Shown here: piece by piece, positions 1 to 64,000 of the stretch | Numbering within the stretch: the stretch's first letter is position 1 | How the letters are laid out: each line of letters begins with the position of its first letter | Assembly: GCA_016946835.1 (NCBI GenBank) | Contig: JACVTC010000060.1 | Span: 336,001-400,000 of the forward strand | From: Neocallimastix lanati (nom. inval.) | Lineage: Eukaryota > Neocallimastigomycota > Neocallimastigomycetes > Neocallimastigales > Neocallimastigaceae | Reading direction: 5' to 3' | DNA length: 64,000 nt | Translations under genes and position numbers: made by a program | Notes under the pieces: generated by a model | What the model saw: only the letters and a program-made list of their open reading frames with translations | What the model was told of the DNA's origin: nothing | Database searches by the model: none

Positions 1-127
1 GAATTAGAATTATTATTTTAATTGTAAGAATATTATAATTTTATTAATAAAATTTACTAAACAGCCATTATTTTAAAAAAAACCCACTGCTTATATAAAT
101 TATTGCACATAAAAGTCCCGCATATCA
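1..127 (-). mobile_element. family H LTR fragment, cut by window edge
   Basis: The last 127 bases of an LTR-like element; it ends in CCCGCATATCA, i.e. starts TGATATGCGGG on the minus strand. The same sequence in the other orientation is seen at 42303-42673, which supports the boundary. No coding sequence is visible. The element continues to the left of the window. Confidence 0.6.
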
Positions 128-342
128 ATGATAAAGTCACATGTATTACATGTGTTTTCCATAACATAGAATAAATTAAAAATTAATTAAATAAATATTT
201 AAAGATAATTAATACATAAAAGAAATTATTAAATATAAATAAATAAATATGAATATAAATAAATACTATAAATAAATACATAAATTAAATATAGAGAAAA
301 ACTATGAGTGCAGCAATAATTGAATAATAAAAAAAATAATAA
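128..342. other. AT-rich intergenic DNA
   Basis: Nothing gene-like is seen. It holds a small perfect inverted repeat (CACATGT / ACATGTG, about 141-157) followed by A/T-only sequence. Confidence 0.5.
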
Positions 343-560
343 AAAGAGTTTTTATTAATAAATAATAAATAATAAATAATAAAAAGAGTATTTATTAATA
401 AATAATAAAAAGAGTATTTATTAATAAATAATAAATAATAAAAAGAGTATTTATTAATAAATAATAAATAATAAAAAGAGTATTTATTAATAAATAATAA
501 ATAATAAAAAGAGTATTTATTAATTAATAATAAATAATAAAATAGAGTATTTATTAATAA
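343..560. repeat. minisatellite with AAAAAGAGTATTTATTAATA core
   Basis: Five to six near-identical tandem units of roughly 35-45 bp built from AATAAATAATAAATAAT plus AAAAAGAGTATTTATTAATA. Unit length varies by the number of AATAAAT blocks. A (TA)n stretch follows at about 566-612. Confidence 0.75.
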
Positions 561-1556
561 ATAAATATATATTATATATATATATTATATATATATATAT
601 TATATATATATTTTTTTTTAGTATATATTTTCATATGAAGATTTGGAAATATAATTAAAAAATGTTAAAACTATTGAAAAAGGTTTAATCATCTTCATCA
701 TGTGATATTGACATTAATTTATAATAATTTATGTTTTGAATACTAAAAACAATTTTATATTAATTAAGGTTTGAATATTTATATTTTATTTCAATTTCAA
801 AAAAAGACATTATGGGAAGTTTTGTACTACATTATTAATATATTCTAATACATTTTAATATACATTATCAAATATAGGAACCATAATTATATTTGTGTAA
901 GCCATATTTTAATCTCTTTTACTTAAATAGAAAATCTTTTTTTCTTTTTAATTTGAATCTAGTGCATTTCTTTTCTCAATCATGCAATGTGGCTTATTTT
1001 TGTAAGTGGGTTGTTTTTTTAATAATTAAATAAATAATAAATATTCTTTTTTTTTTATAGATATAATTTATTAATATTCAAGTGTAAAAATAATAATTTA
1101 TAATTCTTTTTTATTTAGAATATATTATTATTTCTTTTGAAATAGTTATTTAATACTATTTAATTGTAAAAAAAATATATTATTATTTCTTTTAAAATAA
1201 TAATTATTTATATATTTAGTTATGATTGTATTGAATATCTTAAAAATGTATGGCTTTATTTAAAAAATATTATAAGCCACATTACATTGCAAATGCACAA
1301 TCCCCCTCAATTCTAAAATTATTTCAGTTAGAGAATATTATAATTTTTTTCAAACTCTGGAATATTCTAAAATGAATATTTATTTAACAATAAAAAAAAA
1401 AAGAATTTAATTTTATCAAGAACAAAATATTAATTTTATTATTAAAAAAAAAAATATTAATTTATTATTATTATTAAAAAAATATTAATTTATTATTATT
1501 TACTTTATTATTATTTACTTTATTATTATTTATTATTATTATAATTATAAGTTTTA
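561..1556. other. intergenic DNA with one inverted-repeat pair
   Basis: No open reading frame worth calling. A left arm near 980-1000 (GCAATGTGGCTTA) and an inverted right arm near 1270-1292 (TAAGCCACATTACATTGC) face each other about 300 bp apart, as in a short non-autonomous DNA element. No target duplication could be fixed, so this is only noted. Confidence 0.35.
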
Positions 1557-1582
1557 AATAAATAAATAAATAAATAAATAAG

Positions 1583-1629
<47 letters not shown>

Positions 1630-1630
1630 G

Positions 1631-1665
<35 letters not shown>

Positions 1666-1666
1666 G

Positions 1667-1701
<35 letters not shown>

Positions 1702-1702
1702 G

Positions 1703-1733
<31 letters not shown>

Positions 1734-1734
1734 G

Positions 1735-1793
<59 letters not shown>

Positions 1794-1794
1794 G

Positions 1795-1873
<79 letters not shown>

Positions 1874-1876
1874 ATT
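1557..1876. repeat. (TAAA)n microsatellite
   Basis: About 80 tetranucleotide units, interrupted at intervals by AAGTAAAT variants. The long Leu/Ile/Tyr/Phe reading frame on the minus strand is only a translation of this repeat. Confidence 0.95.
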
Positions 1877-2008
1877 AAAAAAAAAAGTATAAATATTAAA
1901 TGTTTTTTCGTAAAAATTAAAATCTTCGAAAAATTAAACAAATATTATTTTAATTAAAAAAAAAAAAAATTTTTTTTTATTTTTAAAATAAAAGTTAATT
2001 ATAAAATA

Positions 2009-2130
<122 letters not shown>

Positions 2131-2301
2131 TTTATATTTTTATTATAAAAAAAAAAATAATAATATATATATATATATATAAAATTAAAAAGTTAAACAA
2201 AGCAAATTAATCTTTTATTACTATAAACTATTACAATTAATCTTTTTCAAAAAAAAAAAAAAAAAAAAAAAACAATTTATAGTATTTTATAAAATCTGAA
2301 A

Positions 2302-3720
2302 ATGACTAAGACCGAATTTGAAACTTTCTCTGAAACTCTTTTAAATCAATTAAAAAATGAAAAAAAGGATTCCCTTCGAACCATTGAAAATAATACTAAA
2401 TTAATTGAAAATTACTTAAATGGTCAAGACCTTGGCTATCTTAAGAAGTTTGTTAATGATTTCAATGATACTGTAATTGAGGCTCAAGTAAAGAAATACA
2501 AATTATTTGAAAAGGTGCTAAATCAGAAATTATTTTATAATGTAATTGCTGAATTCAGAAAAAGTGACGTTTTAATTAGAGCTTGTAAGAAAGTTAATAA
2601 GAAGGCAGTAGAATGGCTTCTTACAATGAATATTGATCCTAATGTTCAAGATGAAAATGGAATGACTGCTTTAATGCACGCTGCGGAACACGCTAGTACA
2701 GATTTTGCGGTCAGTAAATTACTTAATGAAAAATCAGCAAATATGGTGGATAATAATGGAAATAATGTTCTTATCCATGCTACTAACGCTCCAGATATTT
2801 TAAAGAAGTTACTTAAATCTAAGATTAGCATGAACCGTTTAAATAATGATGGAGAAGATGCTCTTCTCTACAGTTGTAGATATGACAAAATCAGAGCCTA
2901 TGAAATCTTAATTAAGGAAAAGAATGCTAACGTTAATTGTTCAAACTGTGTTGGTATGACTCCAGCTATGTATTTGGTTGAAAACGCTAGATACAGAGAA
3001 GTTGAATCATTAATAAAGAGTGGAAAAGTTGATCCAAATTATTGTGGTAAGAATGATAATACTTTAGTTTCAGTTTATATTAAGAAGTATTATCAACAAT
3101 ATATTGGAAATATTGGTGAGACCAATTATACTTCAAAGTATAATTATGTTGTTACTAAAAATTATGCTCTCACTTTCAGAGTTTTAATTGATATGGGTTG
3201 TGACTTCAATAGGCCAATTGATGTGGATGGCAATACTCCAATTGTTGCCTTATTGATGATGAAAGATTATGTATCAGCTAAATATCTTATTGATAAATGT
3301 AAAAATCTTGATCTTTCTATTAAAAATAAATATGGAATCAGTGGTTCCTCCTTTAGAGGATTAATTGATGAAAAAGTATTTGATGTTATGGAATATAATA
3401 AAACTAGAAATAGTTCTTCTATTTCATATCAAGCTTTAGTCGATGCCATCGGTAAACACAAAACCTATGAATATGATAATAAGTATGCTCCAGAAAATAT
3501 TGATGAAAGTGGTGACGTCGTCGCTTTAAAGTCAATTGTAAGTTCTTATCCTATTAAACCAGAAGTTGCTAAACTTGCTGAACAATGGGTTTTAGAAGTT
3601 TTATTCCCTAATGCTGGTGCTGTTATTACTCTTGGTAATAATAGTTATGTTAAAGATGATCCAAATTCATTTGGTTCTCTTATGACTAAACACTTAACCG
3701 GTGGTTTAGGTACTTACTAA
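2302..3720 (+). CDS. ankyrin-repeat protein
   Basis: A 472-residue intronless protein. Residues 1-85 are charged and probably helical. Degenerate ankyrin repeats run from about residue 88 to 365: the clearest are DENGMTALMHAAEH (117-130), NNGNNVLIHATNA (151-163), NDGEDALLYSC (182-192), CVGMTPAMYL (216-225) and VDGNTPIVALL (308-318), with helix-loop partners such as AVEWLLTMNIDPNVQ. A loop of about 40 residues (255-295) interrupts the solenoid. The C-terminal 100 residues have no family I recognise. No signal peptide or membrane segment is seen, so a cytosolic or nuclear scaffold role is likely; the partner is unknown. The ATG at 2302 is the first in frame after a stop-rich, A-rich leader. G+C and codon use are clearly gene-like compared with the surroundings. 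This is the only non-transposon protein gene in the window. Large families of such proteins are known in anaerobic gut fungi. Confidence 0.9.
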   Translation: MTKTEFETFSETLLNQLKNEKKDSLRTIENNTKLIENYLNGQDLGYLKKFVNDFNDTVIEAQVKKYKLFEKVLNQKLFYNVIAEFRKSDVLIRACKKVNKKAVEWLLTMNIDPNVQDENGMTALMHAAEHASTDFAVSKLLNEKSANMVDNNGNNVLIHATNAPDILKKLLKSKISMNRLNNDGEDALLYSCRYDKIRAYEILIKEKNANVNCSNCVGMTPAMYLVENARYREVESLIKSGKVDPNYCGKNDNTLVSVYIKKYYQQYIGNIGETNYTSKYNYVVTKNYALTFRVLIDMGCDFNRPIDVDGNTPIVALLMMKDYVSAKYLIDKCKNLDLSIKNKYGISGSSFRGLIDEKVFDVMEYNKTRNSSSISYQALVDAIGKHKTYEYDNKYAPENIDESGDVVALKSIVSSYPIKPEVAKLAEQWVLEVLFPNAGAVITLGNNSYVKDDPNSFGSLMTKHLTGGLGTY

Positions 3721-4522
3721 GAGAATTAATAATTCTTTTGGTTTATCGTTTATCACAATTAATTAAAAATCTATTACTTTTATTAGATTTTTTTTTAAAA
3801 AAAAAATAAATGAAAGAAGTAAAAATAGTAAAATAAAAAAAAAAAATAAATAAATAAATAAAATAAAAAATAAAAAAAAAAAAAAAAAAATAAATAAATA
3901 AAATAAAATAAAAAATTAAATGTTTTAACAAAAAAAAATAAATAAATAAAGTAAAAAATAAAAGAAATAAAAGAAATAAAATAAAAAAAAAATAAATAAA
4001 ATAAAAAATAAAAAAAAAAATAAATAAATAAATAAATAAAATAAAATAAAAAATTAAATGTTTTAACAAAAAAAAAAATAAATAAATAAAGTAAAAAATA
4101 AAAGAAATAAAAGAAATAAAATAAAAAAAAATAAATAAAATAAAAAATAAAATAAAAAAAAAAAAAATAAAATAAAAAAAAAATAAAATAAAAAAAAAAT
4201 AAAATAAAATAAAATAAAAATAAAATAAAAAAAAAAAAAATTAACTGTTTAACAATTTTAAATTTGTGTTAAATTTTATAAAAAGTTGAAGTTTTATTTA
4301 TTTGTTCTCTATTTATTTTAATTTTTACTTTATTAAAATTCTAATATTTAAAAAAATATTTTTATTTTTTTGATATTAATTTACTATTAATTTTTTATTT
4401 TTATTAATATATTTCTTATAATTAATTTTTATAGTATGTATATAGGATAATTTTTTTTTTTTTTTTTTAAGAGAGGATTTTGTAGGGGCTAAAAAAGAAT
4501 ATTATAATAAATAAATACTGCT
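3721..4522. repeat. A-rich low-complexity DNA with a duplicated block
   Basis: From 3785 to 4240 the sequence is almost only A with single T or AAAT steps. A block of about 139 bp containing TTAAATGTTTTAACA is present twice (around 3916 and 4055), with a degraded third copy near 4241. The rest up to the first tRNA unit is AT-rich with no gene. Confidence 0.75.
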
Positions 4523-4554
4523 AAAGTTCGCAATAATGGCAGCTGTTATAAAAA
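4523..4554 (+). promoter_or_regulatory. tRNA-Arg upstream module with TATA box
   Basis: The block contains TTCGCAATAATGGCAGCTG and ends in TATAAAA at -25 to -19 of the tRNA start at 4572. It is conserved almost base for base before every undisturbed tRNA-Arg in the array and lies where a Pol III TFIIIB/TATA contact would be expected. It includes the palindrome CAGCTG. The transcription-factor role is inferred from position. Confidence 0.7.
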
Positions 4555-4571
4555 TCTTAATTTTAGAAGTG

Positions 4572-4645
4572 GCTCGCGTAGCCTAATCGGATAGGGCGTC
4601 AGACTTCTAATCTGAAGATTGCGGGTTCAAGTCCCGCCGTGAGTG
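4572..4645 (+). tRNA. tRNA-Arg (anticodon TCT)
   Basis: Full cloverleaf: acceptor GCTCGCG/CGTGAGT with two G-U pairs, D stem GCCT/GGGC, anticodon stem TCAGA/TCTGA around the loop CTTCTAA (anticodon TCT, reads AGA), T arm GCGGG-TTCAAGT-CCCGC, discriminator G. Box B (GGTTCAAGTCC) is intact. A T-tract (TTTTTATTTTTTTT) follows at once as a Pol III terminator. The form closely resembles the yeast tRNA-Arg(UCU), which also ends CGTGAGTG. AGA is the natural main Arg codon in so AT-rich a genome. Confidence 0.97.
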
Positions 4646-5254
4646 TTTTTATTTTTTTTAAGAAATTTAAATTATTATAACTTTTTTTATTTCACATTAT
4701 TACTTAAAAAAAATTATTAAGCTCCAATTTGGAAAATTAACATGTAAATTTATATATATGTTTATATATAATATATATATATTTTATAATAATATATATG
4801 TAATTAATAAAGAAATAAATAAATAAAGTTAAAAGGAGGTGAAGTCCTTTTGCCTATATAAGGATTTTTTTTTTTTTTCAGTATTTATTTACACACTCTT
4901 TATTTTAAATAATAGCATTTTATTTCATGTTACTACTTAAAAAGTATTAGTATGATTCAATTTGGACTATTAATATTTTTTTTTTTTTTTATAAAAAATA
5001 ATATGCATGTAATTAAAAAAAAAAATTTTTTTTTCTAGAATTTATTTACTCTTTATGTTGAATAAATGTTTTATATCACTATTTAAAAAAAAATAAAAAT
5101 TATTGTGTTCTAATTTAGAAAAATAATATTTATTTTTTATTTTTTTTATTAATTTTGTGCTTTTTTTTTTTTTTTTTTTTTTTTTGTTTTTATATTAAAA
5201 GTAAATGTATATATAAATTATATATATATATAAAATGAATGAAAAATAAATACA
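4646..5254. repeat. array spacer 1
   Basis: First full copy of the spacer between tRNA-Arg genes. Conserved islands in order: AAGAAATTTAAATTATTA, AAGCTCCAATTTGG…TTAACATGTAAA, a GGAGGTGAAGTCC…TTTGCCTATATAAGG block (about 4834-4867) followed by a T-run, AATAGCATTTTATTTCATGT, and TTTACTCTTTATGTTGAATAA. Between them lie homopolymers and (TA)n that vary between copies. Confidence 0.8.
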
Positions 5255-5288
5255 GTTAAAATTCGCAATAATGGCAGCTGTTATAAAA
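5255..5288 (+). promoter_or_regulatory. tRNA-Arg upstream module
   Basis: Second copy of the module, TATAAAA at 5282-5288, i.e. -24 to -18 of the tRNA at 5306. Confidence 0.7.
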
Positions 5289-5305
5289 TTTCCATACCAG
5301 AAATG

Positions 5306-5379
5306 GCTCGCGTAGCCTAATCGGATAGGGCGTCAGACTTCTAATCTGAAGATTGCGGGTTCAAGTCCTGCCGTGAGTG
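5306..5379 (+). tRNA. tRNA-Arg (TCT), T-stem variant
   Basis: Same as the 4572 copy except for one C-to-T change in the 3' half of the T stem (CCTGC), which turns a G-C pair into G-U. Box B and the anticodon are unaffected, so it is probably functional. Followed by a T-tract. Confidence 0.95.
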
Positions 5380-5937
5380 TTTTTATTTTTTTTAAGAAAT
5401 TTAAATTATTATAACTTTTTTTATTTCACACTATAACTTAAAAAATTTATTAAGTTCCAATTTGGACAATTAACATGTAAATATATATATGTAATTAATA
5501 AAAAAATAAATAAATAAAGTTAAAAGGATATGAGATTCGTTTGCCTATATAAGGATTGCTTTTTTTTTTTTTTTTTTTTCAGAATTTATTTATACACGCT
5601 TTATTTTGAATAATAGCATTTTATTTCATGTTATTACTTAAAAAGTATTAGTATGATTCAATTTAGACTATTAATATTTTTTTTTATATAAAAAATAATA
5701 TGCATATAATTAAAAAAAAATTTTTTTTCTAGAATTTATTTACTCTTTATGTTGAATAAATATTTTTTTATTTTATATCACTATTTAAAAAAAATAATTA
5801 TTATGTTCTAATTTGGAAAAATAATATTTATTTTTTATTTTTTTTTATTAATTTTGTGATTTTTTTTTTTTTTTTGTTTTTTTTTTTGTTTTTATATTAA
5901 AAGAAAAAATATATATAAATTATATATATATAAAATG
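5380..5937. repeat. array spacer 2, interrupted
   Basis: Second spacer copy, with the TTTGCCTATATAAGG block at about 5521-5557. It is cut at 5937 by the family D insertion instead of running into its upstream module. Confidence 0.8.
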
Positions 5938-7128
5938 TGTTAAATTAAAATTGTGTGTTTAGGTAAGATTCTTGCTATATCTTTCCTAGTTTGGGTTAAA
6001 TTGGTCAGGTCAAGATGTTTTTATTAATTATAACAATTAATTAAATTTAAATAATAAATAACACACAGAGTTTTATAATTAAGATTTCAATATTTAAGAT
6101 TTATGTTTTATTAGAACTTTATTTAATATATATTTTAATAATAAATTAACTAAGATTAATATAAAAAATTATTTATTGTTATAATTAATTCATTAACTTT
6201 ATGTTAATATTTTAGAATTTAATAATCTTACAAAGAATTCAAAATATGGAATTTCAAATCCTTTTTATACTAACTAAAATAATAATTAATAATATAAATA
6301 ATTAATACATTCTAATCTTAATATATTCATACATATATATAAACTATATAAAATATAATAATAAAATAATATTGATAAGAATCCTTTAATAAAATAACTA
6401 TATAAATTATTTATAAAACAATTTAATAATAAAACTAATTTAATAATCAAATATAAAATAAAATAAAATTAAATATTAAAACTAATTAAAAATTCTCTTT
6501 CGGAAATCTTTAGAATGATAAAGAATTCTTTAGAATCTTTTAGAAATAATTGAATTATAATATATAATAATAAAATATATAAAACATATAAAACTTATTT
6601 AAAATATTATAAAATTATTACTAATAACTAATTCTGTATTTTTAATTAATAATACAAATTAATAATATAATTTCCAAGTTAAGAGATTTATCTAATATAA
6701 ATTTCTTGTTAATAATTTAAGGTCTTTATTAAATAATTAAATTATATTTTTATATTTAAATATCTTTAAAGTCCAATATCTCGTTATCTAGTTGTCCAAT
6801 AAGGTTGATTTTAACATATATTGTAGTTCTCGACCGTAGCTTTCTAATGAATATATTTTTAGAGAGAAATCACAATATAATATTTCCATTATTTGTTGAG
6901 TTATCGTTGTTTTTCTTCATGTTATTTTTATCAAATTCTAAAGGGTTAAATTAAATTAAATTATCTTTAATAAATAAGTCCAAACCCTTTGGTTTCTAAT
7001 TCCTTAATGTTTCTAATATTTATTTTTATAATTAAAATCGAATTAAAATAATTTTTGTCAATAACTAAATTAAATTTCAATTGATCTAATAGTGAATTTT
7101 AACTTCAAATCCACTAGTATTCGTGACA
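5938..7128 (+). mobile_element. family D solo LTR-like element
   Basis: About 1.19 kb starting TGTTAAATT and ending TTCGTGACA; non-coding and AT-rich. The TTGGTCAGGTCAAGATG block and what follows recur in the fragment at 50389-50965, showing it is a dispersed element. It interrupts the array spacer just before the AATAA site used by family C. The flanks do not give a clean target duplication. Confidence 0.6.
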
Positions 7129-7133
7129 AATAA

Positions 7134-7847
7134 TGTTGAAATTATAATTGAATTGAAATCTCAATTTCAGTTATTTATATTTTAATAATTAAAAATATTA
7201 TTTATTTAATTATAAATAATATATATATTTAAATAATTAATAATTAATATAAATTCTTGTTTAATATTTAAAGGGTTATCTTAGGCCTAATAATTCTGAG
7301 AATAATAATAAATAAGGTTTATATTAATAATTAATTTCAATGATACATTTGACGTCACGTGTATTTTATTTATATTATGTTTTTATGCTTTTATATATTT
7401 TACAACATATCTATATTAAATTCAATTATTCAAATTAATTATATAATTAAATTTATCCTTATATTTTATTATTATTTATATTACTATATTATTACTATCT
7501 TATAATTAAATATTATTATTATGTAACTTACAAAGTATAAAAGAAAGATGTAAAAATCTATCTTTTATGTTCTTTGTAAGGTTATTGTAAAATTACCTTA
7601 ATAGTAATATATTATAGATATTTTATTATTAAATAAAATAAATAAAATCAAATTAATTTGATAATTCTAATTATCAAAGTTTATTATAAATAAATTTTTA
7701 TTAAACTAAACATTTAAATATTTATTATTATTATTATATATCTATATAGTATATTACTATATAGACATATCGACTTAGTGAATAATTTTTAATAGAATAT
7801 ATTATTTTATTTAAATTTAAACTATAAATTATATCAAAATCTTAACA
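7134..7847 (-). mobile_element. family C solo LTR (C2)
   Basis: 714 bp with TGTTGAAAT…TCTTAACA ends, flanked on both sides by the 5-bp duplication AATAA (7129-7133, 7848-7852). Inverted relative to the copies at 9318 and 47915: the shared GGCCTAA…GACGTCA block is reverse-complemented. It sits 66 bp before the tRNA-Arg at 7914. No coding capacity. Confidence 0.8.
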
Positions 7848-7861
7848 AATAAATAAATACA

Positions 7862-7895
7862 ACTAAAGTTCACAATAATGGCAGCTGTTATAAAA
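7862..7895 (+). promoter_or_regulatory. tRNA-Arg upstream module
   Basis: Module copy (CACAATAATGGCAGCTG variant) with TATAAAA at about -24, intact despite the two elements inserted just upstream. Confidence 0.7.
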
Positions 7896-7913
7896 ATTTC
7901 AATTTCAGAAATG

Positions 7914-7987
7914 GCTCGCGTAGCCTAATCGGATAGGGCGTCAGACTTCTAATCTGAAGATTGCGGGTTCAAGTCCCGCCGTGAGTG
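7914..7987 (+). tRNA. tRNA-Arg (TCT)
   Basis: Identical to the 4572 copy over all 74 bases. The downstream sequence differs: the first T-run (TTTTT) comes after CCAATC, so termination is a little later than in the other copies. Confidence 0.97.
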
Positions 7988-8575
7988 CCAATCTTTTTAA
8001 GAAATTTAAATTATTAAAACTTATTTTTATTTCACATTATAACTTAAAAAAAAAAATTATTAAGTTCCAATTTGGACAATTAACATGTAAATTTATATAT
8101 ATATAATATATATGTAATTAATAAAAAAAATAAATAAATAAAGTTCAAAGGAGGTGAAGTCAGTTTGCCTATAAAAGGATTGTTTTTTTTTTTTTTTTTT
8201 TTTTTTTTTTTCCAGAATTTATTTATATACTCTTTATTTTGAATAATAGCATTTTATTTCACGTTACTACTTAAAATGTATTAGTATGATTCAATTTTGA
8301 TTATTAATATTTTTTTTTTTATATAAAAAATAATATGCATGTAATTAAAAAAAAATTTTTTTTTTCCTGAATTTATTTACTCTTTATGTTGAATAAATGT
8401 TTTATATCACTATTTAAAAAAATAAAAATTATTATGGTTTAATTTGGAAAAATAATTTTTTTTTATTTTTTTTTTATTAATTTTGTGCTTTTTTTTTTTT
8501 TTTTTTTTGTTTTTATATTAAAAGAAAATGTATATATAAATTATATATATATATAAAATGAATGAAAAATAAATA
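7988..8575. repeat. array spacer 3
   Basis: Complete spacer copy; the GGAGGTGAAGTC…TTTGCC block is near 8150-8180 (TATAAAAGG variant), followed by a long T-run. Confidence 0.8.
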
Positions 8576-8611
8576 CAGTTAAAATTCGCAATAATGGCAG
8601 CTGTTATAAAA
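8576..8611 (+). promoter_or_regulatory. tRNA-Arg upstream module
   Basis: Module copy identical in its core to the one at 5255, including the following TTTCCATACCAG, so these two units are especially close relatives. Confidence 0.7.
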
Positions 8612-8628
8612 TTTCCATACCAGAAATG

Positions 8629-8702
8629 GCTCGCGTAGCCTAATCGGATAGGGCGTCAGACTTCTAATCTGAAGATTGCGGGTTCAAGTCCCGCCGTGAG
8701 TG
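8629..8702 (+). tRNA. tRNA-Arg (TCT)
   Basis: Identical to the 4572 copy; followed by TTTTTATTTTTTTT. Confidence 0.97.
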
Positions 8703-8920
8703 TTTTTATTTTTTTTAAGAAATTTAAATTATTATAACTTTTTTTATTTCACATTATTACTTTAAAAAAATTAAAACTTTTTTTATTTCACACTATAACT
8801 TAAAAAATTTATTAAGTTCCAATTTGGACAATTAACATGTAAATATATATATGTAATTAATAAAAAAATAAATAAATAAAGTTAAAAGGATATGAGGTAC
8901 GTTTGCCTATATAAGGATTG

Positions 8921-8955
<35 letters not shown>

Positions 8956-9317
8956 CCATAATTTATTTATACACGCTTTATTTTTAATAATAGCATTTTA
9001 TTTCATGTTACTACTTAAAATGTATTAGTATGATCAATTTGGACTATTAATATTTTTTTTTTTAAAAAATAATTTGCATGTAATTAATAAAAAAATATTT
9101 TTCTTAAATTTATTTACTCTTTATGTTGAATAAATATTTTTTTTATTTTATATCACTATTTAAAAAAAAAAAAAAAATTACTATGTTCTAATTTAGAAAA
9201 ATAATATTTTTTTTTTATTTTTTTTTTATTAATTTTGTGCTTTTTTTTTTTTTTTTGTTTTTATATTAAAAGAAAATGTATATATAAATTATATATATAT
9301 ATAAAATGAATAAATAA
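8703..9317. repeat. array spacer 4 with a local duplication
   Basis: Spacer copy in which the AAACTTTTTTTATTTCACA segment is present twice (about 8737-8800). The TTTGCCTATATAAGG block is near 8881-8918. It ends at the family C insertion. Confidence 0.8.
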
Positions 9318-10053
9318 TGTTAAAATTAAGATATAAAATAGTTTTATGATTAATAACGTTACTAGGTTAATATGTTGAATTATATATTAATAATCCAACA
9401 ATAATTAATTAATAATAATATAAAAATAATATAAAATAAATAGTTAAGTTATTTAAACACTTAATATCTAAGAATATTTTAAATAATAATTTCTTTGAAG
9501 GATTTATGAAAATATTTATTTATTGAATTATTAGTATATAATTATTGTAAATACAATAACCTTACAAAGAACATAAAAGATAGATTTTTACATCTTTCTT
9601 TTATACTCTGTAAGTTACATAATAATAATATTTAATTATAAGATATTAATAATATAGTAATATGAATATTAATAAAATATTAAAATAATAACAATATCGA
9701 TATGTTTAAAATATTTAATATAACTAAATAAATTTAATTTATAATTATATAATTAATTTGAATAATTAAAAATAGTAGTTAATATATATGATGTAAACAT
9801 ATATATAAACATAATATAAATAAATACATGTGACGTCATATGTAGATAATTGAAATTATTAATATAAATCTTATTTACTAATATTCTCAGAATTATTAGG
9901 CCTAAGATAATTCTTTAAATATTAAATAAGAATTTATATTAATTATTAATTATTTAAATATATATATTATTTATAATTAAATAAATAATATTTTTTAACT
10001 ATTGAAATGTAAATAACTGAAATTGAGATTTCAATTCAGTTATAATTTCAACA
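9318..10053 (+). mobile_element. family C solo LTR (C1)
   Basis: 736 bp, TGTTAAAATT…TTTCAACA, flanked by perfect AATAA duplications (9313-9317, 10054-10058). It stands 66 bp before the tRNA at 10120, exactly the distance seen for C2, although it is in the opposite orientation. Confidence 0.85.
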
Positions 10054-10066
10054 AATAAATAAATAC

Positions 10067-10102
10067 AGTTAAAATTCGCAATAATGGCAGCTGTTATAAA
10101 AA
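10067..10102 (+). promoter_or_regulatory. tRNA-Arg upstream module
   Basis: Module copy preserved downstream of the C1 insertion; TATAAAA lies about 20 bp before the tRNA at 10120. Confidence 0.65.
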
Positions 10103-10119
10103 TCCAAATTTCAGAAATG

Positions 10120-10193
10120 GCTCGCGTAGCCTAATCGGATAGGGCGTCAGACTTCTAATCTGAAGATTGCGGGTTTAAGTTCCGCCGTGAGTG
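10120..10193 (+). tRNA. tRNA-Arg (TCT), damaged T arm, probable pseudogene
   Basis: Acceptor, D and anticodon arms match the other copies, but the T loop reads TTTAAGT instead of TTCAAGT and the T stem carries a further C-to-T. The lost C is the invariant C56, needed for the D-loop contact and for box B recognition by TFIIIC. Reduced or absent expression is inferred. Confidence 0.85.
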
Positions 10194-10404
10194 TTTTATT
10201 TTTTTAAGAAATTTAAATTACCAAAACTTTTTTTATTTCACATTATTACTTAAAAAATTAAAACTTTTTTTATTTCACATTATAACTTAAAAAATTTATT
10301 AAGTTCCAATTTGGACAATTAACATGTAAATATATATATGTAATTAATAAAAAAATAAATAAATAAAGTTAAAAGGATATGAGTTTCGTTTGCCTATATA
10401 AGGA

Positions 10405-10451
<47 letters not shown>

Positions 10452-10813
10452 CAGAATTTATTTATACACGCTTTATTTTGAATAATAGCATTTTATTTCA
10501 TGTTACTATTTAAAAAGTATTAGTATGATTCAATTTAGACTATTAATATTTTTTTTTTATATAAAAAATAATATGCATATAATTAAAAAAAAATTTTTTT
10601 TATAGAATTTATTTACTCTTTATGTTGAATAAATATTTTTTTATTTTATATCACTATTTAAAAAAAAAAATTATTATGTTCTAATTTGGAAAAATAATAT
10701 TTATTTTTTATTTTTTTTTATTAATTTTGTGATTTTTTTTTTTGTTTTTATATTAAAAGAAAATGTATATATAAATTATATATATATATAAAATGAATGA
10801 AAAATAAATACAA
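10194..10813. repeat. array spacer 5
   Basis: Spacer copy with the duplicated AAACTTTTTTTATTTCACA segment as in spacer 4, the TTTGCCTATATAAGG block near 10371-10405 and a T-run of about 43. Confidence 0.8.
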
Positions 10814-10846
10814 CTAAAATTCACAATAATGGCAGCTGTTATAAAA
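10814..10846 (+). promoter_or_regulatory. tRNA-Arg upstream module
   Basis: Module copy (CACAATAATGGCAGCTG variant) ending in TATAAAA, about 20 bp before the tRNA at 10865. Confidence 0.7.
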
Positions 10847-10864
10847 TTTTCAATCTCAGAAATG

Positions 10865-10938
10865 GCTCGCGTAGCCTAATCGGATAGGGCGTCAGACTTC
10901 TAATCTGAAGATTGCGGGTTCAAGTCCCGCCGTGAGTG
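10865..10938 (+). tRNA. tRNA-Arg (TCT)
   Basis: Identical to the 4572 copy; followed by a T-tract. Confidence 0.97.
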
Positions 10939-11260
10939 TTTTTATTTTTTTTTAAGAAATTTAAATTATTATAACTTTTTTTATTTCACATTATTACTTA
11001 AAAAAAATTATTAAGCTCCAATTTGGAAAATTAACATGTAAATTTATATATATGTATATATATAATATATATATTTTATAATAATATATATGTAATTAAT
11101 AAAGAAATAAATAAATAAAGTTAAAAGGAGGTGAAGTCCTTTTGCCTATATAAGGATTTTTTTTTTTTTTTTTAGTATTTATTTACACACTCTTTATTTT
11201 AAATAATAGCATGTTATTTCACTTTACTAATTAAAATGTATTAGTATGATACAATTTGGA

Positions 11261-11303
<43 letters not shown>

Positions 11304-11555
11304 AAAATAATATAAATGTAATTAATAAAAAAAATTTTTTTTCCTGAATTTATTTACTCTTTATGTTGAATAAATATTTTTTTTATTTTATATCACTATT
11401 TAAAAAAAAATAAAAATTATTGTGTTCTAATTTGGAAAAATAATATTTTTTTTTTATTTTTTTTTTATTAATTTTGTGCTTTTTTTTTTTTTTTGTTTTT
11501 ATATTAAAAGAAAATGTATATATAAATTATATATATATATAAAATGAATAAATAA
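10939..11555. repeat. array spacer 6, interrupted
   Basis: Spacer copy with the TTTGCCTATATAAGG block near 11121-11155. Instead of reaching its upstream module it stops at AATAA, where a family C fragment begins. Confidence 0.8.
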
Positions 11556-11595
11556 TGTTAAAATTAAGATATAAAATAGTTTTATGATTAATAAC
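11556..11595 (+). mobile_element. family C fragment (first 40 bp)
   Basis: Same first 40 bases as the C1 element (TGTTAAAATTAAGATATAAA…) at the same AATAA site, then abruptly replaced by family E. A deletion or recombination between two inserted elements has removed the rest of C, the upstream module and the start of E. Confidence 0.65.
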
Positions 11596-12105
11596 TATCA
11601 ATGATTAAATTTAGAAAAAGTTGTTTTTGTGATTAAGATTTTAAAAATATGTTTTATTAATATATATTTTATTTATTTTATAAATTATTTTATATACATC
11701 TTTTAATTTTATTATTTAAATTATTATTTTAATTATTTAATATTATTATTAATATTTAGTTTTTGATTAAAATGAGTAAAAACTATATAAAAACCTGATT
11801 ATTAAAATAAATAAAATTAAGAACTATTTATATTAATTTAGTAAATTATACATTTTAAAATTTGTTTACATGTTATAAGTATTTACAATTAATAATATTT
11901 TAAAAATTATTATTTCTGTTTATTGTTTATTTTATTTTTTTATTATTAAAATATTATTTAATATATTTTTATTTTTATTAATTTATTAATTGTTTATTAT
12001 TAAACTTTATAAAATTTGTACCGTGATATTAATTATATATATATATATATTTTTTTTTTTTTAATATAATATGAAATTTATATTTATAAATTTCATTATT
12101 TACCA
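11596..12105 (+). mobile_element. family E element, 5' end unclear
   Basis: 510 bp of AT-rich non-coding DNA, nearly identical to 38814-39325. The right end …TTTACCA is CA-ended and lies 14 bp before the tRNA-Arg at 12120; the other copy ends 14 bp before tRNA-Ser. The left end (TATCAATGATT) lacks TG, so it may be truncated. Confidence 0.6.
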
Positions 12106-12119
12106 TGATTTCAGAAATG

Positions 12120-12193
12120 GCTCGCGTAGCCTAATCGGATAGGGCGTCAGACTTCTAATCTGAAGATTGCGGGTTCAAGTCCCGCCGTGAGTG
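12120..12193 (+). tRNA. tRNA-Arg (TCT), upstream module lost
   Basis: Gene body identical to the 4572 copy with a T-rich tail (GTGTTTCATCTTTTT). The usual upstream module is absent; family E abuts position -14. Whether element DNA supplies a substitute TATA-like sequence is unknown. Confidence 0.95.
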
Positions 12194-12796
12194 TTTCATC
12201 TTTTTAAGAAATTTAAATTATTAAACCTTTTTTATTTCACATTATTATTACTTAAAAAAAAAATTATTAAGCTCCAATTTGGACAATTAACATGTAAAAT
12301 TTATATATATATAATATATATATATAATATAATAATATATATGTAATTAATAAAAAAAATAAATAAAGTTAAAAGGAGGTGAGGTCCGTTTGTCTATATA
12401 AGGATTTTTTTTTATTTTCCCGAATTTATTTATACATTCTTTATTTTGATTAATAGCATTTTATTTCATGTTACTACTTAAAATGTATTAGTATGATTCA
12501 ATTTGGACTATTAATATATATATATTTTTTTTATATTTAAAAAATAATAATCATATAATTAAAAAAAAAAAAATTTTTTTTCATGAATTTATTTACTCTT
12601 TATGTTGAATAAATATTTTTTTATTTTATATCACTATTTGAAAAAATAAAAATTATTATGGTTTAATTTGGAAAAATAATTTTTTTTTTATTTTTTTTTA
12701 TTAATTTTGTGATTTTTTTTTTTTGTTTTTATATTAAAAGAAAATGTATATATAAATTATATATATATATATAAAATGAATGAAAAATAAATACAG
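12194..12796. repeat. array spacer 7
   Basis: Spacer copy; block GGAGGTGAGGTCCGTTTG…TATATAAGG near 12375-12405, here followed by only a short T-run. Confidence 0.8.
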
Positions 12797-12829
12797 TTAA
12801 AATTCGCAATAATGGCAGCTGTTATAAAA
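12797..12829 (+). promoter_or_regulatory. orphan tRNA-Arg upstream module
   Basis: Complete module with TATAAAA and the following TTTCAATTTCAGAAATGG, that is, right up to the first base of a tRNA-Arg, after which foreign DNA starts at 12849. The gene that belonged here has been cut off or lost. Confidence 0.65.
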
Positions 12830-12848
12830 TTTTCAATTTCAGAAATGG

Positions 12849-13867
12849 TGATAAAGAATGAAGTAATAAATATTCTTATTAAAAACCTTTTAATATAGTC
12901 AAGGTGATTTTTAAAATATTAATAAATTTATGTATTCTTTACATTAATAATTTTACTATATTATTTGATCTGAAAATTTAAGTTTATACATAAAATTTAA
13001 TTTAAATTTATGTTCATTCCTTATAAAGGTAAATTAAATTTATGAGAGTTTAGCAATAACATAGTACTAATTACTTTTAGTATTATTTTTCTAAATAAGG
13101 AATAATTCCTGTATATAAACAACTTAAATAACTTTATCAATATTTCTGTCTTTCGAATTAAGAAATAATTGAAATGAAAGAAATAAATAAAATAAAATTT
13201 TCTGTATTTAAAATTGTAAAAGATTTTTCATATATTAATAAATGTATTTTATTTTCTATTATGCCATTCAAATTAATATATAAGATTACATATTAAATTA
13301 GTATCAAAATTAAGTTAAAGTATTCAATTTTATTGTAATACTGCTTCTCTTTTTTTTTGTTTAATTCTTATCTATAATGCATCCTTTATTTTATAGATTT
13401 ATTTTGGTTAATTTGAATATTAGGAAATAATAAAATTTCTATTTATTACAATAAGGAAATAATCAATAAGATTTAAAAATCTATTGTTTTTCCATCTCTT
13501 CAACTACTTCCAGAGGCTTTCTACTTTTATATCTTCAAAAAGATATAAATTGACTACCTTGGAACCCCTTTTTAGGGGAGAGAAAAAAAAAAAAGGAAAT
13601 AAAAATAGAAATAATAAAAATAAATAAATAAAAAGAAAAAAAAGAAAATAAAAATAAATAAAAATAATAATAAAAATAAAATAAAAATAAAATAAATAAA
13701 TAAAAATAATAATAAAAATAAAATAAAAATAAAATAAATAAATAAAAATAATAATAAAAATAAAATAAAAATTAAAATAAAAATATAATAAATAAATAAA
13801 AATTATTGTGAAAGAATAAAATTTTTTTTTGTGTTTTAATATTATATAATTTTTTTTTTGAATTCCA
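12849..13867 (+). mobile_element. possible family L LTR-like element
   Basis: A 1.02 kb non-array segment starting TGATAAAGAATG directly after the truncated tRNA start and ending GAATTCCA before the CGAA that flanks the next element. Only the TG…CA ends and the position argue for an LTR; no second copy was found. It holds hairpins at about 13530-13560 (TTTATATCTT/AAGATATAAA) and 13565-13578 (CCCC/GGGG), then an A-rich tandem repeat (13600-13800). Confidence 0.35.
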
Positions 13868-13871
13868 CGAA

Positions 13872-15184
13872 TGATACGGGCTGGGGTTAAAACACTAAGA
13901 TATTCAAAACAAAAAAAAAATAAATATTAACACATAACTATAAAAATAAGTTTGGAAACAAGAAAAAAAAATTAAATTTTAAAATATTCTTTATTTAAAT
14001 TTAAAATTAAAATTATTTGTTCCAAGTATTAAAAAGAAAGAAATTTATTCTTCTTTTTATACTTTTATTTTAATACATTTTATTTATTATTAATATATTC
14101 TTTATAAAAAACTATTATAACTATTTTATTTTAATTTTTAACTATTATTTTAAATTATTTTTTAAAAAAAAATAACATTTATTAAATTAAAATATAAAAA
14201 ATTAATTTGGAGCTTGTATCACGAAGGGCATTCCGGGCGGTAGCTTCTTCTTGATATTGTTATTCAGAGAGAGAATTATACAGAATTGATATTTTCTGTA
14301 TTTTAGATTATTTTTATTATTGGAATTCTTCTGTATTTTAGTTCATTTTTATTTTAATAAAGATTTAATTTATTTTTAATTTTTGTTTTATTTTTAGTTT
14401 ATTTCAAAGGTTTTAGAAAATATTATACAGAAACTTATAATTCTGTATTTTATATCAAATATTTATTGAAATAGGTTTTTATTATTCTTAATATAAAAAT
14501 AAGAATTAGTAATGATTTAAATATTATATAATTTTTAATAAGAATATTTAGTAATAATTTTTATTATATTTAATATTAATAAAATATTTAATAATTATTT
14601 TTATTAGATTTGATATTAATAAAAGATTTTAATAAGAATATTTAATAATAATTTTTATTATATTTAATATTAATAAAAGAATTTTATAAGAATATTTAAT
14701 AATAATTTTTATTATAAAAGATTTTAATAAGAATATTTAATAATAATTTTTATTATATTTAATATTAATAAAAGATTTTTATTAGAATATTTAATAATTT
14801 TTATTATATTTAATATTAATAAAAGATTTTAATAAGAATATTTAATAATAATTTTTATTATATTTGATATTAATAAAAGATTTTAATAAGAATATTTAAT
14901 AATTTTTATTATATTTGATATTAATAAAAGATTTTAATAAGAATATTTAATAATAATTTTTATTATATTTAATATTAATAAAAGATTTTTATAAGAATAT
15001 TTAATAATAATTTTTATTATATTTAATATTAATAAAAGAAATTTATAAGAATATTTAATAATAATTTTTATTATATTTGATATTAATAAAAGATTTTAAT
15101 AAGAATATTTAATAATAATTTTATTTTATTATTATTAAGAGTATTTAATAGGAAATACAAGGTATTTAGTGACACCCCGTATCA
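13872..15184 (+). mobile_element. family R solo LTR (R1) with internal minisatellite
   Basis: 1313 bp, TGATACGGGCTGGGG…CACCCCGTATCA. A conserved GC-richer core (GTATCACGAAGGGCATTCC, near 14218) is followed by about ten tandem units of roughly 54 bp (ATATTAATAAAAGATTTTAA type). Flank CGAA on the left, CGA plus family A on the right. Non-coding. Confidence 0.75.
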
Positions 15185-15187
15185 CGA

Positions 15188-16022
15188 TGTAAAGAATTAA
15201 TTAAAAATATTTAATTATATTAATAATTAATTCTTTCTACAATTAATAATAAAAAATATTATTAATTGAGATAAAATTAAAAAATATAATATAAAAATTG
15301 AAAACGAAAATTTAAAAACTTAGAGTTTATTATAAGATTATAATAAACAACACTAAAAGTAGGTTAAGAGAATATTAGAAATTATTTTATTATAAAAATT
15401 TTTTATTTAAAAGTAATTTTAAAATATTTGTGTTAATTATTATAATTTCTTATAATAATAACTCTTGATTATTTTTAGAAGAATCAAGAGTCCTATTTAT
15501 ATTAATTTGATTTCTAATCTTGGAAAATTATCTCTATCTAGAAAAAGATTAGAAGAAAAAACTAGATAGATCTCGATTGGTGTTTAATTACATCAATCTT
15601 TAGTTAATAAGAAAACCCGAATAAGGGAGAAAACTTATTAACTAATTATATATTAATTTTATTAATATTTAATCACAAGTATAATTAAATAATTAATTCT
15701 TTTAATTATCTTAATTAAAAGTCCAAGAAATAATATAATTTAATTATTTCTTGATTAAATAAAATTATCATTTTAATACAATTTAATTTTTCTTAATTAA
15801 ATAGAATTTAACATTATTTTAATACAATAATACATTATTATAATTTAATATATTAATTATTGATAATTTAATTTAATTTTAAAACAATAACATTAATTAA
15901 TAATTACTATGTGACATAATTAATAAAATTATTCATAAAATTTTATAAAATAATAAACTTTAAATATTAATTTTTTAATAAAGAATAATAATTATTTTGA
16001 ATAATAATTATAATTCTTTACA
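15188..16022 (-). mobile_element. family A solo element (A1)
   Basis: 835 bp, TGTAAAGAATT…AATTCTTTACA. It starts three bases after the end of R1 and ends 16 bp before the tRNA at 16039. It contains the family's two marker hairpins: CTCTTGATT…AATCAAGAG near 15464 and the CTATCTAG…CTAGATAG hairpin near 15533. Orientation is taken from the order of these relative to A2. Confidence 0.7.
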
Positions 16023-16038
16023 CTCAATCATAGGAATG

Positions 16039-16112
16039 GCTCGCGTAGCCTAATCGGATAGGGCGTCAGACTTCTAATCTGAAGATTGCGGGTTCAAGTC
16101 CCGCCGTGAGTG
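16039..16112 (+). tRNA. tRNA-Arg (TCT), upstream module displaced
   Basis: Identical gene body with T-tract. Only 14-16 bases of the original 5' flank remain; R1 and A1 stand between it and any upstream module. Confidence 0.96.
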
Positions 16113-16699
16113 TTTTATTTTTTTAAGAAATTTAATTTAAATTACCAAAACTTTTTTTATTTCACATTATTATCCATAAAAAAAATTATTAAGCTCCAAT
16201 TTGGACAATTAACATGTAAATATATATATATATAATATATATATATATATTTTATAATTAAATATATGTAATTAATAAAGAAATAAATGAAAAAGTTAAA
16301 AAAAAGTGAAGTCATTTTGCCTATATAAGGAATTTTTTTTCCCGAATTTATTTATGCACTCTTTATTTTGAACAATAAGTTTTTATTTCACTTTACTAAT
16401 TAAAATGTATTATTATGATACAATTTGGACTATTAATATTTTTTTTTTAAAAAAATAATATAAATGTAATTAATAAAAAAAAATTTTTTTTTCTTAAATT
16501 TATATATATACTCTTTATGTTGAATATATATTTTTTTATTTTATATCACTATTTAAAAAAAAAAAATTATTATGTTCTAATTTGGAAAAATAATATTTAT
16601 TTTTATTTTTTTTTATTATTATTTTTTTTTATTATTATTTTTTTTTATTAAAAATATATATTCATATAATTAATAAATGAATGAATAAATAAATACAAC
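16113..16699. repeat. array spacer 8, diverged
   Basis: Spacer copy with more differences than the others: the block reads AAAAAGTGAAGTCATTTTGCCTATATAAGG (near 16297-16329) and lacks the GGAGG start. Ends normally in the upstream module. Confidence 0.75.
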
Positions 16700-16732
16700 T
16701 AAAGTTCACAATAATGGCAGCTGTTATAAAAA
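16700..16732 (+). promoter_or_regulatory. orphan tRNA-Arg upstream module
   Basis: Module with TATAAAA followed by ATTTCAA and then element 1. Its tRNA gene is almost certainly the one at 33867, 17 kb away: that gene starts with the matching CAATTTCAGAAATG flank after element 2. Confidence 0.7.
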
Positions 16733-16738
16733 TTTCAA

Positions 16739-17449
16739 TGATACGATATATTTTAAATATTCGTATTTACAATAGTTTTGGGCGCTACACTGGGGAATTG
16801 TATTAAATTATATATTCTAATAATAATATTAATTATTTTATTTAGTTATTTAAAATTTTTATTTTATGATATTTGTTTTGTAATATTTTATTTTTATTTT
16901 ATTTTTATTTTATTTTATTTTATTTTATTTTATTTTATTTTATTTTTATCATATTAATTAACTATTAATAATTATGATTTAATTATAATATTCTATAATT
17001 AATTACTTAAACAACTAATTTTATTAAAACTAATAACTAAACTACTATCTCGACTAATTAAAACATTTTTCTTATATTAAATCAACTATTACTAATTAAC
17101 ATATATCAATAATTTATTAACAAGTTTTTTTTTTTTTTTATAATAATATTTTTATATATTTTTTTTTCATAATTATTATCTCTATATTAAATCATAATTA
17201 TTATATTTTATATAAACATTAATATAAAAGTTTATATTATAATAATTAAATTTTATACTATAATAATATTATTTTATATGATTTATAATTAATATAATTC
17301 ACTATTTTTATATAATTAATTTTATAATAATATATATTACTATTTTTATATAATTAATTTTATAATAATATATATTACTAACTTTATATAATTAATATAA
17401 TTTAATAATAATTTTAAAATATCATTATTTTTCTTTTCATCTTGAATCA
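16739..17449 (-). repeat. element 1 3' LTR
   Basis: Begins TGATACGATAT on the plus strand (16739), as does the right copy at 26089, and ends in TGAATCA where the right copy has TGTATCA. It contains a GGGCGCTACACTGGGG island and (ATTTT)n repeats. Confidence 0.9.
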
Positions 17450-17620
17450 GAACGCCCACGCTTTAGATCAGATTTCGTCCCTTGAAGTCTAAAGAATATT
17501 TGTATGAAATAATAAATTTTAAAATTTATAAGGCATTATATATATATATATATATATTTTTTTTTTTTTGTAATATAATTATATGATTATTATATATTAT
17601 ATATATATTATATATATATT

Positions 17621-17652
<32 letters not shown>

Positions 17653-17775
17653 TTTTAGGTAGTGATTTATTTTAAACTATTATTATTTTTTAAATATTAA
17701 TATTAATCAGTAATTTCTACAAAACTACTTATATAAGGAATAACATTTTTAAGATGTATATTTCTTTCGGCAACT
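17450..17775 (-). other. element 1 3' untranslated region and plus-strand primer region
   Basis: Next to the LTR the minus strand reads ACTTCAAGGGACGAA (17474-17488) and then a purine-rich AAAGCGTGGGCG, the usual place of the polypurine tract. The rest is (TA)n and T-runs. Element 2 has the same ACTTCAAGGGACGAA just before its 3' LTR. Confidence 0.6.
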
Positions 17776-18908
17776 TCATTTATTAGAAATTGGATCACAA
17801 ACTGTAACAGTATTAAATTGTTGCTTAACTATTTTTAATGGTCCAATAAAATAAGGGTCCAATTTTCTTCTATTAAAATTCCTGATTAATACTAAATCTC
17901 CAGCTTTAAATTCACTTCTTAATCTTTTAATCTGTTTTCTTCTATCTTTCCATAGTTCATTAGCAGTTTCTATATTCCGAATAGCTTCATTAATCCATTT
18001 ATTATGTGTAATAAATTTTCTTAAATAATAGTCTTCATCAGTTTCATCTTCATGTTTTTGATCAACATTAATTGTAAGTTCGAAAGGTTGCAAATCCCTT
18101 CTACCATAAAGTAATTCAAAACTGCTATATTTTGTTACTTCATTCTTCGCTGTTCTAAGCGCCCATAAAGCACTAGGTAGAATATCATCCCAATCTTTAT
18201 TATTTTTTCCTAAAAGCCGCAAATATTTTCCAATTTCTCTATTTCTATTCTCAACTTCTCCATTAGAAGGTGGATGATACGTAGACACATTATGTACATA
18301 TACATCATGCAAATCGAGAAAAGCTTTAGTTTTATCTGAAATAAGTTGTGGGCCATTATCTGTAATTAATAACTCTGGTATTCCATGCCTCGAAAACACA
18401 TTAATTAAAAATCTTATTACATCTTCAGATTCTGTTTTTTCTAATGGTTCAGCTTCCACCCATTTGGTAAGGTAGTCAACTAATACTATGATATATTTAT
18501 TTCCTCTAGCAGTTGTATATAATGGACCAACTAAATCTAAACCAACTCTTGTGAAAGGCAATCCTGGTGGTGTTGGAATATCTACAGGGTATTTATTTTG
18601 AGGCTGTGGCTTATACATTTGACATTTCTTACAACATTTTATAAATATTTTTATATCTTTATTCATTCCTTTCCAAAAGTAATCTCTTTTTAATCTATGA
18701 TAGGTTTTATAACAACCTTCATGTCCTACGTTATGTGCTAAATTAATTAATTTCCATTTTTCTTTTTCATCAAAAATTACTCTTCTTAAATTATTATTTT
18801 GTTTATAATAAATAATCCCATCTATTTCTACAAATTTTTGTTTTATATAATTATCAATAAAATCATTTAAAAATTTTTCATCATTATTATTATTTTCATT
18901 AATATTTA

Positions 18909-18942
<34 letters not shown>

Positions 18943-20928
18943 GTAATCATTATTATTAGGTGTAACATTTATTACGAAATTTGTATCTAGATATACATTA
19001 TTGTTAGATAAAATATTTCTTGAGTAATTTTTATTTATATCATTATTTATTTTATTATAATGAGTATTTAACATTTCATTATTATCATCCTTTTGAATGT
19101 TATTATTTGAAAAATTATTATTAATTTTATCAATTTTTAAAATATTATTATATTTCTTTTTTCCTATAGTTATACTTCTATGATCTTCTTGTTCATTTTT
19201 ATTAAGAGATTTTTTGTTAATATTTTTATCAATATTCAAAATTTTATTGAATTTATTATTAATGCTTATATTATTTTGATTTACAATATTATTTTTTTTA
19301 TTTTCATTTTCTTTTGAATTTTCATTTGTTGTACTCTCATTTTTTATATCTCTAAATAATGCATTATTTTGAATTACATTATTATTTAATATTTCGGTTT
19401 TAAAACTTGTTTCCTTTGTTAAATGATTATTATTTTTATATTCATCATGTATATTATTATATTTTGTATTATAATTTTCTTTGTTTTCATTTGAATAGTT
19501 ATTTTGAATAATGTTACAATTTTTTAATTTTTCATCTAAGTAATTAATTTTATTATAATTATTATTTTCATTGAGATTATTATTTTTATTCCTATTATTA
19601 TTTCCAACAAAATTATTTTCATTAGGATTATTGCCTTTATCATAATTGCTATTTTTATTACAATTGCTATTTTCATTATGATTATTGTTTTTATTATAAT
19701 TGTTATTTTTAATATAATTATTATTAGTATTAAAGTTATTATTTTTATTAAACCCATTAATTTCTATTTTTTTATCAGAGATATTATTTTTATTATAATT
19801 ATTATTGTTTTCATTCTCATATAATTTATGATTATTTGTGATATTATTTATTTTTATTTTTTCAGATAAATTGCTATTTTTAATAGTATTTTTATTGTCT
19901 ATTTTTATAAATAAATTGTCATTAGTATTTTCCCTACTGATTTTATTTCTTGATTTATTAATTTCATTAGAATTATTATTTCTTATATTCTCTTTTAAAA
20001 TAATATTTTTAATTGAATTATTATCTTTATTAAAATTGTTTTCCAAAATAATATTTTTATTTTCTTCTACATTCTTATTTTGTATATCTTCACCAGAATT
20101 TAATCTTGAAAGTGCATCTGCAATTACATTTCTCCTCCCCTCTTCATATAAGACTTTAACTTTTAAAATACTGAATTCCGTAATCCATTTAATATGACGG
20201 CTAGAAGTAGGTTCTTTACTATTGAAAATATAAACTAAGGATTTATGATCAGTGTATAAAATAGTTTCAAAATTATTACCTGTTAAAAATGGTCTAAATT
20301 TCATAATACAATAGTAAGCAGCTAATCCTTCCAAATCCGTAATACTATAGTTTAATTCTGCATTTACTAAGGTACGACTTTCAAAATAAATAGGCTTTTC
20401 ATCATTATTCTCATCTAACTGAATAAGAACTCCACCAATACCATATTTAGAGGAGTCCGTACGAATAATAAATGGTTTTTCAGAAACAGGAGGTGATAAA
20501 ATAGGAGCAGAAATTATTTTATTTTTTAATTCAACAAAAGCCTTATTAGTAGTATTAGTCCATACAAAAGGAACATTTTTTTTTGTAAGTTCATATAATA
20601 GTTTAGCAATTTGAGCAAAATTATAAATGAATTTCCTATAATAGCCAATAGCACCTAAAAAAGAACGTAGTTGCTTAATATTTTTAGGAGGTAACCAATT
20701 CATAATAACATTCACTTTTGAATCAATAGGACTAATTCCTTTAGTAGATAATTTGTGTCCTAATAATTCTACTTCTTCTTTAAAAAAATGACATTTCTCT
20801 AAATTAATTTTTAATCCATTATTATGTAGAATTTTGAAAACCTTTTCAAGATCTTTAATATGCTGATCCATAGAGGGAGAATACACAACAAGATCATCGA
20901 TATAGACAAAGACACAAACACCAATCAA
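17776..20928 (-). CDS. element 1 Pol, C-terminal part: RT palm, RNase H, Asn-rich linker, integrase
   Basis: A 1050-residue frame. Residues 1-100 hold the RT catalytic YIDDL (9-13) and thumb. RNase H follows with RTDSS (156-160), TDLE (197-200), TDHKSL (226-231) and the end motif DALSR (271-275). Residues about 285-690 are an Asn-rich, low-complexity insertion. The integrase has an HHCC zinc site (H732, H736, C766, C769) and the triad D798, D857, E893 with the usual 35-residue spacing between the last two. The C-terminus (FKAGDLVLIRNF, GPLKIVKQ) is a normal GPY/F-like module. It reverse-transcribes and inserts the element. The N-terminal RT lies in the neighbouring frame (20925-21800), separated by a one-base frameshift after IFLT. 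All visible catalytic residues here are intact. Confidence 0.92.
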
Positions 20929-21800
20929 GTCAAGAATATTCGGTTCATCTCCCTTTGAAAATTTGGGGGAGCATTACACAACCCAAAAGGCATAGCTTGA
21001 AAATTAAAATTACCATAAATAGTAGTAAAACACGTAATATCTCTATCATAAGGATGCTTAGGAATTTGATGGTATCCTGAAAATAAATCAATTGTTGAAA
21101 GAACTGCGGTGTTTCCTACATAATAAAGAATATCATCGATAATAGGAAGGGCATAGGCATCTTTCTTCGTACAGTTATTTACTACTCTATAATAAACGCA
21201 CATTCTTACTTGACCATTTTTTTTTAACACAAGAACAACTGGTGAAGACCAAGGAGAATTTGAAGGAACAATTAATTTATTGTTAATGAGTTTAATTATT
21301 TCTTTTTTTAGAGCATCTGCTTGTACTTTAGAGAGTCTATATGCTCTCTGTTTAACAGGGTGAGTACCAGGAACTAAATTAATTCTATGAGGAAATAATT
21401 TAGAATTACCTAAATCATCTGTTTTAACAGCTAAAATATCCGTGTATGATAAAAATAAAATTTTAATTGTATCTCTAATAGAAGAAGGTACTTCAGATAA
21501 TATGTCGTGTACAAGCGAAATTTTCTTATCATTTTGCAGAGATTTTAAATCGACAAAAGATGAATTATCATCAGAAGTTATTAAAAGAATAGCGGGACAA
21601 ATTTTTGAATCATTATTAAGAAATAACACATTATTATCAATAGAAAATAAATCATTATTATTAAGAACTTCATCATTAGATAATATTAAATTATCAAAAT
21701 CACTAATATTTATATTAGAAATATCACTACACAAAAAAATTTGAACACGCACAATAATTGATAATACCATCACAACACGTAACATAATTTTCAGAATCAT
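20925..21800 (-). pseudogene. element 1 RT N-terminal half (frameshifted)
   Basis: From about residue 70 this frame encodes the linker and RT fingers: PSSIRDTIKILFLSYTDILA, ALKKEIIKLINNKLIVPSNS, SPWSSPVVLVLKKN, STIDLFSGYHQIP and MPFGLCNAPPNFQREMNRIF. Against element 3, a one-base difference near 20928 shifts the frame to that of the YIDDL part, and another near 21730-21800 separates it from the protease frame. The usual D in MC(V/I)DYR is Y here (MCVYYR). The first ~60 residues are out-of-frame readthrough, so its ATG is not a real start. Confidence 0.85.
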
Positions 21801-22634
21801 TTTTATTAATATTTAAATCATTAACATTAGAAAAATTTACATTATACATTAAATTAGAAAGTTCAATAAAATCACCATTATCATTTTTATGTAATAAAGA
21901 TAAAGTATCATCAACTAAATCTAGCACAAATCTATTTTTCTTAAGCGTGTCAATACCAATTAACACGTCGAAAATATCATCTTTTTCTATTTTTCTGAAA
22001 TAGTCTTTGAAAGTGTAGCCGCCTATCTCAATTTCTAATTCGTATACATCCGAAGAAATATAATTATTAGAATAAGCCTGGAATATTCTTTCCGAAATAG
22101 TTCCAACGGCCGTTTTATTTATTTTATACTTCTCGAATGCAGCAGCAGTGATTAAATTAACACTTACACAAGAGTCTAAGAATATTTCTGCGGAGGATCC
22201 TTCAATAGTACCATTTACTTTGATAACTTTATAGTCGCTTAATAATGATAAAGCATTTATTAAAAATTCTTTGCTGGTACTTTTAATTAATTTTTGTTCT
22301 TTGTTAAACCCGGTACGAAATTTAGGACATAAGTCCAATAAGTGTGCCAGTTTAAGTTTGACTTCTATATTGGTAACATCTTTAACCAGGTCATTTATAT
22401 CATAATTATCAACCAAATTGATCATTTTAATATGTTTCTCTAATTTTGACGTCTTAGTATTACCTCCATTTTCATTTTCGTTTGTAGTATTGGATATTAT
22501 CTCTTTAATTCTATTTAATTTGTTAATTTTTTTTGCGTTTGAAATATTTGGCTGGTTTATATATGATATTTCTAAATGTTCCAATTTTTCTGTGTTATTA
22601 TTACTATTATTATTAGTATTAATATTATCATTAA

Positions 22635-22676
<42 letters not shown>

Positions 22677-23289
22677 TATTATTATTATTATTGATATTAT
22701 TAGAATTGTCATTATTGTTAATATTATTATTATCATCATCAATATTAATATTATGATTATTATTATTATTATAATTTAAATTATTTGGATCATCCTCTAT
22801 ATTCATATTATCTTCATCTCGAATATTTCCATTATTATTAATTTCAATAATATCTGGATTTTCTCTAAAATTAACCTTTTTTGTAGAAGAAAGATTTTCA
22901 CCTTCAATTATTTTATTATTATTTAGTTCCTCATTATTATTACTATCATTATAATTATCATTATTATTATTTATTTGTTTCATGGCTGGAGTGTGAATAG
23001 GAACTGGATTATCTTTAAGATGAAGCCTTTGTGTTTCTTTATAAGGCCTCTTATATTTTTCTTTATTTTGTTTGCCTTTTCTCTGAGCAGCAAAAACAAC
23101 TTCATCCTGGAATTCTTCATTGGTATCTCTTAAATAAACATTATTATTATTATTTTTATTATAATTGTTATTATAATAATCATTTTTTTCATTATCATTA
23201 TCCTTAATATTATTATTACAATGATTATTACAATTATTATAATGATTATTATTATCATCGATATAATAATCATTATTATCATTTCTCAT
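21727..23289 (-). CDS. element 1 Gag-Pol segment: Asn-rich linker and aspartic protease
   Basis: A 520-residue frame. Residues 1-240 are Asn-rich with a basic patch (QRKGKQNKEKYKRPYKETQR). From about residue 295 a folded region begins (KLKLAHLLDLCPKFRTGF), then the retropepsin-like domain with GTIEGSSAEIFLDSCVSVNL and the flap/psi motif DVLIGIDTLKKNRFVLD. The active site is D-S-C instead of D-T/S-G; element 3 has D-T-C. The end of the frame is out-of-frame with RT. The protease would process Gag and Pol. The reading frame overlaps the next ORF by some 70 bp. Confidence 0.82.
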
Positions 23290-23749
23290 TTTACATTATC
23301 ACTATTACATTTCATAATACTATTATTATAATTATAATTATAGTTATTGTAATTTTTATAATTATTATTATGATTGTAATTATTAGTATGGTTATTATTA
23401 TAATTATCATTACTATAATCACTATTACTATAATTATTATTAAGATTCTTATTGTTATAATTACTAGTATTATTATTAATATTACTATTATTATTAATAT
23501 TACTATTATTATTATTAATATAACTATGACTATTATTATTATAATTATTGTTATTAATATTACCTCGATTATTATAATCATCATTATTATAATTATTACC
23601 ATTATTAACAAAATTATAAATATTATTATAACTATTATTATGATTATCATTACTATTATTATTATTATTAGTACTATTATTATTATTATTATTACCATTA
23701 TTACCAAAATTATAATTATTATTATAACTATTATTATGATTATCATTAC

Positions 23750-23780
<31 letters not shown>

Positions 23781-24290
23781 ACTATTACTATTATTATCAT
23801 TATTGTAACGATTATTAATGTAATTATTATTATATATGTAATTATTATTTTTGTTATTTTTATGGTTATTGTTATTATTAAAGTTATTGTTATTATTAGT
23901 ATTATTGTTATTGTTACAATTTGGTTTATTGCGATAATTATTATTACTATTATAATTATCATAAATATTATAATTATTATAATTATTATTATCATTATCA
24001 TTGGAATTGGTATTAAAATTATCTTTTCTATTAACTAAATAAATATTCTCATTGTTTTTATAGTTGTTGTCTTTATTCTTGATATCCATTTCTTCATTAT
24101 TTCCATAATTTTCATTTCTTTCATTATTATTAATTAGTAAATTATTATTTTTATTTTTAATATTCTTATAATATATATTATTTTCATTATAATTATTAGG
24201 TTCATTAATATTATTATTATTATTATAATGATTATTGAAGTTATCATTACAATAATTGTCGTTATTTATACATAAAAGGGTGGTTTGTTT
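23286..24290 (-). pseudogene. element 1 Asn-rich Gag linker (separate frame)
   Basis: About 330 residues of Asn with Tyr, Ser, Asp and His (the frame is open from about 24290; the first ATG gives 267 residues at 24089). No domain is recognisable. It sits between the zinc-knuckle Gag and the protease frame and reads through (AAT/AAC)n-type repeats. Whether it is translated by frameshifting or the frame was broken by slippage in these repeats cannot be told here. The long Ile frames on either strand are shadows of the same repeat. Confidence 0.6.
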
Positions 24291-24396
24291 ACTGGAAGTT
24301 GGCTTTCTCCCATAATCTATTTTAAATTGCTATCGCTTCTAATATTTTGCTGATGAGGATTTTGATTATCAAAGTACCTAGGATTACTTTTATTTT

Positions 24397-25869
24397 TTAT
24401 TTCCTCCATATTTCTTGCATTGTTGTAGTTATCATTGTTATAGTTGTCATAATTAGTATTATTAGTATTATAATTATTATTTCCATAATTACTATTACTG
24501 TTATAATTATTATTTCTATTATAATTATTATTGTTATTATACATATTATTGTTATTATAATTATTATTGTTATAATTGCTATTAATATAATTATTATTGC
24601 TATAATTGTTATTATTATAATTATCATTGTTATTATAATTATTTTTTCCTCTATTGTTGTTCCTAAAATTATAATTACCATTGTTAATATTATTATTATT
24701 GGAATTATTATTATAGTTACCAAAATTATTATTATTATTATTATTATTGTTACTGTTATTGAAATTATTATTATTATTATTATTGTTACTGTTATAGAAA
24801 TTATTATAATTATTATTATTGTTATTATAATTACTGTTATAATTATTATTATCATATAGAGTATTATAATTATTATTATTATTATTATTAATATTATAAT
24901 TATTTCCATTATTTCGTTATTAAACATTCTATTTCCGTTATTATTATAATTATTTTCATTATTAAATCCAGAATTAAATTTTCCGAAGGTCATTAATTGA
25001 TTCTGATCCTGACTATAATTAAGAGATTTATTTTTATTTCTTAAATTTCTTTTGTTACATTCTCTTGCTTTGTGACCTGGTTTGCCACAGAGGTAGCAAG
25101 TAATATTTCTAAATTGATTATTATTATTGTTGTTATAATTATACCTTGAATTAAATCTTCCTTGACGATATCGGCCAGTAGAAAACAGATCAGCATTGCC
25201 CACATAATACGCATTTTGGATAGAGTTATCTAAATCCCTATTTCCTTCGGTCAATCCTCTATATAATGGATGTTCTAATAAAGAATTTCGACAATTAGAA
25301 TTATTTTGGAAGACCATAGAAGTGTTGAGAAATTCATTATTTCCTATGGTCCTTTTTTCGGCTTTCTCGGCTCTTACAGCCACTTCAAAAGCATCCGACA
25401 AGGTATCACATTCGGCTAAGAGAATTTGAGAATGAACATGTATTCTTGATTTTATTGAATTTAAATAATCATCGACGGATATAATTTTCTGATAATCTCT
25501 ATCTAATCGATGATACAAGTTTAAATAACGGTAGTTAAAATTCTTTATATTTTCATTTTGTTTTATTTTCAGATTTTTTAAAATGGAGCATTTATCAGCT
25601 GGTTTTATATCCATATACTTTTCAATAGCTGATTGCACCTCTTTATAGTTTGGATACCTTGTGATATTATTTCGAGTGGTTACTAATGATTTCAAAACGT
25701 TTCTCAAGTCAGCCTCAACGGCTATTTTTAACCATACAAAAATTCTGGATGAATCTTGGATGTCATGCATTTCCATGACACCCTTAAAATCTTCTATCCA
25801 TGTGTCTATGTCTTTACCATAGTCATAGAGATATGGTAGATCACGTTTTACTTTGGAAGCGTCAACCAT
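24397..25869 (-). CDS. element 1 Gag (capsid and CCHC nucleocapsid)
   Basis: The start at 25869 follows the 5' LTR and a short leader by about 220 bp. Residues 1-200 look like a Retrotrans_gag capsid (DIDTWIEDFKGVMEMHD, YLNLYHRLDRDYQKI, LAECDTLSDAFEVAVRAEKA). A CCHC zinc knuckle, C258-C261-H266-C271, lies in CYLCGKPGHKARECNK with a basic tail. After about residue 320 the frame turns into poly-Ile; the natural continuation is Asn-rich in the next frame (about 24900 down to 24317), so a slip in the repeat has shifted it. Gag assembles the virus-like particle and binds the element RNA. Confidence 0.85.
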   Translation of the reverse strand: MVDASKVKRDLPYLYDYGKDIDTWIEDFKGVMEMHDIQDSSRIFVWLKIAVEADLRNVLKSLVTTRNNITRYPNYKEVQSAIEKYMDIKPADKCSILKNLKIKQNENIKNFNYRYLNLYHRLDRDYQKIISVDDYLNSIKSRIHVHSQILLAECDTLSDAFEVAVRAEKAEKRTIGNNEFLNTSMVFQNNSNCRNSLLEHPLYRGLTEGNRDLDNSIQNAYYVGNADLFSTGRYRQGRFNSRYNYNNNNNNQFRNITCYLCGKPGHKARECNKRNLRNKNKSLNYSQDQNQLMTFGKFNSGFNNENNYNNNGNRMFNNEIMEIIIILIIIIIIIIILYMIIIIITVIIITIIIIIIISITVTIIIIIIISITVTIIIIIIIILVTIIIIPIIIILTMVIIILGTTIEEKIIIITMIIIIITIIAIIIILIAIITIIIIITIICIITIIIIIEIIIITVIVIMEIIIIILIILIMTTITMITTTMQEIWRK

Positions 25870-26088
25870 TATTAACTAACTACTAAAAAAAATGAAAGAA
25901 AACTTATATTTAATACGTTATTTATTTTCTTATTTAGTTCAACTTATCTCTAATATTATTTATTTATTTTTACTATTATATATATATATATTTTAATAAA
26001 AAAAAAATAATTTTTTTTTTTTTTTATAATATTATTATTATTTTCATATAATTTAATAGTGCAGCGCCCGGATTCTCCACCAAAAATA
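25870..26088 (-). other. element 1 leader with primer-binding site
   Basis: AT-rich 5' leader. On the minus strand TGGTGGAGAATCC (26082-26070) starts 6 nt inside the 5' LTR and is the presumed tRNA primer-binding site; it is followed by GGGCGCTGCAC. Elements 2 and 4 carry the same 13 bases at the same place. The two tRNA species in this window cannot be the primer, since their 3' ends do not match. Confidence 0.75.
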
Positions 26089-26808
26089 TGATACGATATA
26101 TTTTAAATATTCGTATTTACAATAGTTTTGGGCGCTACACTGGGGAATTGTATTAAATTATATATTCTAATAATAATATTAATTATTTTATTTAGTTATT
26201 TAAAAATTTTTATTTTATGATATTTGTTTTGTAATATTTTATTTTTATTTTATTTTAATTTTATTTTATTTTAATTTTATTTTATTTTATTTTATTTTAT
26301 TTTATTTTTATCATATTAATTAACTATTAATAATTATGATTTAATTATAATATTCTATAATTAATTACTTAAACAACTAATTTTATTAAAACTAATAACT
26401 AAACTACTATCTCGACTAATTAAAACATTTTTCTTATATTAAATCAACTATTACTAATTAACATATATCAATAATTTATTAACAAGTTTTTTTTTTTTTT
26501 TATAATAATATTTTTATATATTTTTTTTTCATAATTATTATCTCTATATTAAATCATAATTATTATATTTTATATAAACATTAATATAAAAGTTTATATT
26601 ATAATAATTAAATTTTATACTATAATAATATTATTTTATATGATTTATAATTAATATAATTCACTATTTTTATATAATTAATTTTATAATAATATATATT
26701 ACTATTTTTATATAATTAATTTTATAATATATATTACTAACTTTATATAATTAATATAATTTAATAATAATTTTAAAATATCATTATTTTTCTTTTCATC
26801 TTGTATCA
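26089..26808 (-). repeat. element 1 5' LTR
   Basis: 720 bp, TGATACGATAT…CTTGTATCA. Differs from the 3' LTR only by a few bases and short repeat-length changes. Confidence 0.9.
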
Positions 26809-26811
26809 TCA

Positions 26812-27784
26812 TGTAAGAAATAATAATTATTTACTAATAAATAATTATTATTTCTTAGTCTTTATAATTATTGATAATAATTATTAATTTATTTAAATTA
26901 TAATTAATTCATACATTGAGATATTATTATCAAATTTATTATAATTGTAATTATTCATACACTTAAATAATATTAGAAAATTTATTTAAATAATTATTAT
27001 ATGTACACTTATTAATATTATTAATCTTATTTAGTTATTCATTTAATTATCAAGTTAATGTAGACATTAGTTTTATTTATTTTTTACATTGTACATTTAA
27101 AAGAACAATTAATAAGTTTCTGTATTTTTTATAATTCTGTATTTTAGTTTAAAGATAGTTTTATGTTAATAAGTTTAGATTAGATTTTAAAAATAATATT
27201 TAGAAAAATAGAATAATTTAGATCATTCCGGTTATTATTGATTTTTCCTTTTATTTGATGATCTAAATTAAAATTTAGGAAATCGATATATTAAGGTTTT
27301 ATCCAAATATAAAATAATATATTTGGTTTTACTTAATATATATGATGATCGATATGAATAGAATATCGATCAAAAAACTTATCTAGTTTTTTCTTCTAAT
27401 CTTTTTCTAGATAAGATATTTTTTAAGATTAGAAAACCCTTTTTATTTAACCTTATTTCCATAAAAAATATAAATAAGGCTCTTGATTTCCCTTTAAGAA
27501 ATCAAGAGTTATTATTATAAAAATATAGTTATAATAATAGCAATTTTATATTTTAAATTTTAATAAATTAATAAAACATTTTATTCAAAAACATATTTTT
27601 TAAAACCAAATTTATCCAAATATTCCTTCTTTTACTTTTTGTGTTGTTATTATAATTAATTTTATAATAAACTCTCTTTTTAGGTAAAATTTTTATTTTT
27701 ATTTTATTTCTCAACTTAATGAATTAGTCATTAAGTTGAAGTTAATAATCATATTTAGTAATAGAACTTAGTATGATTATTACA
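26812..27784 (+). mobile_element. family A solo element (A2), reference copy
   Basis: 973 bp, TGTAAGAAATAAT…GATTATTACA, flanked by a perfect CATCA duplication (26807-26811, partly made of the last two bases of element 1, and 27785-27789). The 5' end is a long hairpin (TAAGAAATAATAATTATTTA pairs with 26838-26858). Internal hairpins: GATCGATAT/ATATCGATC near 27346-27370, CTTATCTAG/CTAGATAAG (27378-27386 with 27407-27415), CTCTTGATT/AATCAAGAG near 27480-27508. No coding capacity; whether it is a solo LTR or another kind of small element is open. Confidence 0.75.
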
Positions 27785-27791
27785 CATCAAT

Positions 27792-28838
27792 TGATAAATA
27801 ACAAAATTATTAAATTAAAATAAATAATAAAAAACAAATTCTTGATAAAGTTTTCTAACTTAACCCAAAAATTAATCCATTCTAAAAAAAAAAATTAAAT
27901 CCATATTTAAGAAAAATTAATTAAATAAAGATAATTAAAATAAAATAATAATAAATTAATTAATTATTAATAATTTTAATTAAAAATTAAAATAAATTAA
28001 TAAATAATATTTTTCTAAGACTACAAATAAACAAAATAATAAACAAATTTAATAAATTATAAATAACAAATAAACAAACTTATAAACATCTCAAAATTAA
28101 AATTAACTAGTTAAATAATTTTTTAAGTTACTTTTATTTAAAATAATGATTATTTTATTTATTTTATAACTCAACTTTTATAAACAAATTGTAATTAAAA
28201 TAACATTTTAAAACTCATCTTTATCAACATTTTAATTGTAAATATTGTTTAATTTAATAATAAATTATTCTTTATTTCTCTTTTATTAATTTTATTATTT
28301 TAATGTAAATAGTTTAAAATCAAAGAAAAATATAAAAACATGTAAATATTTCTTATAAATTATTCTTTATTATTAATTATTTAATAAATTATTATAAATA
28401 TTTTATTAGTTTTAATAATCAAAAGTATGATTATTAATTATTTAATAAATTATTATAGATATTTTATTAGTTTTTAATAATCAATTTTTTTTATGATTAT
28501 TAATTATTTTGATAAATTATTATATATTTTATTAGTTATTAATAATCAATTTTATTATTAAAATTTAAAATAAATTAGTATAAATAATAAATATTTCATT
28601 TTATTATTTTATTAGTTTTTAACAATTATTTTATTAATTTAAACAAAATTAATTATTAAATAAATAAAGATTAATATTAAAATAAAAATAAATTTTTTTA
28701 ATAAAACATTTTTGTGTTTAATAATAAAACATATTTATTTTTTTAAATTCCTTAAATCAATTTTTATTCAGTATTTATCCTTTTATTCACTTCTGCAAAA
28801 TTTAATTTTTGTAGATTAAGAATATTAGGTATAAATCA
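27792..28838 (+). repeat. element 2 5' LTR
   Basis: TGATAAATAAC…GGTATAAATCA, 1047 bp, AT-rich, non-coding. Confidence 0.92.
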
Positions 28839-28839
28839 A

Positions 28840-28852
28840 TGGTGGAGAATCC
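28840..28852 (+). other. element 2 primer-binding site
   Basis: TGGTGGAGAATCC, one base after the 5' LTR; complementary to a tRNA 3' end GGATTCTCCA-CCA. The tRNA has not been identified from this window. Confidence 0.75.
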
Positions 28853-29279
28853 TCTTGTTGCCCCGGTGGTAAGTAAAATTTTTTTAGTTTAATATTAGAA
28901 TAAGCCTAGTTATTCAATGGTAATATTAAACAATAATTAATACAATAAATTAGTCTAGTTTTAGAATAACTCTAAATTATTCATAGTAATAGACTCAAAT
29001 AGATTTATCTAAATAATATGCAAATAAAATATTATAGCAATAAATTATTATAAATTAAAGTTATTAATATAAATTAATCAACAAATAATATACGTTAAAT
29101 AAACTGCAAATTAAATTAAATTTATCTTTAATAATTAAATAAAAAAAAAAAAAAAAAAAAAAAAAATTTTTTTTAAAGATAATTAAATAGTATTCATATT
29201 ATTCAATTTAATTAAATAATAAAGTATATATTATAAGTAATAAGTAATAATAATAATAAAATTTATTAGTAAAATTTTA

Positions 29280-29322
<43 letters not shown>

Positions 29323-29352
29323 ATTAGAAAAATTTTAATATAAAAAAATTTT

Positions 29353-29392
<40 letters not shown>

Positions 29393-29536
29393 AAAATAAA
29401 AATAAAAATAAAATATAACGGAAGAACTTTAAGAAGTTCTATTATAAAATTATTATTTATTTTTCAAAAAAGAATATTGTTGCTTTAGAAGCAATAATAT
29501 AAGTAAAATAATAAGTGGTTTCCGTGATTAGTTTAT

Positions 29537-29668
29537 TCTTTCACAGTCGGCGCGCTGGGAAGCTCTGAACTATTCTACAAACGTATAAACGTGTAGGAGA
29601 ATCACTGGTACGAGTAGTACATGACGCCTGAGCAAGTGGGCAAGCTGGCTACGAGTATACTACCTACT
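29537..29668 (+). other. structured RNA island 1 in the element 2 leader
   Basis: A sharply GC-richer stretch inside AT DNA. Visible pairings: ATTCTAC (29572-29578) with GTAGGAGAAT (29593-29602, bulged) enclosing ACGT/ACGT; GTAC…GTAC (29608-29620); GTAGTA (29614-29619) with TACTAC (29658-29663), an alternative to the previous one. A packaging, dimerisation or translation signal is plausible for a leader RNA; no known family is recognised. Confidence 0.5.
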
Positions 29669-29850
29669 TATTACTTATATTATTGGAAAATCGTAATTAA
29701 TATTCTTTTGAGAATTATTAATAATAAATATTTATAATTTAACTTTTTATTCTTCTTTAAATATTCAAATAATAAAAATTTATAAATACCATTATACTAC
29801 TTAACCTTTTATTTTTTTTAATATTTTCTAGGATATTATTGTATAAAATA

Positions 29851-29920
<70 letters not shown>

Positions 29921-30059
29921 AATAAATAAATATATAATAAAAAAAAAATAAAATTAGAAAACAATAAAATTTAAATTAAGGAAAACAAATAAAGAAAAGA
30001 AGTATTTTTTTTAGTTGGAGGAACTGCTTCTGTTCTCTTGACTGATTGATACTTATAGT

Positions 30060-30262
30060 AGGAATCTCTTACCCTTAATACTAGTGTATTATTGCAGTAA
30101 GAGCTAACGGACTGTAGAATAAGAATCAATACGGGGGAGTAGGCGCTGATTATAAGTAGAGATCTACGTTAGGTGTAGACGTAGTGTAAAACTCCTATAA
30201 TCAGTGGGACCAAACGTCGTATTATTCTACAACCGTACTATAAGGACGGGAAATCATTCAAG
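30060..30262 (+). other. structured RNA island 2 in the element 2 leader
   Basis: A nested set of perfect stems: CTCTTAC (30066-30072)/GTAAGAG (30097-30103) around TAATAC/GTATTA with a TAGT loop; then an outer stem GTAGAATAA (30114-30122)/TTATTCTAC (30222-30230) enclosing CTGATTATA (30146-30154)/TATAATCAG (30196-30204), which encloses CTACGT/ACGTAG (30164-30184). This many long complementary pairs in order is not expected by chance and indicates a selected RNA fold. Confidence 0.6.
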
Positions 30263-30330
30263 ATAAACTAAAGATAATAAGAATTAATAATTTTAGAAAT
30301 ATTACTACTACTACTAATAATAATAATTAA

Positions 30331-30331
<1 letters not shown>

Positions 30332-30377
<46 letters not shown>
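30332..30377 (+). promoter_or_regulatory. 46-nt poly(A) tract abutting the gag start
   Basis: An uninterrupted run of A ends exactly at the gag ATG (30378). Poly(A) leaders at start codons are known to help initiation in poxvirus late mRNAs; a similar role here is only a guess. Confidence 0.5.
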
Positions 30378-30381
<4 letters not shown>

Positions 30382-31310
30382 AAACAACTACCAATGCTAT
30401 TACTTTTAGTAGATTACCAATATTAGGTGAAGAAAAAGTCCAATATGAAGAATGGAAATTCGCCTTTGAAAATTGGTGTCGAAAATATAAAATTGAAAAC
30501 GAAGAAAAGAATGAATATTTAATTGCCGTAACTACAGATAAAGCAAGAACTATTGTTATAAATTCTTTAAATAAAGCACAAGCTGACTCTTATGAAATAA
30601 TCTTAGAAAACTTAAAGAAAAGATTTAAACCTTGTACGCCAAAGAATGTAAAATTTTTGGAAATATCAACATTAACCATTAAGAAAGGTGAAAAAGTTTC
30701 CGACTTCGATACAAAATTCTTACAACTCTTAAATCAATTACAATTAGATGGAAAGGATTATATTAGTACTCCATACTACATAAATGCATTTAGAAACTGG
30801 TCTAAAATGTATGAGTATTTATTAGAATCAGAACCTACTAAATTAAGTGATGCAATGGAAATAACTTCAAAAAAGGAAAAAATGCTTAAACTTCTTGAAG
30901 ATAATAAACCAAAATATAAAACTCAATTCTCAAATGTAAAGAAGAATCTAAATAACACTAATAATAACAATAATAAAAATACTAATTTTAGATCTTTTAA
31001 CACTAATTATTACAATAAAATTCCTTTTATCTCTAATACTAGGACTAATGAAAATTCCAGTTATAATAATAAATTTAGAAACAATAACTATAACAACAAT
31101 TTTACTACAAATAGAAATTTTTACAACCCTGTAGAATTCAACAAAGGAGTCGAACAGAGAAGAGCAACTTTAAAAGGTTCTCAATTCACTGATAAAGAAC
31201 TAGATGATATAACAAAAAAATTATCCGATTTAAAAATCAACCTATGCATAAATTGTCAGCGTATTGGTCACATTGTTGAAGAATGTCCAGAATTAAACCA
31301 TTTAAATTAG
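30378..31310 (+). CDS. element 2 Gag
   Basis: 310 residues, open throughout. Residues about 20-190 are a Retrotrans_gag-type capsid (YEEWKFAFENWCRKYKI, LTIKKGEKVSDFDTKFLQLL, YINAFRNWSKMYEYL, DAMEITSKKEKMLKLL). A basic Asn-rich stretch follows (about 200-260), then a C-terminal CCHC knuckle C290-C293-H298-C303 (CINCQRIGHIVEEC). The protein packages the element RNA. It stops at TAG 31308, which directly follows the slippery heptamer used to make Gag-Pol. Homologous to the damaged Gag of element 4. Intact gag in a polymerase-less element suggests that the particle protein is still being kept. Confidence 0.92.
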
Positions 31311-31340
31311 TTATCGGGAGTACGCAATCTCCCGAGATAA
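31301..31340 (+). promoter_or_regulatory. -1 ribosomal frameshift signal between gag and pol
   Basis: Slippery heptamer T-TTA-AAT (31301-31307) in the gag frame, immediately followed by the gag stop TAG. After a 7-nt spacer comes a GC-rich hairpin CGGGAG (31315-31320)/CTCCCG (31329-31334) with loop TACGCAAT. This matches the X-XXY-YYZ rule and the usual 5-9 nt spacing. Slipping one base back leads directly into the open protease frame. Element 4 has the equivalent signal with co-varying stem bases. Confidence 0.88.
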
Positions 31341-32677
31341 ATAAAATTGCAACAAACAACTATGATCAAGAAAATACTATAGAATATGAAGGAAACAATA
31401 ATTATATGATTAATGCAGCCCAAAAGAGAAAATCGCTAAGTAGGAATGCATTGGATAAAAATAAAATATCACCAAGTAATAAATCTATAGTAAAACCTTC
31501 CATTCTAAATCAACCTAATATAAAAGCTGTTAAACAACAGAAGAAAGCCATTAGAGATAAAAGAAGAAGAGAAATTACAAATGATATAGAAGACATGGAT
31601 TTATCTAATAATAATATTACGCATGAAAAATCTAATAATAATAGTGAAAGTGTTCGTGCAACTAATTTTGACAAACCCCAACCCAATACTCCTAATGAAA
31701 ATAATTATCAAGATATTAATTCAAATACTATACCAGAAAAAGTTAAAACAAAAGGTAAGCGAAACATGACCGAAATACAAATGTTAAAACCTGATGATAA
31801 ATTCAATATTCTAGAAGAAGCCAATAATTTATATCCTAAAATAAGCCTAACACAATTATTATCAGCATGTCCATCTATAAGAAAAGATCTAGAACAAGGT
31901 TGTAAACCACGAGTTGAGAAAATACTTTATACTATTCAAAATTTAAATATTCCTATATTGTGTGGAAAAATAGGAAACAAATCAGTCAAAATACTTTTCG
32001 ACACAGGTGCAAATGTTAACATCATAACTAAAAATTCACTTGAAGAACTAGAAAATGTACTCATTAATAATTGTGACCTTTCTGAAACTATTACAATTGC
32101 CGATGGTACAATACTCCATACTAATTCTTATATAAATTTAAAATTAATTATAAATAATAACTTAACTGTGAATGAAAAATTTTATATAATAGATTATACA
32201 AATCCATTCTTTAATATTATATTAGGAAGAGGTATACAAAAGAAGTACAGACTCTACATTGATCCAGATGATGATTGCTTATATCAAAAAACAAAAAAAG
32301 GAATTAAAAGAATAACTGAAATATATAATAACCATACTTCTTTAAAGACGCCTATGTGTAATGCAATAATAATAGAAAAGAATAAAGGTATCGGAAGTAC
32401 TCTTTTGCAAAAGGAGGAAGACAAATTAGAACACCCAATTTGTTGTTTAAGTAGGACATTGTCAATCAACAATAACAAACCAATAAAATTTATAACTGAT
32501 TATAAGCCACTTTTAGGTTTGCTCAAGAAAAATATTCCTAACAACAATAGACATGCTCGTTGGATAGAAGAATTCAATAAATACAAAACCAACCTAGTTT
32601 ATCAAAAAAGAAAAAGAAATCTTTTTGATGATGCACTTTCAAGACTATCATCAAAAGACTCCGAAGCAATACTTTAG
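31302..32677 (+). CDS. element 2 truncated Pol: protease joined to the RNase H end
   Basis: Entered by the -1 shift (first in-frame ATG at 31283; 464 residues from there). A basic stretch (RDKRRR, near residue 91) and a linker precede the retropepsin domain with LFDTGANVNII (238-248, catalytic D240) and the flap motif NIILGRGIQKKY (311-322). Around residues 362-370 the frame passes without a break from protease-linker sequence (CNAIIIEKNK) into RNase H (GIGSTLLQKEED), so RT and the first RNase H catalytic Asp are gone. TDYKPLLGLL and DDALSR at the end are the remaining RNase H. The product can cut Gag but cannot copy RNA. Confidence 0.88.
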
Positions 32678-32804
32678 TTCTTGAAGATCCACAAACAGGA
32701 AAACTCCTTAAAAGAAATGTTCATATAAAAATTTTTTCCCTTATGTACTACAAGAAAATGATACAACTTCAAGGGACGAAGTTGACTCTTAAGGGCCGAG
32801 AAAT
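32678..32804 (+). other. element 2 integrase tail remnant and polypurine region
   Basis: In another frame the first 60 bases read VLEDPQTGKLLKRNVHIK, the usual end of a Ty3/gypsy Pol, so integrase was deleted between SSKDSEAIL and this point. ACTTCAAGGGACGAA (32766-32780) and CTTAAGGGCCGAGAAAT precede the 3' LTR; the latter is the probable polypurine tract. Confidence 0.7.
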
Positions 32805-33852
32805 TGATAAATAACAAAATTATTAAATTAAAATAAATAATAAAAAACAAATTCTTGATAAAGTTTTCTAACTTAACCCAAAAATTAATCCATTCTAAAA
32901 AAAAAAAATTAAATCCATATTTAAGAAAAATTAATTAAATAAAGATAATTAAAATAAAATAATAATAAATTAATTAATCATTAATAATTTTAATTAAAAA
33001 CTAAAATAAATTAATAAATAATATTTTTCTAAGACTACAAATAAACAAAATAATAAACAAATTTAATAAATTATAAATAACAAATAAACAAACTTATAAA
33101 CATCTCAAAATTAAAATTAACTAGTTAAATAATTTTTTAAGTTACTTTTATTTAAAATAATGATTATTTTATTTATTTTATAACTCAACTTTTATAAACA
33201 AATTGTAATTAAAATAACATTTTAAAACTCATCTTTATCAACATTTTAATTGTAAATATTGTTTAATTTAATAATAAATTATTCTTTATTTCTCTTTTAT
33301 TAATTTTATTATTTTAATGTAAATAGTTTAAAATCAAAGAAAAATATAAAAACATGTAAATATTTCTTATAAATTATTCTTTATTATTAATTATTTAATA
33401 AATTATTATAAATATTTTATTAGTTTTAATAATCAAAAGTATGATTATTAATTATTTAATAAATTATTATAGATATTTTATTAGTTTTTAATAATCAATT
33501 TTTTTTATGATTATTAATTATTTTGATAAATTATTATATATTTTATTAGTTATTAATAATCAATTTTATTATTAAAATTTAAAATAAATTAGTATAAATA
33601 ATAAATATTTCATTTTATTATTTTATTAGTTTTTAACAATTATTTTATTAATTTAAACAAAATTAATTATTAAATAAATAAAGATTAATATTAAAATAAA
33701 AATAAATTTTTTTAATAAAACATTTTTGTGTTTAATAATAAAACATATTTATTTTTTTAAATTCCTTAAATCAATTTTTATTCAGTATTTATCCTTTTAT
33801 TCACTTCTGCAAAATTTAATTTTTGTAGATTAAGAATATTAGGTATAAATCA
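32805..33852 (+). repeat. element 2 3' LTR
   Basis: 1048 bp, nearly identical to the 5' LTR, followed by the CAAT duplication. Confidence 0.92.
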
Positions 33853-33866
33853 CAATTTCAGAAATG

Positions 33867-33940
33867 GCTCGCGTAGCCTAATCGGATAGGGCGTCAGACT
33901 TCTAATCTGAAGATTGCGGGTTCAAGTCCCGCCGTGAGTG
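33867..33940 (+). tRNA. tRNA-Arg (TCT), 17 kb from its upstream module
   Basis: Identical gene body and T-tract. The 14-bp flank CAATTTCAGAAATG matches undisturbed units; its upstream module is the orphan at 16700, now separated by elements 1, A2 and 2. Confidence 0.96.
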
Positions 33941-34528
33941 TTTTTATTTTTTTAAGAAATTTAAATTATTATAACTTTTTTTATTTCACATTATAACTTA
34001 AAAAAAAATTATTAAGCTCCAATTTGGACAATTAACATGTAAATTTATATATATATATTATATATATGTAATTAATAAAAAAAATAACTAAATAAAGTTC
34101 ATAGGAGATGAAGTCCGTTTGCCTTTATAAGGATTTTTTTTTATTTTCAGTATTTATTTATACACGCTTTATTTTGAATAATAGCATTTTATTTCATGTT
34201 ACTACTTAAAAAGTATTAGTATGATTCAATTTAAACTATTAATTTTTTTTTTTTATATAAAAAATAATATGCATGTAATTAAAAAAAAAAAATTTTTTTT
34301 CTAGAATTTATTTACTCTTTATGTTGAATAAATATTTTTTTTATTTTATATCATTATTTAAAAAAAAAATTATTATGTTCTAATTTGGAAAAATAATATT
34401 TTTTTTTTTTTTTTATTATTAATTTTGTGTTTTTTTTTTTTTTTTTTTTTTTTTTGTTTTTATATTAAAAGAAAGTGTATATATAAAATATATATATATA
34501 TATATATAAAATGAATAAATAAATAAAT
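33941..34528. repeat. array spacer 9
   Basis: Spacer copy; GGAGATGAAGTCCGTTTGCC…ATAAGG variant near 34104-34132. Confidence 0.8.
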
Positions 34529-34563
34529 ACAGCTAAAGTTCACAATAATGGCAGCTGTTACAA
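34529..34563 (+). promoter_or_regulatory. tRNA-Arg upstream module with mutated TATA
   Basis: Same position as elsewhere but the TATA motif reads TACAAAA. The tRNA it serves (34584) also has a broken box B. Confidence 0.6.
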
Positions 34564-34583
34564 AAATAATAATTTCAGAAATG

Positions 34584-34657
34584 GCTCGCGTAGCCTAATC
34601 GGATAGGGCGTCAGACTTCTAATCTGAAGATTGCGGGTTTAAGTCCCGCCGTGAGTG
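34584..34657 (+). tRNA. tRNA-Arg (TCT), box B mutant, probable pseudogene
   Basis: As the other copies except T loop TTTAAGT (C56 to T). The T stem is intact. Together with the altered TATA motif this unit looks transcriptionally weak or dead. Confidence 0.85.
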
Positions 34658-35135
34658 TTTTATTTTTTTTAAGAAATTTAAATTATTATAACTTTTTTTT
34701 ATTTCACATTATTACTTAAAAAAAAAAAAAAAATTATTAAGCTCCAATTTGGACAATTAACATGTAAAATTTATATATATAATATATATATTATTATAAT
34801 ATATATATAATTAATAAAAAAAATAAATAAATAAAGTTAAAAGGAGGTGAGGTCCGTTTGCCTGTATAAGGATTTTTTATTTTCCCGAATTTATTTATAC
34901 ACGCTTTATTTTTAATAATAGCATTTTATTTCATGTTACTACTTAAAAAGTATTAGAATGATTCAATTTAGACTATTAATATTTTTTTTTTATATAAAAA
35001 ATAATATGCATATAATTAAAAAAAAATTTTTTTCTTGAATATATTTATTCTTTTATATCATTATTTAAAAAAAATATTATGGTTTAATTTGTAAAAATAA
35101 TATATATATATATATTTTTTTATTATTAATTTTGT

Positions 35136-35178
<43 letters not shown>

Positions 35179-35239
35179 TTTTTATATTAAAAGAAAATGT
35201 ATATATAAATTATATATATATATATAATGAATAAATAAA
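34658..35239. repeat. array spacer 10
   Basis: Spacer copy with GGAGGTGAGGTCCGTTTGCC (34840-34861) and a short version of the second half. Stops at the mini LTR element. Confidence 0.8.
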
Positions 35240-35881
35240 TGTTAAAGTTTTTAGAAAATTTGATCTTAACGATTAGGTCAAGATGCCAAATTATAGTAAT
35301 TAATTAATAATTTAATTTTACTCTAATTTAAAACTTAAAACATATTGTTATTAGTGAATTTTATAATTAAGTTTTTTATTTAAAATATAAATTTTATTTA
35401 ATTTTAATAATATATTATTACATTATTATTTTATATAATTGTTACTATAATTTAAATTACAATAATCCTACAAAGGATTAATCAAAAGATTTAAACATGT
35501 ATTTATATAAAATAATTAATTATTAAAATATTAATTATTAATATGAATATGTAATAATATTAATATAAGTTTGATATTGATAATGTAAAATAAGATAATA
35601 ATATAAATATTTAATATAAATAAAATATAAGAATCTAATATAGCTAAATATTATATTTTATAATTAAAATATAATATGTAGAAATTAATTTAATGACAAT
35701 CACGTGTTTACATTATTTAATATATATTAATTTCAATATGTTAATAATATTTAGTAATTAGTTGGCCTAGACTATTTCCAATATATTTTAATAATAATTA
35801 TTATATTATTAATTATTAATATTGAAATTCAAATAACTGAATTATTGAAATTGAAATTGAAATTCAGTTATTATCTTAACA
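35240..35881 (+). repeat. mini element 5' LTR
   Basis: 642 bp; contains AACGATTAGGTCAAGATG near the start and GAATTATTGAAATTGAAA repeats near the end. Confidence 0.8.
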
Positions 35882-35915
35882 ATAACTTTACCCAAGAAAA
35901 GAGAATCACCTTGAT

Positions 35916-36122
35916 ATGTCCCTTTATAATAACGTGTGGGCAAACTCCTATCCTGACTCTGCTCCTATGTCGGAAGTAAATAAGCTAAGAACAGACGCTC
36001 AGATTACTGTCTCTGAACTGGCAAAAGATGCAGAAGTTACATTCTTATCAAGAGAAGATTTTAATAAATATAATGAAGATCTTCAAAAGAAACTTTTTAC
36101 TTTAAATAGGGATAACAAGTAA
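35916..36122 (+). CDS. small ORF inside the mini LTR element
   Basis: 68 residues, starting MSLYNNVWANSYPDSAPMSE and continuing as a charged, helix-prone stretch (SELAKDAEVTFLSREDFNKY) to a basic end. G+C is clearly higher than in the LTRs around it, as in a real coding region. It begins 34 bp after the LTR, where a gag start would be. No family is recognised; the N-terminus of a capsid protein is the most likely origin. Whether it is translated or kept for RNA reasons is unknown. Confidence 0.55.
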   Translation: MSLYNNVWANSYPDSAPMSEVNKLRTDAQITVSELAKDAEVTFLSREDFNKYNEDLQKKLFTLNRDNK

Positions 36123-36192
36123 TGATATATTAGGATCGGATCTAATTGTTGTGGACATCTTGAGGTAATCGATAGATTGTTGGTAGGATTAT

Positions 36193-36852
36193 TGTTAAAG
36201 TTTTGTGATAATTTGGTCTTAACGATTAGGTCAAGATGCCAAATTATAGTAATTAATTAATAATTTAAATTTACTCTTATTAAAACATATTGTTATTAGT
36301 AAACTTACAAATAAGTTTTTTATTTAAAATATAAATTTTATTTAATCTTAATAATATTTTATTACATTGTTATTTTATATAATTATGACTATAATTTAGA
36401 TTACAATAATCCTACAAAGGATTAATCAAAAGATTTAAACATGTATTTATATAAAATAATTAATTATTAAAATATTAATTATTAATATGAATATGTAATA
36501 ATATTAATATAAGTTTGATATTGATAATATAAAGTAAGATAATAATATAAATATTTAATATAAATAAAATATAAGAATATAATATTAGCTAAATATTATA
36601 TTTTATAATTAAAATATAATATGTAGAAATTAATTTAATGACAATCCCATGTTTACATTATTTAATATATATTAATTTCAATATGTTAATATGTTAATAA
36701 TATTTAGTAATTAGTTGGCCTAGACTAATTCCTAAATATTTTAATAAAGTTAATTTAATAATAATTATTATATATTATTCATTAATATTGAAATTCAAAT
36801 AACTGAATTATTGAAATTGAAATTGAATTGAAATTCAGTTATTATCTTAACA
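36193..36852 (+). repeat. mini element 3' LTR
   Basis: 660 bp copy of the LTR at 35240; followed by AATAAATAAATACAG and the tRNA-Arg upstream module. Confidence 0.8.
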
Positions 36853-36868
36853 AATAAATAAATACAGT

Positions 36869-36901
36869 TAAAGTTCGCAATAATGGCAGCAGTTATAAAA
36901 A
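36869..36901 (+). promoter_or_regulatory. orphan tRNA-Arg upstream module
   Basis: Module with GGCAGCAG instead of GGCAGCTG and an intact TATAAAA, then ATTTCAA and family F. The next tRNA downstream is a tRNA-Ser at 39340, not a tRNA-Arg. Confidence 0.65.
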
Positions 36902-36907
36902 TTTCAA

Positions 36908-37747
36908 TGTTATGGTTCGGGTTTTATTAGAATTTTTATTTAATTATTTATTTTTAATATTTTTCTGTCTACATTTTAATTATTGAAAAACTTCACTTAT
37001 TTATACTTTTTGAAAAAAAATAAATATGTAAAGCCTTTCTACATTTTATTATCATATTTAAAAAAAAATATTTACTATTACTAATTACTTAAAATTTTAT
37101 ATTAATTTAAATTAACTAATTCATAAGTATTTTTATTTTAATAAATTTTGTTTACATAATTTTATATTATTTTTCATATACTAAAACTAAATTATTTAAT
37201 ATATACGAAAAGTAACAAACAAAATTTAAAAAGATTTTACAGAAAAATAAAGTTATTTTAATCAAGAATGTTAATATAATATTCTTATATTTTATATAAA
37301 ATAAATTTAAAAACTATAATATATTTAATATTTATTATTAATTAATTAAGATTTGATTTTATTTGTGGGGAATAAAAATATAAAATAATCAATTTAAAAA
37401 TAAAATAAAATACTAAAAAGAATACAAGTTTAATATTGATACAATATAATAATAATATAATAATATATTTGAAAATAAAAATAAAATATTAATATTGATA
37501 ATAAACACTTTAATAAAATAATAAAATTTAAGGTTAAATTATAGATATTGATATTAATAATAAAAATATAAAATTATTGATAATATTTTAGAAACTTTTA
37601 ATAAAAATATAAAAAAAAAATATATATTTAGAAAATATTTTAGTATAGAAAATATAGTAAAGTAATATTAAGTAAAGAATAATATAATGGATTCTAAAGT
37701 AAGTTGAAATTCTAATTAATAATCCATTATATGTTCGTTCTTTAGCA
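36908..37747 (+). mobile_element. family F solo LTR
   Basis: 840 bp, TGTTATGGTTCGGG…CTTTAGCA, flanked by perfect TCAA duplications (36904-36907, 37748-37751). A second copy starts at 63639 behind another tRNA-Arg module. Non-coding. Confidence 0.82.
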
Positions 37748-37751
37748 TCAA

Positions 37752-38750
37752 TGTAAGAATCTATAATTATTTTTAACAAAATAATTATATTTTCTTAGTT
37801 AGGTTATAATTAATATAACTTTTATTTAACTCATATTTCATTTATACAATTAATTATAATTAATAATTTATTTAATTATATATTAAAATTTTATTTAGTT
37901 TAATATTAAAAATTTATTTAATCAAATAATTTTTACACATTTAAAATAATATTAAATTTATTTAATTATTCACTTAATTATTAAATTTATTAGTTTTAGT
38001 TTTCTCTCACTTATTAAATCATAAACTAAAACACTATTCTGTATTTTATCATGTATTCTGTATTCTATCATGTATTCTGTATTGTATTAATCATGTATTT
38101 TATTATTAATGTATTGTTTTATATTTTTTATGTAAAGTTCTATAAAATAGAACTAAATAGATTAAATTTTAAATTTTATGATCGAAATAATTTTCATTAT
38201 TTTATTCTTTTATTTTCGATCATTATATTAGATTAAGTAATCGGTTAATTAAGGTTTTTCCAATTACTTCTTAAAAGTAATCGGTTTTACTTAATTAACG
38301 CGATGATCGATATGGATAGAATATCGATCAAAAAACTTATCTAGGTTTTTCTTCTAGTCTTTTCCTAGATAAGAGATTTGTTAAGATTAGAACCCCTTTT
38401 GATTTTAACCTTATTTTGATAAAAAAGTATAAATAAGGCTCTTGAGTTCTCTTTGAGAAATCAAGAGTTATTATTATAACAATTATAATATAATAATAAT
38501 AACAATAAGTTTTAACATTTAAAATTTTTAATAAATAATAAAACAATTTATTTTAATAAAACAAATTTTATAATTAAAACTTTTCCTTATCAATTTTAGT
38601 GTTTCGTCTATTATAATTCGTTATAATAAACTCGATAATTAGAAAGAACCATAGGTAAGTATGATTCTTTTCTAAACCTTTAATATTAGCAGTTAGAGCT
38701 AATATTAATGATTAATAATTTAATTATAATTTTTTAATTAAATTATTACA
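37752..38750 (+). mobile_element. family A solo element (A3)
   Basis: 999 bp, TGTAAGAATC…AAATTATTACA, starting directly after the TCAA of family F. It carries the GATCGATAT hairpin, CTTATCTAGG/CCTAGATAAG (38336-38345 with 38364-38373) and the CTCTTGA…TCAAGAG hairpin near 38441. The short ORFs in it are chance frames. Confidence 0.72.
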
Positions 38751-38813
38751 AATATTTGATATTTTATGGTTTATATCTTAATTCTGAATAGGCTCAGAAA
38801 GTGACATAACCAA
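38751..38813. other. short unassigned segment between two elements
   Basis: 63 bp (…GGCTCAGAAAGTGACATAACC…) that belongs to neither A3 nor E; possibly a remnant of a further deleted element. Confidence 0.4.
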
Positions 38814-39325
38814 TATCAATAATTAAATTTAGAAAAAGTTGTTTTTGTGATTAAGATTTTAAAAATATGTTTTATTAATATATATTTTATTTATTTTATA
38901 AATTATTTTATATACATCTTTTAATTTTATTATTTAAATTATTATTTTAATTATTTAATATTATTATTAATATTTAGTTTTTGATTAAAATGAGTAAAAA
39001 CTATATAAAAACCTGATTATTAAAATAAATAAAATTAAGAACTATTTATATTAATTTAGTAAATTATACATTTTAAAATTTGTTTACATGTTATAAGTAT
39101 TTACAATTAATAATATTTTAAAAATTATTATTTCTGTTTATTGTTTATTTTATTTTTTTTATTATTAAAATATTATTTAATATATTTTTATTTTTATTAA
39201 TTTATTAATTGTTTATTATTAAACTTTATAAAATTTGTACCGTGATATTAATTATATATATATATATATATATTTTTTTTTTAATATAATATGAAATTTA
39301 TATTTATAAATTTCATTATTTATCA
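38814..39325 (+). mobile_element. family E element, second copy
   Basis: 512 bp, nearly identical to 11596-12105. Ends TTTATCA 14 bp before tRNA-Ser. Confidence 0.62.
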
Positions 39326-39339
39326 TATTTAGTGAGGTT

Positions 39340-39421
39340 GTCACTTTGGCGGAGTGGTTAACGCGGTGGCCTGCTAAGCCATTTCCCTTTGGGAGCGCAG
39401 GTTCGAGTCCTGCAGGTGACG
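39340..39421 (+). tRNA. tRNA-Ser (anticodon GCT)
   Basis: 82 bases: acceptor GTCACTT/AGGTGAC, anticodon loop CTGCTAA on stem TGGC/GCCA, long variable arm (CCCTTTGGG hairpin) typical of serine tRNAs, T arm CAGG-TTCGAGT-CCTG, discriminator G. Reads AGC/AGT. No intron. The first terminator-like T-run (TTTTT) is about 15 bases downstream. Confidence 0.96.
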
Positions 39422-39901
39422 AAAAGTTGGCTTTTTACTTTCTAATTAACGAAAGTTTAATCATTTAAATATATTAATTTGTATATTTTTTCGTTATTTT
39501 TATCTTTTTTTTAATTAGTATTTCATTTTTTAATTCATTACTATTTTTATTATATCATAGTCTTTATTTTTCATACCATCATTAAATTAAGTTATATTTA
39601 TTAAATTATTTAATTATTCATTATTCATTATTTATTATTTATTATTTATTATTTATTATTTATTATTTATTATTTATTATTTATTATTTATTATTTATTA
39701 TTTATTATTTATTATTTATTATTTATTATTTATTATTTATTATTTATTATTTATTATTTATTATTTATTATTTATTATTTATTATTTATTATTTATTATT
39801 TATTATTTATTATTTATTATTTATTATTTATTATTTATTATTTATATAATTTTTTTTTGAATAAAATAATATTAATTATTCAGATATTTTTAATTTTTGT
39901 T
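39422..39901. repeat. tRNA-Ser 3' flank with a heptamer repeat
   Basis: The first 180 bases (GAAAAGTTGGCTTTTTACTT…) are shared with the flank of the second tRNA-Ser at 49972. From about 39611 to 39843 there is a perfect (ATTATTT)n array of some 33 units. Then comes GAATAAAATAATATTAATTATTCAGA, also shared. Confidence 0.85.
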
Positions 39902-40395
39902 TGATACGATATTTTATTTATATATCTAAATTAATATTTATTTATGGGCAATGACAAGAAGGAACTATGACAAAATAATATATTCTAATATTAAATAGAA
40001 ATAACACATACAATAACACAAAATAAAGTATTAAATATATCTTTTTAATGTTCTCTTTATTTTTTATTAATAATTATTAATTATTACATTAATTATTATT
40101 ATTACTCTATTATATAAATATTATAATTTAATATCTCAAATATATATATTCATCTAATTTATAAATCAATAAATATAATAAAACATTAATATCTGAACTA
40201 AAATATAAAAAATAGTTATTTATTTGAATTAATTTATCATAAGTATAAACTTATAAATAAAAGAATTCTCCGTTTAAAATTATTATTATAAAATTATATA
40301 TATTATTATAAAATTATTACTGACCAATAATATTTAAGTATTTCTTTAACCTAAAGAATCTACCTAAATACCATATTTATAGTGGTCATGTATCA
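39902..40395 (+). mobile_element. family B solo LTR (B1)
   Basis: 494 bp, TGATACGATATTTT…CATGTATCA. Left flank TGTT (39898-39901), right TGTT (40396-40399, its last T being the first base of A4). Outermost and presumably oldest member of the pile before tRNA-Ser 2. Confidence 0.78.
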
Positions 40396-40398
40396 TGT

Positions 40399-41226
40399 TG
40401 TGTGAAATTAGATTTATTGTTATAAGTCTATATTTCTTAATTCTTAATAATTATAAAATAATTATTAAGTTTACTTAATTTTATAATTAATTAATTATTA
40501 ATAATGTAACAAATTTTATTAAATTATATATTAAATTTTATTAAATACATTTTGTATTTAATTTGTATGTATTTCTATTTTCATTTCTGTATTTATTTTT
40601 GTATTTTTCTTAATTTTATTCATAAGTTAATTTATTAAATTGTTAAAGTATGAATTAATTTAACCATTTAATTTACGTAATTTAGAACATCAGTTATTAA
40701 GGTTTTTCCATAAAAATGGTTTTACTTAATAATACGATAACTAATAAGTATAGATTATTGGTTGAAATCTTTCTAGGTTTTTCTACTAATCTTTTCCTGG
40801 AAAGTATTTTGTTAAGATTAGAAAATTCTTTATTTCTTTATTTTAAAATATAAAAAGGACTCTTGAGTTTCCTTTCGAAAATCAAGAGTTATAATTATAA
40901 TAAATTATAATAATAATAAAAAATATTCATAATTTTTTTTTAATAAAATATTTAAATTTCAAATAAATAATTTATAATAATTTCTAAATAAGATTTATAA
41001 TAAAAATCTAAAATATTTAATAATAAAACATATTAATAAGTTATTATAAAACATATTTTTATTATTCCCCTCACACTTAGTGTTCTAAGTTTATTATAGT
41101 TTCTTATAATAAACTCTCTCTTATAAGATAAGTATTTAAACTTTTATTTTATTTTGTTCTAATTAATATTAATAGTTAATTAATATTAATAGATAATAAT
41201 TTCTATATTTTGTAGAAATTATTACA
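40399..41226 (+). mobile_element. family A solo element (A4)
   Basis: 828 bp, TGTGTGAAATTAG (two changes from TGTAAG)…GAAATTATTACA. Hairpins CTTTCTAGG/CCTGGAAAG (40769-40804) and CTCTTGAG…TCAAGAG near 40860. Flanks CATGT and AATGC are imperfect. Confidence 0.7.
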
Positions 41227-42091
41227 AATGCTTGATATGGGCTGGGGTTGAAACACTAATATATTAAAAACAAAAATAAATAAATATTAACACACAAAAA
41301 TGAATTTGGAAACAAAAAAAAAAAGTTAATTTATAAAATATTCTTTTATATAAAATTAAAATTAAAATTATTTGTTCCAAGTATTAAAAAGAAAGAAATT
41401 TATTCTTCTTTTTATACTTTTATTTTAATATATTTTATTAATCATTAATATATTCTTTATAAATAAAAAAAAACTAATATTTTATTTTAATTTTTAATTA
41501 TTATTTTAAATTATTTTAATAAAAAATAATATTTATTAAATTAAAATATAAAAATTAATTTAGAGATTGTATCACGAAGGACATACCGGGCGGTAACTTC
41601 TTCTTGATATTGTTTTCAGAGAGAGAATTATACAGAATTGATATTTTCTGTATTTTAGATCATTTTTATTATTGAAATTCTTCTGTATTTTAGTTCATTT
41701 TTATTTTAATAAAGATTTAATTTATTTTTAATTTTTGATTTATTTTTAGTTTATTTCAAAGGTTTAGAAAATATTATACAGAAACTTATAATTCTGTATT
41801 TTATATCAAATATTTATTGAAATAGGTTTTTATTATTCTTAATATAAAAATAAGAATTAATAATGATTTAAATATTATATAATTTTTAATAAGAATATTT
41901 AATAATAATTTTTATTATATTTAATATTAACAAAAGATTTTTATTAGAATATTTAATAATAATTTTTATTATATTTGATATTAATAAAAGATTTTAATAA
42001 GAATACTTAATAATAATTTTTATTATATTTGATATTAATAAAAGATTTTAATAATAAGATTTAATAATAGTTTTTATTTTATTATTATTAA

Positions 42092-43147
42092 TGTTAAGAT
42101 AATAACTAAATTTCAATTCAATTTCAATTTCAATAATTCAGTTATTTAAATATCAATATTAATGAATAATAATATATAATAATTATTATTAAATTAACTT
42201 TATTAAAATATTTAGGAATTAGTCTAGGCCAACTAATTGACTAAATAATATTAACATATTGAAATTAATATATTAAATAATGTAAACATGTAATTGTAAT
42301 ATTGATATGCGGGACTTTTATGTGCAATAATTTATAAGCAATGGGTTTTAAATTAATAAAATTATAATATTCGTATAATTAAAATAATAATTCTAATTCA
42401 TAAAAATTTACAAGAGAGTCCTCTATTTCTAATGTAAATAATTTAATCTATTTATAAGAAAAAGTATTATATTAAATATATATTCTAATATATAGAACTA
42501 TATTAATTTTATATGAATTAAAGTATTATAATTATTATAATTATAATAATACATATTGAAATAAAATAAAATAAAATAATTATTATCAAAAAGATATAAA
42601 TTTAATATTTAATATTTATTATTAAATATACAAATATGTTAATACACATATTTGTTTTATTTGTTTTATATCATTATTAAATTAATTTTTATATTAATTT
42701 ATTATCAAAATTTCTACATATTATATTTTAATTATTAAATATAGTATTTAGCTATATTAGATTCTTATATTTTATTTATATTAAATATTTATATTATTTT
42801 CTTATTTTATATTATCAATATAAAACTTATATTAATACTTTTACGTACTCATATTAATAATTAATATTTTAATAATTAATTATTTTATATAAATACATGT
42901 TTAAATCTTTTGATTAATCCTTTGTAGGATTATTGTAATTTAAATTATAGTAATAATTATATAAAATAATAATGTAATAAAATATTATTAAGATTAAATA
43001 AAATTTATATTTTAAATAAAAACTTATTTATAAGATTTACTAATAACAATATGTTTTAAATAAGAGTAAATTTAAATTATTAGTTAATTACTATAATTTG
43101 GCATCTTGACCTAATCTTTAAGACCAAATTATCTCAAAACTTTGACA
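42092..43147 (-). mobile_element. family C LTR (C4) nested in R2
   Basis: TGTTAAGATAATAAC…AACTTTGACA, flanked by perfect ATTAA (42087-42091, 43148-43152). Reverse-oriented relative to the mini element's LTRs, which it resembles most. Net 685 bp without family H. This is one of two complete family C copies not at a tRNA AATAA site. Confidence 0.78.
42303..42673 (+). mobile_element. family H solo LTR nested in C4
   Basis: 371 bp, TGATATGCGGGAC…TTTATATCA, third level of nesting. Flanks ATAT/TTAT match at three of four bases. Homologous to the fragment at the left window edge. Confidence 0.65.
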
Positions 43148-43200
43148 ATTAATGTATTTAATAGGAAATACAAGGTATTTAGTGACACCCCGTATCATGC

Positions 43201-44011
43201 TGTAATAATTTCTACAAAAATATAGAAATTATTATATATTAATATTAACTATTAATATTAATTAAAATAAAAAAAAAATAAAAGTTTAATACTTATTTTT
43301 ATAAAAGAGAGTTTATTATAAGAAACTATAATAAACATTGAACATTAAGTATGAGGAATAATAAAAATATGTTTTATAATAATTATTAATATGTTTTATT
43401 ATTAAATATTTCAAATTTATATCATAAATCTTATTTAGAAATTATTATAAATTATTTATTTGAAATTTAAATATTTTATTAAAAAAAATTATGAATATTT
43501 TTTATTATTATTACAATTTCTTATAATAATAACTCTTGATTTTCGAAAGGAAACTCAAGAGTCTTTTTTATATTTTAAAATAAAGAAATAAAGAATTTTC
43601 TAATCTTAACAAAATACTTTCCAGGAAAAGACTAAAATAAAAACCTAGAAAGATTTCAACCAATAATCTATACTTATTGGTTATCGTATTATTAAGTAAA
43701 ACCATTTTTATGGAAAAACCTTAATAACCGATGTCCTAAATTACGTAAGTTAAACTGTTAAATTAATTCACACTTTAACAATTTAACCGAATTAACATAT
43801 GAATAAAATTAAGAAAAATACAAAAATAAATACAGAAATGAATATAAAAATACATACAAAATAAATACAAAATGTATTTAATAAAATTTAATATATAATT
43901 TAATAAAATTTATTAATAATAATTAATTAATTATAAAATTAAGCAAACTTAATAATTATTTTATAATTATTAAGAAATATAGACTTATAACAATAAGTCT
44001 AATTTCTTACA
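43201..44011 (-). mobile_element. family A solo element (A5)
   Basis: 811 bp, TGTAATAATTTC…AATTTCTTACA, three bases after R2. Contains CTCTTGATTTTCG…AACTCAAGAG near 43533 and the CTTTCCAGG…CCTAGAAAG hairpin. Closest to A4 but inverted. Flanks CATGC/TATGA. Confidence 0.7.
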
Positions 44012-44017
44012 TATGAT

Positions 44018-44644
44018 TGATAAATAATAATAAATTAAACTATAAATATTAATAATAATAAATTATTATAAACTAATTAAATTAATTAAATTACTTAAAT
44101 TACTTAAATTACTTAAATTACTTAAATTAATTAGAATAATATAATTAAATAAATTAAACTAAAAATCAATATTAAATATTTTTAGTAAATTATTATAATT
44201 ATAAATAGTTAATTTCCTAAATTAGTTTTATTTTTATTTTAATTATATTAATAACTTTTATATTATTTATTATAAAAGAAATATATTTAATATTTCTTTA
44301 AGTTATTATTATATATTCAATAATTGTTTTAATTATTATTTTTTTTATAATTAATTAAATTATTTTTATATATATGAACTCAATATTTTTAATTAAAATA
44401 TAAGAATTATGCTTAAATATATTAAATAGTTTGTTTTTTGCAAACAAATATTACTTTATTTTAATTATTAAATATAAAAGAGAGAAAAATGTACTAAATA
44501 AAAATGTAAAGATTATTAAAAATTTATTCTTAATAAAAATATTAAAAATAAAATATTTTTATAAATAAATAATAATAATAAGTTCAAATAATATTAATAT
44601 TAAGAAATATTATTATTCATGCGATAACTACTAAATAATTATCA
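44018..44644 (+). mobile_element. family I solo LTR
   Basis: 627 bp, TGATAAATAATAAT…AATTATCA, flanked by perfect TGAT (44014-44017, 44645-44648). Its start resembles the element 2 LTR. Contains an (AAATTACTT)n mini-repeat near 44087-44130. Confidence 0.7.
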
Positions 44645-44648
44645 TGAT

Positions 44649-45119
44649 TGATACGATATTTTTATAATCGTATACTTTTATGGGACTTGCAATATTTTAT
44701 TTGAGGAAAATTAATATATTCTAATAAAACAATTAATAATTTTAACACAATAATTACATTAAATAAAACTTAAATATTTTATTATTATATATTTAATACT
44801 TTATTTATAATTATTTAAATTTTACATTAATTACATTTTTAATATTACTTTTATTATTTTATTTTACTAATTATTACTAACTAAAAATCTCAATTAAGGC
44901 CTCTCTCTAAGACCTTTGAATTATATTTATTTTCTCTATCTCTAAAATTTTTTTTTTTTTTTTTAATAATTCTTATTTTTAATTTATTTATTTTTAATTT
45001 TTTTTTATTGTTTATTATTATTTTAAACTATATAATTTTTATTTTAACTCTAATTAAATTTTATTTTATTATTTTTCTAAATTTATTAATTTTTATATTT
45101 ATTTATTCATCCCGTATCA
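44649..45119 (+). mobile_element. family B solo LTR (B2)
   Basis: 471 bp, TGATACGATATTTTT…CATCCCGTATCA, left flank TGAT, right TGA plus the T of A6. Confidence 0.75.
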
Positions 45120-45122
45120 TGA

Positions 45123-45990
45123 TGTAATAATCATACTAAGTACTTTCACTTAATATGATTATTAACTTCAACTTAACGATTAATTCATTAAGTTGAGAAA
45201 ATAAAAAAAAGTTTTACCTAAATATTAGTGGAGTTTATTATAAAATTAAATATAATAATAACACGAAAAATAAGAAGGGAAAGATTTGTATAAATTTAAT
45301 TTTTAAAGTATGTTTTTTGAATAAAATATTTTATTAATTTATTAAAGTTTAAAATATAAAATCGTTACTATTATAACTATATTTTTATAATAATAACTCT
45401 TGATTTCTTAAAGAGAACTCAAGAGCCTTATTTATATTTTTTTTGTTAAAATAAGGTTAAATAAAAAAGGTTTTCCTAATCTTAACAAATTTCTTATCTA
45501 GAAAAAGATTAGACAGAAAAACCTAGATAAGATTTTTGATCGATATTCTATCCATATCGATCAATACATTAATTAAGTAAAACCGATTACTTCCACGAAG
45601 TAATTAATAATTGGAAAAAACCCTAATTAACCGATTCCTAATCTAATCTAATGATCGAAAATAAAAGAATAAAATAGTTAAAAAATATTTCGATCTTAAA
45701 ATAATAAATTTACAAAAAAGGAAAATAAAATATTAAATAAAATACAGAATACATTATTAAATATATAATAGAATACATATTATGTTTGTTTACAATTTAA
45801 TTTAAATAAACAAAAACTAATAAATTTAATAATTAAATATATAGTAAATTATAATTATTTATAAATGAATAATTAATAATTAATTAAATAAAATTTTGTT
45901 ATAATTTAAATAAATTTATAATTATTATCAATAATTATAAAGACTAAGAAATAATAATTATTTATTAGTAAATAATTATTATTTCTTACA
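45123..45990 (-). mobile_element. family A solo element (A6)
   Basis: 868 bp, TGTAATAATCATAC…TATTTCTTACA; inverted close relative of A2. Carries all family hairpins (for example TTATCTAG…CTAGATAA near 45494-45532). Flanks CATGA/CATTA. Confidence 0.72.
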
Positions 45991-45995
45991 CATTA

Positions 45996-46467
45996 TGTAA
46001 GAAACTTAGATAAATTTATTATAAAATTTATCTATCTTTCTTATTTAATACATTAATTTAATACATTAAATTATTGTATTTATTTTAACCAATAATATTT
46101 AATTATTAATTTATATATATTTGATTCTCTTGATTTCTCGAAGAGAACTCAAGAGTTATTTTAGAAATTTTATAATAAATAATAATTCAAATAAAATAAT
46201 TAATTAATAAACAAAAACCCTTTTTAATAAAACATATTTTATAAATATTTGTGTCTTTTATTTCTTTTGTGTTATTGTTTATTATAAACTTTCTATAATA
46301 AACTCTATCTTATATTTAAGTTAAGTATAATAATTTATTTATATTATTTTATATTTATTTAATTATATTTATTTTTATTTTCTCAAATTAATGTTAATTA
46401 GTAATAATTAATGTTAATTTGTAGTTAAGAAATTATTTATAATTAATTTTATAAGTAATTTCTTACA
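45996..46467 (+). mobile_element. family A solo element (A7), short
   Basis: 472 bp, TGTAAGAAACTTAG…AATTTCTTACA. Keeps the CTCTTGATT…AACTCAAGAG hairpin (near 46127) but lacks the TCTAG one, so it is internally deleted. Flanks CATTA/CATAA. Confidence 0.65.
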
Positions 46468-46472
46468 CATAA

Positions 46473-47383
46473 TTTAAAGAATAATAATTAATATAATTAA
46501 TTTTTATTAAAATAAAAAATAATTATTAATCTTTATTAAATAAAATAATAATTATTTAATAAAATTTATTAACTTTATTATAAAATATTTCTAATATAAA
46601 ATTATTATTAATAATTTAAAATTAATATTGTAAAATTATTATTCTTTATCATTGTATTAATTAATAATATTAAAATAATTAAACATTAATATTTTTTATA
46701 TTTGTTAAAATTCATTTGATAATTAAATGTTAAGTTTTAATTTAAATAATTGTTACATTAATATAATTTTAAACAAATCTAATATAAATTATAGAATTAT
46801 AATTTAGAAATAATTATAAAATTATATTAAAAATCATAATGTAACAAATCAAATGAAAAAAGAATAATTAATATTTAAAAAAATTAATTAAAATAAAACA
46901 ATGTCATGTATAATTGACATTGTTTAAATAAAACAAATGTTAATTGAAGTTTTCCGATTGGAAAATATCGGTTTTTATTCAATTAACATATGATCAATTT
47001 TATTAATAATTGATCATTAAACTTTTTAGGTTTTTCTCCCAAATCTTTTCCTAAAATGTTATTCATTAAGATTTGGAACTTTACTATAAATAATTCTTGA
47101 TTTTCTTTATTTTGAAAATCAAGAGTTATTATTATAAGAATATAATTATAATAATAAACAAAATAAATTTTTAATTTTTTAAAAATAACAAAAATCTTAA
47201 TAAAAATTATTTTTAATAAAAAATATTTTAATAAAAATTTTATTTGAACTAATCTCTTATAATAAACTCCTACCCTATTTTAAGTTTCGTTAAGTATTTT
47301 CTTTTTTTTAATTTCTCGATTAATATTAGTATTAATTGTAGAAAAGAATTAAATTTAATTAAGTTTAAATTTAATTCTTTACA
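46473..47383 (+). mobile_element. family A solo element (A8)
   Basis: 911 bp, TTTAAAGAATAAT…AATTCTTTACA; the first G of TGTAAAG is lost. Perfect CATAA duplications (46468-46472, 47384-47388). Hairpin TTTTAGG/CCTAAAA near 47023-47056. Confidence 0.7.
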
Positions 47384-47389
47384 CATAAT

Positions 47390-48678
47390 TGGTACGTGCT
47401 TGTACCTTGGGCTTATTGACACTTCACTTGTTAAAATAAATTATTCTAGATTGAATGAACACTTAAATTTTATAACTTTTATTAATTCTTATTATTAAGA
47501 TATTTTATTTATTCTCTTTTTTTTTTTTTTTTTTACAAGAATCATTTTTTTTTTTTTTTTTTTTTTTATATATAAATACAATAAAATATTTTATTTATTA
47601 TAATTCTAAAATTCTATATTTCAATATTATAGGATATTAAATTATTAGTTATCTCTTTTATAACTCTATAATTTTTAATCCTAACTCCGTTCTTGAAATA
47701 TATTATTTATCTCCGAATTATAATCTCCTCTACATCATCTCATTATTATTATTATTATTATTTTATTTTTTTTTTTTTTTATAAATCAATTTTAATATAT
47801 ACATCCTAAACAAATTTAATTAATTTTTTTAATTAATAAACAAAAAAATTTTTTTTTTTTTTTTTTTTAAATAATTTATTAATAATCTAATTTATTAAAC
47901 TATTTTATAATATTTGTTAAGATTTTGATATAATTTATAGTTTAAATTTAAATAAAATAATATGGTTTATTAAAAAATATTCACTAAGTCGATATGTCTA
48001 TATAGTAATATACTATATAGATATATAATAAAAATAATTAATATTTAAATGTTTAGTTTAATAAAAATTTATTTATAATAAACTTTGATAATTAGAATTA
48101 TCAAATTAATTTAATTTTAAATTTGTTTATTTTATTTAATAATAAAATATCTATAATATATTACTATTAAGGTAATTTTACAATAACCTTACAAAGAATA
48201 TAAAAGATAGATTTTTACATCTTTCTTTTATACTTTGTAAGTTACATAATAATAATATTTAATTATAAGATAGTAATAATATAGTAATATAAATACTAAT
48301 AAAATATAAGGATAAATTTAATTATATAATTAATTTGAATAATTGAATTTAATATAGATATGTTGTAAACATATATAAAAACATAATATAAATAAAATAC
48401 ACGTGACGTCAAATGTATCATTGAAATTAATTATTAATATAAACCTTATTTATTAATATTCTCAGAATTATTATGCCTAAGATAACCCTTTAAATATTAA
48501 ACAAGAATTTATATTAATTATTAATTATTTAAATATATATATTATTTATAATTAAATAAATAATATTTTTAATTATTGAAATGTAAATAACTGAAATTGA
48601 GATTTCAATTCAGTTATAATTTCAACAATATTATATTCTTCACTCTGAATTTTATATTTTTATGGGTGCATCGCACCA
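47390..48678 (+). mobile_element. family G solo LTR, interrupted by C3
   Basis: TGGTACGTGCTTGTACC…GGTGCATCGCACCA with perfect TAAT duplications (47386-47389, 48679-48682). Family C3 is inserted in its distal part; net length about 570 bp. The terminal segments GGTACGTGCTTGTACC and GGTGCATCGCACC are each self-complementary. Confidence 0.72.
47915..48627 (+). mobile_element. family C solo LTR (C3) nested in G
   Basis: 713 bp, TGTTAAGATTTTG…ATTTCAACA, flanked by perfect ATATT (47910-47914, 48628-48632). Its sequence is close to the reverse complement of C2. Confidence 0.82.
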
Positions 48679-48682
48679 TAAT

Positions 48683-49188
48683 TGATACGATATTTTTATT
48701 AAACATCAATATCAATATTTATTTTATTTTATTTGGACGATAACAGTAGGGAATAATTGACAAAATAATATATTCTAATATTATATAGAATAATACACAC
48801 AATAATAATATTCACACTTTAATATTTAGTTTATTTATTTTATTTATTTATTATCATTCATCAATAAAAATACATCATCAATATAAATAGTTGTTAATTA
48901 GTTAAAATATAATTAAATCATTCAATAAAATATAATTAATTACTAAAATCTCTCATATTATTAATGTAAACTAAATATAAAACTACACTAAACTATACTA
49001 ATAAACATGTCTATAGGTTAAATTATTAATAAACTAAATTAATATTAATAAAAGATCCATTTCTTAAACTATTATTATTTACTAACTATATATAATATTA
49101 CTAAATTATTATTAACTAATAAGATTTTATCAAATAATTCCTAACCTAAGTTTCACTAAATTATGGTATTTATGGTGGTACCGTATCA
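48683..49188 (+). mobile_element. family B solo LTR (B3)
   Basis: 506 bp, TGATACGATATTTTT…GTACCGTATCA. TAAT on the left (48679-48682); TAA plus T of A9 on the right. Confidence 0.78.
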
Positions 49189-49191
49189 TAA

Positions 49192-49871
49192 TGTAATAAT
49201 CTATTTATAATATACTAACTATAACTAGATTATTAATATTTTAAGATATAAAAATTTATACTTAACTTTATATAGAGTTTATTATAAACACTAAATATTG
49301 AAATAAACAAAAAGACTTTATTTTCTTTTAATTTATTATATAGCATTATATAATAATAACTCTAATTTCTTTAATCAAAGAAATTTGAGTTCTTTTATAC
49401 TTTTTTATTTATAATTATTTTAATAGATGAAATTATTAAATAGATGTAATTATTAAATAAATAAAATAGATAAGATAAAGTTAACAAATCAAATAAAGGT
49501 ATCTAATCTTAACAAATTGATATTCAGGAAAAGATTAGTAGAAAAACCTGAATAACTTCGATTAATATTCTAATATATTAATCATGGTATTAATTAATAA
49601 AAACCCAATCATAATAATATTGGGGAAAAAATTAATTAACCAATTGCTAAAATCTTATAAATTATCAACTAATTGAAATAATAAAATATAAATAATATTT
49701 TTAAGTAATTAATACATTACAACAAATTTGTTTACATTATTTTTCAATATATTAATTTGGATAAATTAATATATTTTTTACATGTTAATAAATATTGAAA
49801 TATAAATGAAATATAAATTAATTAAATAAGAAGATAGATTATTTTATAAGAAATAAATCTATATTCTTACA
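49192..49871 (-). mobile_element. family A solo element (A9)
   Basis: 680 bp, TGTAATAATCTA…ATATTCTTACA, with perfect CATAA duplications (49187-49191 and 49872-49876). Hairpin TATTCAGG/CCTGAATA near 49520-49554. It is the innermost member of the pile and ends 18 bp before tRNA-Ser 2. Confidence 0.74.
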
Positions 49872-49889
49872 CATAATTTTATTGAAGTA

Positions 49890-49971
49890 GTCACTTTGGC
49901 GGAGTGGTTAACGCGGTGGCCTGCTAAGCCATTTCCCTTTGGGAGCGCAGGTTCGAGTCCTGCAGGTGACG
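49890..49971 (+). tRNA. tRNA-Ser (anticodon GCT), second copy
   Basis: Identical over all 82 bases to the gene at 39340 and followed by the same GAAAAGTTGGCTTTTTACTT flank. All DNA between 39902 and 49871 is inserted in its 5' flank. Confidence 0.96.
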
Positions 49972-50388
49972 AAAAGTTGGCTTTTTACTTTCTAATTAAC
50001 GAAAGTTTAATCATTTAAATATATAAATTTGTATACTTTTTCGTTATTTTTATCTTTTTTTTAATTAGTATTTCATTTTTTAATTCATTGCTATTTTTAT
50101 TATATCATAGTCTTTATTTTTCAGAGCATCATTAAATTAAAATATATATATTTAATTATTTATTTATTTATTAGTTATTTTTTATCATTTATGATTTATT
50201 ATCTATTACTTATTACTTATTACCTATTATTTCATATTTATCATTTATTATTTATTATCTATTATTTATTATTTATTATCTATTATTTATTTAATTATTT
50301 TTTTTTTTTGAATAAAGTAAAACTAATTATTCAGATTTTTTATATTTTTTATTATTTATTATTTATTATATATCATTTATTTAATTTT
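49972..50388. repeat. tRNA-Ser 2 3' flank with degenerate heptamer repeat
   Basis: Shares its first ~180 bases with 39422 onward. The ATTATTT repeat that is perfect after tRNA-Ser 1 is here short and degenerate (about 50185-50300). The small ORF there is a translation of the repeat. Confidence 0.8.
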
Positions 50389-50965
50389 TGTTAATTTTTT
50401 CGGGTTTTTTGACAAAGATTAAAAATTGATTTACATTAAATTTCTCGATTTTGGATCAAATTGGTCAGGTCAAGATGTTTGTAATAATTATAACAATTAA
50501 ATATAATTAAATAATTAATGACACACACAAAGTTTTATAATTACAAATTCAATCTTTAAGATTTATGTTTTATTGGAACTTTATTTTATATATATTTTAA
50601 TAATAAATTTTACTAAGATTAATATAATGAATTATTATTGTTATAATTAATATTAATGTTATGTTTATAACTTAAAATTTTAATGGGTTAATAATCTTAA
50701 AAAGATTTTAATATATGGAATATCAATTTCTTTTTGTACAAATCTAATATAATAATTAACAATATAATTAAATAATAGATATAATTTTAATATTCATACA
50801 TGTATATAAACTATATAAATTATAATAATAAAATAATATTGGTAAGAATCTTTTAATAAAATAACTATATAAAATAACTACATAATTATTCATAAAATAA
50901 TTTAATACTAAAACCAATTTAATAATAAATTATATAAAATAAAATATAAAAAAATAAAAATAAAA
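50389..50965 (+). mobile_element. family D fragment
   Basis: First ~575 bp of the element at 5938, recognised by TTGGTCAGGTCAAGATGTTT and what follows. It ends abruptly where the pol remnant begins. Confidence 0.6.
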
Positions 50966-53880
50966 TGAATTAACATAGACTCCATAAAGATCTAGGAAGG
51001 CTTTAGTTTTGTCTGAACGGAATTATGGACCATTGTCTGTTATTAAAATTTCTGGTATACCGTGTCTCGAAAACACCTTAGTTAAGAAAAATATTACATC
51101 ATTTGAATCAATGGTACCAGTGGGCTCAGCTTCTACCCACTTTGTTAAGTAGTCTACTAAGACTATAATATACTGATTTCCTTTTTCTGTTACCGGTAAT
51201 GGCCCTACGATATCCAATCCTACTACAGTGAAAGGTAAGCCCGGTTTTGTGGGAATATTCTCCGTTTGAGTATTAAAAGTCTGCGGTTTAAATAACTGAC
51301 ATTTTTTGCATGTACTAACAAAATACTTAACATCTAATATCATGTTTACTCAGTAATAGTCTCTCTTCAGTCGGTTATAAGTCTTGAATACCCCTTCATG
51401 TCCAATCCTGTGTGCCTCGAGAATTAATTTAATTTTTTGTTTATCTTCTTTTATAACTTTTCTTAGAGATCCTTGATTAACAAAATATTCCTCGTTATTA
51501 ACCTTGATAAATTTATCATTGAATTTACTAATTAGTTTGTTGTCAATATTAATGTTCAAGTCAGACAGTAAGGTTGCTACTACTTCTTCATTTTTCATTC
51601 TCATCCTGGATAACGCGTCTTCTATGACATTTTTCTTCCCTGGTTCGTAAATTATATTTACCTTTAACATAGAGAGAAGTAAAACCCATCTTGTTTGTCG
51701 AGAGTTCATTGTTTCCTTATTTTTAAAAAGTCCTATTAATGGCTTGTGGTCGGTGAAGAGTAACGTTTCTTGTTTGTTTCCAGAAATATAAGGTTTAAAT
51801 TTTTTAACACAATAAAAAGCGGCTGTTCCTTCCAAGTCAGTGATTCCATAATTTTTTTCTGCTGGCTTCAAAGAACGGCTTATAAAATGAATAGGTTTCT
51901 CATTTCCAACATCGTCCTTTTGTAACAGTACTCCGCCTATTCCATCAAACGAGGCGTCGGTTCGTATGATAAATTGTTTATCAAAATCGGGCATCGATAA
52001 AATAGGTGCAGTAATCAAACGGTTTTTTAATTCTTCGAAACTTTCTTTTTCTTTCTCCCCCCATGAAAACTTCACTCCTTTCTTTAAAAGTTTAAAAAGA
52101 GGTTTAGCGATTGATGCGAAATTAAAAATAAACTTTCGGTAGTATCCTACGGCTCCTAAGAAGGATTATAACTGGTTAATGTTTGACGGTGGAAGCCATT
52201 CAAAAATTACCTTGGTCTTTGAAGGAATAGGAGAGACTCCATTGATTGAGACAGTGTGACCTAATAATTCTACGGATTCTTTAAAAAACTTACATTTTTC
52301 AAGATTGATTTTTAGACCGTTTTCTTTTATAATTTGAAAAACTTTATTAAGATCTGAAATATGATCTTCGAGACTGGTAGAGAATATAATCAAATCATCA
52401 ATGTAAATAAACATGCATTTCCCAATTAGAGGAAGGAATATCCTATTCATTTCGCGTTGAAAGGTTCCTGGGCCGTTGCAGAGTCCGAAAGGCATAACTT
52501 TAAATTGGTAATTCCCATACATCGTAGTGAAAGAAGATTTTGGGATGTCTTCAAGGTTCATCGGGATTTGATGAAACCCGGAGAATAAATCAAGTGTCGT
52601 AAAAATCTTTACATTTTTCCCTATAGAAAAAAGAATATCATCTATTAATGGCAATGAATAGGCGTCTTTTATGGTAACATTATTCAATTTCCTGAAGTCG
52701 ATACACATTCTCCATTTATTATTTTTCTTTAGAACAAGAATTACAGGTGAGGACCATGGAGAACAGGAAGGCTCTATTAATTTATTTCGTATTAATTTTA
52801 TAATTTCTTTCTTAAGTGCTTGCGCTTGAATCTTTGATAGTCTGTAACATTTTTGTTTTATTGGAGTTGTATTTTCTTTAATTTGAATAGAGTGTGGTAG
52901 TAGCTTTGTTCTTCCCAATTCATCAATTTTGAATGCTAAGATTTCTATGTTGTTTTTCAATAATTTTTTAAATTTTTTCCTAATAAACGATGGGCTCTCA
53001 TCTATTATTTGCATAACCAAGTTTCTTTTTTCATTAGGAATGTTTTTTGTTCCTATATTGTTTTCCTCATTATCTTGTTTGGATTCTGTATCATCATTTT
53101 TCATTTCCATTGTTATAGGTTCATCAATTTTAGTGTTAGTTGCTGATTTTTTATTGACTTCATTAGACGTATTAATTTTATTGATAAAACAAAATAGCAT
53201 AGAATCATTGTCAAAGTTGTCTTCATTATCTTTTTCGATACAGTTTGAATCATTTGTATCATTTGATAATAATACTATTTTCTTAAAACTTTCATTTTCA
53301 TTCATTTGACATAAATAATTATTGATTGGATTTATAAATAAATTATTTTCTTTTAAAGTTTTGTAGCCTATAAGTACATCAAATAAGTCTTGTTCATAAT
53401 CAATTACTCTGAATATGTCTTGAATACATAATTTTCCAATTTCAACTTTTAATAAGTAAAGTTCAGAAGAAATGCTAGTTTTTGTAGTGATTTGTATGAT
53501 ATTATTAGTAGTGTAACCAAAAGGTTTCAAAGTTCCTAAATTCTTTAAAAATTTTCTTGAAATTATATTAATACTTGCACACGTGTCTAAAAATGCACTA
53601 CCCTTTCTACCGTTGATATAACATTCACATGTTGCAATGTCATCTTTGGATATGGTTGATAAAATGACTTCTTCCATTTTATCATCACATTGGACATTTT
53701 TTAACTTTAAAGCTTTAGTTAATTGAGAGCGTAGTTTTGGACTAATATCCAACAACTGTGCAAATGTAATGTTCGCTGTTATTGAATTTAAATCTGTATT
53801 TATATCATATTCATGTTGCGGTTCTAACATTGCTATATGTTTTTGCTTAGAATTTGGTAAAAAATAATATTTAAATAATT
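50966..53880 (-). mobile_element. element 3: truncated Ty3/gypsy pol remnant
   Basis: Protease to mid-integrase of a Ty3/gypsy element related to element 1. No gag, no LTRs and no primer site remain: the left end stops inside integrase next to family D, and the right end fades out before a poly(A) and AT-repeat region. Confidence 0.85.
50970..53830 (-). pseudogene. element 3 Pol: protease, RT, RNase H, partial integrase
   Basis: One continuous reading frame interrupted by three in-frame stops at 52166-52168 (after PPSNINQL), 51350-51352 (at the Trp of the integrase zinc domain, RDYY*) and 51023-51025 (after TDNGP). Protease has a D-T-C active site (GSAFLDTCASINII). RT has WRMCIDFRKLNNV, TLDLFSGFHQIPM, MPFGLCNGPGTFQREMNRIF and FIYIDDLIIFS. 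RNase H has RTDASFDGIGGVL, TDLEGTAAFYC and DALSR. The linker to integrase is short (about 60 residues), unlike element 1. Integrase has AHRIGHEG, CKKCQ and VGLDIVGP and is cut after the second catalytic Asp. The frame is open upstream of the ATG. Apart from the stops all domains are well preserved, so inactivation is fairly recent. Confidence 0.88.
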
Positions 53881-54047
53881 AATTGATCATTTTACACCTT
53901 TTAAGTCCTTGCGCAGTATTTTAAAAATCTTAAATTGCTAATAAATTTTTTTAATAAAAGAAATATTTATAAATAATTCAGTTAAAAAAAAAAAAAAAAA
54001 GATGAGGACATCATAAAAAAGGGAGTTAAAAGTAACACAAAATTAGG
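53881..54047. other. AT-rich junction DNA
   Basis: Contains a TTTACACCTTTTAAGTCC stretch and a run of A; no gene or clear element end seen. Confidence 0.4.
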
Positions 54048-54444
54048 ATGATTTTAGGTGGTATCTATTTTTTATTTTATATTATATATTTTATATTATA
54101 TATTATATATTTTATATTTTATATTTTATATTTTATATTTTATATTTTATATTTTTATTTTTATTTTATATTTTATATTATATATTTTATATTATATATT
54201 ATATATTTTATATTTTATATTTTATATTTTATATTTTATATTTTATATTTTATATTTTATATTTTATATTTTATATTTTATATTTTTATTTTATATTTTT
54301 TATATTTTTTATATTTTTTTTTTTTTTATTTTTTATTTTATATTTTTTATTTTTATTTTTTATTTTTTATATTTTTTTATTTTTTTTTAATTTTTATTTT
54401 ATATTTTTTATTTTTATTTTTTATTTTTTATTTTTTATTTTATA

Positions 54445-54475
<31 letters not shown>

Positions 54476-54775
54476 ATTTTTATTTTATATTTTATATTTT
54501 ATATTTTATATTTTTTTTTATATTTTATACTTCATATTTTTTTTTTTATTTTATATTTTTATATTTTATATTTAATATTTTTTTTTTTTATATTTTATAT
54601 TTTATATTTTATATTTTATATTTTATATTTTATATTTTATATTTTATATATTTTTTTTTTATTCTTTATTCTTTATTTTTTATTTTTTATTTTATATTTT
54701 ATAATTCTTTTTTTTTTATTTTTTTATTATTTATTTATTTATTTATTTTATTATTTATTTATCTATTTATTAAAA
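54048..54775. repeat. (TTTTATA)n-type low-complexity tract
   Basis: Over 700 bp of TTTTATAT/TTTTTAT repeats with pure T and A bases. Long reading frames on the plus strand (all Phe/Tyr/Ile) are produced by the repeat. Confidence 0.92.
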
Positions 54776-54846
54776 TTTTGCGAAATGAAACTTTTCCGAA
54801 ATGAAATTTTTGCGAAATGACACAAAAAATTTTGCGAAATGACACA
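54776..54846. repeat. short tandem repeat of TTTTGCGAAATGA
   Basis: Four consecutive copies of a ~15-22 bp unit (TTTTGCGAAATGAAAC, TTTTCCGAAATGAAAT, then two ending in ATGACACA). Confidence 0.75.
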
Positions 54847-54847
54847 C

Positions 54848-55066
54848 ACTCAAATTAATTTAATATGACAATCACATGTTTACATTATTTAATATATATT
54901 AATTTCAATATGTTAATAATATTTAGTCAATTAGTTGGCCTAGACTATTTCCTAAATATTTTAATAATAATTATTATATTATTAATTATTAACATTGAAA
55001 TTCAAATAACTGAATTATTGAAATTGAAATTGAAATTGAATTAAATGGAAATTCAGTTATTATATT
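54848..55066 (+). mobile_element. family C LTR fragment (3' part)
   Basis: The last ~220 bp of a family C LTR of the mini-element type (GTTGGCCTAGACTATTTCC…CAGTTATTATATTAACA); 5' part missing. Confidence 0.7.
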
Positions 55067-55104
55067 AACATTATTTTATTTAAAAATAATTATAGATTCT
55101 TACA
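55067..55104 (-). mobile_element. family A terminal fragment
   Basis: 38 bp ending AATTATAGATTCTTACA, the reverse complement of the start of A3. It is followed by CAGCGATTATAAAAATT, which resembles the TATAAAA part of a tRNA-Arg upstream module. Confidence 0.5.
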
Positions 55105-55125
55105 CAGCGATTATAAAAATTTAAG

Positions 55126-55345
55126 TGTTATAGTTTGCTTATTATCTTAATTTAGAATTTAATTTCTAAAAGTGATAATAAGTATAACAAAATTAAATGT
55201 TTTATAATCAATAAATTAAAATTTTATTAAAACACAAAATATCTTAAACTTATAAAGAAAAGCAAATTTCTTTTAAGTTAAAAGATAATAAAATTTTAAA
55301 TTAATAATTTTTGAGAAATTAATTATTTTATTTTTTTTTTTTATT
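55126..55345 (-). repeat. element 4 truncated 3' LTR
   Basis: Identical by eye to 58290-58509 of the right LTR, then breaks off into protease-linker coding sequence at ATTAATTCTGTTT, a stretch present on both sides of the junction. Confidence 0.85.
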
Positions 55346-56073
55346 AATTCTGTTTTTATTTCCTCTGGTACATTACTAATAATTTCTTCTAAAGTTTTAT
55401 TGAATTCTTTTTCCTCTTCATCTGTAATAATTACTGCGTTAATAAGTGGTGTATCATTGCCATTATCATTTATAATTTCTACAATTTTTGTTAAACTGTT
55501 ATCGTCATTTTTTTGATAAATAGAATCATCGTCAGGATCTATTAATAGTCTGTATTTTTTTTGTATGCTTCTCCCAATGATTATGTCATAAAAAGGATTA
55601 GTATAATCAATGATATAAAATTTATCATATATTACCAGTTTATCATTAATTTTTAATTTTAAATTAGTATAATAATTTGTTAATACAATAGTATTATCCG
55701 CTAATTTAATTTCAATTTCTTTATCCATTTTACTTATGTTTTTACATTTTAATTTATTGTAACTTTCTTGTGTTATAATATTTATGTTAGCCCCAGTATC
55801 AAATAAAACCTTTAATGGTATATTATAACTTTCCCCAATAATAATAGGAATATTAGTGTTGGCTATGGAGCAGATAATCTTTTCAACTCTGAGCTTTAAT
55901 TTTTGTTCTAATTCTTTTCTTATAGATGGGCTAGCTGCTAAAAGTTGCGATAGGTTTATTTTTGGGAATAAATTTTTAAACTCTTCTGTAATGTTAAATT
56001 TTTGATCTTTTTCTAATAGTTGTATTTCAGTCATGTTTCTTTTTGTAAGTACTTTTGATTGTTTTTTTTTATA

Positions 56074-56132
<59 letters not shown>

Positions 56133-56598
56133 CCATTTCGTTATCATTATTACTAGTTGCATTGTTATTATTTTTATGACCACTATTTCCATTGTGGATA
56201 TTATTATTATTGTCACTTATTTGTTCTAAATTTGAATTTTTATTTTCTTTAGAGATTTCTTCTTCATTATCTGGTTCATTTTCACTTTCATTAATTTCCA
56301 TTTCTTCATTTTCACTTATTATTTGCATTCTTCTTCTTTTATCTCTAATTTCTCGTTTTTGTTGCTTAACTAATTTGGTTCTTGGTTGGTTTAATATTGC
56401 TGGTTTAACAATTGATTTTTTAAAAGAATTTGATTTATGTGATATATTTGGTGTATTTTTTTTTTGGACTACGTTTATTGCATATGGTTGATTTTTTTCA
56501 TTGAATTTAATATTTTTATAAAGATTATTATTTTTGAATGTTGTAGTTGCAATTTTGTTTAAATTGGAAGATTGCGTACTCCCAATATTTAGTTTAAA
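55273..56598 (-). CDS. element 4 truncated Pol: linker and aspartic protease
   Basis: Reached by the -1 shift at 56592-56598; first in-frame ATG at 56328 (351 residues from there). A basic stretch (RDKRRR) lies just before that ATG. An acidic and poly-Asn linker follows, then the conserved NMTEIQLLEKDQKFNITEEF and QLLAASPSIRKELE, then the retropepsin with LFDTGANINII and flap DIIIGRSIQKKYRL. The frame continues for some 24 residues into LTR-derived sequence (ending NLKFYYLLT). The protease itself appears intact. Homologous to the element 2 frame and distinct from elements 1 and 3, whose active site is DSC/DTC. Confidence 0.85.
56564..56598 (-). promoter_or_regulatory. -1 frameshift signal of element 4
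   Basis: Minus strand: slippery T-TTA-AAC (56598-56592), gag stop TAA, a 6-nt spacer in total, then stem TTGGGAG (56585-56579)/CTTCCAA (56570-56564) with the same TACGCAAT loop as element 2. Relative to element 2 one stem pair changes C-G to T-A and one G-C becomes G-U, so pairing is kept. Confidence 0.88.
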
Positions 56599-57542
56599 GA
56601 TTCATCATCATTGTCAATATTATTATTTTCGTTGTTGTATTTATTATCATCGTCACTGCATTCTTCCTTATTATGTCCTTGTAAATAGTTTACACAGAAA
56701 TTTAATGTTAATTCTGATAATTTCTTTGTTAATTCTTCCATTTCGTTGTTGTTTAGTTTATTTTTATTATTATTATCATTTGTTTTATTTGTTAACCTTG
56801 AATTGTTGTAATAATCATTTACATGTTGTCTATTATAATTAGTATTCTTATTTTGATTGTAATAGTTATAATGATTATTATATTTGTGTTTATTTTCATT
56901 ATTATTTACATTTTGATTTTGAAAATTTTTATTTGAATAATTATAATGTGTGTCAAGTTTCCTATCACTATTAGAAGATTTTACTTTATTATTCGATCCT
57001 TTTTCTTTATTTTCTTTAATTAATTTCATTATTTTTTCTTTCTTAGAGGTTATCTTCATTGCTTCTTCTAATGTTATTGGCTCTTCTTCCATTAAACTTT
57101 CGTAAATTCTTGGCCAGTTTCTAAAAGCGTTTATGTAATATGAGATAATTATAACTTCAGATATATTAACAGTTTTACTGACTTGATTTAGTAAATCAGA
57201 AAATCTCAAGTCGAAGTCAGATATACTCTCGTCCTTCTTGATTGTAATAGATGAAAGCTCCAATATTCTCGAATTTTTAGTGGATGACTTTTTAAAGTGT
57301 TTACTCAGATTGGTTAAGATAGTTTCATAACTATCATGAGTTTTTTTATTTAATGAATTATAAACTATTGTTCTAGCAGTTTTATCTGTAATAGCAAAGA
57401 GGTAATCCACTTTTTCGGATTCTTCTTTAATGCCAAATGTTTTGCACCAATGATCAAACCCAAATTTTCATTCGTCAAATGAAATTTTTGAACTTCCTAA
57501 AATAGGAATTCTATTAAATGTTAAAGCTTTTGTTTGATCCAT
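56589..57542 (-). pseudogene. element 4 Gag with an early nonsense codon
   Basis: The ATG at 57542 starts MDQTKALTFNRIPILGSSKI, matching element 2 Gag. Codon 25 is TGA (57470-57468) where element 2 has Trp. The open frame then continues to 56589 with the capsid region (TIKKDESISDFDLRFSDLL, YINAFRNWPRIYESL, EAMKITSKKEKIMKLI) and an Asn-rich stretch. The zinc knuckle reads CVNYLQGHNKEEC: the second Cys is Tyr and one residue is missing, so it should not bind zinc. Confidence 0.87.
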
Positions 57543-58274
57543 CTTATTACTATATAATTATTTAAGTGGTTCTTTTATTATTATTAAATGAATTAATTAA
57601 AATTTAATATCCAATATTTTATTTTATTTATTTTATTTTATATTATTTAATTTTATTTTATTTTATTTTATTTTTTTATTTTTATTTTTTTTTTTTTATT
57701 TTTATTTTTATTTTTATTTTTTTTTTTTTTTTTATCTATATTATTTTATTAATAATTTCTTTTAAATTTATTTATTTATTTTATATATTAGTATGTATTA
57801 CTATTTTTTTTTATAAATATATATATAAATATACTATTATATTTTACTATTCTATATTTTGATTATATGTTAAATTTATTATATTAATTATAGTTTATTA
57901 ATTATATATTTAATTTATATTTATATTTATGTACTTGAACATATTAGTTTATATTTATTAAATATTGTATATATATATTTTTTTAATATTTTGGTATCTT
58001 TATTTTAAATTTAATTTGTGTAACAATATTTTCTTTTTAATATCTTATACTATTAGATATATTATCAATTAACTTATAATTTATTGTTTATTAATTTAAT
58101 ATATTTAACAACATATTTTCAATATATTATTTATATATTATTTCCTTAAATTTTATTATAAATTATTAAATTAACTGTGACTGTAAAAAAAAAATTTATT
58201 TGAATTTCAATTTTCAAATATCTTACCACTATTTGAAAATTTATTTTTATATTATACTTATCACCGGCTTTAGA
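57543..58274 (-). other. element 4 5' leader
   Basis: AT-rich with T-runs (57650-57735); unlike element 2 it has no GC-richer structured islands. Confidence 0.6.
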
Positions 58275-58287
58275 GGATTCTCCACCA
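58275..58287 (-). other. element 4 primer-binding site
   Basis: TGGTGGAGAATCC on the minus strand, two bases inside the 5' LTR; continues TCTAAAGCC. Confidence 0.75.
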
Positions 58288-58289
58288 GT

Positions 58290-58912
58290 TGTTATAGTTT
58301 GCTTATTATCTTAATTTAGAATTTAATTTCTAAAAGTGATAATAAGTATAACAAAATTAAATGTTTTATAATCAATAAATTAAAATTTTATTAAAACACA
58401 AAATATCTTAAACTTATAAAGAAAAGCAAATTTCTTTTAAGTTAAAAGATAATAAAATTTTAAATTAATAATTTTTGAGAAATTAATTATTTTATTTTTT
58501 TTTTTATTAATTCTGTTTCTTTAAATTTGAGATTATTTTTACAAGTTTATGTTTATATATTTTTCTTTTAAATTAAAGATTTTAAAATAAAACTATCTAA
58601 TTATTATTTTTAAACAATTATCATTATTTTTAAACTTAAGTTTACATTAAGATTTTTATAATATAACATTTTTAATTTTTATTATCAAAATTACATTGTT
58701 CTTTAAAATAAAATATTTAATATTTAATAATTTTAATTATTTTAACAATTTAATTTATTTATATCATTTATTTAAAATATTTACTTTTATTATTATTAAT
58801 TAATTTATAGTTATTGTTTAGATGGTAATATGATTTATTTTATTTTGTTTAATAATTTTATTCATTTTCAATAATATAATGTTTTATTGATTTATAATTT
58901 AATCCTTTATCA
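58290..58912 (-). repeat. element 4 5' LTR
   Basis: 623 bp, TGTTATAGTTTGC…CCTTTATCA as read on the plus strand. Confidence 0.82.
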
Positions 58913-58915
58913 AAG

Positions 58916-59869
58916 TGATACGGGCTGGGGTTGAAACACTAAGATATTCAAAACAAAAAAAAAATAAATATTAACACATAACTATAAAAATAAGTTTGGA
59001 AACAAGAAAAAAAAAAAAATTAAATTTTAAAATATTCTTTATTTAAATTTAAAATTAAAATTATTTGTTCCCAAGTATTAAAAAGAAAGAAATTTATTCT
59101 TCTTTTTATACTTTTATTTTAATACATTTTATTTATTATTATTATATTCTTTATAAAAAAAAACTATTATAACTATTTTATTTTAATTTTTAACTATTAT
59201 TTTAAATTATTTTTTAAAAAAAAAAAAAATAACATTTATTAAATTAAAATATAAAAAATTAATTTGGAGCTTGTATCACGAAGGGCATTCCGGGCGGTAG
59301 CTTCTTCTTGATATTGTTATTCAGAGAGAGAATTATACAGAATTGATATTTTCTGTATTTTAGATCATTTTTATTATTGAAATTCTTCTGTATTTTAGTT
59401 CATTTTTATTTTAATAAAGATTTAATTTATTTTTAATTTTTGTTTTATTTTTAGTTTATTTCAAAGGTTTTAAAAAATATTATACAGAAACTTATAATTC
59501 TGTATTTTACATCAAATATTTATTGAAATAGGTTTTTATTATTCTTAATATGAAAATAAGAATTAGTAATGATTTAAATATTATATAATTTTTAATAAGA
59601 ATATTTAGTAATAATTTTTATTATATTTAATATTAATAAAATATTTAATAATTATTTTTATTAGATTTGATATTAATAAAAGATTTTAATAAGAATATTT
59701 AATAATAATTTTTATTATATTTAATATTAATAAAAGAATTTTATAAGAATATTTAATAATAATTTTTATTATAAAAGATTTTAATAAGAATATTTAATAA
59801 TAATTTTATTTTATTATTATTAAGAGTATTTAATAGGAAATACAAGGTATTTAGTGACACCCCGTATCA
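58916..59869 (+). mobile_element. family R solo LTR (R3)
   Basis: 954 bp, TGATACGGGCTGGGG…CACCCCGTATCA, flanked on both sides by AAAG. About four internal minisatellite units. Confidence 0.85.
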
Positions 59870-59873
59870 AAAG

Positions 59874-61523
59874 TGATACGGGCTGGGGTTGAAACACTAA
59901 GATATTCAAAACAAAAAAAAATAAATATTAACACATAACTATAAAAATAAATTTGGAAACAAGAAAAAAAATTAAATTTTAAAATATTCTTTATTTAAAT
60001 TTAAAATTAAAATTATTTGTTCCCAGTATTAAAAAGAAAGAAATTTATTCTTCTTTTTATACTTTTATTTTAATACATTTTATTTATTATTAATATATTC
60101 TTTATAAAAAAAAACTATTATAACTATTTTATTTTAATTTTTAACTATTATTTTAAATTATTTTTTAAAAAAAAATAACATTTATTAAATTAAAATATAA
60201 AAAATTAATTTGGAGCTTGTATCACGAAGGGCATTCCGGGCGGTAGCTTCTTCTTGATATTGTTATTCAGAGAGAGAATTATACAGAATTGATATTTTCT
60301 GTATTTTAGATCATTTTTATTATTGAAATTCTTCTGTATTTTAGTTCATTTTTATTTTAATAAAGATTTAATTTATTTTTAATTTTTGTTTTATTTTTAG
60401 TTTATTTCAAAGATTTTAGAAAATATTATACAGAAACTTATAATTCTGTATTTTACATCAAATATTTATTGAAATAGGTTTTTATTATTCTTAATATGAA
60501 AATAAGAATTAGTAATGATTTAAATATTATATAATTTTTAATAAGAATATTTAGTAATAATTTTTATTATATTTAATATTAATAAAATATTTAATAATTA
60601 TTTTTATTAGATTTGATATTAATAAAAGATTTTAATAAGAATATTTAATAATAATTTTTATTATATTTAATATTAATAAAAGAATTTTATAAGAATATTT
60701 AATAATAATTTTTATTATAAAAGATTTTAATAAGAATATTTAATAATAATTTTTATTATATTTGATATTAATAAAAGATTTTAATAAGAATATTTAATAA
60801 TAATTTTTATTAGATTTGATATTAATAAAAGAATTTTATAAGAATATTTAATAATAATTTTTATTATAAAAGATTTTAATAAGAATATTTAATAATAATT
60901 TTTATTATATTTAATATTAATAAAAGATTTTTATTAGAATATTTAATAATTTTTATTATATTTAATATTAATAAAAGATTTTAATAAGAATATTTAATAA
61001 TAATTTTTATTATATTTGATATTAATAAAAGATTTTAATAAGAATATTTAATAATAATTTTTATTAGATTTGATATTAATAAAAGAATTTTATAAGAATA
61101 TTTAATAATAATTTTTATTATAAAAGATTTTAATAAGAATATTTAATAATAATTTTTATTATATTTAATATTAATAAAAGATTTTTATTAGAATATTTAA
61201 TAATTTTTATTATATTTAATATTAATAAAAGATTTTAATAAGAATATTTAATAATAATTTTTATTATATTTGATATTAATAAAAGAATTTTATAAGAATA
61301 TTTAATAATAATTTTTATTATAAAAGATTTTAATAAGAATATTTAATAATAATTTTTATTATATTTAATATTAATAAAAGATTTTTATTAGAATATTTAA
61401 TAATTTTTATTATATTTAATATTAATAAAAGATTTTAATAAGAATATTTAATAATAATTTTATTTTATTATTATTAAGAGTATTTAATAGGAAATACAAG
61501 GTATTTAGTGACACCCCGTATCA
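59874..61523 (+). mobile_element. family R solo LTR (R4), minisatellite expanded
   Basis: 1650 bp; same ends and core as R3 with only a few base differences, but about sixteen units of the 54-bp-type repeat. AAAG on both sides (59870-59873, 61524-61527). Confidence 0.85.
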
Positions 61524-61527
61524 AAAG

Positions 61528-62125
61528 TGATACAATATAAGTAATAAAGTATCAGATTTCTATTTATAACAAGGTCGAGCAAATAGGGAATTTGTAAAAT
61601 AATATATTCCAACTCAAAGATAATAAATAATAATTTACACAAATAATAAAATTTATTTATTTCTTTTTAAATCTTGTTTTTATTTATTTATTTATTTTAC
61701 ATAAATTATTACAATTATATTTATATTCCTCTGAATATAATGATTTTTATCTATCTCTAATAATTCAATTTATATTAATATCTTAATAATAATTTTACTT
61801 ATAATTGTAGGATTCAACTCTTATCCTTTAACTATAAGTAATTACTTAATTATTTAAACCAAACTATAAGTTCTCTAAAACTATTGTTTTACTCAATTAG
61901 AATTTTTAAAACAACAAGAAAAACTCTCTCTTTAACTTTTATTTCATTCTCTTCTTTTAAATTTATTAATTAATTTTATCTTGAATATTATTGGCTGTCT
62001 AATTAATTTTTAATCTATTTATATAATGATTTAGTATATTATATATTGTAATTATTTTTCACTATATTATTATAGGATTTTCTCTTTTGTTAATTTTCTT
62101 GCGTATTTCTAGCTGTATTGTATCA
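61528..62125 (+). mobile_element. family J solo LTR
   Basis: 598 bp, TGATACAATATAAG…CTGTATTGTATCA, flanked by perfect AAAG (61524-61527, 62126-62129). Non-coding. Confidence 0.78.
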
Positions 62126-62129
62126 AAAG

Positions 62130-62918
62130 TGGTATGGTTCATATAATTTTAGGAATATAATAATAATTAACACAAATAATAAAATTACAATAAAAAAAAA
62201 ATAATTTGTTTTAAAATCAATATTTATTTATTCAAATTTATAAAAGAAAAATAATAATATAATTATTTATTTAATAAAAAGAAAGTTATTGATTATATTT
62301 TATTTCACTAAAATTACATGTATTTATATTTTTTTATCAAATTAAAATTTGTAAAGCCTAACTATTTTTTTAATAAACTAATTACTAATTATTTTTATAA
62401 ATAAAACATTTAAATTGAAATTGAATTATTATTTTAGTTAATAATATTATTGTTATAAATAGTAGTTATATATTATTGAATTATTAATTATTTAATAATA
62501 GTTTAATACTAATATATATAAAATAAAAATAAAGAGATTATACAGAATATTTTATTGTGGTTTAGTTAAATTTAGTAATTAAAAATAAATTTAAATTGAT
62601 AACGAAAATTTTAATAACTAATTAAATAGATTTGATTATTTTCAATATAACATAATACAAAAGAAATATAATATTAATATATTAAGTGGGCAAGGACAAT
62701 ATTCTTGGCTAAAGATTTTTAATATATTATAATGGAATCGGATCGATAATTCAAAAAGGAATTATAAGTTAATTAGTGATTTATTAACTTAAGATTTCTA
62801 TTTAGTAATATTTGAAGAATATTGGAAAGTTCCAATTATATAGAATAGAATAATCTATAAGGTTAGAATAATTTATATTATTCTAGTACAATTAGTATTA
62901 TTTGTTTATTCTGTATTA
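62130..62918 (+). mobile_element. family K solo LTR
   Basis: 789 bp from TGGTATGGTTC to …TTCTGTATTA, followed by AAAG (62919-62922), which again matches its left flank. The final CA appears mutated to TA. It ends 15 bp before the tRNA-Arg. Confidence 0.65.
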
Positions 62919-62933
62919 AAAGTTTTAAAAGTG

Positions 62934-63007
62934 GCTCGCGTAGCCTAATCGGATAGGGCGTCAGACTTCTAATCTGAAGATTGCGGGTTCAAGTCCCGCC
63001 GTGAGTG
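62934..63007 (+). tRNA. tRNA-Arg (TCT)
   Basis: Identical gene body; followed by CTTTAATTTTTTT. Its 5' flank is AAAGTTTTAAAAGTG, a little different from the array consensus. Confidence 0.96.
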
Positions 63008-63598
63008 CTTTAATTTTTTTAAGAAATTTAAATTACTAAAACTTATTTTCATTTCACATTAAAACTTAAAAAAAATTATTAAGCTCCAATTTGGACAATT
63101 AACATGTAAATTTATATATATATAATATATATATATTTTATAATAATATATATGTAATTAATAAAGAAATAAATAATTAAAGTTAAAAGGAGGTGAGGTC
63201 CGTTTGCCTATATAAGGATTTTTTTTTTTTTTTTATTTTCCCGAATTTATTTATACACGCTTTATTTTGAATAATAGCATTTTATTTCACGTTACTACTT
63301 AAAAAGTATTAAAATGATTCAATTTGGAGTATTAATATTTTTTTTTTAAAAATAATATTCATGTAATTAATAAAAAAAAAATTTTTTTCCTGAATTTACT
63401 TATTTATTCTTTATGTTGAATATTTTTTTATTTTATTTCAATATTTAAAAAAAAAAATATTACGTTCTAATTTGGAAAAATAATATTGTTTTTATTTTTT
63501 ATTTTTATTAATTTTGTGCTTTTTTTTTTTTTTTTTTTGTTTTTTTATTAAAAAAAAATATATATATATATATAAAATGAATAAATAAATAAATACAG
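63008..63598. repeat. array spacer 11
   Basis: Spacer copy with GGAGGTGAGGTCCGTTTGCC and TATATAAGG at 63189-63218; shows that this tRNA-Arg, 29 kb from the others, belongs to the same array. Confidence 0.8.
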
Positions 63599-63632
63599 TT
63601 AAAGTTCTCAATAATGGCAGCTGTTATAAAAA
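63599..63632 (+). promoter_or_regulatory. orphan tRNA-Arg upstream module
   Basis: Module (TTCTCAATAATGGCAGCTG variant) with TATAAAA, followed by ATTCAAA and family F. The tRNA it served lies beyond the window or is lost. Confidence 0.65.
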
Positions 63633-63638
63633 TTCAAA

Positions 63639-64000
63639 TGTTATGGTTCGGGTTTTATTTAAAATTTTATTTAATTATTTAATTTTTTATTTTTTTTTCT
63701 GTCTACATTTTAATTATTGAAAAATTTCACTTATTTATACTTTTTGAAAAAAATAAATATGTAAAGCCTTTCAACATTTTATTATCATATTTAAAAAAAA
63801 TAATTTACTATTACTAATTACTTCAAATTTTATATTAATTTAAATTAACTAATTCATAAGTATTTTTATTTTAATAAATTTTGTTTACATAATTTTATAT
63901 TATTTTTCATATACTAAAACTAAATTATTTAATATATACGAAAAGAAACAAACAAAATTTAAAAATATTTTACAGAAAAATAAAATTATTTTAATCAAGA
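63639..64000 (+). mobile_element. family F LTR, cut by window end
   Basis: The first 362 bp of the family found at 36908 (TGTTATGGTTCGGG…), almost identical, inserted at the same distance behind the TATAAAA motif. Confidence 0.8.

Follow-up and report, generated by a model that had tools for sequence, protein, structure and literature searches.

Ty3 (sigma), an LTR retrotransposon of Saccharomyces cerevisiae, duplicates 5 bp of its target, and in maize and other plants the insertion order of LTR retrotransposons is read from nesting, with elements landing inside one another in scattered places. Ty3 enters a few bp upstream of the Pol III start, ~12 to 15 nt before the mature tRNA (passages of PMC5006619), and has a chromodomain recognised from its structure (a passage of PMC8632968). 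In dictyostelids, the Ty3/gypsy LTR element DGLT-A lies ~15 bp upstream of tRNA genes, carries gag and pol in one ORF and lacks a chromodomain, and a table footnote records its stacking at the same tRNA gene (PMC5006619). Tj1, Tyl3/Tyl6/Ylt1 and beta/Tca8 of other yeasts, also Ty3/gypsy, are listed upstream of tRNA start sites (Table 1 of PMC5911963), and Dictyostelium TRE5 is given a fixed place 40 to 54 bp upstream of tRNA genes (a passage of PMC5911963). Here, we describe a locus of Neocallimastix lanati (nom. inval.), within 64,000 nucleotides of contig JACVTC010000060.1 (the window), that is very probably a chronological stack of distance-recognising LTR retrotransposons at one tRNA-Ser gene.

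A first-pass annotation of the window had named a series B1-A4-R2-A5-I-B2-A6-A7-A8-G-B3-A9 before this gene, 3 to 6 bases apart and with almost no other DNA in between. Our analysis confirmed that the pile is real, twelve in-line targeted LTR insertions at one tRNA-Ser gene: all were present, in that order and at that spacing, and they cover 9922 of the 9988 bases between a tRNA-Ser array spacer and the tRNA-Ser(GCT) gene at 49890. The left border, previously given as the flank of tRNA-Ser 1, was made precise as the downstream spacer of that gene, part of a tandem tRNA-Ser array. Features are listed in window coordinates (strand where assigned; percentages are substitutions from the nearest copy).

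39898..39901, outermost copy of the target site, TGTT, where the tRNA-Ser array spacer ends
39902..40395, layer 1, B1: solo LTR TGATAC..GTATCA; duplication TGTT/TGTT; 4.2%
40399..41226, layer 2, A4: solo LTR; 5-bp duplication CATGT/AATGC; 4.0%
41233..43197, layer 3, R2: solo LTR TGATAT..GTATCA with C4 inside; duplication TGCT/TGCT; left part 4.2%
42092..43147, C4: LTR nested in R2, its inner end 50 nt from that of R2; duplication ATTAA
42303..42708, H: ~405-bp segment in C4, TGATAT..TTATCA; insert or C-LTR variant
43201..44011, layer 4, A5: solo LTR; duplication CATGC/TATGA; 5.1% from the nearest among A4-search copies (upper bound)
44018..44644, layer 5, I: solo LTR TGATAA..TTATCA; duplication TGAT/TGAT; 1.8%
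44649..45119, layer 6, B2: solo LTR; duplication TGAT/TGAT; 1.5%
45123..45990, layer 7, A6: solo LTR; duplication CATGA/CATTA; 3.0%
45996..46467, layer 8, A7: solo LTR; duplication CATTA/CATAA; 2.4%
46473..47383, layer 9, A8: solo LTR; duplication CATAA/CATAA; 0.6%
47390..48678, layer 10, G: solo LTR TGGTAC..GCACCA with C3 inside; duplication TAAT/TAAT; left part 0.8%
47915..48627, C3: LTR nested in G, its inner end 51 nt from that of G; duplication ATATT
48683..49188, layer 11, B3: solo LTR; duplication TAAT/TAAT; 0.4%
49192..49871, layer 12, A9: solo LTR, inner end 18 nt from the gene; duplication CATAA/CATAA; 0.3%
49872..49889, gene-proximal target site and leader CATAATTTTATTGAAGTA
49890..49971, plus strand, tRNA-Ser(GCT), the target gene

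A8 begins with the bases TT, where its copies L102 and L103 have TG. The hits of C4 in R2 and of C3 in G, both proposed earlier, are insertions with their own duplications, and the proposed hit of H in C4 is doubtful (no clean duplication flanks H, and a match of 81% to its right half stands at the same place in another C copy, L010).

Eleven of the 12 layers were used as whole-genome queries (left parts only for R2 and G; best 40 candidates scored per search), and among those candidates all 11 had many copies elsewhere in the genome; A5, which had no genome search of its own, is 92% identical to A4. Those pile elements for which a coding copy turned up are Ty3/gypsy (Metaviridae); families such as C, G and R are known here as solo LTRs. 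Coding copies have the Ty3/gypsy pol order (protease, RT, RNase H, integrase): an A-type ORF (1520 to 5599 of L012) encodes Asp protease (residues 293 to 395), RT (550 to 709), RNase H (772 to 904) and integrase (1000 to 1170), and L015 spreads the same order over four ORFs. The LTRs of L012 (901 bp) are 100% alike and flanked by CAAAT, and TG..CA ends with a short duplication also mark L014 and L023. The best solved-structure match was Ty3 Gag-Pol (7q5b; E 2e-140). No chromodomain was found among the Pfam families of three A-type ORFs, where sequence profiles can miss vestigial ones; relatives at 46 to 49% carry PF00385.

All 11 gaps fit one rule, in which 4-bp-duplication elements cut at -16..-13 and 5-bp ones at -18..-14 relative to the mature tRNA, leaving inner ends 16 to 18 nt from it, a fixed spot near the Pol III start, as in targeting of the Ty3 type. 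The gaps had been taken for target duplications, and they are, though as overlapping duplications of two lengths, 4 bp (B1, R2, I, B2, G and B3; 6/6 perfect) and 5 bp (A4 to A9). Duplications are perfect in 8/12 layers (an exact match by chance: ~2% at 4 bp, 0.8% at 5 bp), with two mismatches in A4 and A5 and one in A6 and A7. All four imperfect ones fall in the 5-bp group, which is not what simple decay predicts and counts against our main explanation. In a census of 56 copies elsewhere (both types; 9 not full, dropped), perfect 5-bp duplications flanked 13/25 full A-type copies, with no other length, as in Ty3; B and I types had 4-bp duplications in 9/22 full copies and 5-bp in 1/22. The B, R, I and G layers work like Ty3 but lack its 5-bp duplication, so the cut differs.

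Read from outside inward, the 13 site copies are TGTT (two), TGCT (two), TGAT (three), TTAT (one) and TAAT (five), the last T before 5-bp elements doubling as the first base of the element; the series previously reported from TGTT to TAAT was right in substance and shorter than this. Five tRNA-Ser genes have plain array spacer upstream: TGTT, the outermost state, stands at one (L016_9370), the others have TGGT, CCGT, TATT and CGTT, and none has TAAT. The one match is weaker support for the outermost layer being oldest, and the four other words count against our main explanation. The 5-bp duplications start with CA (or a one-base change of it) and CA is found at -18,-17 in 0/5 of these genes, so an element end was probably there beforehand. 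tRNA flanks mutate fast through transcription. Between array copies, the -12..-1 stretch differs by 48% on average and the 300-nt spacers by 7.5% (37 non-independent pairs, picked for the likeness of their spacers), and this stretch therefore seems to evolve fast.

In the explanation that we favour, each insertion leaves a fresh site copy beside the gene, as the sequence pattern and a present/absent pair at another gene show, so that the next element enters there and older layers are pushed outward. If the gene-proximal stretch changes fast while outward-pushed copies stay put, which would account for the observed series, the duplications would record successive states of the site. Full-length elements would later have been cut to solo LTRs by LTR-LTR recombination. 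By analogy with Ty3, we infer that the elements are tethered to TFIIIB or another initiation factor of Pol III.

The series from TGTT to TAAT might instead have come from layer-deleting recombination between solo LTRs of the 5-bp group, or from gene conversion with other tRNA-Ser copies as donors, and not from mutation. All four steps fall across 5-bp elements and none across the six 4-bp elements, and four steps compare with 0.16 to 0.3 expected from 4 to 5% divergence. Layer deletion cannot itself make new words, however, the -12..-1 stretch seems to evolve fast, and the perfect duplications of A-type copies elsewhere argue that entry is not error-prone as such; we consider this origin of the series unlikely.

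Across the genome, 30 of 40 tRNA-Ser genes have a repeat boundary 12 to 20 nt upstream (array spacer in 4 of those 30), and 10 have none there; other 9-nt bins hold 0 to 5 genes each, except for 8 genes at 3 to 11 nt and 12 at 57 to 65 nt. C-type end motifs lie 63 to 67 nt upstream of seven tRNA genes (5/7 C family by similarity), with two further motifs at 15 and 102 nt. In the pile, C4 would have lain 66 nt from the gene (50, from 43147 to 43197, plus 16) if R2 was innermost then, and C3 67 nt if G was; of nine interior C copies measured, eight lie at 65 to 68 nt and one, at window 54852-55070, at 52 nt. These distances come from 13 of 26 C-family rows, plus the copy at 54852 measured separately; the remaining 12 rows comprise fragments, pieces from the outer side of a copy already measured, and copies with an inner end that was not placeable. 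Spacing was thus 63 to 68 nt in most measured cases, in native promoter and in another element alike. We dropped a reading of C3 and C4 as random nested hits after the second boundary peak upstream of tRNA-Ser genes and the C distances were seen, and their nested positions do not look random. By position, the C group lies mostly at -63..-68, landing inside the element innermost then, with one exception.

Both C3 and C4 have TG..CA ends and 5-bp duplications. A further element (L015), 64 nt upstream of a tRNA gene, has 518-bp LTRs, an integrase and Ty3/gypsy pol; it shares the end TCTTAACA with C, but not overall LTR similarity, and C is known here from LTRs alone. C3, C4 and L015 do not fit a TRE5-like non-LTR element (no LTRs, target-primed reverse transcription).

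Stacks also occur at other tRNA genes, one of them within the window:

16739..33852, second stack, before tRNA-Arg at 33867: full-length element, solo LTR, full-length element

Its LTR pairs are 97.8% (outer) and 99.7% (inner) alike, and its duplications read TCAA, CATCA and CAAT. At another tRNA-Ser locus, two contigs (L014 on C555, L023 on C450) match at 100% across 2208 + 526 bases, the one difference being a 7145-bp element with its CAGCA duplication, at the innermost site only; they are apparent alleles with and without the innermost element. The outer element of L023 has LTRs 98.75% alike (duplication AAAGC) and the innermost of L014 LTRs 100% alike (877 bp, duplication CAGCA), so that LTR-LTR identity climbs geneward in this stack and in that of tRNA-Arg. 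Some gaps break the rule with a length of 7, namely in the Arg stack, in L014/L023, in L010 and in L022. The junction finder used for other stacks worked from few families and misses junctions. A low-stringency self-comparison, in which AT-rich chance matches filled the 5000 listed, was replaced by stricter scoring.

The elements might prefer the junction of two LTR ends, or its short word, over the tRNA gene itself, the first landing being incidental. Among 23 copies with perfect duplications, TG stands just beyond the inner-side copy in 19 and CA just before the other in 16, as if flanked by further elements, and only 2 of 60 copies taken from elsewhere have a tRNA within ~120 bp. Such a preference is nonetheless quite improbable, given the clustering of boundaries 12 to 20 nt upstream of tRNA-Ser genes, the site words that vary by stack (TAAT, GTAC, GCAT, CAAAT), the C spacing held in promoter and element alike, and the innermost place of the newest elements.

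For a stack growing at the gene, the first-pass annotation had proposed that divergence should fall toward the tRNA, and it does so as a trend. Nearest-copy divergence, an upper bound on age that depends on family history, drops from 4 to 5% outside to 0.3% beside the gene (Spearman -0.89 against layer number, 12 layers; 8 or 9 copies compared for eight layers, 4 for A8, 1 or 2 for G, B3 and A9). The trend recurs within the 5-bp group (-0.94; 6/720 permutations), within the 4-bp group (-1.0; 1/720) and among the three elements starting TGATACGATA (B1 4.2%, B2 1.5%, B3 0.4%). It is not strictly monotone, as I (1.8%) and B2 (1.5%) are below the inner A6 (3.0%) and A7 (2.4%). Private substitutions broadly agree (B1 12/481, A4 12/809, R2 12/842, A5 18/801, I 8/608 and B2 4/464 in the outer half; A6 11/860, A7 4/468, A8 2/886, B3 2/506 and A9 2/678 in the inner half; G not measurable). 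The ranking rests on the nearest-copy values and not on FastTree terminal branches, which are noisy (B1 to A8: 0.064, 0.040, 0.057, 0.074, 0.048, 0.023, 0.033, 0.049, 0.005).

From these sequence comparisons, the pile looks to have grown inward, newcomers next to the gene. The earlier claim of entry beside the gene, outermost oldest, also gains from the present/absent allele, the geneward rise of LTR-LTR identity in two other stacks and the C3 and C4 distances. Entry in any order at equivalent sites, the trend reflecting chance or family age only, would suit the mixing of insertion age with family history in nearest-copy distance and the misplaced I and B2, but is scarcely tenable when 22 of 200000 permutations are as extreme, the trend holds inside each duplication class and in B1/B2/B3, the places of C3 and C4 make sense with G and R2 as the innermost layers of their time, and the alleles differ at the innermost site. 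Misassembly or tandem duplication of tRNA loci, conceivable because the tandem tRNA-Ser array, with its similar spacers, is the kind of repeat that assemblies handle poorly, has next to no chance against layers bounded by target duplications in one register, two contigs whose shared part of the stack at another gene matches at 100% across 2208 bases, and a next best B1 copy of 91%, which leaves no second whole pile among the matches listed.

On balance, we lean toward regarding the tRNA genes of this genome as recorders, many carrying time-ordered, self-dating stacks built by several LTR lineages whose rulers differ (-13..-16, -14..-18 and about -65). If so, each duplication would preserve the Pol III start region, which changes fast, as it was at the time, the -65 group would show which layer was then innermost, and a joint reading of many stacks would yield the order of transposition waves and the mutation history of Pol III promoters in one genome. 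The relative order of insertions, usually a guess from divergence, would here follow independently from physical position, so that LTR dating, family succession and promoter evolution could be tested against each other in one genome. With its strict register (no slip in 11 gaps) and two coexisting rulers, the locus is a natural source of data on how an integrase gauges its distance from a Pol III gene. Part of these data is the position near -65, which is not among the Ty3/gypsy entries consulted in Table 1 of a review (PMC5911963).

The likeness to Ty3 lies in Ty3/gypsy pol, RT-RNase H before integrase and entry close to the Pol III start; unlike Ty3, this locus combines two duplication lengths whose registers are offset, several families that share one gene, twelve layers that look ordered in time and an additional group at about -65. 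The yeast elements Tj1, Tyl3/Tyl6/Ylt1 and beta/Tca8 have listed distances of 1 to 30 bp (PMC5911963), against ~-65 for that group. TRE5 is the nearest thing to a second ruler but is non-LTR, whereas L015 has LTRs and Ty3/gypsy pol. DGLT-A belongs to a different host, and the part of PMC5006619 that treats its stacks gives no depth, register or dating. Plant elements nest; here, they lie side by side at one base position beside a gene. A literature search, with most subscription journals beyond its reach, recognised no fixed-register, dated, two-ruler stack. The first-pass annotation had called the stack new; stacking at one tRNA gene was already in print for dictyostelids. Pol III targeting and such stacking are known, and what is new is the depth, the register, the dating and the second ruler.

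All twelve insertions that the first-pass annotation had placed side by side before a tRNA-Ser gene were located, with 11 gaps of 3 to 6 bases between them; the elements account for 9,922 of the 9,988 bases from position 39902 to the gene.

39902 to the gene: pile of twelve LTR elements, from B1 (outermost) to A9 (innermost)
49890..49971 (+): tRNA-Ser(GCT), here Ser2, the gene behind the pile

Layers of the pile from outside to inside. Duplication, target duplication (outer/inner copy where two are given); substitutions, to the nearest fetched copy; gap, bases to the next layer inward.
Layer; duplication; substitutions; gap
B1; TGTT; 4.2%; 3
A4; CATGT/AATGC; 4.0%; 6
R2; TGCT; 4.2%; 3
A5; CATGC/TATGA; 5.1%; 6
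I; TGAT; 1.8%; 4
B2; TGAT; 1.5%; 3
A6; CATGA/CATTA; 3.0%; 5
A7; CATTA/CATAA; 2.4%; 5
A8; CATAA/CATAA; 0.6%; 6
G; TAAT; 0.8%; 4
B3; TAAT; 0.4%; 3
A9; CATAA/CATAA; 0.3%; none

Element ends were TG..CA throughout, except that A8 starts with TT (TG in two fetched copies, L102 and L103). Duplications were perfect in 6/6 layers of the 4-bp elements and 2/6 of the 5-bp elements (random exact match, ~2% and ~0.8%, respectively); the four imperfect ones (40399-46467) all belong to 5-bp elements (A4, A5, A6, and A7) and none to 4-bp elements. Counting from the first base of the mature tRNA, 4-bp elements would duplicate positions -16 to -13 and 5-bp elements -18 to -14. This register predicts, reading inward, gaps of 4 (4-bp then 4-bp), 5 (5-bp then 5-bp), 3 (4-bp then 5-bp), and 6 (5-bp then 4-bp), and 11 of 11 gaps in the pile obey it. 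Conforming gaps were also found in stacks at other tRNA loci (L017, 4 and 3; L012, 5; L014, 4 and 3; L023, 5 and 4); gaps of 7, outside the rule, occurred in the tRNA-Arg stack, at L014/L023 (a single locus), and at L010 and L022.

That each new element enters beside the gene is supported by an apparent allele pair, by outer LTR pairs being more different than inner ones, and by the divergence trend. Loci L014 (C555:611800-621700) and L023 (C450:6100-16000) share 2,208 and 526 identical bases and appear to be allelic, the 22.5-kb contig C450 apparently being the other allele of C555 at ~599 to 622 kb, with which the match offsets from the A6 and A9 searches also agree. On C555, a full-length element of 7,145 bp (identical 877-bp LTRs; duplication CAGCA), absent from L023, is present on the gene side of the older stack. 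LTR-LTR identity at L023/L014 was 98.75% for the outer full-length element versus 100% for the inner one, and 97.8% versus 99.7% before tRNA-Arg 33867. The allele pair and the LTR-LTR identities give the direction of insertion without recourse to nearest-copy divergence. The stack before tRNA-Arg 33867 (16739-33866) consists of a 10-kb full-length element, a solo LTR, and a 6-kb full-length element; the leader of this gene is present uninterrupted at tRNA-Arg 7914.

Divergence was measured with 11 of the 12 layers as genome queries (left parts only for R2 and G). Its expected fall toward the gene held as a trend but was not strictly monotone, since I and B2 are less diverged than the inner A6 and A7. 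Against layer number, Spearman's coefficient was -0.89 (as extreme in 22 of 200,000 permutations), with nearest-copy distance being an upper bound on age and the copies compared per layer unequal (1 to 9). It was -0.91 without A5, the layer without its own search, -0.94 within the 5-bp group (6 of 720 orders), and -1.0 within the 4-bp group (1 of 720).

The genome searched comprised 199 Mb in 762 contigs, the window being 64 kb of contig C555 and holding 13 tRNA genes (11 Arg[TCT] and 2 Ser[GCT]). Genome-wide, there are at least 40 identical tRNA-Ser(GCT) genes (the best 40 scored of 74 first-look candidates), several of them in a tandem array on C555 with gene plus spacer as the repeat unit; Ser1 and Ser2 share a 507-base match of 89.7% identity. 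The spacer after Ser1 contains a long simple repeat of the TTATTATTTA type (39605-39845). An ankyrin-repeat open reading frame (475 amino acids; 2293-3720) had a Neocallimastix lanati protein as its closest named match (82%), with Piromyces and Anaeromyces proteins ranking lower, which points most likely to a host close to Neocallimastix among the anaerobic gut fungi.

At five tRNA-Ser genes preceded by plain array spacer, positions -16 to -13 read TGTT (L016_9370), TGGT, CCGT, TATT, and CGTT. The outermost state of the pile, TGTT, thus occurs in 1/5 and the innermost, TAAT, in 0/5, which is weaker evidence for the outside-to-inside direction. The 5-bp duplications of the pile start with CA or differ from that by one base; because 0/5 plain-spacer genes have CA at -18 and -17, a preexisting element end is the probable source of these bases. 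The site word takes four steps through the pile, versus 0.16 to 0.3 changes allowed by divergence, and all four fall at 5-bp elements. Among 25 tRNA-Ser genes (the window and loci L009 to L028), the 12 bases before the tRNA differed by 48% and the 300-nt downstream spacers by 7.5% in 37 array-copy pairs, a roughly sixfold ratio that is biased upward because the pairs are nonindependent and were picked for similar spacers. Change seems to be several times faster in the stretch beside the gene than in the spacer, and site copies, once pushed outward, seem frozen.

A second preferred distance was seen farther upstream. Repeat boundaries lay 12 to 20 nt before 30 of 40 tRNA-Ser genes (the array spacer itself in four, L009, L016_9370, L017_6492, and L017_9378; another repeat in 26), 57 to 65 nt before 12, and 3 to 11 nt before 8, with 0 to 5 in the remaining 9-nt bins; the 57- to 65-nt peak consists in part of alignment breaks inside LTRs but also takes in C-family ends. 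A scan for C-end motifs in the 150 nt before each of 51 tRNA genes gave nine matches (63, 64, 65, 66, 66, 66, 67, 15, and 102 nt). Among the seven at 63 to 67 nt, five were C family by similarity, L015 was another family, and L028 had the motif only. The full-length element at L015, 64 nt upstream, encodes a Ty3/gypsy pol and has the terminal motif alone in common with the C family.

7129-7847: C-family LTR, ending 66 nt before tRNA-Arg 7914
9552-10053: C-family LTR, ending 66 nt before tRNA-Arg 10120
36191-36852: C-family LTR, inner end 66 nt before an expected tRNA-Arg start near 36919
42303-42708: H, a segment within C4
54852-55070: C-family fragment, inner end 34 nt from an A-type end, hence 52 nt if that end was then innermost

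The nested LTRs C4 and C3 end 50 nt from the inner end of R2 and 51 nt from that of G, which, with 16 nt added, puts them 66 and 67 nt from the gene at the time that each host layer was innermost. Other interior copies lay at 68 (L025), 67 (L018), 67 (L022), 65 (L026), 66 (window 36852), and 67 nt (L010). Eight of nine interior copies, C3 and C4 included, therefore fall within 65 to 68 nt, the exception being 54852-55070; the family comparison had 26 rows, 12 of them unplaceable for distance. If this reading is right, C4 entered after R2 and before A5, C3 entered after G and before B3, and each of these two hosts (R2, G) once adjoined the gene. H, previously taken as a further hit on C4, lacks a clean duplication. 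The C copy of L010 has a match to the right half of H at 81% in the corresponding place (3065-3245), and H may belong to a C variant.

Elsewhere in the genome, 56 flanked copies were examined and 9 were dropped as not full-length matches. A perfect 5-bp duplication flanked 13 of 25 A-type full copies (next door, TG in 11/13 and CA in 10/13). Among 22 B- and I-type full copies, nine had a 4-bp and one a 5-bp duplication (next door, TG in 8/10 and CA in 6/10). Copies with duplications are thus often flanked by further element ends. A tRNA gene lay within ~120 bp at 2 of 60 loci scanned, flanking stacks being covered only over the fetched stretch. The fetched stretches included tRNA-Met(CAT) genes at L009:1644-1717 and L104:16-87. 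An A8-type copy adjoins the second of these, so the targets may extend to other isotypes. R-type LTRs also stand in a row at 58912-61533, two separated by AAAG, with an internal repeat expansion.

Full-length A-type copies (L012, L014, and L023) carry a 1,359-amino-acid open reading frame with gag, protease, reverse transcriptase, RNase H, and integrase; the best solved-structure match of L012 was Ty3 Gag-Pol (7q5b; E value, 2e-140). The A-type integrase stops directly after an SH3_Tf2-1 domain, with no Pfam chromodomain found; relatives at 46 to 49% identity carry PF00385. At the sequence level, the data establish repeated entry at set distances with duplications, and gene-side insertion in the present/absent pair. 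Solo LTRs would have arisen by recombination.

In the portions of the literature searched, we found neither a dated stack of fixed register nor a Ty3/gypsy insertion site near -65 described. A table footnote states that later elements may integrate beside earlier ones at the same tRNA gene (PMC5006619). Ty3-type targeting of Pol III genes is already well known; for Ty3, TBP and Brf1 are the minimal factors (PMC8632968, PMC5911963), and by analogy with Ty3 a Pol III factor would be the guide here.
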